From positions 1 to 37,554 of the forward strand of contig DVHC01000014.1 of the NCBI GenBank assembly GCA_018712385.1: DNA of 37,554 nucleotides, written 5' to 3'. A program made the translations under genes and the position numbers. Below, one piece after another: positions 1 to 37,554 of this stretch (the stretch's first letter is position 1; every line of letters starts with the position of its first letter). The notes beneath the pieces are model-generated. The model did no database searches and was not told the DNA's origin. It worked only from the letters and a program-made list of their open reading frames with translations. Source of the stretch: Candidatus Onthousia excrementipullorum. GTDB lineage: Bacteria > Bacillota_I > Bacilli_A > RF39 > UBA660.

Positions 1-13
1 GCAACATGAATAA

Positions 14-130
14 TGTAAAATAATCACTGAAAAATGACTATAATATGTTTTTAGTATTATGATAATATGATGTAAAATTTTCTCTGAAAATTAACTACAT
101 AATTAAGTCAAATATTTACTGAAAAATCAC
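14..130. repeat. Three diverged copies of a short AT-rich repeat
   Basis: The motif CTGAAAA recurs at 27, 84 and 119. The first two copies share a longer context: AATGTAAAAT before the motif in copy one, GATGTAAAAT in copy two, and ACTA after it in both. The third copy is preceded by a looser AT-rich stretch. No gene is visible in 1-225. The repeats lie upstream of a small Xre gene and could be binding sites or a decayed tandem repeat. No function is claimed. Confidence 0.4.
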
Positions 131-131
131 A

Positions 132-180
132 GGACTTAAACTAAGGGTAATGCAAGGACTTAAAACTAAGGGTAATGCAA
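132..180. repeat. Tandem duplication of a 24/25-bp unit
   Basis: Two adjacent copies (132-155 and 156-180) differ only by one extra A in an A-run. Each contains GGACTTAAA and CTAAGGGTAATGCAA. They end about 57 bp before the start of the Xre-type gene, so they may be an operator array or a replication-slippage duplication in its promoter region. Confidence 0.8.
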
Positions 181-237
181 GTATCTTATTTATATTTATC
201 TTTTTTTATAAAATTTTATTAACGGGTGATAACTAAA

Positions 238-444
238 ATGATTAAGGTAAATATTGAAAAACTATTAAAACAAAATAAGAGAAGTAAATACTGGTTATGT
301 CAAAGAATGAATATAACATCAAGGAATTTAAACAGAATTATAAGAGGAGAAACTACCTCTATTAGTTTCAAATATATTGAAGAAATATGTTTATTATTAA
401 ACTGCACCCCTGGAGATTTACTTACCCTAGAAGAAGAAAAATAA
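238..444 (+). CDS. Small Xre/Cro-type transcriptional regulator
   Basis: This 69-residue protein is almost entirely one helix-turn-helix domain of the Cro/C1 class. It has an N-terminal helix with LLKQNKRSKYWLCQRMN, a recognition-helix region around ITSRNLNRIIRGE, and the characteristic C-terminal IEEICLLLNCTPGDLL. Proteins of this size usually act as stand-alone DNA-binding repressors. A GTG at 226 is in frame, but GGGTGAT at 224-230 looks like the ribosome-binding site of the ATG at 238, so I use 238. It converges on recA and shares a terminator hairpin with it. The target is unknown. The direct repeats just upstream could be its own operator. Confidence 0.75.
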   Translation: MIKVNIEKLLKQNKRSKYWLCQRMNITSRNLNRIIRGETTSISFKYIEEICLLLNCTPGDLLTLEEEK

Positions 445-467
445 AAGAAGCCATCTGACTTCTTTTT
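445..467. terminator. Bidirectional terminator between the Xre gene and recA
   Basis: AAGAAG (445-450) and CTTCTT (459-464) can pair around an 8-nt loop, followed by a T-run on the plus strand and preceded by an A-run that becomes a T-run on the minus strand. It begins right after one stop codon and overlaps the end of recA, so it can end both transcripts. Confidence 0.65.
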
Positions 468-1491
468 ATTCTTCACTAGTTTTATTTAAGCTAATACCAT
501 AGTACTCTCTAACTTTTTCTTCTATCTCATCTCTTAACTCAGGTTTATCTTTAAGTAATAACTTAACATTCTCTTTACCTTGACCAAGTTTCTCACCATT
601 ATAAGAGTACCAAGAACCAGTTTTCTCAAGTATTCCTGCTTCACTACCTAAATCAATAAGTTCTCCTTCACGAGATATCCCCTCACCATACATAATATCA
701 ACAACAGCAGTTTTAAATGGAGGTGCTACCTTATTTTTAACAACTTTAACAGTTGTTTTATTACCCATAACTTTATCTCCAACTTTTAACTGTTCATTAC
801 GTCTAATATCAAGTCTAATCGTAGAATAGAATTTCAAAGCTCTACCACCAGGAGTAGTCTCAGGATTACCAAACATAACCCCAACTTTCTCTCTTAACTG
901 GTTAATAAAAATAGCAATTGTATTAGTCTTATTAATAGTACCACTTAACTTACGTAAAGCCTGTGACATAAGTCTAGCTTGTAATCCCACATGAGAGTCT
1001 CCCATTTCACCATCTATTTCTGCTTGTGGAACTAAAGCTGCTACAGAGTCAATTACAATAATATTAACAGCTTCACTTCTAACTAACGCTTCACATATCT
1101 CTAAAGCCTGCTCACCAGTATCAGGTTGTGATAAAATAAGCTCATTAGTATTAACCCCAAGTCTTTTAGCATAAACAGGGTCAAGTGCATGTTCTGCATC
1201 AATAAATGCCGCTCTACCACCAGTCTTTTGTACTTCAGCAATCGCTTGAAGAGCAAAAGTAGTTTTACCACTAGATTCAGGTCCATATATTTCTATAATA
1301 CGTCCTTTAGGATATCCTCCTATTCCTAAAGCAATATCAAGACTTAAACAACCACTAGATACTACATCCATCTTCATATGAGGATTATCTCCTAACCTCA
1401 TAACTGCCCCTTTACCAAATTGTTTTTCTATATCCGCAAGTACTGCCTCCAAATTTTTATCTTTACTAACTTTACTAGTCATTTTACTCAT
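466..1491 (-). CDS. recA: RecA recombinase
   Basis: RecA is the ATP-dependent strand-exchange protein of homologous recombination and the co-protease that triggers LexA self-cleavage in the SOS response. The 341-residue protein is full length. The Walker A motif GPESSGKTT is at residues 70-78, preceded by the conserved MRLGD and [20 protein letters not shown] segments. Later come the Walker B region ([14 protein letters not shown]), loop L1/L2 sequences ([19 protein letters not shown] and [19 protein letters not shown]) and GGRALKFY. The C-terminal acidic tail is short (ends KTSEE). The ATG at 1491 has a strong GAGGAGG site. A consensus promoter and a LexA-type box lie upstream, so SOS control is likely. 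Confidence 0.98.
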
Positions 1492-1522
1492 AATGTCCTC
1501 CTCAAATAAATATTACAATATT

Positions 1523-1551
1523 ATTTTATAAGGATAAAATTAAATTGTCAA
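1523..1551 (-). promoter_or_regulatory. recA promoter (-35 TTGACA, -10 TAAAAT)
   Basis: On the minus strand TTGACA (1546-1551) and TAAAAT (1523-1528) are separated by exactly 17 bp and lie 32-60 bp upstream of the recA start. This is a near-consensus housekeeping sigma-factor promoter. Confidence 0.75.
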
Positions 1552-1560
1552 GCATTTTTT

Positions 1561-1574
1561 CGAACAAAAGTTTG
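1561..1574. promoter_or_regulatory. LexA (SOS) operator upstream of recA
   Basis: CGAACAAAAGTTTG matches the Gram-positive LexA/DinR box CGAACNNNNGTTCG with one mismatch. It is centred about 17 bp upstream of the recA -35 element. The position and the gene make a functional SOS box likely. LexA itself is not in the window. Confidence 0.7.
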
Positions 1575-1649
1575 CGATAATCCGTTATTCATCAAAAAAA
1601 CACCCTGAATTTTAAAAATCTGCCTAGAGAATTTTCAAAATTCGCATAA

Positions 1650-1681
1650 AAAAAGAACCAAATTTTAATTTTCTTTTGGTC
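1650..1681 (-). terminator. Terminator of the pgsA transcript
   Basis: ACCAAA (1657-1662) pairs with TTTGGT (1675-1680). On the minus strand the stem is followed by TCTTTTTTT. The pgsA stop codon lies in the loop, so translation end and transcription end nearly coincide. Confidence 0.65.
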
Positions 1682-2264
1682 CTAAAATAAGTTTCTTATT
1701 AAGATTAAAATACTCTATCATAGAAATTATTGACATGATAGTTGCAAAATATACTAAAAAATCTGCAACTCTAATATTCCAAAGTTCAAATGGTAAATTA
1801 TAAAAGAATACTAAAACTAATCCCACCATCATAGAAGCAGTTTTAATCTTACCAGATTTAATCGCTGCCACAACTTTACCTTTACTAGAAGCTTGCATCT
1901 TAATAGCATCTACAATAGTATCTCTAAATATAATAATAACAGGAATAGCAACAGGAATAAATCCCTTATAAGCAAGGATAATTAAAGCACTATTTACTAA
2001 TACTTTATCAGCTATAGCATCTAACATTTTTCCTAAATCAGTAACCTCGTTATTCTTTCTAGCCAAATGTCCATCTAAGAAATCCGTTAAACTTGCAATT
2101 ATAAAGATAACTCCCGCAATTATATATTCTGTTTTTATATAGATACCACTAACCTCAATCTGTGGAAAACTAAATCCAACCAAATAAAATGGAAATATTA
2201 AAATAATAATCATTATAATAGTTAATATAATTCTTAAAACAGTTAACTTAGTAGGTGTATTCAT
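1665..2264 (-). CDS. pgsA: CDP-diacylglycerol--glycerol-3-phosphate 3-phosphatidyltransferase
   Basis: PgsA makes phosphatidylglycerophosphate from CDP-diacylglycerol and glycerol-3-phosphate, the committed step to phosphatidylglycerol, in the cytoplasmic membrane. The CDP-alcohol phosphotransferase signature D-G-x2-A-R-x8-G-x3-D-x3-D is complete (DGHLARKNNEVTDLGKMLDAIAD, written here with its loop; key residues D, D, G, A, R, G, D, D). Several hydrophobic segments surround it, as the family requires. I use the ATG at 2264 (MNTPTKLTVLR). A GTG two codons upstream (2270) is also in frame, and the upstream AAAGGA site could serve either. The gene overlaps the end of the RodZ-like gene and is probably cotranscribed with it. 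Confidence 0.93.
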   Translation of the reverse strand: MNTPTKLTVLRIILTIIMIIILIFPFYLVGFSFPQIEVSGIYIKTEYIIAGVIFIIASLTDFLDGHLARKNNEVTDLGKMLDAIADKVLVNSALIILAYKGFIPVAIPVIIIFRDTIVDAIKMQASSKGKVVAAIKSGKIKTASMMVGLVLVFFYNLPFELWNIRVADFLVYFATIMSIISMIEYFNLNKKLILGPKEN

Positions 2265-2745
2265 AAACACTTATTCCTTTCAATTCACTCGTAACCGCAG
2301 GTTCCCTATTTATAGTTTTAATAACAACTATTGAAATAATAATTGCAAGTAAAAAAATGATACCTGTAATTACAAATGGCAACTTCTTAATTTTTCTTTT
2401 ATATTCTTTTGTATAAGGGGACTGAATTTTCTTTGTATTTTCTAATCTTTCCTCTTCTTCTTTCTTCTTCTTCGCATTCCTAATATCATCTAAAGAAATC
2501 TTAGAGGTATGTTCAAATAAAAAATCATTAAATTCATCCTGTATCTTATCTTCACTAAGTCCTAAGTATTTAGCATATTCCTTAACTAGTTCTCTCATAT
2601 AATAAACATCTTTAAAAGCTCTTACATTAGCACTCTCTATATTTTCAAGATAAGAAACATCAACATTCAAGTCACTCGCTGCCTCTTCTAAACTAACACC
2701 ATTACTTCTTCTTGTATCCTGAAGATAATATCCTAACTCTTTCAT
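2248..2745 (-). CDS. RodZ-like helix-turn-helix membrane protein (short form)
   Basis: The 165-residue protein starts with a RodZ-type HTH domain (MKELGYYLQDTRRSNGVSLE, then a VSYLENIE segment). A charged, coiled-coil-like linker rich in K and E follows (about residues 88-110), and then one membrane span (LPFVITGIIFLLAIIISIVVI, about 123-143). RodZ links MreB to the elongation machinery. Here only about 20 residues follow the membrane span, so the usual extracellular domain is missing. An HTH-plus-TM protein immediately upstream of pgsA is a classic Firmicute arrangement (the ymfM position). Its last codons overlap the pgsA start, so translation of the two may be coupled. Confidence 0.75.
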   Translation of the reverse strand: MKELGYYLQDTRRSNGVSLEEAASDLNVDVSYLENIESANVRAFKDVYYMRELVKEYAKYLGLSEDKIQDEFNDFLFEHTSKISLDDIRNAKKKKEEEERLENTKKIQSPYTKEYKRKIKKLPFVITGIIFLLAIIISIVVIKTINREPAVTSELKGISVYEYTY

Positions 2746-2770
2746 AGACTTATCTATTCTCCAATCTATA

Positions 2771-3120
2771 ATTAATATTTAATAAGCCATGTTCTGTACC
2801 TATTTCTAGGTGACAAGTATTTATCTACTATTTCTAGTCCTTAAGAAGATTCATTTCTCTTCTTAAAGCTCCCCTACCATAATTTGGGTTTCTCACTCGT
2901 GGGGTTTACCGCGTTTCATCCATCTAGTTTCCTAGATGCTCGTCTCTGTGGCACTTTACAAGTCTTAACCATAGAAACTCCTTAGGTAAAGACTAAGCCG
3001 TTAGTGTTAAACACTACCTTAAGTTATTTTTTCCTTAAGCACGAACACTACAATCATCGCAGACTGTGTGAGCATGGACTTTCCTCTAGGAATTAATCCC
3101 AGCACTTGTCTAAAATACTA
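2771..3120 (-). ncRNA. rnpB: RNase P RNA, Bacillus (type B) class
   Basis: On the minus strand this stretch carries the invariant landmarks of RNase P RNA in order: GAGGAAAGTCCATGCTC near the 5' end, GTAGTGTTCGTGC, AAAGTGCCACAGAGACGA, GAACGCGG-like AAACGCGGTAAACCCC, GAGAAACCCAAATTATGG and finally ACAGAACATGGCTTA near the 3' end. These match the B. subtilis-type ribozyme, which matures tRNA 5' ends. Ends were placed by a plausible P1 helix pairing TAGTATTT (5') with AAATATTA (3'), so they are uncertain by some bases. The 5' end abuts or overlaps the gpsB stop codon. Confidence 0.93.
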
Positions 3121-3450
3121 ATTATCATCTCTTCCGTAAACTTCTTTTTCAAGTTGACTAAGTCTTCTTAGAATATCAAGATTACTAACTTCAGTTGTAT
3201 CAGTACTCTTTCTAGCAATCTCCACATTCATCTTAGCATTTCTAAGATCCTGTTTCAAAGCCATAATCTCTCTTAATAATTCAGCTTTCTCTTTCTCTAA
3301 ACTATCAATAATCGCAAAAAATTGTTCATAATCACCAATTATAACATCAAGAAACTGATCAACTTCTTTAAGACGATATCCTCTTGTATCAATCTTAAAA
3401 TCCTTTTCTAAAATTTCCTGGGGTGTTAATGTTATTTTATTCTGATACAT
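3118..3450 (-). CDS. gpsB: Cell-division protein GpsB (DivIVA family)
   Basis: GpsB is a small cytoplasmic membrane-binding coiled-coil protein. It couples peptidoglycan synthases, especially PBP1-type enzymes, to division and elongation. The N-terminal DivIVA domain is clear (LTPQEILEKDFKIDTRGYR, then EVDQFLDVIIGDYE), followed by a long heptad coiled coil (about residues 45-75) and a short C-terminal oligomerisation segment ending in EVYGRDDN. The 110-residue length from the ATG at 3450 fits the family. GGTGAT just before it is the ribosome-binding site, which argues against the in-frame GTG at 3462. rnpB follows immediately, a gene order known from Firmicutes. A class A PBP is encoded nearby. 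Confidence 0.92.
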   Translation of the reverse strand: MYQNKITLTPQEILEKDFKIDTRGYRLKEVDQFLDVIIGDYEQFFAIIDSLEKEKAELLREIMALKQDLRNAKMNVEIARKSTDTTEVSNLDILRRLSQLEKEVYGRDDN

Positions 3451-3480
3451 CCAAATCACCAATCCCTTTACACTCTTATT

Positions 3481-3603
3481 TTAGAAAATATTAGAGTTTT
3501 TGTCAATCTTTTCTAGAAGAACTTCTGCATCTCTTAATATCAAGGCTTCTTTAATTTTATTACTAAGACTAGACAATATTAATATTACATCATTATTATT
3601 CAT
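3481..3603 (-). CDS. Small 40-residue protein upstream of gpsB
   Basis: The ATG at 3603 follows AAGGAG with an 8-nt spacer, and the frame (MNNNDVILILSSLSNKIKEA then a charged tail) ends at a TAA 30 bp before gpsB. The sequence looks like one or two amphipathic helices and has no recognised domain. The good ribosome-binding site and tight operonic spacing support it. Its small size means chance cannot be ruled out. Confidence 0.5.
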   Translation of the reverse strand: MNNNDVILILSSLSNKIKEALILRDAEVLLEKIDKNSNIF

Positions 3604-3679
3604 AAGTATCAAGCTCCTTAAATACATAGTAATATAATAAGGAAATAATAACAACAAATTCGACAAAACAAGTTTTTCT

Positions 3680-3707
3680 TTGACATTATACTAAATAGTA
3701 GTATAAT
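3680..3707 (+). promoter_or_regulatory. Promoter for the 3736 gene
   Basis: TTGACA (3680-3685) and TATAAT (3702-3707), both perfect hexamers with a 16-bp spacer, lie just upstream of a GGGAGG ribosome-binding site and the ATG at 3736. Confidence 0.8.
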
Positions 3708-3735
3708 AGTAAGCAAATTTTAGGGAGGAAAAATT

Positions 3736-4521
3736 ATGGATTTAATGGAAAATATTAAAAAATTTTTAGAAAGTGAAGAAATTAAAAATCTCTTTGAGAT
3801 AAACGGTTATAATACTATGGTCATTGATAATGAAATATATTTAGAAAATAAGAATAAGAAAACAACTGAAAAAATGGATATATTAGGTGATGAAAATAAT
3901 CAAAATCGTATTCGCTTCAAAGGAACTAATTTTGCTTTCAGTATAAACGTTGATGAAAATGAAAATTTATATCTTGACCATTTATTAATAGGAAATGTTA
4001 ATAAAGATGAATATGATTTTATAATACGTAGTGAATTTATTGATGGCAAAAACAAAATCACTGTCAAATTAGTAGATGATAAAAATGTAAAACACATATA
4101 TAAAATAAGAGAAGACTCTATTAATATAGAAAGACAATCAATTAAAGACAAAGCACCAAAATATCAAAATAAAAACTACGATATAAAAGATTATGCTAAA
4201 CAAAAAGATGAATATGAACACAATCATTTCTATATTTTTAAAGATGAAGACGGTAATGTTAAATTATCTAATCAAAGTCAAGAATTTGCAAATAACTGTT
4301 TAAGAGAATTTGTAATTTTAGAGAAAACATATATAAGTATTACACCATATATTGAAAAAAGAATACCATTCTTAAGTTCATGTATTAATGAAGCATCATA
4401 CTTAAATGTAACTCCATATGAAATTAAAAGAACTACTGAGGAGCCATATAAGCCATTTAATAAAGAAATAATTAAAGAAGAAACTAAAATCTATAAATTT
4501 ACTAAAAATAAAAATAATTAA
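3736..4521 (+). CDS. Protein of unknown function, 261 aa
   Basis: I do not recognise this protein. It is cytoplasmic in character, with no signal peptide or membrane span, and rich in Lys, Glu, Asn and Asp. The first 130 residues alternate short hydrophobic and charged stretches like a beta-rich domain (IRFKGTNFAFSINVDENENL, LYLDHLLIGNV, KNKITVKLVDD). A middle segment is Lys/Tyr rich. The C-terminal part (from HNHFYIFKDEDGNVKL) has a helical stretch around NNCLREFVILEKTYISITPY. It has a consensus promoter and a strong ribosome-binding site. recU begins 53 bp downstream, behind what looks like its own -10 box, so the two may be read together or separately. Confidence 0.7.
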   Translation: MDLMENIKKFLESEEIKNLFEINGYNTMVIDNEIYLENKNKKTTEKMDILGDENNQNRIRFKGTNFAFSINVDENENLYLDHLLIGNVNKDEYDFIIRSEFIDGKNKITVKLVDDKNVKHIYKIREDSINIERQSIKDKAPKYQNKNYDIKDYAKQKDEYEHNHFYIFKDEDGNVKLSNQSQEFANNCLREFVILEKTYISITPYIEKRIPFLSSCINEASYLNVTPYEIKRTTEEPYKPFNKEIIKEETKIYKFTKNKNN

Positions 4522-4574
4522 TAATTATAGATATTTCTAAAAAGATATAGTATAATTGTTAATAGGTGATAAAG

Positions 4575-5156
4575 ATGAATTATCCTAATGGGATAAAAAA
4601 AAGTCATGAACAAGTAATTAACTATTCACATCGTGGTATGACTCTAGAAGATGATATAAACGAAACAAATAGTTATTATAGAGATAAAGACATTGCATAT
4701 ATATATAAGAAACCAACTCCTATAAAAGTCACTAAAGTTGATTTTAGAAAAGATAGAACTTCTACTATTAAAGAAGCTTTCTATATGGAACCATCAACTA
4801 CTGACTATAATGGTATCTATAAAGGTTATTACATTGACTTTGAAGCGAAAGAGACAAAAAATAAAACTTCATTCCCACTGGCAAATATTCATAAACACCA
4901 ATTAAAACACTTAGAAAACATTACAAATCACGGGGGAATCGGCTTTATAATTGTACGTTTTAGTGTACTTAATAAAACATATCTATTAAAAGCAGAGGAC
5001 CTTTTTTCTTTTACTAAATATAATGAAAGAAAATCTATTCCTTTAGATTTCTTTAATAAAAAAGGATATCTCTTAAAAGAAAAATATCGTCCTAGGCTTG
5101 ACTACTTAACAGTAGTAGATGAATTTTTGGAGGTAAAAGATAATGGCAAAAACTAA
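4575..5156 (+). CDS. recU: Holliday junction resolvase RecU
   Basis: RecU cuts four-way DNA junctions during recombination and chromosome segregation in Firmicutes. Recognisable features are the N-terminal NYPNGIKK, SHRGMTLEDDINETN with the conserved Glu/Asp, the catalytic core around YKGYYIDFEAKETKNKTSFP (D, E-x-K), the NIHKHQLKHL helix and GGIGFIIVRF. I use the ATG at 4575 behind GGTGAT rather than the GTG at 4566, which is inside that site. It overlaps the PBP gene by 14 bp, the classical recU-ponA pairing, so translation is probably coupled. Confidence 0.93.
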   Translation: MNYPNGIKKSHEQVINYSHRGMTLEDDINETNSYYRDKDIAYIYKKPTPIKVTKVDFRKDRTSTIKEAFYMEPSTTDYNGIYKGYYIDFEAKETKNKTSFPLANIHKHQLKHLENITNHGGIGFIIVRFSVLNKTYLLKAEDLFSFTKYNERKSIPLDFFNKKGYLLKEKYRPRLDYLTVVDEFLEVKDNGKN

Positions 5157-8022
5157 GAATAGTAAAGCTAAAACTAAAAGAACAAGAAAACTAAAAAAAC
5201 CTAATAACTTATTTATGATTTTTGCAGCAATGTTTATTATTTTAATGATTGTAGGATACTTTGTCCTAGGATTATTATTCACAGTCTTTATGGGAGTGGG
5301 AATACTAATAATAGCAGGACTTGCTAAATTAGTAGATAGTGTTAAAAATAAACCAAAGAAAAAAAAGATAGTTAATACAATTTTAATTATCGTCTTATCA
5401 ATTGGTATATTAGTAATGCTATTAGGTATTGTCTTTATGATTTATATTGCAATATCATCTAACCCTAAATTTGATGCTGAAAAACTAGATAGTAGCGAAC
5501 CAACTGTTCTATATAACATAGACAATGAAGAATTTGCAAAACTAGGTAGTGAAATGCGTGATAAAGTAACTTATGATGAATTACCTGAAGTATTAGTAGA
5601 TGCAATCGTCGCTACAGAAGATTCAAGATTCTTCCAGCATAATGGATTTGATGCTCCAAGATTTTTAAGAGCTTCAATTGGCCAAGTATTTGGAAATTCT
5701 GATGCCGGTGGTGCTTCTACTCTATCAATGCAAGTTGTTAAAAACAGTTTAACATCTAGTATTGCAACAGGACTTGATGGTGTTATTAGAAAGTTCCAAG
5801 ATATTTATTTATCTATATTTAAACTAGAAAAAAATTATACTAAAGAACAGATAATAGAGTTTTATGTTAATAATCACAACTTAGGTGGTAATGTCTATGG
5901 AGTTAGTCAAGCAGCAAGAGTTTACTTTAATAAAGATGTAGGAGACTTAAACTTAGCAGAAGCTAGTATAATAGCAGGAATGTTCCAAGCGCCTAATGCT
6001 TATAGACCTACTAACGAAGATAATATCGAAGCTGTTACCAAAAGACGTGATACTGTTCTATACTTAATGGAACGTCATGGATATATTACTAAAGAAGAAA
6101 GAGATATAGCAAGTAATATTAGTATTGAAAGTCTTGTAAATTATAATGCTGAAGCAGATACAAGTGGCAATAGTGAATATCAAGGATATATTGATACAGT
6201 TGTCGCTGAAGTAGAAGAAAAGGTTGGAAAAAACCCTTATACAACTTCAATGAAAATATATACTAACTTAGATACTGAAAAACAAGATGGCTTAAACCGT
6301 GTTATGAACGGTGAAGGTTATAACTGGATTAATGATGTTATTCAAAGTGGAGTTGCTGTCCTAGATAGTGAAACAGGTAAAATACTAGCAGTTGGTGCTG
6401 GTAGAAATAAAACAGGTGTTAACCAATTTAACTATGCAACTGACATGGTAAGACAACCTGGTTCTACCGCTAAACCATTATTTGATTACGGACCATTAAT
6501 TGAATATAATAATGCCTCTACCTTTGGATATAATGATGGTAATGATAACTATAAAATGTTTGTAGATGAACCATACTCATATAGTAATGGTCAAGAAATA
6601 AATAACTGGGATGGTAAATTTATGGGTAACATGACAACAAGAAGAGCCTTATCCCTATCAAGAAATATTCCAGCGTTAAAAGCATTCCAACAAGTAGATA
6701 ATAAAAAAATAATTGAATTTGTACAGAAGTTAGGAATTGAACCAGAAATAGAAAATGGTAAAATTCATGAAGCTCATGCCTTAGGAGCCTTTGATGGTGT
6801 TAATCCATTACAAATGGCTGCTGCTTACTCTGCTTTCTCTAATGGAGGATATTATAATGAACCATATTCTGTTAGTAAAGTCATTATTAATGCCTCAGGT
6901 GAAGAATACACTCATGAAAGCAAGAAAACTAAAGCCATGGAAGATTCTACTGCTTACATGATTACAAGTATGCTAGATGACACAAGTATAACTGGTGGTG
7001 GAGCCATGGAAAACGTTGCTATGAAAACGGGTACTACAAACTTTGATGAAAACTATCGTAAAAAACTAGGTATGGCAGATGATGCCATCAGAGATTCTTG
7101 GGTTATTGGATATACAACTAAAACAACAATCGCTATGTGGTATGGTTATAAAGATACCAATGCTGATTCAGTCGCTCAAGGTTACTACTGCCATAACTTA
7201 GCAGGAACAGTTCAACGTGATAGATTATTTACAGCCATTGCTAATGAAGTATTTGAAAAAAATAAAGAAGAATTCAAAATGCCTGATAGCGTTGTAAGAG
7301 TTCCTTTAGTAGCAGGTAGTTCTACAGCAAGAATTGCGGGAACAGGATATTCAGGAAGCATTCTATATGAATACTTCAAAAAAGACCATGAACCTAAAGG
7401 TAGTGCTGAAACAAGTAATTTAGCAACACCAACAGGTTTAACTGCAAGCTATTCTAATGGTAGCGTTCATCTTTCATGGAATGCTGTTAATCCAGGTACT
7501 ACAGATTCTTCATATGGTGACTTTGGATATAACGTATACTTTAATAATACCCTTTTAGGATTTACTACTAATACAAGTTATACCGTTAATAATCCAAGTA
7601 ATCCTTATGGAACATATAAAGTAGTGGCAACCTTCAAAAAATATGATGGCCTAAATAGTCAAGCTGCTACATATACTTTAGAAAAACAAAGTGCAAATCT
7701 AAGTATTAAAGCAAGTGCTATTAATGTAGAAACATTTAACATAAGTGATATAACAAAATATGTAACAGTCCTAAATGGTTCAACTGATGTAACAAGTCAA
7801 ACTAGTAATTGGACCTTAGCAAGTATCTCAGGACCAGTTACAAGTACATCCGTCTCTACTCTATCAGAAGCTGGTACTTATACCTTAAGATACCGCTTTA
7901 CCTATGATGGAGAGACAAAAGAAACAGGTACCATTACTGTTAAAGTTTCAGGTACAGGAGGAGATATAGTTGGTGGTGGTGGTACTCCAGAAACCCCTAC
8001 TAATCCTGAATCTGGAACTTAA
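5143..8022 (+). CDS. Class A penicillin-binding protein (PBP1A-type) with C-terminal FN3
   Basis: This bifunctional peptidoglycan synthase polymerises lipid II and crosslinks the chains outside the membrane. The basic cytoplasmic N terminus precedes a long hydrophobic block (about 23-64) and a further span (76-104). The block is long enough for two spans, unusual because family members normally have one span in total. The GT51 glycosyltransferase domain has E159 (ATEDSRFFQHNGFD) and GGASTLSMQ at 189-197. The transpeptidase has S441 in STAK, S506 in SRN and KTG at 628-630. A fibronectin type III domain starts near 760, another beta-rich segment follows, and the tail is Gly/Pro rich. Gene length (959 residues) and position after recU fit PonA. 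Confidence 0.95.
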   Translation: MAKTKNSKAKTKRTRKLKKPNNLFMIFAAMFIILMIVGYFVLGLLFTVFMGVGILIIAGLAKLVDSVKNKPKKKKIVNTILIIVLSIGILVMLLGIVFMIYIAISSNPKFDAEKLDSSEPTVLYNIDNEEFAKLGSEMRDKVTYDELPEVLVDAIVATEDSRFFQHNGFDAPRFLRASIGQVFGNSDAGGASTLSMQVVKNSLTSSIATGLDGVIRKFQDIYLSIFKLEKNYTKEQIIEFYVNNHNLGGNVYGVSQAARVYFNKDVGDLNLAEASIIAGMFQAPNAYRPTNEDNIEAVTKRRDTVLYLMERHGYITKEERDIASNISIESLVNYNAEADTSGNSEYQGYIDTVVAEVEEKVGKNPYTTSMKIYTNLDTEKQDGLNRVMNGEGYNWINDVIQSGVAVLDSETGKILAVGAGRNKTGVNQFNYATDMVRQPGSTAKPLFDYGPLIEYNNASTFGYNDGNDNYKMFVDEPYSYSNGQEINNWDGKFMGNMTTRRALSLSRNIPALKAFQQVDNKKIIEFVQKLGIEPEIENGKIHEAHALGAFDGVNPLQMAAAYSAFSNGGYYNEPYSVSKVIINASGEEYTHESKKTKAMEDSTAYMITSMLDDTSITGGGAMENVAMKTGTTNFDENYRKKLGMADDAIRDSWVIGYTTKTTIAMWYGYKDTNADSVAQGYYCHNLAGTVQRDRLFTAIANEVFEKNKEEFKMPDSVVRVPLVAGSSTARIAGTGYSGSILYEYFKKDHEPKGSAETSNLATPTGLTASYSNGSVHLSWNAVNPGTTDSSYGDFGYNVYFNNTLLGFTTNTSYTVNNPSNPYGTYKVVATFKKYDGLNSQAATYTLEKQSANLSIKASAINVETFNISDITKYVTVLNGSTDVTSQTSNWTLASISGPVTSTSVSTLSEAGTYTLRYRFTYDGETKETGTITVKVSGTGGDIVGGGGTPETPTNPESGT

Positions 8023-8052
8023 AAAGGAAGCTAAATCCTAGCTTCCTTTTTT
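8021..8052. terminator. Bidirectional terminator between the PBP and nth
   Basis: AGGAAGCTA (8025-8033) pairs perfectly with TAGCTTCCT (8039-8047) around a 5-nt loop, with an A-run before and a T-run after. It sits exactly between the two convergent stop codons. Confidence 0.9.
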
Positions 8053-8664
8053 ATATTTGCATATACTTTTTAATTTACATTCATCACAATTAGGACTAAC
8101 CGATTTACAATGATATCTTCCAAATAAAACAAGTTGTAAATGTCTCTTAGCCCAATCTTCTCTTTTAAATTTTCTCTTTAACTTCTCTTCTACTTCCCTA
8201 ACACTATCCTCATCTTTAGCAAGCCCAAGCCTTTTAGAAACTCTTTCTACATGAGTATCAACTGCAATAGCAGGAATATTATAAAACTCTCCTAAAAACA
8301 CATTAACAGTCTTTCTTCCTACCCCTGGCATCGCTTCTAAACACTTTCTATTAGTTGGAACTTTTCCATTATATTTAGAAACTAATATTCTAGCAATCTC
8401 TTTAACATAAACTGCTTTCTTTCTAAAAGAGCCAAGTGGTCTTAAAATACTTTCTATATCACTAATATCGGCATTCATTAACTTTTCCAAGCTATCATAT
8501 CTATCAAATAATATTGGTGTAACACTATTAACTCTCTTATCAGTAGTCTGTGCACTAAGAACAATAGCAATTAATAATTCATAATCATTGTGATATTTAA
8601 GTTCACATTTAGGGTCTTTAAACATTTCATCTAAATAATTCTCTATTACTTCTACTTTATTCAT
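8038..8664 (-). CDS. nth: Endonuclease III (DNA glycosylase/AP lyase)
   Basis: Nth removes oxidised pyrimidines and nicks abasic sites in base-excision repair. The protein has the N-terminal ELLIAIVLSAQTTDKRVN segment and the helix-hairpin-helix MPGVGRKTVNVFL with its catalytic Lys. VDTHVERVSKRLGL carries the catalytic Asp. A complete 4Fe-4S ligand set follows with C-x6-C-x2-C-x5-C spacing (CKSVSPNCDECKLKSIC). I use the ATG at 8664 (MNKVEVIENYL). Upstream in-frame ATGs would add only a few residues and no clear ribosome-binding site distinguishes them. It overlaps the end of dnaD by 8 bp, the dnaD-nth order of B. subtilis. Confidence 0.95.
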   Translation of the reverse strand: MNKVEVIENYLDEMFKDPKCELKYHNDYELLIAIVLSAQTTDKRVNSVTPILFDRYDSLEKLMNADISDIESILRPLGSFRKKAVYVKEIARILVSKYNGKVPTNRKCLEAMPGVGRKTVNVFLGEFYNIPAIAVDTHVERVSKRLGLAKDEDSVREVEEKLKRKFKREDWAKRHLQLVLFGRYHCKSVSPNCDECKLKSICKYKKGS

Positions 8665-9325
8665 CTTCATCATCAAACCAATCATAATCAAAAACCTCTA
8701 CTGGTTCTTTTTCTTTAATCTCCTTATTTTTATTATTAAGAAAATGTCTAACATCTTCACTTGTCTTTATTCCCAATTTACTCCATTCATATAAAATCTT
8801 ATCTATATATCTAATACTAGAAACCCCATTAAGTACCGCTTCTTTAACCGCTTCTATAATAACTCCACTATCAAAAGAAGAAGCCCAAGCTTTAATAAAC
8901 TCTATCTCACTAGAATTAAGAGTCCTACCAAACTCTTTTTCAATAGTAGAAAATATACTAGTATCAAGCTCTTCTTCATTATCTTTAATAACCTCATCAC
9001 TAATTATAGAAGCTATTTTTTCATAAAATAATGAGATATCTACCTTCTCTTCTCCTATCCCTTTATCATTTTTAAAAGTATCTATTAAAAGAAGCTTTTT
9101 ATCAGTAAGAGAAGATATTAAAACTAAAATATCTTTAATACTAAGTCCTAACTCTTCACTCATCTTTTTAGGGTCAAAGGTAAAAGTATTGCCTTTATCT
9201 TTTAAATACATCAAAAATATAAACTCTTCTAAACTTATATTTAATTTCTTATATTCTTTAAAAAAAAGAAGAGGTACTACAATATTCTTACTTTCTAATA
9301 AACTAACCAGTTGTTTTTGTTTCAT
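8657..9325 (-). CDS. dnaD: DnaD-family replication initiation protein
   Basis: DnaD-type proteins help load the replicative helicase at origins and restart sites in Firmicutes. The N-terminal winged-helix part (about 1-90, with LNISLEEFIFLMYLKDKG and MSEELGLSIKDILVLIS) is followed by an acidic linker. A C-terminal DnaD/DnaB_2 domain follows (EFGRTLNSSEIEFIKAW, VIIEAVKEAVLNGVSSIRYI, and ILYEWSKLGIKT, the typical YIDKILxxW region). The ATG at 9325 is preferred because AAGGAGG lies 6 nt upstream. The ATG at 9331 directly touches that site. It is embedded in a nth-dnaD-cca chain of overlapping genes. Confidence 0.9.
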   Translation of the reverse strand: MKQKQLVSLLESKNIVVPLLFFKEYKKLNISLEEFIFLMYLKDKGNTFTFDPKKMSEELGLSIKDILVLISSLTDKKLLLIDTFKNDKGIGEEKVDISLFYEKIASIISDEVIKDNEEELDTSIFSTIEKEFGRTLNSSEIEFIKAWASSFDSGVIIEAVKEAVLNGVSSIRYIDKILYEWSKLGIKTSEDVRHFLNNKNKEIKEKEPVEVFDYDWFDDEDE

Positions 9326-10442
9326 CAGCATCCTCCTTAACTAAATTACTACTAGTATATATCTTTTTAGCAAGATTTAAAAGCTCTTCTTTATTATTAT
9401 TAACTTCTAAATTTAATAGTTTAATCTCTAACTCCTTCCATAACTTACTTATAATAGGACCATCTTCTATCTTTAAATAATCAATTAAATCATAACTATC
9501 TATAACTATATCACTTCTCTTATGAATAGGCATAGATTTATAATTATCCATAATCTCTTTCTTAGGAATAGAAAGAATCTCTCCTGCTACTGTACAAGGA
9601 TATAAATCATAATAATAAAGAGTAGTAAAGGCAAGTGGATTATTCTTAATAGACTCCCTTATATCTTTCATTAATTTTAACTCATTTCTAGTAAAAGGAT
9701 ATATATTATCAACATCTAACATTGTCCATATTCCTATAACTTGACTACAAGGCTTTACTTTATTAATATTATCTAGATATAATACATCGATTAAATCTAA
9801 CTCTTTTATTAACTTAATTCCCTTTTCTATATTAGGACTACTAAATATCTTATCTAACTCACTCTTTTTTCTATTAATAGATAAATCTTTAAGTAAATAT
9901 TTAGATTGCATAATCGCTTCTTTAACATCTAAAGCAAGTTCAAAGTCAAGAGTAGTAGCAAATCTAATCGCTCTTAATATTCTAAGAGAATCTATTTTAA
10001 AGGACTCTAAAGGTTCTATAACCGTCTTAATTATCTTATTATCTATATCACTTCTACTATTAAGTAAATCAACGATATTACCCTCTTTATCCATACAAAT
10101 CGTATTAATAGTAAAATCCCTTCTTTTAAGGTCTATCTTTAAATCGTCAACATAATTAACAGTATCAGGATGTCTATTATCTAAATAATTCCCCTCATCT
10201 CTATAAGTAGTTATTTCAAATCTAATATTATTTAAATAGACTATAACACTACCATAGACTTCATTATCTATATTAGCATTAGGAAATATCTTAATTAAAT
10301 CCTTTGGTTTAGCATTAGTAGTAATATCAACATCATTAGATTTAATACCCATTATATAGTCACGAACAAATCCTCCTACGATATAAGCTTCATAAGAGTT
10401 ATCTTCTATCATTTTTAAAACATTAAAAGCTGTATCTAACAT
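9303..10442 (-). CDS. cca: CCA-adding tRNA nucleotidyltransferase
   Basis: This enzyme adds or repairs the 3' CCA of tRNAs. The class II nucleotidyltransferase head is clear: YIVGGFVRDYIMG, the metal-binding DVDITTNAKP, then RFEITTYRDEG, RRDFTINTICMD and the RNA-contacting LRILRAIRFATTL. The C-terminal half (about 220-379) is helical and diverged. At 379 residues it is within the range of compact family members. The end overlaps the dnaD start by 23 bp, suggesting cotranscription and coupling of cca-dnaD-nth. Confidence 0.93.
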   Translation of the reverse strand: MLDTAFNVLKMIEDNSYEAYIVGGFVRDYIMGIKSNDVDITTNAKPKDLIKIFPNANIDNEVYGSVIVYLNNIRFEITTYRDEGNYLDNRHPDTVNYVDDLKIDLKRRDFTINTICMDKEGNIVDLLNSRSDIDNKIIKTVIEPLESFKIDSLRILRAIRFATTLDFELALDVKEAIMQSKYLLKDLSINRKKSELDKIFSSPNIEKGIKLIKELDLIDVLYLDNINKVKPCSQVIGIWTMLDVDNIYPFTRNELKLMKDIRESIKNNPLAFTTLYYYDLYPCTVAGEILSIPKKEIMDNYKSMPIHKRSDIVIDSYDLIDYLKIEDGPIISKLWKELEIKLLNLEVNNNKEELLNLAKKIYTSSNLVKEDADETKTTG

Positions 10443-10502
10443 TATTTATATCACTGCTTTCTATTTATTTATACATATATTTTACCATTTAATTAATCTT
10501 TT

Positions 10503-10745
10503 TTAAATATATAATAATATAACCCATCCCACTAAAAATATAATATTAACAAGATAAAACTTTAATTTTAAGGTCTTATGTCTAAAGAAAAACATTCCCA
10601 AAAGTGCCCCTAATGCTCCTCCAAATATACTAAACAAATATAGAAGCTTTTCACTAATTCTATAGTAATGTTTAATAGCAAGAAATTTATCTACTCCATA
10701 CACAATAAAAGTAAACGTATTAATAATAATTAAATATATTAACAT
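10503..10745 (-). CDS. DUF1294 small membrane protein
   Basis: The protein is about 80 residues with the DUF1294 pattern: YGVDKFLAIKHYYRISEKLL, then GGALGALLGMFFFRHKTLKLKF, flanked by hydrophobic spans at both ends. Its function is unknown and it is expected in the cytoplasmic membrane. The start is unclear. ATGs at 10745 and 10760 and a GTG at 10763 are in frame, none with a good ribosome-binding site. The two upstream ones fall in the hairpin that looks like the HU terminator, so I use 10745, which also fits the usual family N terminus. Confidence 0.8.
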   Translation of the reverse strand: MLIYLIIINTFTFIVYGVDKFLAIKHYYRISEKLLYLFSIFGGALGALLGMFFFRHKTLKLKFYLVNIIFLVGWVILLYI

Positions 10746-10746
10746 A

Positions 10747-10768
10747 AAGAAAAAAGCCATCACTGGCT
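10747..10768 (-). terminator. Terminator of the HU gene
   Basis: On the minus strand AGCCA-GTGA-TGGCT is followed by TTTTTTC, 5-25 bp after the HU stop codon. It overlaps the possible upstream starts of the DUF1294 gene. Confidence 0.65.
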
Positions 10769-10773
10769 TATTT

Positions 10774-11046
10774 CTAGTTTACTGCATCTTTAAGAGCAGA
10801 TCCTGCTTTAAATGAAACAGCATTTCTTGCTGCGATTTGAACAGTTGCACCAGTTCTTGGATTACGTCCTTCACGAGCAGCTCTTTTTGAAACACTAAAT
10901 GTACCAAATCCAACTAGTGGAATTTTATCTCCTTTAGCTAATGTTTCAGTAACAGTTTCACAGAATGCATCAATAGCACGAGTTGCATCAGCTTTAGTTA
11001 AACCAGCTTTTTCTGCAACAGCTTCAACTAATTCTACTTTTTTCAT
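10774..11046 (-). CDS. hup: HU-type DNA-binding histone-like protein
   Basis: HU is a homodimeric nucleoid protein that bends DNA non-specifically. The 90-residue sequence is a full-length HU: MKKVELVEAVAEKAGLTKAD, the GDKIPLVGFGTFSVSKRAAR saddle, then the DNA-binding arm with GRNPRTGATVQIAARNAVSF and the C-terminal helix GSALKDAVN. AGGAGG precedes the ATG. It has its own promoter and terminator, and its base use is less AT-rich than its neighbours, as usual for a highly expressed gene. Confidence 0.97.
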   Translation of the reverse strand: MKKVELVEAVAEKAGLTKADATRAIDAFCETVTETLAKGDKIPLVGFGTFSVSKRAAREGRNPRTGATVQIAARNAVSFKAGSALKDAVN

Positions 11047-11093
11047 TTATAAAACCTCCTATTAATTTAAGCATGTATCTTGCTTACATAATA

Positions 11094-11122
11094 AGGATAG
11101 CATGAAAGCCTTGGTAAATCAA
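11094..11122 (-). promoter_or_regulatory. Promoter of the HU gene
   Basis: On the minus strand TTGATT (11117-11122) and TATCCT (11094-11099) are separated by 17 bp and lie about 50 bp upstream of the HU start. Confidence 0.5.
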
Positions 11123-11143
11123 TGCTTTTTACTAGATTTTACA

Positions 11144-12793
11144 TCAATTATTTGGTATTTGTAAGACTTGACCAATGGATAGTAAATTAGATGTCAAATT
11201 ATTTAAAGTTTTAATAGTATCAACTGTAGTTCCAAAACGATTAGCAATACTCCATAAACTATCACCTGAGGCTACTATATAGGTATTATAGATTGGACTT
11301 CCTGGAGTACTAGAACCTGCTGTAGGAATAATTAATACTTGGCCAACTGATAATAAGTTTGATGTTAAACCATTAGCAGATTTTAAATCACTGACAGTTA
11401 CCCCAAAACGATTAGCAATACTCCATAGACTATCACCAGAGACTACTGTATAAGTAGTAGGAACTGTATCATTTTCTTCATTATCTTCTAAGTCATCTCC
11501 TGCACTAATCCCTGGAATTATTAAAGATTGTCCAACACTTAAAGTATCACTCGTTAAATCATTAGCATCTCTTATTTCTTGAACCGTAACACCAAAACGT
11601 CTTGCTATACTCCAAAGACTATCTCCTCGCTCTACAGTATAATAAAAGACTGCTCCATTATCCTCATCTTCACCATTATCTTCTTCTCCACTAACACCTG
11701 GTATAGTTAATACTTGCCCTACACTTAACACATCACTAGTTAAGTTATTAGCATCTCTTAAAGCTTGGACTGTAACCCCGAAACGATTGGCAATACTCCA
11801 TAGACTATCACCAGAGACTACTGTATAAGTAGTAGATGGTCCTGTAATATTATCATTACCTTCATTACCACTACCTACTCCTGGAATTATTAAAACTTGC
11901 CCTATGCTTAAAGTATCACTAGTAAGATTATTGGCACGTCTTAAATCATTAACGCTTATTCCATAACGACTTGCTATACTCCAAAGGCTATCTCCCCTTT
12001 GCACAGTATAAGTAACATTACCACTTGGAGGAACAATTTCATCACCTTCATTACTACCAGGTATTCTTAAAATTTGTCCAACACTTAACACATCACTAGT
12101 TAAGTTATTAGCATCTCTTAAAGCTTGGACTGTAACCCCGAAACGATTAGCAATACTCCATAGACTATCACCTTTTACTACAGTATAGAAGTTATTACCA
12201 CTGCCCTCAGGAGGAGTATAAGGAACACCAGCATACTCTGCTATCGCTCTAACTACCGCTTCCACATAGTTTAATAAATCATTTTGCAATTTAACTCTAT
12301 CATTAGCATTATCAATAAAACCATATTCTACTAACACTGACTGCATAGGAGTAGTTTCTCTAATAATGTAATAGTAGTCTTTTGATGGATCTTCAGGAAG
12401 TCTTCTTTGATAGTATTTACGCATAATTTGTCCTTCACTACCTATTTCTTCCAAGATAGACTGTGCTAAAGTAGAATTATTACGTAAAGCATAAATTACT
12501 TCAGCCCCTTCTCCACCTCCAGCATTTATATGATTAGATATAAGTATAGCATTAGGACTACCACCAAAAGCTTCATTAGCCCGTCTAAGTCTTTCTGTTC
12601 TACTAATATTCTCATCATAATCTCTAGTTAAAACAACAGGTATACCTAACTCTTTTAATCTATCAGCCATGTATAAAGAAGCTTCTAATGTAAAATCTTT
12701 CTCTTGTAAACCACCACTAACAGCACCAGGGTCCGCACCTCCATGTGAAGGAAGCAGAAAGTCCCAAATATTAAATATTATATTAAAATTCAA
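11144..12793 (-). CDS. N-acetylmuramoyl-L-alanine amidase with six LysM repeats, 5' end displaced by the mobile element
   Basis: This zinc amidase would cleave the MurNAc-L-Ala bond of peptidoglycan. The Amidase_3 domain keeps HGGADPGA (first zinc ligand), the ligand Glu region EKDFTLEASLYMADRL, ILISNHINAGG (zinc His) and VLVEYGFIDN (catalytic Glu). Six LysM repeats of about 44 residues follow (each Y-x-V-x-x-GDSLWSIA...VGQxLxIP), joined by acidic Gly/Glu/Asp linkers. The native N terminus is at 26834-26883 on the other side of the inserted element. In the present arrangement the frame opens with a TTG at 12793 overlapping the recombinase stop, giving LNFNIIFNIWDFLLPS in front of HGG, without a convincing ribosome-binding site. 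Whether it is expressed is unknown. Neither form has a signal peptide. Confidence 0.88.
   Translation of the reverse strand: MNFNIIFNIWDFLLPSHGGADPGAVSGGLQEKDFTLEASLYMADRLKELGIPVVLTRDYDENISRTERLRRANEAFGGSPNAILISNHINAGGGEGAEVIYALRNNSTLAQSILEEIGSEGQIMRKYYQRRLPEDPSKDYYYIIRETTPMQSVLVEYGFIDNANDRVKLQNDLLNYVEAVVRAIAEYAGVPYTPPEGSGNNFYTVVKGDSLWSIANRFGVTVQALRDANNLTSDVLSVGQILRIPGSNEGDEIVPPSGNVTYTVQRGDSLWSIASRYGISVNDLRRANNLTSDTLSIGQVLIIPGVGSGNEGNDNITGPSTTYTVVSGDSLWSIANRFGVTVQALRDANNLTSDVLSVGQVLTIPGVSGEEDNGEDEDNGAVFYYTVERGDSLWSIARRFGVTVQEIRDANDLTSDTLSVGQSLIIPGISAGDDLEDNEENDTVPTTYTVVSGDSLWSIANRFGVTVSDLKSANGLTSNLLSVGQVLIIPTAGSSTPGSPIYNTYIVASGDSLWSIANRFGTTVDTIKTLNNLTSNLLSIGQVLQIPNN
11721..12172. repeat. Near-identical LysM-coding repeats exactly 360 bp apart
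   Basis: Bases 11721-11812 and 12081-12172 (LysM units 3 and 1) differ at a single position, in a gene whose other LysM units are much more diverged in DNA. Unit 5 (around 11403-11460) shares another near-identical block with unit 3. This implies recent duplication or gene conversion of LysM pairs. Confidence 0.85.
12738..12746. other. Left attachment site (recombinase end)
   Basis: CCTCCATGT, identical to 26834-26842. Bases to its left are amidase codons (ADPGAV...) and to its right element DNA. On the minus strand the repeat reads ACATGGAGG and contains the CAT-GGA-GG codons of His-Gly-Gly. The exact 2-bp crossover of the serine recombinase cannot be told from the sequence. Confidence 0.85.
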
Positions 12794-14372
12794 AGTTCCA
12801 TTCTATTTCAATATCTCTTGATTTCGTTTCTTTATCATAAACTCCTATATAAACTTTATCAATAAATTCATCTACTATTACTTTATTTAACTTACTTATA
12901 TGTTTATATTTCTTTAAAATATCTTTTGCTTGTTTCTTATTTTCAGTTATTTTCTTTAAAGATTCTATTTCTTCATCTATTATAGAAACTCTTCTATTCA
13001 TTTCTTCTATTTCTTTAGTATAATCACTTGATAACATCTTAAACATATCTTCAGTTATTACAAGATTAGCCTTATCTTCATAAAGTTTTCTATAATATAT
13101 TTTCTCTTCTTCTATTTTCTTATTAAGTAAAACCTTTTCTTGTTCTAGTATCTGAATTCCTTCATCATTTGTATTTTTAGATTCTCTGATGTTATATTCA
13201 TTTTCTAGCTTTTCTTTATCATAATAGTTATCTAGTAAATCATTAATAGCATTTAATAAGACTTCTTCTAACTCATCTAACCTTATCGCTTTATTATTAC
13301 AACAATTGTGTAATCTTCTAACACCCTTACATTGTAAATATGCTCTTTTACCATCCTTTACATTATAAACATTTCTCATAAATACCTTTTTACAATTAAG
13401 ACAATACACTTTTTTACTTAAGAAATGTATTTCTCCTGATTTAACAGGACATTCATGACTAGCAAGTCTTTTCTGGACCTTTTCCCAAGTATCTTTAGAA
13501 ATAATAGCCTCATGAGCATTTTCTATTCTACACCAATCTTTTTTAGGTACAGTTTTAAACTTATGAACTTTATACCCTAAAGATGTTTTTTTACCCTGTA
13601 CTAAATTGCCAATATAAACTTCATTCCTAAGAATTTTTGCAATTGTATCATTAGTCCAACGTACATTACCATAATCACAAGTTCCAGATACATACTTACT
13701 ACCATTTTGCTTTTTATATAAAGCTGGTGTTAAGACGTTAGCATTATTTAAATATTCACTTATTTTATAATAACCATAACCATTCTCATACATTTTAAAA
13801 ATATCTTTAACAACTTTACTAGCGACAGGATCAATAACTAACTTATGTTTATCTTCACTACTTCTCATATAACCATAAGGAGCAAAGCTACCCATAAATA
13901 AGCCATCTTCTCTTTTATTCTTTAATGATTTCTTAATGTTCTGTGATAAGTCATCCAAATACCACTCATTTATTAGTCCATTAATTTGTCTTGATTTCTT
14001 ATTAGATTCAATATTAGTATCAGCATTATCTACAATACTAACAAATCTAACATTCCATTCGATGAACTTATTATGTAAGTATTTTTCTATTATCTCCATG
14101 TCTCTTGAAAACCTAGATTGTGTTTTACATAAAACTAAATTAATTCTACCACTTTCACAATCTTTAATTAATCTTTCAAATTCAGGTCTATAAGTACCTG
14201 CCCCAGAGAAATCATCATCAGAATAAATATCTACAACATCCCAGCCTTGCTTAAGAGCATATTTAATACACATACTCTTTTGATTTACAATGCTATCACT
14301 ATCATCATTCTTATTAGCTTTAAACCTATCTTCATCAGATAATCTACAATATACACCTACCTTTTCTATCAT
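12783..14372 (-). CDS. Large serine recombinase (site-specific integrase)
   Basis: The enzyme would integrate and excise this element through a phosphoserine intermediate. The N-terminal resolvase domain has VGVYCRLSDED with the catalytic Ser at residue 12, FSGAGTYRPEFERLI and LCKTQSRFSRDMEI (catalytic Arg cluster). The Recombinase domain follows (FAPYGYMRS, KISEYLNN, ILRNEVYIGNLVQGKKTS). A zinc ribbon comes next (CLNCKKVF, then CKG and CCNNKA), then a long coiled coil (about 400-470). The ATG at 14372 has GGAGG at proper distance. The ATG at 14378 is too close to it. It ends 37 bp from the left attachment site and overlaps the rebuilt amidase frame by 11 bp. Confidence 0.95.
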   Translation of the reverse strand: MIEKVGVYCRLSDEDRFKANKNDDSDSIVNQKSMCIKYALKQGWDVVDIYSDDDFSGAGTYRPEFERLIKDCESGRINLVLCKTQSRFSRDMEIIEKYLHNKFIEWNVRFVSIVDNADTNIESNKKSRQINGLINEWYLDDLSQNIKKSLKNKREDGLFMGSFAPYGYMRSSEDKHKLVIDPVASKVVKDIFKMYENGYGYYKISEYLNNANVLTPALYKKQNGSKYVSGTCDYGNVRWTNDTIAKILRNEVYIGNLVQGKKTSLGYKVHKFKTVPKKDWCRIENAHEAIISKDTWEKVQKRLASHECPVKSGEIHFLSKKVYCLNCKKVFMRNVYNVKDGKRAYLQCKGVRRLHNCCNNKAIRLDELEEVLLNAINDLLDNYYDKEKLENEYNIRESKNTNDEGIQILEQEKVLLNKKIEEEKIYYRKLYEDKANLVITEDMFKMLSSDYTKEIEEMNRRVSIIDEEIESLKKITENKKQAKDILKKYKHISKLNKVIVDEFIDKVYIGVYDKETKSRDIEIEWNFEF

Positions 14373-14441
14373 AGCCATTCCTCCAATTCCTTTAAAGAAT
14401 GACTACAAACACTTTTAAATACAAACACATTATAACTCATT

Positions 14442-14585
14442 TTAAACTCTATTTAAACTAGAAGTATTATTGTTTTCTAAAATAAGTATAATATTTAACC
14501 ATTTTTTATTAAATATATCTTTTAATTCTTCATTCGTTTTAGTATCACATTTAAACCTATATTTTACATTATATTTTACCTCCAT
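14442..14585 (-). CDS. Small 47-residue protein upstream of the recombinase
   Basis: The ATG at 14585 follows a strong AAAGGGGGGAG site, and a 47-codon frame ends in TAA 70 bp before the recombinase. The product begins MEVKYNVKYRFKCDTKTNEE and continues LKDIFNKKWLNIILILENNN, a short basic strand-then-helix protein. Its place directly before a serine recombinase suggests a directionality factor or other accessory protein, but I do not recognise the family. Confidence 0.6.
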   Translation of the reverse strand: MEVKYNVKYRFKCDTKTNEELKDIFNKKWLNIILILENNNTSSLNRV

Positions 14586-14646
14586 TTATCTCCCCCCTTT
14601 TATTATTAGTTATAAAATATTCCTCCTCATTAAATCATCTCTCTTT

Positions 14647-15132
14647 CTATAAATCTTTTAATAGTTCATTCATTTCTTCTATTTCCTCTTTAGTTGCACT
14701 AAGGCTATTACACATTTCTTTCTGTTCTAACCAAACAGGAATAATTTCTTTATTTTTATATTTATTATTATTTTTCTTATAATTATTATTTATTTTATGA
14801 TAGCAATTACTTTCTATAGATACATCGTAAGTTTCTGCTACTCTATTAGAAGTTTTTGTTGGTATCTTTTCCTTATTTAGATATATTTTTCTTCTTCCAT
14901 TATCAGTTTTAACAAATATATACTCTTCTAATTTCAATTTAGATAAAGCAAGAGTTACTGTTCTAACTGATATATTTAGGCTATCTGCAAAATACTTATT
15001 ACTAGCAAAACAATAGTTATTTTTTAAGGTAAGTGACACGATAAGACCCATAAGTAATTTTTCTGTACTTGATAAGTTCTTATCACTTAATACTATTCTA
15101 GGAGTTATGCTAAAAGTACAATCTAATTGCAT
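14647..15132 (-). CDS. Winged-helix (HTH_36-like) DNA-binding protein
   Basis: The 161-residue protein has an N-terminal winged-helix region: LSSTEKLLMGLIVSLTLKNN, then FASNKYFADSLNISVRTVTL, ALSKLKLEEYIFVKTDNGRR and KIYLN. This is the layout of the helix-turn-helix domains found in plasmid and mobile-element replication or regulatory proteins. The C-terminal half is Asn/Lys rich and ends in an acidic helix. It is transcribed toward the recombinase, with a GAAAGGGA site before its ATG. A role in element replication or in control of excision is an inference. Confidence 0.65.
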   Translation of the reverse strand: MQLDCTFSITPRIVLSDKNLSSTEKLLMGLIVSLTLKNNYCFASNKYFADSLNISVRTVTLALSKLKLEEYIFVKTDNGRRKIYLNKEKIPTKTSNRVAETYDVSIESNCYHKINNNYKKNNNKYKNKEIIPVWLEQKEMCNSLSATKEEIEEMNELLKDL

Positions 15133-15257
15133 AGTTTCCCTTTCTTAATATAGGGACTTTCTTTAACCCTTATTATTTATTCTATATCTCTTATAGAAAA
15201 GGTACTAACATAAGCTTCTAATCTTACTGTACCTCTTAACTAACATCTTTAGACCCT

Positions 15258-15518
15258 TTAGTTAAGTTTTACGGTGTACATACCGTTATCATACTCTTGA
15301 TATACTAGATATTTTCCTTGTTCTAGTTTTTCAAGATTTTTTTTCAAACCCTTATTGGTAATTCTAACAGTCTGTTGTATCTCACCTACATTTATATCTG
15401 TAAAGTATCTGTTATAACCTTTAGAATAAATGTAGGCATAAATGTACTTAGCTTCTTTTGGAATAGATTTATCTTTCCAAATCGCTTGTACTACTCTAAG
15501 CTGACTCTTAATATTCAT
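15258..15518 (-). CDS. Small winged-helix protein of the element
   Basis: The 86-residue protein has the same kind of fold as the next gene downstream: VVQAIWKDKSIPKEAKYIYA, YIYSKGYN, VGEIQQTVRITNKGLKKNLE and a wing ending YLVYQEYDNGMYTVKLN. An excellent AAAGGAGGAAAC site precedes the ATG, and a consensus promoter lies 45 bp further up, so this is probably the first gene of the recombinase-side operon. It probably binds DNA. Its target is unknown. A 9-bp inverted repeat (15235-15243 with 15258-15266) overlaps its stop codon. Confidence 0.65.
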   Translation of the reverse strand: MNIKSQLRVVQAIWKDKSIPKEAKYIYAYIYSKGYNRYFTDINVGEIQQTVRITNKGLKKNLEKLEQGKYLVYQEYDNGMYTVKLN

Positions 15519-15562
15519 AAGTTTCCTCCTTTCTCTGATGAGTTTTACATCAGTTCGCTAAT

Positions 15563-15591
15563 ACTATAACATTAAGTATTGAGTTTGTCAA
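15563..15591 (-). promoter_or_regulatory. Promoter of the recombinase-side operon
   Basis: On the minus strand TTGACA (15586-15591) and TATAGT (15563-15568) have a 17-bp spacer. It points toward the two winged-helix genes, the small gene and the recombinase. It is divergent from the Xre promoter only 18 bp away, so the Xre protein could control both. Confidence 0.8.
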
Positions 15592-15609
15592 CAGCACAAT
15601 TACCTTTTG

Positions 15610-15638
15610 TTGATTTTTACATCATAATATGTTATAAT
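15610..15638 (+). promoter_or_regulatory. Promoter of the element's Xre regulator
   Basis: TTGATT (15610-15615) and TATAAT (15633-15638), 17-bp spacer, followed by AGAGGTG and the ATG at 15670. Confidence 0.8.
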
Positions 15639-15669
15639 TTCCTTATCAAGAAAAAAGAGGTGTAATTTA

Positions 15670-16263
15670 ATGACGAAAAAAAACACTACTGAACTAGGTA
15701 AATATATAAGTGAAGCTAGAGAAAAAGTTGGTATTTCTCAAAGAGAACTTGCTCGTAGATGTAATATGGACTGTGCTGAAGTATCACGTATTGAATCTGG
15801 GAAAAGACAGAAACCTAACATCTTATATTTAAAAGGAATTTCTGAGACATTAGGATTAAGTTTAGTAAAATTAATGAAATTAGCTGGTTATAATGATGTA
15901 GAAATAAATTGGGGAAAAGATTTTAGTGATAGACGTTCTACTGCTGACTATCAATCCCAAATAAAGTCTTATGAAAAGTTTTATTTTAATGTTTTAGATG
16001 ATATAGAACAAAGACGTAAAAACGACTTTGCTTGTAAAGGAATAATAATTGATTTAATAAGCAAAATAGAAAATAAAGGACTTTCTAATGATGAAATATT
16101 AGAAAGCCTAAATGAAATTTTAACAACAATAAAACCTAACTTAGAAAAATTTGATAAAGCAAAATATCCTAAATTTGATAGAGGTGTATTTCCTAAAATG
16201 GAAATTAATACCAATACTAAATTAAATACACTAGTAGGAAAATTTACAGATAAAGAAAAATAA
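15670..16263 (+). CDS. Xre-family regulator, likely master repressor of the element
   Basis: Residues 8-68 form a canonical Cro/C1 HTH (LGKYISEAREKVGISQRELA, RRCNMDCAEVSRIESGKRQK, ISETLGLSLVKLMKLAGY). The C-terminal 130 residues are helical, without a protease-like catalytic motif that I can see, so they probably serve in oligomerisation or ligand binding. The gene is divergent from the operon leading to the recombinase, with back-to-back consensus promoters in the 150-bp gap. That layout is typical of a phage- or ICE-type lysogeny repressor. It ends at a hairpin terminator. The repressor role is inferred from context. Confidence 0.8.
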   Translation: MTKKNTTELGKYISEAREKVGISQRELARRCNMDCAEVSRIESGKRQKPNILYLKGISETLGLSLVKLMKLAGYNDVEINWGKDFSDRRSTADYQSQIKSYEKFYFNVLDDIEQRRKNDFACKGIIIDLISKIENKGLSNDEILESLNEILTTIKPNLEKFDKAKYPKFDRGVFPKMEINTNTKLNTLVGKFTDKEK

Positions 16264-16297
16264 CCTTTTTGCTTTCAGCAATAAGGCTATTTTTATA
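16259..16297 (+). terminator. Terminator of the Xre gene
   Basis: AATAACCTT (16259-16267) and AAGGCTATT (16283-16291) form a stem with one mismatch, extended by TTGCT/AGCAA in the loop, followed by TTTAT. A closely similar hairpin, same stem and GCTTT loop, occurs outside the element at 26972-27005. Confidence 0.6.
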
Positions 16298-16347
16298 CAA
16301 CAATATTGTGTTATAACACTTTGTAATTTGTTACTGATTAGAGTCTC

Positions 16348-16424
16348 AAAAGGGAGTTCCCTTTGCCCACATTCGTTATTGGCTCCGCCAATATCGTAGT
16401 GGGTTACTAAAATGGCATTTTAGT
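16348..16424. other. Cluster of three hairpins, possible oriT or single-strand origin
   Basis: Three perfect inverted repeats follow one another: AAAGGGA/TCCCTTT (16349-16355, 16358-16364), a nested CCCAC...GTGGG (16366-16370, 16399-16403) enclosing TTGGC-TCC-GCCAA (16379-16391), and ACTAAAAT-GGC-ATTTTAGT (16406-16424). It is markedly richer in GC than its surroundings and has no coding frame. Such dense ssDNA-type structure in a mobilizable element fits a relaxase substrate or a complementary-strand initiation site, but neither is proven. It fills most of the gap between the Xre gene and the helicase. Confidence 0.6.
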
Positions 16425-16450
16425 CCATTCTAACAAATCATATTTTATAA

Positions 16451-18643
16451 TTATTTTTTTATAATACTCTTATCTGCGTTTTTAATCATGCCAGTTGACA
16501 ATGGTTTCGTTAAAGGCTCAGTATATAAAACATCCAAACTATGTAAAGATCTAGTCATAGCTACATATAATAACTTCATATCATTTTGATTATCTGAAGA
16601 ATAAAATTGTTCTGATGCATTAGTAATAATCACACCATCAAACTCTAAACCTTTTGACAACTCGCTTGTTAAAATACATATACCACCATTATATTCAGAA
16701 TCATCACTTGTTATTAAAGTTGTATTAAAGTTTTCATTATCTAAATATAATTTTGTTTTAGCACAATCTTCAACATTTCTACATATGATACCAACAGATT
16801 TATAATCTTTATCTGAATATTGATATAATAATTCAGATATTCTCGTATTTATATCTTGTGTTTCTTCCTTCATATACTCAACTTCAGTTCCTGTTCTTAT
16901 AACAGGATTTGCTTCGCTCATATTTAAATATCTTAAAATCTGATTTGCTGATCTTGTTATTTCCATTGTTGTTCTATAGCTCTTACTTAATTGTAATATT
17001 TCACAATTAGAGTTAAAAATTTGTGCCTGAACATCTTCCCAAGAATCTACACCACGACTTGGATATATTGATTGTGCTAAATCTCCAAAAATAGAAAATG
17101 TAGCATCACTAAAAATCATTTTCAAAATATAATAATGAAACATACCTAAGTCTTGAGCTTCGTCAACAATAACGTGAGCATATTTTTTAAATACTTCTTG
17201 TTGATTTCCATTATTTAAAATATCAATATACATCAAAGATGGCAAATCTTCAAAATAAAACTTTTTCGATTTAATAGAGTTTAAAGTCTGTTTCTTAAGC
17301 AATTCAATTTCATCATGGCTTAAATTTTCTATGCAACTAACATTAGATACAAATTTTTTATATAAATTTAAAGTTGTAATTTTCAAAGGTTTAAAATAGT
17401 TTTTAATAGTTTTAGAACATCCTGTTTTTAATTCTTTCTTTATTTCGTCCAATTTATTCATAATATTTCTTTTTTCTTCAGACCCATTTGGAAGAGTAGA
17501 TAACTCATCTTTATATTTTGATCTTACTAATTCATAAAGTCGCTCATTATCTTCCTTTATTTTTTGTATTAAAATTCTTTGTATATTAGTAGCTGTCACA
17601 GAAAAGCCATTAATATCTCTAAAGTATGACTTTATACTATCCTCTGAAATTATTTCCATGCCATCGATTTCAATACCAGAAGAGAGAGAATTATTAACAT
17701 ATGTAGATATATATGTATCAATTGCATTTTTATAATCAATTGATGTTTTTGCTTTTAAAACCTTTATTTCATTTTGATTATTAATCTTTTTAGAATTAAT
17801 AATACTTATTTTATCATCAAAAAAATATGTTGAAAAATCATCAAAAGTAAATTGACTAATATTTTCAGTATCTAAATCAGGTAATAATGCTGAAATATAA
17901 TTTAAAAAATACTTATTTGGGCCTATAATAATGAAATTTTCAGCTGTATATTTATCTTCATTATATATAAGATATGCAGCTCTATGTAAAGCTACTGTAG
18001 TTTTACCACTACCAGCAACTCCTTGTACAATAATATTATCATTAAGTGGACGTCTAATAATCGCATTTTGTTCAGCCTGAATTGATGCAACAATATTTTT
18101 TAATCTTGCATCTGCATTAGTTGTCAAAAAAGGTACTAATAACTCATCATCAGTAACTAAATCTGTATCCCTTACGCTAACTAACTTACCATCTTTAATA
18201 AAGATTTGACTTTTTAAATTTAATTTTCCTGTAATAATACCTTCAGGTGCTTGATATTGAACATTACCAATACTTTGATCATAATATAATGTACAAACTG
18301 GAGTACGCCAATCGGTAGTTAAAATATTATTGTTTTCATCTGTTATAGTTGTTTTCCCTATATATATTTTATTATTATTTTTCGAACCATCTCTTTGAAA
18401 ATCAATTCTACCAAAATAAGGATTTAATTCTAAATTTTTTAATTTAGATAATCTTTTAATAATCATATCCTGTAAATGTTTAACTAAATCTTCATCTCCC
18501 CATTTTACTTCAGCATACCTTCCTTTATATTTATTAGGTATCTCTTCAAATTCTTTATTTTGATAAACTTTTTCCTCTTCTATTCTTTTTTGAACTTTTA
18601 ATAAATACTCTTTTTCAATGTTAAATCTTTCATTATCTTTCAT
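16451..18643 (-). CDS. HelD-type UvrD/helicase IV-like ATPase
   Basis: HelD proteins are superfamily 1 ATPases that bind RNA polymerase and free it from stalled complexes or nucleic acid. Some related forms protect against rifamycins. The N-terminal coiled coil (about 1-40) and the family-typical YIGKTTI, TDWRTPVCTLYYDQ and GNVQYQAPEG segments are present. The Walker A GVAGSGKTT is at 208-216, then VDEAQDLGMFHY (Walker B), DLAQSIYP, LSKSYRTTMEIT, TSELSKGLEFDGVIITNA and LYVAMTRSLHSLDVLY. At 730 residues it is full length. It lies 24 bp downstream of the Nudix gene on the same strand with its own AGGGGGA site, so it is probably the last cargo gene. A protective role for it on this element is inference. 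Confidence 0.88.
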   Translation of the reverse strand: MKDNERFNIEKEYLLKVQKRIEEEKVYQNKEFEEIPNKYKGRYAEVKWGDEDLVKHLQDMIIKRLSKLKNLELNPYFGRIDFQRDGSKNNNKIYIGKTTITDENNNILTTDWRTPVCTLYYDQSIGNVQYQAPEGIITGKLNLKSQIFIKDGKLVSVRDTDLVTDDELLVPFLTTNADARLKNIVASIQAEQNAIIRRPLNDNIIVQGVAGSGKTTVALHRAAYLIYNEDKYTAENFIIIGPNKYFLNYISALLPDLDTENISQFTFDDFSTYFFDDKISIINSKKINNQNEIKVLKAKTSIDYKNAIDTYISTYVNNSLSSGIEIDGMEIISEDSIKSYFRDINGFSVTATNIQRILIQKIKEDNERLYELVRSKYKDELSTLPNGSEEKRNIMNKLDEIKKELKTGCSKTIKNYFKPLKITTLNLYKKFVSNVSCIENLSHDEIELLKKQTLNSIKSKKFYFEDLPSLMYIDILNNGNQQEVFKKYAHVIVDEAQDLGMFHYYILKMIFSDATFSIFGDLAQSIYPSRGVDSWEDVQAQIFNSNCEILQLSKSYRTTMEITRSANQILRYLNMSEANPVIRTGTEVEYMKEETQDINTRISELLYQYSDKDYKSVGIICRNVEDCAKTKLYLDNENFNTTLITSDDSEYNGGICILTSELSKGLEFDGVIITNASEQFYSSDNQNDMKLLYVAMTRSLHSLDVLYTEPLTKPLSTGMIKNADKSIIKK

Positions 18644-18667
18644 TACATATTCCCCCTAAAAATCATA

Positions 18668-19090
18668 CTACAATTCTATAAATTCATTATTATAAGCTTT
18701 CATTATCATATCTTTTGCTAAAATATCAATATCATCTAAATCTTCAATTTTAACTTTTTTAATCTCATAAAAATTTTCTTCGCAACATCTTTTCAATTCC
18801 TCTCCTCCTAACATTGGTGTTCCTGTTACTATTTTACAACTAAAAAAATGTGCAATTGAGTCATTTCCTTCATCTACTCCTAAATACCCAATAATATCAA
18901 CATCCACGGAAAACTCCTCTTTTAATTCACGTTTTACATTTTCTTCCAAAGTTTCACCTTGCTTTATCCCACCTCCAGGTATTACATAGTATTCTTTTAT
19001 ACTTCCATCCTCTTTAATTCTCCTTCTAAACATAGCATACACTTTATCACCATCTATTATAATACCACGCGCACTTACTCTTTTTTCCAT
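18668..19090 (-). CDS. Nudix hydrolase
   Basis: Nudix enzymes hydrolyse a nucleoside diphosphate linked to another group. The Nudix box is present: GGGIKQGETLEENVKRELKEE followed by FSV, matching G-x5-E-x7-REL-x-EE with Ser in place of the usual Gly near the end. The N terminus RVSARGIIIDGDKVYAMFRR is typical, and 140 residues is the usual length. The C-terminal part contains EELKRCCEENFYEIKKV, the segment before the last helix in many nucleotide-directed members. Its start overlaps the end of the GT2-NTase gene by 16 bp. Within the operon it may hydrolyse a nucleotide intermediate or a by-product. The substrate cannot be told. Confidence 0.88.
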   Translation of the reverse strand: MEKRVSARGIIIDGDKVYAMFRRRIKEDGSIKEYYVIPGGGIKQGETLEENVKRELKEEFSVDVDIIGYLGVDEGNDSIAHFFSCKIVTGTPMLGGEELKRCCEENFYEIKKVKIEDLDDIDILAKDMIMKAYNNEFIEL

Positions 19091-20745
19091 TGTTTATCCT
19101 CCTTTAATTCTTCACTGATTAATGCCAACACAGTTTCACCAAAAAACAAAATATTATGTTGGACTTCTATAGGGTTTTTAATAGCATAGATTATATCAAA
19201 ATCTGCTATTTTTGTCAAAGTGTTTATCTTTCCAATTTCTTTCAAATATTTTTTCAAATCATTAAGTACTCTTTCATATCCGAAAGAAAATATTCTCTTT
19301 GTATTTAAAAAACATTTTATTAATACAAGTAACTTTTTTAAATACTTTTTATCAATACTAACTTTATTGTTAATTATATCTATATGTAACCTTCTACATT
19401 CGTGTAATACATTAGGCAAATTTTCTGTATCATTTTGTACAATATAGCTATAATCAATTTTATTTTTTATAATTTTTCCATATAAAGTTGGATTTACTTG
19501 ATAGTTTTGTTTTTCATAAAGCATAACTTTTGTTTTACCATCTATCCACCCAGTATTAAATTCGTTTTTTGAATATACTGTTAACCCTATATGAATTTTA
19601 AATTTTTCCAATTTTTTAGTAAAAATAACAACTTCATTTACTACATATTTATTCAATATTATATATATATCTATATCTGAACAACCAACTACAATTTCAT
19701 TTTTCCCACCAGAGCCTCCTAAAATAATGCAACTAAGATTATCCTTGAATTGATTAATTGCTAATTGCACTGTAGCTTTAATAGTTATTTTATATTCTAA
19801 TGGAAAATTTATATACTTATACTTTTTTAAGATACTATCAATTTTAATAGAGATATTATTAGATTTTTCTACTATAATTTTATCAATCAAACCCTTAAGA
19901 GAAAAATTTATATTTTCTTTTACATAAGAATCTAAATGATTATATTTTATATTTAATCTTTTATAAAAATATTCTACTATTTTTATTTTGTCTTCTTGTA
20001 AAATATTAGACTTTAAAAATAAATCTACTAAATTATAAGTGTGTAATATAAAATCATTCATTCGATTAATTTCAGATTGATAATCGTTCTTTGTTACAGC
20101 ACTATTCTCTCTTTTTATATACTTATATAACTCTATATTATTTGAAGAAACTGTAGGAGAATTAAAAATTAAAATAGGCATCATTCCATAATCTTCATGT
20201 AATGTATTTTCCAAAAACGATAAATTTGTTTGACAGAAATATTCTCTATTTATAACATATGACCAAGGTGTTGCAAAAATCCTATTAGATTCACAAAAAT
20301 ATAATAATGCTTTTAACCCATCTATATTATCAAAGTATGGTAAATCAAAACGACAATCATACTCTTTGTTTTCAACACATTGTACAGAGCATTTTAATAA
20401 ATCAACAGGATATTGTTTTAAATAATTATCAACTTTAACTATTGAATTAGGCACTAACTCATCATCAGAATCTAAAAAAATAAAATAATCACCATGACAT
20501 TTAGATATACCAATATTTCTAGCGACAGAAATACCCTGATGAGAAATTTTATAGTAATTAATTATTTTAGATAAATTATTTTGCCTAATAAATTGCAAAA
20601 CAACTTCACTAGACAAATCTTCAGAGCCATCATCAATAATAACTATTTCTATATCATTAGACTGTTTCAAAACAGATTTAATACTATTTAATATGGTATT
20701 TTCTGAATTATACATAGGAATAACAATACTATATCTATATTTCAT
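19075..20745 (-). CDS. GT2 glycosyltransferase fused to a nucleotidyltransferase
   Basis: The first 220 residues or so are a family 2 glycosyltransferase: SIVIPMYN (6-13), DDGS (38-41), HQGISVARN (69-77), the metal/UDP-sugar DSDD (92-95) and HEDYG (183-187) near the acceptor site. A helical linker runs to about 315. The C-terminal part has a polymerase-beta-type nucleotidyltransferase core: GGSGG (343-347), then SDIDIYIIL (356-364) giving the two metal-binding acidic residues, with a helical tail to 556 as in kanamycin/MNT-type enzymes. The fusion suggests one protein that activates and transfers a sugar, or modifies its own product. No membrane span is visible, so it should be cytoplasmic. 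It overlaps neighbours on both sides (11 and 16 bp). Confidence 0.85.
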   Translation of the reverse strand: MKYRYSIVIPMYNSENTILNSIKSVLKQSNDIEIVIIDDGSEDLSSEVVLQFIRQNNLSKIINYYKISHQGISVARNIGISKCHGDYFIFLDSDDELVPNSIVKVDNYLKQYPVDLLKCSVQCVENKEYDCRFDLPYFDNIDGLKALLYFCESNRIFATPWSYVINREYFCQTNLSFLENTLHEDYGMMPILIFNSPTVSSNNIELYKYIKRENSAVTKNDYQSEINRMNDFILHTYNLVDLFLKSNILQEDKIKIVEYFYKRLNIKYNHLDSYVKENINFSLKGLIDKIIVEKSNNISIKIDSILKKYKYINFPLEYKITIKATVQLAINQFKDNLSCIILGGSGGKNEIVVGCSDIDIYIILNKYVVNEVVIFTKKLEKFKIHIGLTVYSKNEFNTGWIDGKTKVMLYEKQNYQVNPTLYGKIIKNKIDYSYIVQNDTENLPNVLHECRRLHIDIINNKVSIDKKYLKKLLVLIKCFLNTKRIFSFGYERVLNDLKKYLKEIGKINTLTKIADFDIIYAIKNPIEVQHNILFFGETVLALISEELKEDKQWKKE

Positions 20746-21370
20746 TTTTTAACACCTTCATTAACCTTTTTTCATTAATTACATCTTCATTATTTAATAT
20801 TTTAACACTGTGTTTTATTTCATCTAAACTATTAGGATTAGGACCATGAATTTGATTGAAAAATATCATTTTATATGCTGGATCATCATAAGGAAAATTA
20901 GCAGGAAATTTTTTTATATCAACCTTTAATCCCGACAAATCAATATCATATAATGGTTTGTCAAAAGTTATATCATCTTCATTTAAAAATTTTAAATAGT
21001 ATAAATCAGTATTACTTACATACTTTTTTCTTATATCCTTCTTTAATTGATATAATTTTTGTAATGATGTGGTTATATTATCATTATTTATATCATTTAT
21101 ATTAAAAAGAACAACAATTCCATTATTTTTAGGATAAATATGATAATAACCCATAATAGATGTGAGCAATTTTTTTCGAAGTTCTAAACAATTACCACTA
21201 CTCATCATAACATCATATTCATATATCATAGATGCTATTTTTGTCCAATTATCCATATAATATAATTTAATACTTTTAATATTTTCAATATTAATTACAT
21301 TTTTAAAATAATATCTAAGTGATACCTCATTGTTAAGAGCATCTGGTTTTATAATATTAATTACATTCAT
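20735..21370 (-). CDS. Divergent nucleoside-diphosphate-kinase-like protein
   Basis: NDK passes the gamma phosphate of one nucleotide to another diphosphate through a phospho-His. This 211-residue protein starts with VINIIKPDAL (3-12), the signature strand of NDK with its KPD. It has IRKKYV (113-118), matching the nucleotide-contacting Arg segment, and NQIHGPNPNSLDEI (172-185), matching N-x-x-H-G with the catalytic His at 175. It is longer than normal NDK (about 140) because of extra sequence before the His segment, and the SD after HG is lost. I read it as a specialised NDK homologue acting on the product of the neighbouring kinase. It overlaps the kinase gene by ATGA. Confidence 0.7.
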   Translation of the reverse strand: MNVINIIKPDALNNEVSLRYYFKNVINIENIKSIKLYYMDNWTKIASMIYEYDVMMSSGNCLELRKKLLTSIMGYYHIYPKNNGIVVLFNINDINNDNITTSLQKLYQLKKDIRKKYVSNTDLYYLKFLNEDDITFDKPLYDIDLSGLKVDIKKFPANFPYDDPAYKMIFFNQIHGPNPNSLDEIKHSVKILNNEDVINEKRLMKVLKNEI

Positions 21371-22434
21371 ACAACCTCCATATTAGATAGCATATTTTCA
21401 AAAATCAATAAAACATTACTATCATTTTTGTTAAATAAATAATAAAAATATTCTACTAAATAAATTGAATAGAAATAATCATTATACTCCATTTCCTCTA
21501 TATTAAATACACATAATAATCTCATTATAATATAATATTTAACATCACTACTAATACATATTTTATTTTTTTTTAAAATATTAATATATCTAAGAACATA
21601 CTCTTTTCTAATATTACTACTTTTATATATACAATTTATCTCGATGGAGTTCATATTATTAATTATTATAAAAGGCTCAAATAAAATATATTGTTGAAGT
21701 GCTTTTTCATGCAAAAAATAAGATTTAGAATGATATTTAGGACAAAAATAATTATCATAAAATAATGTAGATATAAACATAATAGCAAACTCACCAATTA
21801 TACTATTATATCCAGCAGTAACCAAATCAAAAAAGCATGGTTTTATAGAAATATTTAAAGTATTAGGATCTCCTTGACTAAAAAAACACATTTTCTCATT
21901 TTCCTTTTCAAAATATTCAACAACTTCATCTATAATCATATTAATGCTTTTACATCTTTTTCCATTAATAAATATAATTTTAGAAAAATCATTATCATCC
22001 TTATACCATTTTTTTAGTCTATTCTTAATCCTACCTTTAAAAAATCTGTCATTTGCACTATAATCTAAAATTTTTGTATATTTTAAATTAATATCATAAA
22101 CAGATAAAATATCATTCATTTTATTAATAACATTTATATTTATACTCGCTTCTTTATCATTTTTGACTAATAAATCATTAAGCAAACCTTTATTTTTTTC
22201 TACAGTATCTTCGTATTCATATATGATTACATACTTATTATCTTTCAAAAAGTTATAATATATCATCTTTTTTATAGGTAATTTATTTATTGCAAGTTTA
22301 TATCCATTCAATTCATCTTGATAATCTGATTTATTAAGTACTTTATAAAAGTATTTTTTATCATTATAAATAAAATTTCCATTTATTGAATTATTCTGTT
22401 TATTAACAATAAATTTTAACTTATCCTTTTTCAT
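21367..22434 (-). CDS. APH-fold small-molecule kinase-like protein
   Basis: The protein has the aminoglycoside/choline kinase fold: a beta-rich N lobe with YFYKVLNK (K31 as ATP lysine) and DELNGYKLA (E41), then the catalytic loop QGDPNTLN at 187-194 (D189, N194) and the metal-binding FFDLVTAGYN at 201-210 (D203). The catalytic loop begins with Gln rather than His, an accepted variant. The C-terminal 130 residues are helical and very rich in Ile, Tyr and Asn. Its partner genes (SDR, NDK-like, NTase, Nudix) suggest that it phosphorylates a metabolite rather than an antibiotic, but resistance cannot be excluded. It ends in TGA inside the ATGA overlap with the next gene. Confidence 0.8.
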   Translation of the reverse strand: MKKDKLKFIVNKQNNSINGNFIYNDKKYFYKVLNKSDYQDELNGYKLAINKLPIKKMIYYNFLKDNKYVIIYEYEDTVEKNKGLLNDLLVKNDKEASININVINKMNDILSVYDINLKYTKILDYSANDRFFKGRIKNRLKKWYKDDNDFSKIIFINGKRCKSINMIIDEVVEYFEKENEKMCFFSQGDPNTLNISIKPCFFDLVTAGYNSIIGEFAIMFISTLFYDNYFCPKYHSKSYFLHEKALQQYILFEPFIIINNMNSIEINCIYKSSNIRKEYVLRYINILKKNKICISSDVKYYIIMRLLCVFNIEEMEYNDYFYSIYLVEYFYYLFNKNDSNVLLIFENMLSNMEVV

Positions 22435-22447
22435 ATTACACCTTACA

Positions 22448-23176
22448 CTAATTCATTAAACTACGACCACCATCTACAACAAAGATACTGCCAGTTGTAT
22501 ATCTAGAAAAAACCTCTAATATCGTTTTAATAAATACAGCTATTTCATCAGGAAGAAAAATCTTCTTGAGTGGAACTTTAGCTAGTGCCACTTCCTTTTC
22601 CTCCTTATTATAATTCCAAGAAGCATTCATATCTGTTTCTACTGCACCAAATGAAATTGCATTAATAGTAATATTTCTAGGAGCAAACTCTAATGCCAAT
22701 TCTTTAGTCAAAATTTCCAAGGCACTTTTTGAGGAATCATATGCATATTTATTTGTTCTAGGTACATTTGAATGTATTGAAAGTACATTTAATATAAATA
22801 AGTTTGACTGTACATATTTTGTAACCGCCGATATACAATTACAAGTTCCTATATAATTATTTTTCATTATATATAAATAATCTTTATCGTTATAATGTGA
22901 AAAATCAGATATCATTTGTTTAGAAGCATTATTTACAAGAATATCTATATGTTGTCTTTCACTATATATTTCATAAACTACTTTATCTACTTCTGCATAA
23001 CTCGATATATCACATTTTTTAAAAAAAATATTTATAGAATCAAAATATTTTACATTTGAATCATCTGTATCTAATATATAAATATAATTATCAATCGATA
23101 GTAATTCAGCTACTGCCTTCCCAATACCATTTGCTCCACCAGTTATGATAATAATATTATTACGTAAGCGACTCAT
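22448..23176 (-). CDS. Short-chain dehydrogenase/reductase
   Basis: A classical SDR of 242 residues that would use NAD(P)H on a hydroxyl or keto group. It has TGGANGIG (12-19) for the cofactor, D36 at the end of the second strand (suggesting NAD rather than NADP), NNAS at 82-85, the catalytic Ser in LSIHSN and Y146-x3-K150 (YAYDSSK). INAISFGAVETDM and TGSIFVVDGG complete the family pattern. It is the first gene of the cargo operon, with GAGGTGG before its ATG, a consensus promoter 55 bp upstream and a leader hairpin in between. The kinase gene begins 13 bp after its stop. Confidence 0.93.
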   Translation of the reverse strand: MSRLRNNIIIITGGANGIGKAVAELLSIDNYIYILDTDDSNVKYFDSINIFFKKCDISSYAEVDKVVYEIYSERQHIDILVNNASKQMISDFSHYNDKDYLYIMKNNYIGTCNCISAVTKYVQSNLFILNVLSIHSNVPRTNKYAYDSSKSALEILTKELALEFAPRNITINAISFGAVETDMNASWNYNKEEKEVALAKVPLKKIFLPDEIAVFIKTILEVFSRYTTGSIFVVDGGRSLMN

Positions 23177-23196
23177 TTATATCCACCTCTTTGCCA

Positions 23197-23221
23197 AAAA
23201 GGTTTGGTGATATAACCAAAC
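23197..23221 (-). promoter_or_regulatory. Leader hairpin of the cargo operon (possible attenuator)
   Basis: On the minus strand GTTTGGT-TATATC-ACCAAAC is followed by CTTTTTGG, about 10 bp after the -10 box and 20 bp before the SDR start. A stem with a T-run right after the transcription start looks like an attenuator or protein-binding operator. The 5-T run is short, so an operator is equally possible. Confidence 0.5.
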
Positions 23222-23230
23222 TTAAAAAAT

Positions 23231-23259
23231 ATAATAATAACATACTACATTTTTGTCAA
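23231..23259 (-). promoter_or_regulatory. Promoter of the cargo operon
   Basis: On the minus strand TTGACA (23254-23259) and TATTAT (23231-23236) have a 17-bp spacer and point to the SDR-kinase-NDK-GT2/NTase-Nudix chain. No other good promoter is seen inside the operon. Confidence 0.78.
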
Positions 23260-23278
23260 CATCTTTTTTAACAATTAG

Positions 23279-23587
23279 TTACCTAATAAAATCATCTAAT
23301 TTTTTATCTAAAATAATAGATAATTTAACTAGCTTTTCTAAAGGTATCATCTTAGTACTATCATTCTCACTTTCAAATCTCTTATAATGATTATGATTAT
23401 AATCTAAAAGTGCTGAAATATTCTCAGTAGAATATGGATTAATAGATGTATTTAAGTTTTGTTTCTTAAATTCATTATATTTTTCTAAACGAAATTTCTT
23501 AATATTTCTACAAATATTAGCATACATTTCTTCTTTATTTACATTTTGTAATAAATCTTGTAACTCTTGAAAACTATGAATAGCCAT
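23279..23587 (-). CDS. Xre-like regulator preceding the cargo operon
   Basis: The 102-residue protein has an N-terminal helix pair (about 1-25) and a Cro/C1-like domain: NICRNIKKFRLEKYNEFKKQ, then an extended Asn/Ser-rich turn, ENISALLDYNHNHYKRFESE and LEKLVKLSIILDKKLDDFI. The insertion between the first two helices makes it a divergent member. GAGGGTGG precedes the ATG. It is transcribed in the same direction as the cargo and ends just upstream of the cargo promoter, making it a good candidate for cargo control through the hairpin at 23197-23221. Confidence 0.6.
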   Translation of the reverse strand: MAIHSFQELQDLLQNVNKEEMYANICRNIKKFRLEKYNEFKKQNLNTSINPYSTENISALLDYNHNHYKRFESENDSTKMIPLEKLVKLSIILDKKLDDFIR

Positions 23588-23721
23588 TTTACCACCCTCT
23601 CATTTAATTATGACATTTTAGAGTTCTTAAAATAGCCACATATTCACGCAATTAATGTATTGAAAAGTAAATAATTAATGATATAATTAAAGTGGCACAA
23701 AAAAGAATATATAACATATTC

Positions 23722-23991
23722 TTATCGTCTTGGAATACGATGATTAACAACTAGAGTTCTTTCCACAAATAATTGTTCTAAAGATACTCCAAGAGTATCA
23801 GCAATATGTCCAATATAATCTATTCTCGTATTACGTTTAGCATTTTCTATATTAGAAACATAAGTAGGAGTAGTCCCAAGTTCATCTGCAAAATCTTCTT
23901 GAGACCAATTCTTTTTAAGTCTAAAATAAACTATATTATTCGCTAATATTTTACGAGCTTGATTCTCATAATGTTTACTCTTAATAACCAT
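23722..23991 (-). CDS. Xre-family regulator
   Basis: An 89-residue Cro/C1 protein: ILANNIVYFRLKKNWSQEDF, ADELGTTPTYVSNIENAKRN and IGHIADTLGVSLEQLFVE form a complete five-helix domain, followed by a short basic tail ending HRIPRR. I use the ATG at 23991. A GTG one codon upstream is also possible. It is divergent from the gene at 24103, with a 9-bp inverted repeat spanning the shared promoter region, a likely autoregulatory operator. Confidence 0.8.
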   Translation of the reverse strand: MVIKSKHYENQARKILANNIVYFRLKKNWSQEDFADELGTTPTYVSNIENAKRNTRIDYIGHIADTLGVSLEQLFVERTLVVNHRIPRR

Positions 23992-24008
23992 CACATCTTT
24001 TCTTTATT

Positions 24009-24068
24009 AACTTACTAACATTGTAATAAGTTTATATTCTTTAAACCATACTAACTATGTAGTAAGTT
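24009..24068. promoter_or_regulatory. Inverted repeat in the divergent promoter region (candidate operator)
   Basis: AACTTACTA (24009-24017) and TAGTAAGTT (24060-24068) are perfect inverted copies 42 bp apart, lying between the Xre gene and the divergent gene at 24103. Two half-sites of this kind fit looping or paired binding by the Xre protein. Confidence 0.5.
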
Positions 24069-24102
24069 ATAATTACATATTAATAAAAAAGAAAAGAGAT
24101 AA

Positions 24103-24678
24103 ATGACGAATAGTGCCAAGAAAGTAGGAAAAGAAAGGAAAGATATGCCAAAAATTAATGAGTTAAATAACTATATATCAACTATTACAAATAACTTTAA
24201 TAATACCATCTTAAAAATTAAAGATATTGAATATCATTATTACTTAGATAAATTACTTACTACTGAATTTAATAATTTAAAAGAAAAAGATAAAGAGTTA
24301 ATTTTGGAAGAACTAATTAACTACTATCTAACAGAAATTAAAAATCTTAAATCTCAAATTTCTTTAAAAGAAATATCAAAACAGGTTAATGATATAATTG
24401 ACTTTTTCAATTTTCATAAAGACGATTTAAAAGATAACATAGACTATTGCTCTATTATTGAAGAAGCAGAAGATATCGCAAGTGATCTATATTCAAAGGT
24501 AACTAATGTTAATGATAGGAATATAGAATTGCCTATAAAAATTACATTTTTAAAATCCTACTGCATCAGTAGTAATATAAAAGATAATGATATTATAAGA
24601 GTACTTACATGGATAGTTCTAAAACTATCTGTTATATACCACTGTTTGCCCAAACATACAATTAATTGTAGTAGATAA
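24103..24678 (+). CDS. Unknown helical protein of the element, 191 aa
   Basis: I do not recognise a family. The protein is predicted mostly helical and acidic/lysine rich, with a coiled-coil-like centre (FNNLKEKDKELILEELINYY, then LKSQISLKEISKQVNDIIDF). It has no signal peptide or membrane span. The ATG at 24103 has AGAGAT upstream. An alternative in-frame ATG at residue 15 follows the basic leader MTNSAKKVGKERKD. It is divergent from an Xre regulator and converges on the relaxase gene across a strong terminator, so it is likely regulated by that Xre protein. Confidence 0.6.
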   Translation: MTNSAKKVGKERKDMPKINELNNYISTITNNFNNTILKIKDIEYHYYLDKLLTTEFNNLKEKDKELILEELINYYLTEIKNLKSQISLKEISKQVNDIIDFFNFHKDDLKDNIDYCSIIEEAEDIASDLYSKVTNVNDRNIELPIKITFLKSYCISSNIKDNDIIRVLTWIVLKLSVIYHCLPKHTINCSR

Positions 24679-24703
24679 AATTAATATACATCCTACTTTC
24701 TTT

Positions 24704-24736
24704 AACTAGCATCTATAAAAGTATGCTAGTTTTATT
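24704..24736. terminator. Bidirectional terminator between the unknown gene and the relaxase
   Basis: AACTAGCAT (24704-24712) pairs perfectly with ATGCTAGTT (24723-24731) around a 10-nt loop, followed by TTATT on the plus strand. It lies between convergent stop codons. Confidence 0.8.
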
Positions 24737-26000
24737 ATAAACTTAATTCATCATCGTTAGATATATCATAGCCGTCATTATAATTTATACCTACATAATC
24801 AAATAGTTCATCTTCTTTACTAGTATTATTAGCAATATCATAAACATCATCTTGATTAAAGTCATTATTATCATAATAGTCTTTTATTTCGCTTGTAACA
24901 GTCTCTTTTGTAACTTCATTACCAATTTGTAATAATTTTCTAAAAAATGTCTTTATCGCCTTTAAAATAGCATTAATATAATCTCTTAACTTATTATTCT
25001 CTATTATAAGGTTACTATTTCTAGTTTTAAGAGACTTTATTGCTCTTTGATACTTTTTGTTTTCTTTATCTAAAGAATTATAACTATTTACATAACTATT
25101 AATATCATTAAATACTTGCTCTATTTTAGGTTGTAACTCTTTAACCTTTTTAGTTTCTATAATAACCCTATTCATAGTATCAAAAGTATCTTTTTCAACA
25201 ACAATATGTTTCTTATCAAAAGGAATAGTTTTAGAAGTTTTCATTTGTGCCTCTAACTTATTCATAGCCTTATCTAATCTTTCATTTCTAGTATTTAAGT
25301 TCTGTTCCAATTTTCTATTAATATTCTTATAGTCTTTAATCTTAATGTGCTTTCTATCACTACCTTTAATACCACGTTCTAAATCATAACCTTTATCTAT
25401 TAATCTTTTATGATATTTATCTTGTAATTCTGATAAATGAATATTATCTTTAATATATTGTTTCTTAGATATAGTATATCTTTCTGTTTTAGTTCTATTA
25501 TCAAACTTTCTAACTAAAGGAACAACTACACAATGAATATGTGGTGTCTTTTCATCTAAATGAATTACACTATGTAAAACTTGTTCTTTTTTATAACCCA
25601 AATCTTCATAAACAAACTCCATACAAGTATTAGCCCACTCTTTTATATCATCTATTGTCATATTATCAAAAAATTCAGATGTAGCAGTAAATAATAATTC
25701 ATCTGCAACTACATTTCTTGACTTATCTAACATCTGTTTAAAAGTTTTCTTTCTATCTTCACGTTCTGTTTTCATTCTCTCATCATGTTCTTTTTTATAT
25801 TCTTTAGTTAAATTATAAAAACCCTTAACATACTTATCTGTCAAGGGTACTAATTCTATATTATTTTTACTTAAATTTTTATTTATATCAGGATTAGAAT
25901 TATAAGCTTTCTTCTCCCTTTTATTATGAGAACCTATCTGTGCTAAATCATTCAATGTAAAAATAGGTTCACTTCTAAATATTGCATAATTTAAATTTAT
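24735..26000 (-). CDS. mobV: MobV-family relaxase (plasmid mobilization/recombination protein)
   Basis: Relaxases of the MobV (Pre/Mob) group nick the transfer origin and lead the strand into the recipient using another element's secretion channel. The N terminus (NLNYAIFRSEPIFTLNDLAQ IGSHNKREK) and the metal-binding HLDEKTPHIH (147-156 from the proposed start) are typical. A long coiled coil follows (about 235-370). The start is odd. GAGGTGG (26007-26013) is spaced 6 nt from an ATA codon at 25998-26000 that gives exactly the expected family N terminus, and no ATG/GTG/TTG is suitably placed. The next in-frame starts (up to an ATG at 26060) have no ribosome-binding site and add an atypical extension. 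Either AUA initiates or an ATG was mutated. Confidence 0.88.
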   Translation of the reverse strand: MNLNYAIFRSEPIFTLNDLAQIGSHNKREKKAYNSNPDINKNLSKNNIELVPLTDKYVKGFYNLTKEYKKEHDERMKTEREDRKKTFKQMLDKSRNVVADELLFTATSEFFDNMTIDDIKEWANTCMEFVYEDLGYKKEQVLHSVIHLDEKTPHIHCVVVPLVRKFDNRTKTERYTISKKQYIKDNIHLSELQDKYHKRLIDKGYDLERGIKGSDRKHIKIKDYKNINRKLEQNLNTRNERLDKAMNKLEAQMKTSKTIPFDKKHIVVEKDTFDTMNRVIIETKKVKELQPKIEQVFNDINSYVNSYNSLDKENKKYQRAIKSLKTRNSNLIIENNKLRDYINAILKAIKTFFRKLLQIGNEVTKETVTSEIKDYYDNNDFNQDDVYDIANNTSKEDELFDYVGINYNDGYDISNDDELSL

Positions 26001-26061
26001 AAATATCCACCTCACTTTAATAATCATTAATTTCATACTTACATTTTTCACAACAAACATA

Positions 26062-26712
26062 TTAAACTAAATTTTTACCATTCGGTATATCTTTCCACTC
26101 TTTTCTAATCAAAATCAACAAAAATTTGCATAAATTAACAAATGAATTGGCATTCACAATAATATGTTTTTTAAACCTAGTATAGTCTTTAGTAATGCCA
26201 ATTGATAAGCCATTATTACCAACTAATTGTGAAGAAGAAATCAAAGCACTATCAGAAAAATGAACAAACCTACAATAAAAATTATACATTTCTTTTATTT
26301 TATTCCCATATTTTTCATCAATTTTGCTTATCAAATAAAAATCTGTCATTTTTTGCTTTCCTATTTTATAAGAACTTAATTTTCTATTTTTATGTATAAT
26401 ATTTTCGCCCAAATCATCTATATTATAACCAGCATCAACTAGCATATGCATTGCATACACAAAAATGCAATTATCTAATTGAAGTCTAATCAAAGAATTT
26501 AAAACCATTATATTATTACTTGGCAATAGTCTTTTATAAGCCTCTATTAAAGCCAAACTTCTATTCAAAATACTAGTTATTAAAATATTTTTATAATTAA
26601 ATGTACCTGTAATCTTATACTCATTATAAAGATAATATTTATATGCATTAAATATATTATCAAATTCTTTAACAATTTCTTTCTTTGTTTTATATTTATT
26701 TTCATCTTTCAC
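26062..26712 (-). CDS. Unknown helical protein preceding the relaxase
   Basis: A 216-residue all-helical protein with no membrane span. Features include ILNRSLALIEAYKRLLPSNN, SLIRLQLDNCIFVYAM and YNFYCRFVHFSDSALISSSQ. The LxR...E...LIRLQLD and FVHFS patterns resemble the uncharacterised helical DUF5677-like or HEPN-like proteins common in accessory DNA, but I cannot assign it. The GTG at 26712 is preferred because AGGTGAG lies 7 nt upstream. The GTG at 26724 is within that site. It is upstream of and cotranscribed with the relaxase gene. In the integrated state the host amidase promoter points into it. Confidence 0.6.
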   Translation of the reverse strand: MKDENKYKTKKEIVKEFDNIFNAYKYYLYNEYKITGTFNYKNILITSILNRSLALIEAYKRLLPSNNIMVLNSLIRLQLDNCIFVYAMHMLVDAGYNIDDLGENIIHKNRKLSSYKIGKQKMTDFYLISKIDEKYGNKIKEMYNFYCRFVHFSDSALISSSQLVGNNGLSIGITKDYTRFKKHIIVNANSFVNLCKFLLILIRKEWKDIPNGKNLV

Positions 26713-26748
26713 AATACTTCTCACCTAAAAGCTATTATATCACTAAAA

Positions 26749-26775
26749 AAGACACTTTTCTCACTAAAGTATCTC
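26749..26775. other. Candidate MobV transfer origin
   Basis: ACTTT (26754-26758) and AAAGT (26766-26770) form a small inverted repeat upstream of the mobilization genes. On the minus strand the sequence reads ATACTTTAGTGAGAAAAGTG, which recalls the ACTTTAT...ATAAAGT-TAGTGTG layout of the pMV158-type nick region. The match is loose and based on memory of that family. Confidence 0.3.
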
Positions 26776-26811
26776 TTTTACTTGTATTTATCAGTATTCA
26801 TAGTCATTTCC

Positions 26812-26883
26812 CTATTTTTGGGATACTCCTATTCCTCCATGTCCAGCATCAACCACCACACCAGTTACTCTTCGCTCATTCAT
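26812..26883 (-). pseudogene. Severed N terminus of the LysM amidase
   Basis: An ATG at 26883 with AGAGGTGA upstream encodes MNERRVTGVVVDAGHGG, the first beta strand and zinc-ligand loop of an Amidase_3 domain. It then runs six codons (IGVSQK) into the element and stops at TAG. The frame joins exactly to the HGGADPGA at 12730-12747 when the 14.1-kb element is removed. The 23-residue product cannot be an enzyme. Confidence 0.92.
26834..26842. other. Right attachment site
   Basis: CCTCCATGT, identical to the left site. To its right is host amidase DNA encoding VVVDAG on the minus strand, to its left element DNA. In the empty site the same 9 bp would encode part of GHGG. Confidence 0.85.
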
Positions 26884-26971
26884 AATATTCACCTCTACAT
26901 TAAAATATGTAAAAAGGCCTATTTTGCTACTATAATGAGTATTAAATTTAATTAAAAATAAATTACAGAAA

Positions 26972-27010
26972 AATAACCTTTATGCTTTTTAACAATAAGG
27001 CTATTTTTTT
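26972..27010 (-). terminator. Terminator of the zinc-ribbon/CFI-box gene transcript
   Basis: AATAACCTT (26972-26980) and AAGGCTATT (26997-27005) form a stem. On the minus strand the one imperfect pair is G-U, and the stem is followed by TTTTTCT. Its sequence is nearly the same as the terminator at 16259-16291 inside the element. Bases 26884-27084 otherwise hold only the amidase leader. Confidence 0.6.
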
Positions 27011-27084
27011 ATAACAAATTACTTAATAATATTTTATAGTTTTTGATATTAAATTCAATAAAGTTATAATTATTTCTTATTAAT

Positions 27085-28353
27085 CTACCAATCTCTATCT
27101 TGATAAGGAGTACTTTCAATACCTTCATTTTGCAATTTTTTTACAAGCTTATCTAATTTCCCTTTCCACAATTTTTTAAACAATTTAGTATTACCAAAAA
27201 GTTTAACTATTGTTGGACTAATAGTATAATATGTATGAATAAATAATCTCCCATACCACGTTTTTGCTAATTTATAATCTCTGTATCTTCTTAACGTCCA
27301 AACCTGAGGACAATCATATGACCCATAAACACAAGTAGCAACATAACATCCACCGGCATTACTATTAGATGGAGCTGGTCTAGGTGGTACTTCATAATTA
27401 GGATCAAGTTCTTTAATTTTATTATGGTATTCCATAATCTTATCTATTAATTGTTCTTTATATTCTACTTTCCAAAATTTATCAGTAACCCATCCTCCCC
27501 TTTGTGAGTTATATGTATAAGATTTAGCCGCTTCAAGATCTGTTGTAATAATAATCAAATTTTTATAAATTTGAATATCATTTTCTTTATCATCATCACA
27601 TAAACTAATCGCTGTTTCTAATAATAATATAGCACCTTTTGTTTTCTCAGTATAATTTTCAAAATCATAATCACTAGGATGTCCATCTCTACCTACATAA
27701 TCAGCCCTAATTTTATTATAAGCTGAAACAACAGAAACATTAATAACATCAGCTAACTCAGCATTTATATCATCCATATTAGCTTTACATTTTATTAAAA
27801 ACTTTATTGCAATTTTCTTTATTGTAAGTATTCCATCTAATATAGTATGTGCTTCTGATACACTTCCATATTTGGCATAATTTTTACAAGCAAGAGAAAC
27901 TAACGCACTACATAAAGTTGTCGTTTCTTTAATTGCTTCTTTTTTTATTTCCTTAACTCTATCTTTAGGAGCACTATCAATTGCTTTTTGAAAAGCATTT
28001 ACAGACTCATCAATCCTTAAATTTGCTAATGTAGATTGCCATCCAGCCGCTTTACCTTTCAATAACCAAGCATCACAATTAGTAGGTTCAATTTCAATAA
28101 TTTTATTACAATAATTTTCAGCTTCTTTTTTATTATCAGCATCATAAGCATTATTTGCCATCATTAAATAATTTTTAATTTTATCAGTATCATCAACCTT
28201 AACTTTACTTCCAGAAACATCTACTTTTCCTTCAACCATCATTTTCTTAGCTTCTTCAACAGAATATTTTGTCCCACAACTCTGACAAACAAACACATTA
28301 TCCTTTTTTAATAAATCATTACTACCGCACATTTCACATACAATTTTTTTCAT
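27085..28353 (-). CDS. TFIIB-type zinc-ribbon, TPR-like protein with CFI-box C terminus
   Basis: The 422-residue protein starts with a zinc ribbon (C-x2-C at 6-9 and C-x2-C at 23-26; VCEMCGSNDLLKKDN, VFVCQSCGTKYS). It continues with helical TPR-like segments (AYDADNKKEAENYCNKIIEI, ESVNAFQKAIDSAPKDRVKE). The last 90 residues are a CFI-box module: GGCYVATCVYGSYDCPQV, LRRYRDYKLAKTWYGRLFIH and PTIVKLFGNTKLFKKLWKGK. No enzyme motif is seen. It is the last gene of a three-gene set with a membrane protein and an SPFH protein, recalling the ydjG-ydjH-ydjI group linked to envelope stress in Bacillus. That parallel is an inference. Confidence 0.8.
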   Translation of the reverse strand: MKKIVCEMCGSNDLLKKDNVFVCQSCGTKYSVEEAKKMMVEGKVDVSGSKVKVDDTDKIKNYLMMANNAYDADNKKEAENYCNKIIEIEPTNCDAWLLKGKAAGWQSTLANLRIDESVNAFQKAIDSAPKDRVKEIKKEAIKETTTLCSALVSLACKNYAKYGSVSEAHTILDGILTIKKIAIKFLIKCKANMDDINAELADVINVSVVSAYNKIRADYVGRDGHPSDYDFENYTEKTKGAILLLETAISLCDDDKENDIQIYKNLIIITTDLEAAKSYTYNSQRGGWVTDKFWKVEYKEQLIDKIMEYHNKIKELDPNYEVPPRPAPSNSNAGGCYVATCVYGSYDCPQVWTLRRYRDYKLAKTWYGRLFIHTYYTISPTIVKLFGNTKLFKKLWKGKLDKLVKKLQNEGIESTPYQDRDW

Positions 28354-28363
28354 TTACTCCACC

Positions 28364-29020
28364 TCATTTATTATTCTCAATAATTACTTTTCTCTCATTA
28401 ATTAATTTAATTAATTCTTTAATAGAATTAATATCTATATTTTTTTCTATCTTCTTTAATAGATTATCTATTTTAATATCTAATTCGCTAGTAACATCAT
28501 TTTCAACTGGATCCATATATTTAACAGTTTCATATAAATTTGTTAAATCTTTTTTTATATCCTTATCAGTACAATTATTTAATAATATCTCTACTCTTGT
28601 TTCTAAATCACTAACTCTTTTAGTTTTATTTACTATTTTTTCTTCTTGATTAATAATTAATTTATTACCATTTATTAAGAAAAATAATAATATAAAACTT
28701 ATAAGTGCTAATATTAAATTTAAAATTACAACTATACTTGTATTAATAAAAATAAGCTTAGAAAAAATTAGAAAAACAATTGTTATTATATTTAAAAAGA
28801 TATAAATATATATTACTGATACATTTAACATATCTTTCTTTAAAAGAGAACTTGTATTTTTACATATTACAAATAAAGATAACATATTAAAAATTAAATA
28901 GTATAAAAAAGTTATAATAAAACCAAGTTCATTTTGTATTTTTATAGGAATTAATAATATTATTATACTTATAATCAAAACGATAATAATACTTGGAATT
29001 AAAAAATGCTTTTTACTCAT
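28364..29020 (-). CDS. Membrane protein with four predicted spans and a cytoplasmic coiled coil
   Basis: From the ATG at 29020 (MSKKHFLIPS) the protein has four hydrophobic segments in its first 120 residues (around FLIPSIIIVLIISIIILLIP, IITFLYYLIFNMLSLFVICK, VIYIYIFLNIITIVFLIFSK and VILNLILALISFILLFFL). A charged C-terminal part of about 90 residues follows with heptad-like repeats (KTKRVSDLETRVEILLNN, then ELDIKIDNLLKKIEKNID). No family is recognised. It overlaps the SPFH stop and is followed 10 bp later by the zinc-ribbon gene, so the three form one operon and may form one membrane complex. Confidence 0.7.
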   Translation of the reverse strand: MSKKHFLIPSIIIVLIISIIILLIPIKIQNELGFIITFLYYLIFNMLSLFVICKNTSSLLKKDMLNVSVIYIYIFLNIITIVFLIFSKLIFINTSIVVILNLILALISFILLFFLINGNKLIINQEEKIVNKTKRVSDLETRVEILLNNCTDKDIKKDLTNLYETVKYMDPVENDVTSELDIKIDNLLKKIEKNIDINSIKELIKLINERKVIIENNK

Positions 29021-29022
29021 AA

Positions 29023-30165
29023 TTAACTTCTCTCTTTCCCACAATTTGGACAATATTTACTATCTTTTTTTAATTTATATCCACAAAATTTACATTTTGC
29101 TTCTACTTCTAATTTACTACCACAATTATCACAAAATTGTTGTCCAACTTCTATTTTATTACCACAATTATCACAATATTGTATTTGATTGGCATTAACA
29201 TCATTAATAGCTGAGCCAAAAGTACTATTAACAGTAGAACCAATACTTGTCATAATACCAAGACCAATACCCGCACTACTAAAGTTTCCCGCTCCTTCAT
29301 TTTGGGCTATTTTTTCTGCAACATCATATCCTCTTTCTTCTTGATATGAATATCCTTCAGTTTTCCTTTTTTCAGCTATACCTTCAGCTTCAATTATCAT
29401 TTTCTTCTTTTCTGTTTCTTGATTAATAACATCTACTTTTTGTTTTAATTCAGCTTCAGCAATATCTGAATATTGTCTAAAATATAATTCTTTAAACTTT
29501 TCATATTGTGAATCTCCATCAGGTTTTATAATTGTCGTTATAAAAAAATGTTTTAAATCAATGCCATATTCCATAAAATCTGGAATTAATAATTTTTCCA
29601 TATCATTAGAAATAATCTCTAATTTTTCATCTATTTCAAATATATTAATTTTATTATCTTTAATATATTTTGAAAGATATGGTTTTAAATGAATTACAAG
29701 AAATGACTTAAAGTAACTAACTAGTTTTTCTTTACTTAAATTAGTTTCAGTTCCAACTAATTTTAACAATAATTTCCTAGCATCAGATATTGTTATAGCC
29801 ATCTCACCATTAGCCCCAATACTTAAAGGAAATTTATAAGTTGGTTCAATAAATTGAAGCTTACTATCAGTTCCCCATTTAATTGCAAGATGTTCGACTT
29901 TATTAATAAAATATATCTCGCAATGAAATTGAGACTCACCATTTGTTGGTATATTAATAAGTTTTGATAGTATAGGAAGATTAGAAGTCTCTAAAGTATA
30001 TTTTCCAGCTTTAAAAGAATCAAGTGCTTTCCCATCCATAAAGAAAATCGCTTCCTGTGATTCATGAACAATCAGTTGAGATCCAAAGTTAAAATCTTCT
30101 TTAGGGTGTTTCCATATAATTGTTTCATTATCCCCTTCATATTTAATTACATCAAAAATTTCCAT
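29023..30165 (-). CDS. SPFH-domain (YdjI-like) protein with C-terminal zinc ribbons
   Basis: The first 220 residues form an SPFH/virion-core-like domain (ETIIWKHPKEDFNFGSQLIV, QEAIFFMDGKALDSFKAGKY, KLQFIEPTYKFPLSIGANGE, ISDARKLLLKLVG). A coiled coil follows (SDIAEAELKQKVDVINQETE) with Gly-rich flexible sequence, then two pairs of zinc-ribbon knuckles: CDNCG/CDNCG and CKFCG/CPNCG. Relatives such as B. subtilis YdjI act in the PspA membrane-stress group and assemble at the membrane. It is the first gene of the trio. AGAGGTAA precedes the ATG and a TATAAT box (30213-30218 on the minus strand) lies about 50 bp upstream. Confidence 0.85.
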   Translation of the reverse strand: MEIFDVIKYEGDNETIIWKHPKEDFNFGSQLIVHESQEAIFFMDGKALDSFKAGKYTLETSNLPILSKLINIPTNGESQFHCEIYFINKVEHLAIKWGTDSKLQFIEPTYKFPLSIGANGEMAITISDARKLLLKLVGTETNLSKEKLVSYFKSFLVIHLKPYLSKYIKDNKINIFEIDEKLEIISNDMEKLLIPDFMEYGIDLKHFFITTIIKPDGDSQYEKFKELYFRQYSDIAEAELKQKVDVINQETEKKKMIIEAEGIAEKRKTEGYSYQEERGYDVAEKIAQNEGAGNFSSAGIGLGIMTSIGSTVNSTFGSAINDVNANQIQYCDNCGNKIEVGQQFCDNCGSKLEVEAKCKFCGYKLKKDSKYCPNCGKERS

Positions 30166-30323
30166 ATTTACCTCTTTTCTAAATCATATTAAAAATTCTT
30201 TTCAACAATATAATTATATCATGATTTTAAAAATAATACTATTTTAAATTATATTTTTATAACTAATATTACTATAAGCCATAATAATATTAGTTAAAAT
30301 TGTATTAAAGGAGATTGAAAGAT

Positions 30324-30649
30324 ATGAATAATATAAAAAATTAAGAAAAAGTAAAAGCATATTGCAAACAAAATTAGCAATAGATCTTAATTTAACACAA
30401 GAAGCAATTAGTTCATATGAAACCGAAAGAGTTACTCCAAGTGCCGATATTTTAATAAAACTAGCTGATTATTTTAATACTAATATTGACTATTTACTTT
30501 GTAGAACTAATTACGATTTACCCATATCTGATATTAAACCTACCAACATAAATGAAGAACAATTTCAATTGCTAAATAAAATAAATAAACTTTCAGAAAC
30601 TGATATAGCAAAAGTTGAAGGATATATAGATGGACTAAATTCCAAATAA
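30324..30649 (+). pseudogene. Xre-family regulator broken by a one-base deletion in an A-run
   Basis: The ATG at 30324 follows a perfect AAAGGAG site but its frame stops after six codons. Adding one A to the A6 run at 30335-30340 gives MNNIKKLRKSKSILQTKLAI joined to DLNLTQEAISSYETERVTPS and ILIKLADYFNTNIDYLLCRTN, a textbook Cro/C1 protein of about 107 residues. The rest of the frame is intact to 30649. So the gene is freshly frameshifted, phase-variable through the homopolymer, or carries a sequencing error. Starting at the TTG at 30362 would lose the first helix. It is divergent from the SPFH operon and may have regulated it. Confidence 0.8.
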
Positions 30650-30678
30650 AATAGTTTTATCTAAATTTACATAACAAA

Positions 30679-30726
30679 AAAGAGACTGCCTAAAGATTAT
30701 AACCTATCTTGACAGTCTCTTTTATA
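30679..30726 (+). terminator. Terminator after the frameshifted Xre gene
   Basis: AAAGAGACTG (30679-30688) pairs perfectly with CAGTCTCTTT (30713-30722), a 10-bp stem with a 24-nt loop, preceded by A6 and followed by T/A-rich sequence, so it could work in both directions. Confidence 0.7.
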
Positions 30727-30730
30727 AATT

Positions 30731-31076
30731 TTATTCTTTACTAAGTTCCGCTCCACATTTATCATTAAATATCTTTATAATATTATTCATACTATATTAA
30801 TTTGTTCTGAATTCAATGATCCTATAATTTCATTTTTACATACTACATTAAATAAACATCACTATCAGCCCATGAAGTTTCTTCTTTCTTCACAAAAGGC
30901 AATTCTTCCATATAACAATATTAAGCCATAAATTCTATAACACCTCTAAGTTCATAAAATATTTTCTTAACACCCTTACTAACAATGCAACCTATTAAAT
31001 ATTTTTTATTAATTGATAACGTTTTCTCTAAAGTAGATTCATGATACTCTCCATTTTCAAAAACTTGTACTATTCA
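30731..31076 (-). pseudogene. Decayed gene remnant in several frames
   Basis: Reading the minus strand from 31076, coding-like pieces follow in order but in different frames: VQVFENGEYHESTLEKTLSI, NKKYLIGCIVSKGVKKIFYE with LRGVIEFMA and a stop, then YMEELPFVKKEETSWADSDV with YLM and a stop, then EIIGSLNSEQINIV and a stop, then MNNIIKIFNDKCGAELSKE ending at TAA 30731. The pieces look like parts of one about 110-residue protein interrupted by frameshifts and stops. The family is not recognised. This is the only content of the gap between the Xre terminator and the peptidase. Confidence 0.5.
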
Positions 31077-31101
31077 AACATTTTAAAAATATTAAAATAT
31101 C

Positions 31102-32481
31102 TTATGCTTTCATCAAAAATGCTAAATAGCCACGATATGCTTCATAAATATCTACTTTACTAGTAACTTCATAAGGTGCATGCATATTTAAAACTCCCAC
31201 TCCTGCATCTATTACTTTAACATCATAGTTAGCAAGGATATAGGCAATAGTACCACCACCACCAGCATCTACTTTACCAAGTTCAGATATTTGATAACTT
31301 ACATTATCACTATCTAAAATATTTCTTAACTCTGCAATAAACTCTGCATCAGCATCATTACTACCACTCTTACCACGGGAACCTGTATATTTACAGAATA
31401 CTAAACCACGAGCTAGATAAGATGAATTACGTTTATCCATAACACTAGCATAAAGTGGATCATATGCTGCATTAACATCACTACTTAACATCCGAGAATT
31501 AGATAAAACTCTTCTAACACTAACAAAACTATCTTCACCTAACAAATGACAAATCTCTGCTATAGTATTTTCATAGAAATGAGAGCCCATTCCAGTAGAA
31601 CCAACACTACCTATCTCTTCTTTATCAACTAAAATACAACATAGAGTCTTATCAGTAACTTCAGAGCTTAGTATTGCCATAAGTGATGAATAAGCACAAC
31701 TTCTATCATCTTGTCCATAAGATAGAACCATACTCTTATCAAATCCCATATCACGAGCCTTACCTGCAGGAACTACTTCTATTTCACTAGATAAAAAGTC
31801 ATCTTCAGATATATCATATTTCTCTTTTAATATAGAAAGTACATTAGCTTTTACCCCCTCTTTATCTTCTCCTTTTAAAGGCATATTACCAATTAAAACA
31901 TCTAAAGCTTCGCCTTCTATTAAATTACTAGCATTCTTCTTCATTTGTTCTCCTGCTAAATGAGGAAGTAAATCAGTTACACAAAATACAGGATCATCAT
32001 CACTTTCACCTATATTAACATCTATCTTAGTACCATCCTTCTTAACAATAACACCATGAAGTGCTAAAGGAATAGTAGTCCATTGATATTTCTTAATCCC
32101 ACCATAGTAATGTGTATCAAAATAAGCAAAGTCAGTATCTTCATATAAAGGATTAGCTTTTAAATCAAGTCTAGGAGAATCAATATGCGCTCCTAATATA
32201 TTCATACCCTTAGTAATAGAGTCTTTTCCAATTATAAATAAAATAACTGCTTTTCCTCTATTATCAGCATAAATCTTATCTCCTGGTTTTAAAGACTTAT
32301 TCCCATCAATATAATCCACAATATTGTGGAAACCTTTATCTTCTGCACGTCTAATTATTTCCTTATTCGCTTCTCTTTCAGTTTTAGATAAGGATAAAAA
32401 CTCTTTATAATCTTCACCCATCTCAAAAACTTTAGAAACTTCTACTGCATCATACTTCTTCCAAATATTTTCTTTCAACAT
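31102..32481 (-). CDS. M18-family zinc aminopeptidase
   Basis: M18 enzymes are dodecameric cytoplasmic metallo-aminopeptidases, often acting on acidic N termini. The protein shows GAHIDSPRLDLK (first zinc His with Asp), FDTHYYGGIKKYQWTTIPLA, the binuclear-site DKEEIGSVGSTGM, SYGQDDRSCAYSSL, GSNDADAEF and the final zinc His in LNMHAPYEV. The ATG at 32481 (MLKENIWKKYD) has AAAGG at a good distance. Upstream in-frame starts to 32517 add a non-conserved leader. Length is about 459 residues, as in the bacterial family. It lies 46 bp downstream... on the minus strand it precedes the remnant and follows the unknown gene at 32528 with a short gap. Confidence 0.93.
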   Translation of the reverse strand: MLKENIWKKYDAVEVSKVFEMGEDYKEFLSLSKTEREANKEIIRRAEDKGFHNIVDYIDGNKSLKPGDKIYADNRGKAVILFIIGKDSITKGMNILGAHIDSPRLDLKANPLYEDTDFAYFDTHYYGGIKKYQWTTIPLALHGVIVKKDGTKIDVNIGESDDDPVFCVTDLLPHLAGEQMKKNASNLIEGEALDVLIGNMPLKGEDKEGVKANVLSILKEKYDISEDDFLSSEIEVVPAGKARDMGFDKSMVLSYGQDDRSCAYSSLMAILSSEVTDKTLCCILVDKEEIGSVGSTGMGSHFYENTIAEICHLLGEDSFVSVRRVLSNSRMLSSDVNAAYDPLYASVMDKRNSSYLARGLVFCKYTGSRGKSGSNDADAEFIAELRNILDSDNVSYQISELGKVDAGGGGTIAYILANYDVKVIDAGVGVLNMHAPYEVTSKVDIYEAYRGYLAFLMKA

Positions 32482-32527
32482 AATCATCCTTTCTATTTTT
32501 AGTATAACACAAATCAAATGAATATAT

Positions 32528-34072
32528 TTATAAATGATAATATTTCATATCTTCATTATATTCTTTTTCTACTATCTTTGCAAAAGATGTTCCCATACTA
32601 ATAGGATAAGTAGAAAGTAATCCATCATAGATAATTACTCCATCATATGGAAATAAAGAAGTAGTAACAATACAAGGTATGTCGTGATAAGGAATAACTT
32701 CATCTATATTAGAATTTAATCCTTTAATCATATAAACTCGATCACTAGCAAGAAGTGCTGTATAATCTTCTTCATATTTAGCAATAGTAAACATTCCCCT
32801 GATTCCTTGTTTAAATTTACTAACTTTCTCTAAATCTTCACTATTAAAATTATGAGGATTATCTTTTATATAAGCATCTATAATCTTTTCTTTATCTTCA
32901 AATAGATACTCTATAATTGGCATTAATTGATTAGGATCTAAATATTCTTGCTTATATATTTTCTTAAGACTAGTATCAATATGATATTTATTGTTAACAT
33001 ACTCTAACAATGAAAAATATAAGTTATAAAAGCTTTTGGCAACATCATCTCCTAAACAAGCATTCTTTTGACCAGTATATTCCATTTCTCTTTTAAATTC
33101 ATATTCCGCTTTTTCTTTTAATTTCTCTTTATATTCTCTAGGACACATACCATTTAAAGCTCCTGAAGGCATCTCATCCATCGCTTTATCTAATAATTCA
33201 AAGAAATCATCTAAAGAGACATGAGCTAGAGCAGGAACATTACTAATAGAATCCTTTAAAGGCTCTCTATCTTTATTTAATAATGCAAAAACTCTAATAG
33301 GTTCTAATGCCGAAAAGCCAAAGAAAGGTAAATCCATTAACTCTTTATAAAACTTTTTAACTATTTTATTATCAAAGTTAAAATCATCATAAAATATATT
33401 TATATACTGCTTTAAATCAAAAGTTTGTGTACCACTAATAGCATATTCTTTTCTTTCTTCATCTAACTCATCTTCAACATAATAATAATCACGGTATAAG
33501 CCTATCGGAGTTTCTTCATCAAAAGTCTCTACATATTTATCATAAATAACTACATAATAATTAAATAATTTATTATCAAATACATGATCAAATACCACTT
33601 TAGAGTCTATATTAAATAAAGATGATGCCATATCTATTAAAGGATAAATCAAAAAATTTCCCATTACTTTACAAAAACCAACTAAAAACTCATTAAGTTC
33701 TGTTTTCTTCTTAACTTCACTCATCTTTACTCTAGATAATGCTAGTAAAATAGAATCTTTTAATTCATCATAGAAATCATATTCTAATGAATCATTATGA
33801 CTAATTAACATTTTCTTTCTTAAAATATCTTTTTCAAATTCAAATCTATCATCGTCCCAAGCAATTTTTTCACCATTAGCAATTCTTTTTAAAAACTTAA
33901 TCTCTCTATAAGTACATATATCTATTATATTATTATAATCACTATAAAACTCTATAATCTTTTCTATCATTTTCTTCTTAGTTATTTTTTCATAATCTTT
34001 AAAATCAGGATAAATTCGACTATATAAGTCAAATACAAATTCCTTTTTATATGGATTATCAACAATTTTCAT
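32528..34072 (-). CDS. Unknown 514-residue cytoplasmic protein
   Basis: I do not recognise a named family. The protein is long, acidic and mostly helical, with a more strand-like end (FTIAKYEEDYTALLASDRVY, IVTTSLFPYDGVIIYDGLLS) that looks like a small beta domain. It has no signal peptide, membrane span or obvious catalytic motif. Notable segments are ALNGMCPREYKEKLKEKAEY and GQKNACLGDDVAKSFYNLYF. It starts at the ATG at 34072 with a GGCGATATG region upstream and is followed by the M18 peptidase after 46 bp, so the two are probably cotranscribed. The layout suggests a housekeeping lineage protein rather than mobile cargo. Confidence 0.65.
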   Translation of the reverse strand: MKIVDNPYKKEFVFDLYSRIYPDFKDYEKITKKKMIEKIIEFYSDYNNIIDICTYREIKFLKRIANGEKIAWDDDRFEFEKDILRKKMLISHNDSLEYDFYDELKDSILLALSRVKMSEVKKKTELNEFLVGFCKVMGNFLIYPLIDMASSLFNIDSKVVFDHVFDNKLFNYYVVIYDKYVETFDEETPIGLYRDYYYVEDELDEERKEYAISGTQTFDLKQYINIFYDDFNFDNKIVKKFYKELMDLPFFGFSALEPIRVFALLNKDREPLKDSISNVPALAHVSLDDFFELLDKAMDEMPSGALNGMCPREYKEKLKEKAEYEFKREMEYTGQKNACLGDDVAKSFYNLYFSLLEYVNNKYHIDTSLKKIYKQEYLDPNQLMPIIEYLFEDKEKIIDAYIKDNPHNFNSEDLEKVSKFKQGIRGMFTIAKYEEDYTALLASDRVYMIKGLNSNIDEVIPYHDIPCIVTTSLFPYDGVIIYDGLLSTYPISMGTSFAKIVEKEYNEDMKYYHL

Positions 34073-34106
34073 AACATATCGCCTCTTTTTTGTCCATATT
34101 ATATCA

Positions 34107-35309
34107 TTATTTATATAAAATATCTATATCAACAAATCCATTGATACCATCAATAACTCCATCTTGACATAACTGCCACATCATATAATCTTTATCATAA
34201 TCAGTTTTATCTGTATAATGAGCAAGCCATACTTTATTAGTATTATATTTCCAAATAGCATTTAAGTAATTCTTACTGCCATAAAGCATAGTATCATAAC
34301 CTTTAGCTTCTAAAGTAGAAAAATAAGTTTCTGCTACTTCATTTAAGTCATATAAACTAAGGTTCATACTATTAAATGATGTAAAAGCTTCAAAATCAAA
34401 AGCTATAGGTAAAGTAATATCATAGTCTTTAATCTGTTTAATTATCCACTCTGCCTGCTTCCTAGCTTCCTTCTTATTATCTGCATAAGAATAAAAGTAA
34501 ATACCAACTTTAAGCTTATTCTCTAATGCTTCTTTAATATTTCTTTTAAAGTAAGGATCAAGAACATATTCTCCACCAACACCATTTTGATGTCCTACAC
34601 GAATAATAACAAACTCTGCCCCTGCTTCTTTTACTTTAGAAAAATCTATCGCTCCTTGCCATTTAGAAACATCTATACCAACTAAAGTATCTTTATTTTT
34701 ATGTTCTTCTAATACAGCATTAAAATCAGTACTAGTAACTTCTTCACTACTTCCTCCACCGGTTACACTTTTAGGTTCATAAACATGCAAAGTAAAATCA
34801 ACACTCTCTTTATTACCACTACTATCTTCTGCTTCATATACTAAAGAGTAGTCCCCTGCTGTATTTAAGTCGTAATCACCTTTAATTTTACAACTAGGAT
34901 TACTATCATAATTATCAGCACAAAGTATCTCATCTTCTAAATTAACATCGTCACCAACTCTAACACTATAACTATTAGATAACCAGATTAAAGGCTCTTC
35001 TAAATCTTTAACAATAACTTCAAATGTTCCTTTTCTTTTTTTATTATCTTTATTTAAATAGATAAACTCTACATCAACTGTACCTAACTCATCAGTATTA
35101 ATTCTTTTATTATCAACAACTTTACCATCTATATCTTTAATAAAATCTTTCACTTTAACATCACTATAAACGTTAACAGTTAAATCATCTTTTAAAGTAA
35201 AACCACTATTATCTAAAACTACTCTATTATTAAAATATATTATCAATGAAATAATAAGAATAACAGCAATAACAATAGATACTATTATAATAATTTTCTT
35301 TTTATTCAA
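34107..35309 (-). CDS. Membrane-anchored GH25 lysozyme-like protein with Ig-like domains
   Basis: After a basic start (NKKKIIIIVSIVIAVILI) one hydrophobic segment (about 5-25) acts as a signal anchor. Two DUF5011/Ig-like domains follow (about 30-180, with GKVVDNKRINTDELGTVDVE, RVGDDVNLEDEILCADNYDS and GDYSLVYEAEDSSGNKE). The GH25 muramidase domain is about 205-400: LVGIDVSKWQGAIDFSKVKE, FVIIRVGHQNG, KVGIYFYSYADNKKEA and LPIAFDFEAF with the catalytic acidic residues. It should hydrolyse peptidoglycan at the cell surface. GAGGTG is spaced six bases from a TTG at 35309, so I use TTG. The ATG at 35315 touches that site. Confidence 0.88.
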   Translation of the reverse strand: MNKKKIIIIVSIVIAVILIISLIIYFNNRVVLDNSGFTLKDDLTVNVYSDVKVKDFIKDIDGKVVDNKRINTDELGTVDVEFIYLNKDNKKRKGTFEVIVKDLEEPLIWLSNSYSVRVGDDVNLEDEILCADNYDSNPSCKIKGDYDLNTAGDYSLVYEAEDSSGNKESVDFTLHVYEPKSVTGGGSSEEVTSTDFNAVLEEHKNKDTLVGIDVSKWQGAIDFSKVKEAGAEFVIIRVGHQNGVGGEYVLDPYFKRNIKEALENKLKVGIYFYSYADNKKEARKQAEWIIKQIKDYDITLPIAFDFEAFTSFNSMNLSLYDLNEVAETYFSTLEAKGYDTMLYGSKNYLNAIWKYNTNKVWLAHYTDKTDYDKDYMMWQLCQDGVIDGINGFVDIDILYK

Positions 35310-35334
35310 ATACATCACCTCTGTATATACTTAT

Positions 35335-36225
35335 TTAACTTCTTCTCATTTTTATTATATCATCTTTTTCTAACTCACCAATAAGTAAAGAAGAATTTAC
35401 ATTATGTTTTTTATAATTACTAATTACTTCATCCTCACTATAATTAGCATAACAATACTTACAAAAATGTTTACAAGAATTATAATAACCAATATCAACC
35501 ATTTCTACACAGTTACAAAGATTACCTTTTCTAAGCCTACTTTTCTTAAATTTAGTCTTACCAGTAAGTCTTTTAGCAAGTTCTACTCCTAAACAATCTC
35601 CTTTAATAAAACCATACTCTACAAGATTTTCTTTTTCAAAACAAGTTTGTACTGTCATATTATATTTATTTGCAATAGAACTAAAAGATGTTCCTATTTC
35701 TTTTAAGTCATTATTAGTAAAAGGTTTAATTCTTAATACTCCCATATTCTTTCTTACATTTTTATAATCATCTATAAAAGAAACAATAATATGTTTAACA
35801 TAACCATTAAGTAAACTACAAAGTCTCTTAAATGCTTTAATATGATAATCTAAATTATATTTATCACTTAAAAAGATAGGATCATATCTAACATAAATAT
35901 TATCACTACCAATTATTTTAGATATTTCTATAACACTCTCTATTATTTTATCTTTATCTAATACATTAGGTTCAATATCTCTTTTATAAGGAGTAACCGT
36001 AACATTAAATAATATAGGCTTACTTATCTCTTTTAAGTAAGGAACAATAGGTCTAGGATTTTTAGTACAAAAGTAAATTAAATCTACATCTCTAAAGTAA
36101 ATCCTACTAACTTGTTTCTTATAAAAAGGATTCCTAACATCTACAAATCCTTCTTTTAATCTATTCATAAACCACGGAGTATAGAAAGCAACAATATCAC
36201 ATCTACCACTAATAAAAAGAATCAT
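35335..36225 (-). CDS. DUF1848 family protein
   Basis: The 296-residue protein has the DUF1848 pattern: ISGRCDIVAFYTPWFMNRLK, EGFVDVRNPFYKKQVSRIYF, LIYFCTKNPRPIVPYL, NVTVTPYKRDIEPNV and IYVRYDPIFLS. A cysteine-rich C-terminal part follows (CNCVEMVDIGYYNSCKHFCK then YCYANY), which probably binds metal or an iron-sulfur cluster. The fold resembles a radical-SAM-like barrel, but the canonical CxxxCxxC is at the C terminus and the reaction is unknown. The ATG at 36225 is preceded by GGAGGTAGTGT. The GH25 gene starts 26 bp after its stop. Confidence 0.85.
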   Translation of the reverse strand: MILFISGRCDIVAFYTPWFMNRLKEGFVDVRNPFYKKQVSRIYFRDVDLIYFCTKNPRPIVPYLKEISKPILFNVTVTPYKRDIEPNVLDKDKIIESVIEISKIIGSDNIYVRYDPIFLSDKYNLDYHIKAFKRLCSLLNGYVKHIIVSFIDDYKNVRKNMGVLRIKPFTNNDLKEIGTSFSSIANKYNMTVQTCFEKENLVEYGFIKGDCLGVELAKRLTGKTKFKKSRLRKGNLCNCVEMVDIGYYNSCKHFCKYCYANYSEDEVISNYKKHNVNSSLLIGELEKDDIIKMRRS

Positions 36226-36310
36226 AACACTACCTCCATCTAAATCTTATACCACAAAAAACATATAAATTCTATTACTTTTTTGATATAATGATTTTAA
36301 GGTGATAAAC

Positions 36311-37201
36311 ATGAATGAATTTGAAGAAATATTAAAAGAACAGAATAATGAGAAGAAAAAAAATATGATAGAGCAAAGATTAATAATTTTAAACAGCCAA
36401 GCTGAACAAAATAAAGAAATAGGTGTTAATACAACCCATCAAGGATTTATATCCTCAACCGATAGTTTAGAATTTTCTTCAGTTTTTATAATGAGTAATT
36501 TAGATGAACCATTGCCTTCTAAATATACTATGAAAAGCCAAGATTATATTTATGAATATATTAACTATCTTAACAAAAATAATATAACAGATATAAACAA
36601 AGCAATTCTAGCAATATCTCCTTTTTTAAAAAAATATTTTGGTGTTGGAAAAAATGGCAATAACAAAAATAACAGAGAAGTTGCATTTGATAATATGGGA
36701 ATGCAACTTTCAGAAATAAGACAAACGAGCGAACAACTTTATCAAGAATATTATAATAAATGGTTTGACATAGCAATATTTAAAGATAATTCAATAGCAG
36801 AATGTACAGAATATGCTGCTCTAACCCAAAATATTTTAACCTTTATGGGCTTTAATTCTTATTATATTTCAGGGTATTTTTCCACAAAAAATACAGAAGA
36901 AGCCCATGCTTTTAATCTAGTACAAACAACTAAAGAAAAATATTTCTTAATTGATAGTGCAAATCCAACTACAATCTTCGATGAAAAAGGAAATATTATA
37001 GCAGCAAGAACACAATCATGCATAATTAGTGAAGAACAATTCAAAGACGCTATTTCAGGAGAAGGTTTTGAAATAGAACTAAATGTATGTAATTACCAAA
37101 AAATAAATGGTACTATTCAACCTATTGACAAAGATATATGGAAATACCAAACGAAAAAAAAGATATACAAAGAAGAAAAAAATATCAATAATATTTATTA
37201 A
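36311..37201 (+). CDS. Transglutaminase-fold protein
   Basis: The 296-residue protein has an N-terminal helical part and, from about 165, a papain/transglutaminase-like core. AECTEYAALTQNILTFMG supplies the Cys, EEAHAFNLV the His and YFLIDSANP the Asp, in the right order and spacing. Such domains act as cysteine proteases or transamidases. No signal peptide or membrane span is visible, so it should be cytoplasmic unless exported otherwise. The ATG at 36311 follows AAGGTGAT. The in-frame GTG at 36302 is part of that site. It is monocistronic, divergent from the DUF1848 gene. Function unknown. Confidence 0.75.
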   Translation: MNEFEEILKEQNNEKKKNMIEQRLIILNSQAEQNKEIGVNTTHQGFISSTDSLEFSSVFIMSNLDEPLPSKYTMKSQDYIYEYINYLNKNNITDINKAILAISPFLKKYFGVGKNGNNKNNREVAFDNMGMQLSEIRQTSEQLYQEYYNKWFDIAIFKDNSIAECTEYAALTQNILTFMGFNSYYISGYFSTKNTEEAHAFNLVQTTKEKYFLIDSANPTTIFDEKGNIIAARTQSCIISEEQFKDAISGEGFEIELNVCNYQKINGTIQPIDKDIWKYQTKKKIYKEEKNINNIY

Positions 37202-37265
37202 AAATCAAATTATATTGCTCTAACTAGTACATTATCAAAGAAATAACTTTATTAACAATAAAAAC

Positions 37266-37305
37266 GACACTCTAATCATCATGACTAGAGTGTCAACCCT
37301 ATTTT
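37266..37305. terminator. Strong hairpin terminator
   Basis: GACACTCTA (37266-37274) pairs perfectly with TAGAGTGTC (37286-37294), followed by AACCCTATTTTTT on the plus strand and by GTTTTTATTG on the minus strand. The sequence after it (GGAGGAGACATTCACTTGAC) is unlike the AT-rich surroundings and may be the end of an insertion sequence. Confidence 0.7.
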
Positions 37306-37456
37306 TTGGAGGAGACATTCACTTGACGAATTGAATTGTTCCTACTTTTTTATTGTATGAAAATTTTTCTTACATATACATCATATCATAATTATTACAT
37401 TTATGCAAATATTTCCTATAATCGACGGAGTCTAAATTTATCGGAAAATAAAAAAG

Positions 37457-37517
37457 ATGAAAGAACTCGTGGTATAATATACCTATAAATAACAATAAAA
37501 TAAAGGAGTTCTTTCAT
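37457..37517. promoter_or_regulatory. 12-bp inverted repeat around promoter and ribosome-binding site
   Basis: ATGAAAGAACTC (37457-37468) and GAGTTCTTTCAT (37506-37517) are perfect inverted copies. Between them lies an extended -10 (TGGTATAAT, 37470-37478) inside the palindrome GGTATA-A-TATACC. The second arm overlaps the AAAGGAG site of the gene at 37518. A read-through transcript could fold and hide that site, while one from the internal promoter could not. Insertion sequences often limit transposase expression this way. The rest of 37202-37456 has no gene. Confidence 0.6.
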
Positions 37518-37554
37518 ATGTATATGTTACCACAAATTCTAGATATTAGTACAG
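37518..37554 (+). CDS. Start of a probable transposase-like gene (truncated by the window)
   Basis: An ATG at 37518 follows AAAGGAG and opens MYMLPQILDIST before the window ends. Twelve residues do not identify a family. The inverted-repeat control region and the foreign-looking sequence upstream suggest an insertion sequence. Confidence 0.45.
   Translation, partial: MYMLPQILDIST

Follow-up and report, generated by a model that had tools for sequence, protein, structure and literature searches.

The AUA codon at positions 26000-25998 of the minus strand seems to be the authentic start of a working MobV relaxase gene, placed second in an operon, preceded by a strong Shine-Dalgarno site and predicted to have a low output. 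Judged from sequence comparison, this reading has a probability of about 0.77. The gene lies in an integrated element in the window, i.e., the whole stretch of 37,554 nucleotides of Candidatus Onthousia excrementipullorum DNA that was analysed. The features are listed in Table 1.

Table 1. Features of the relaxase gene, its operon and the element in the window
Feature	Position	Strand	Remark
Left attachment repeat ACATGGAGG	12738..12746	-	At the 3' part of the amidase gene
Large serine recombinase	12783..14378	-	Left end of the element; Pfam Resolvase/Recombinase/Zn_ribbon_recom/DUF4368
MobV-type relaxase	24735..26000	-	421 codons plus stop; Pfam PF01076, E 1e-27; E 6e-11 to 4lvi, a solved relative
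ATA start codon of the relaxase	25998..26000	-	Identical in one fragment and in 5/5 full-length clade A copies, that of the window among them
Open frame upstream of ATA	26001..26060	-	Possible 20-aa extension from ATG 26060; precluded in L007/L008 (in-frame TAG)
Shine-Dalgarno site GAGGTGG	26007..26013	-	6-nt spacer to ATA; duplex -12.9 kcal/mol with an assumed 16S tail
First gene of the relaxase operon	26062..26724	-	220 aa; no Pfam or PADLOC match; swapped for a KAP-type frame in L007/L008
TATAAT, possible -10 element of the first operon gene	26734..26739	-	Lines up across the five full-length clade A copies; no call in the promoter scan
Terminator-like hairpin with T6 behind it	26745..26773	-	Just inside the right end; precedes TATAAT and the first gene
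Right attachment repeat ACATGGAGG	26834..26842	-	Inside the 5' part of the split amidase gene

The minus strand reads GTGAGGTGG-ATATTT-ATA-AAT-TTA-AAT-TAT at the start region and, as a longer stretch, AAAGTGAGGTGG-ATATTT-ATA-AATTTAAATTATGCA. The Shine-Dalgarno site is thus at a normal spacing: GAGGTGG, 6 nt and then ATA. Five canonical codons are found in frame upstream (ATG 26060, GTG 26051, ATG 26036, ATG 26027 and GTG 26015). By eye, none of them has a good Shine-Dalgarno site, and GTG 26015 overlaps the site preceding ATA. In the Pfam profile search, the Mob_Pre match (E 1e-27; 97.6 bits against a cut-off of 25.5) begins at residue 24 of the 441-aa ORF, which is 3 residues past ATA. In this way the coordinates, the spacer and the profile match all agree with the first-pass annotation, which had placed GAGGTGG 6 nt before an ATA at the MobV N terminus; by eye, its remark that no canonical start is well placed fits the five upstream codons, which do remain in frame in the window. 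A downstream start at TTG (codon 16) was rejected: the conserved NYAIFRSEP stretch would be lost.

The solved relative 4lvi is MobM of pMV158, the MobV prototype. Query residue 19 and those following align from chain residue 15 onward, with 14 chain residues before that; this means that the ATA start is close to the protein start of 4lvi. The HN.R and HLDE.TPH.H motifs of the window relaxase, which we take to have catalytic and metal-binding roles, both align with this chain. The two proteins share the relaxase family, whereas the prototype is plasmid-borne and the window relaxase is on an integrated element. The window's genome also contains another relaxase of this kind (G000:C12:2-664; L101), which is incomplete, being cut by the contig end.

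ATA makes up 4.8% of the window trinucleotides. Among 12 GAGGTG sites on both strands of the window, ATA follows 4-10 nt downstream in two and ATG in four. An ATA behind a Shine-Dalgarno-like stretch is therefore not rare by chance in A+T-rich DNA, so that relatives must decide the start question. The pattern alone is weak evidence; comparison with relatives lifts it above chance. The RNA structure over the start, folded against shuffles, showed nothing special (z 0.74 and 0.96).

Start regions were read at 126 loci, which came from genome contigs, from searches of genus and family genomes and from one plasmid, using only matches that begin within the first 6 query residues and have 40 nt upstream. 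Merging of loci with an identical 45-nt upstream sequence and protein gave 99 distinct rows, not all of them independent, since L168 and L185 show clade A places a second time and L186 is next to L100. ATG is present within the three codons preceding NYAIF in 82 rows and GTG or TTG in one, and neither is present in the remaining 16. These 16 rows are made up of two groups, clade A and clade B, and two broken copies, L072 and L103.

Clade A contains the window copy (L001), L005, L006, L007 and L008 as full-length genes, the fragment L104 and the repeat fragments L168 and L185. The start is ATA in all of them. The four full-length relatives show 97-98% amino acid identity to the window copy, and the clade occurs in 6 of the 35 genus genomes (G000, G001, G007, G011 as a fragment, G015 and G028). 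Clade B contains L083, L084, L085, L099 and L116 as full-length genes and the fragment L192. Its start is ATT in L083, L085, L099 and L192, and ATA in L084 and L116. In L085, L099 and L192 no canonical in-frame codon lies between the upstream stop and the start. In L083, L084 and L116 an ATG abuts GGAG directly, a spacing too short for normal initiation; in L083 there is in addition a TTG farther upstream.

Outside these genomes, 1654 plasmid records had a match, all below 60% identity; the start of the one plasmid copy that was read (L167) is GTG/TTG. No relative was confirmed among viral contigs. In pattern searches, each over 386 family genomes, ATH preceding AATTATGSAATATTTAGA was found in 2 genomes, and the clade A form of the start pattern in the window's genome only.

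Two upstream contexts are found in clade A. That of L005 and L006 is the same as in the window: the 220-aa gene lies upstream of the relaxase. In L007 and L008, its place is taken by a frame of 586 codons (L007:928-2685; L008:1202-2959); this frame has a KAP-type P-loop domain and shows partial similarity to the candidate defence family PDC-S49 (E 3e-29). The initiation region of these two sister copies reads AGGAGGTAGATATTT-ATA, with GGAGGTAG as the Shine-Dalgarno sequence instead of the GAGGTGG of the window. It contains no canonical start, and because of an in-frame TAG 9 nt before ATA no upstream start is possible.

These contexts bear on a possible translation from ATG 26060, by re-initiation past the upstream stop, which would give the relaxase with 20 additional residues. 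The frame is open, ATG 26060 sits 1 nt past the stop of the upstream gene, and this ATG recurs in one fragment and in all three full-length copies that carry the 220-aa gene. Nevertheless, such a start is improbable: ATG 26060 lacks a good Shine-Dalgarno site by eye, just 14 residues of the solved MobV chain precede its match to query residue 19 and those following, and the conserved Shine-Dalgarno site before ATA would stay unused. In L007 and L008 the TAG makes it impossible. Since these two copies cannot encode the 20-residue extension, and the Shine-Dalgarno site and ATA are common to both contexts, the extension is not a general feature. The first-pass annotation had named a conserved N-terminal extension from 26060 as evidence against AUA; such an extension is impossible in two out of the five full-length genes of clade A. 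The open frame upstream of ATA is probably not the main start of the relaxase, and a longer form could be made by re-initiation at ATG 26060 in the window's context.

As its second option, the first-pass annotation had offered an ATG-to-ATA mutation that weakened mobilization in this copy. ATG does occupy this place in 82/99 rows, and loss of the start does happen: L072 has AGG at the start place, and its frame ends after 22 codons. We consider a fresh mutation that silenced or weakened the window copy very unlikely. ATA is common to the entire clade, which has full-length frames, a dN/dS of 0.15 and a spread between species, and it is found in separate public assemblies. The idea that frames are broken only where the start is lost was dropped: besides L072 and L103, five ATG rows (L019, L061, L064, L065 and L070) have broken frames. 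A sequencing or assembly error at 25998 might be suspected from the 75 contigs of the window's genome. Its probability is close to negligible, as four clade A copies matched in separately named public assemblies have the same codon.

The dN/dS value was 0.148 within clade A (10 pairs) and 0.096 within clade B, and 0.06 to 0.31 in seven ATG groups that were picked from the tree by the analyst. The ATA relaxases are thus under purifying selection, at about the constraint of their ATG relatives, and the non-canonical codon has been kept among these orthologues. Between G000 and G001, the relaxase dS was 0.032, as compared with 0.60 for infC and 0.87 for rplT. For G001-G028 and G001-G015, the relaxase values were 0.05 and 0.10 against 0.71-0.97 for infC/rplT. 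The contrast was weaker in three genome pairs without G001 (0.04-0.10 against 0.09-0.29). A relaxase dS far below that of infC and rplT indicates that the element moved between species carrying ATA. Spread by another relaxase in trans, or misbinned contigs partly mimicking spread, could contribute to this result; the G001 amidase flank is only 93% like that of the window, which counts against misbinning.

A quick tree, in which some branches are long, was calculated from 80 full-length proteins after omission of 19 rows under 300 aa. It shows two changes of start state, both forced by well-supported branches. As counted on an unrooted tree, a change could be either a gain or a loss of the canonical start; as the other 70 tree rows are canonical, the two changes are read as losses. 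The comparison of this codon in close relatives, which the first-pass annotation had proposed, gave ATA in every one that was read (five of five full-length copies and one fragment). Together with purifying selection and spread between species, this supports its suggestion that AUA is used, probably with a lower output. Judged from sequence, the AUA start appears to be a kept feature of related elements in several species and not a damaged copy.

The element is about 14.1 kb long (window 12738-26842) and splits an amidase gene. The 5' part (ATG 26883) and the 3' part (from about 12746) of this gene flank it, each with ACATGGAGG. Among the 19 genus loci listed, the amidase is continuous across the insertion point in nine (e.g., L169 and L172), this right end is present in eight, and other DNA is found in two. 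With its site-specific recombinase, attachment repeats and empty sites in relatives, it appears to be an integrative mobilizable element. No transfer-apparatus domain was found in 12 scanned ORFs, a part of the element's ORFs. The relaxase operon is at the right end, and the relaxase is its second gene. G003 (L178) has this right end, with no relaxase match in the genus genome search.

A hairpin with a T run begins 44-67 nt upstream of the relaxase start region in 69/99 rows, as compared with 1-4 rows in ten rounds of dinucleotide shuffling. It might be an end terminator or part of oriT. By eye, the stems of these hairpins vary on both sides. In the five full-length clade A copies, the hairpin is before the first operon gene and not directly before the relaxase. 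On its own, the window hairpin folds no better than shuffles (z -0.2), and the terminator scan did not pick it up. In Tn916, the end terminator acts as an insulator (PMC11658703). The two resemble each other in their place immediately within one end of an integrated element, upstream of mobility genes; the difference is that the window hairpin is terminator-like by sequence only, and weak when taken alone. By analogy, it may shield the element against transcription from the host.

Starts of this kind are not restricted to the relaxase in this genus. A sample of the window's genome gave further cases, and in AbiEii toxin and ORF6N genes ATT or ATA is preceded by strong Shine-Dalgarno sites. In the best 30 infC loci listed, the start is ATA in 25 and ATC in five, at the same place, and GGAGGTG precedes it in the 29 listed loci that have upstream sequence. 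The window's genome has GGAGGTGTTAATT-ATA, and other starts are excluded in L166 by a stop codon 6 nt upstream. For AbiEii, 42 of 58 loci were read; among those listed, 14/42 are without a canonical codon near the start, and these have ATT (11), ATA (2) or GTT (1) where others have ATG or GTG. The AbiEii toxin gene L213:11586-12437 (G000:C37) reads GGAGGTG-TTGTT-ATA-ATT-AAT with no canonical in-frame start. Among the matches listed, most close genus relatives have ATT or ATA at the homologous codon, and L226 has ATG; in wider family relatives this codon is ATG, GTG and, once each, GTT and ATA.

For ORF6N, the best 30 matches listed represent 28 distinct places in the genus (the L213 row repeats L244, and L273 is the same place as L246), with ATA in 15, ATT in four and ATG in nine. 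Among the 19 ATA/ATT places listed, eight have no upstream in-frame canonical codon, and in eight an ATG follows the Shine-Dalgarno site after 2 nt. The neighbouring ORF6N-domain genes L213:17337-18200 and 16764-17168 have GGAGGTTATGGTT-ATA and GGAGGTTATAGTT-ATA starts, respectively. A GntR-like regulator gene, named by eye (L276:10622-11003), has GAGGTGATAATT-ATA as its likely start.

In a genome sample of 484 ORFs (591 kb), codons spaced behind a strong Shine-Dalgarno site were counted in ORFs without a canonical one; ATA/ATT/ATC were not significantly enriched (6/34 against 3.9 expected; p 0.19), and the relaxase and ORF6N genes are not among the listed ORFs of this count. Without a significant excess over 484 ORFs, genes with AUA, AUU or AUC starts seem to be few.

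The infC gene is regulated by feedback from its own product, IF3, which normally discriminates against the AUA codon. The relaxase resembles infC in having a Shine-Dalgarno site and then AUA or AUC at a conserved place. The difference is the autoregulation by IF3: a relaxase is not known to have a role in initiation. The E. coli pcnB gene reportedly starts at AUU, and this inefficient codon is said to limit the gene; it is likewise a weak start codon, on a host gene that is not mobile. In S. aureus, infC, ccpN and citZ start at AUA (PMC13009471). Reporters of ccpN and citZ (AUA) and cvfC1 (AUU) gave about 10% of the AUG output, with up to 30% for ccpN in rich medium; the S. aureus AUA/AUU starts carry strong Shine-Dalgarno pairing, ccpN is conserved to B. 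subtilis, and E. coli infC feeds back on its own product IF3 (PMC13009471). The genes ccpN, cvfC1 and citZ share AUA or AUU with Shine-Dalgarno pairing, and their output is below that of AUG; they are host genes with measured output, whereas the relaxase is mobile and known from sequence. In the open-access literature, subscription papers being mostly outside the scope of the search, no paper was found that joins a relaxase with a non-canonical or non-AUG start.

We infer initiation at AUA, low output, its tuning by IF3 and selection in favour of low output. The Shine-Dalgarno site (GAGGTGG in the window; a variant in the sister copies) would place the initiator tRNA on AUA. Discrimination by IF3 against this codon would then lead to production of the relaxase at a fraction of the AUG level. 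By analogy to the AUA reporters of S. aureus, this might be about 10-30% of AUG (PMC13009471). Such a weak start would enable expression of the first operon gene while the relaxase stays scarce. The relaxase would be functional, perhaps IF3-sensitive, and the IF3 level would tune its output.

It may also be that AUA is used but is a tolerated product of drift: the relaxase would be needed in traces only, and the codon would have no regulatory role. This is the less likely case, though one of some weight. The Shine-Dalgarno strength is ordinary: duplex energies with the assumed 16S tail were -12.9 and -15.8 kcal/mol for the two clade A contexts, against -14.8 to -16.0 kcal/mol for three ATG relatives. 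As they are not stronger than in ATG relatives, no special compensation for AUA is seen. The absence of significant AUA/AUU/AUC enrichment in the genome sample fits drift as well, and so does clade B, which is without an interposed first gene and hence is not explained by the operon argument. Against drift, two independent start changes have each been kept through a clade. AUA and AUU interchange in clade B with no return to AUG in five full-length copies, and infC, AbiEii and ORF6N use such codons in parallel. The two origins and the interchange suggest a start that is selected rather than tolerated, and selection for low relaxase output is plausible.

Weak AUA/AUU starts are known on a few host genes. 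The conserved case on a conjugation relaxase, together with the second independent relaxase case and the parallels in toxin and regulator genes, suggests that weak starts keep risky mobile-DNA proteins scarce. Tentatively, and at somewhat less than even odds, AUA, AUU or AUC behind a strong Shine-Dalgarno site might be a recurrent dosage device in this lineage of gut Bacilli, used where a gene product has to be kept low: in relaxases of mobile elements, with two or more origins, in the toxin gene of AbiE pairs, in ORF6N regulators and in IF3 itself. If so, the IF3 supply would tie mobility and toxin output to the translation state, and gene callers limited to ATG/GTG/TTG would misplace all such starts. 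For the relaxases themselves, callers without ATA/ATT would misplace the start, and a link between the IF3 level and mobility becomes testable.
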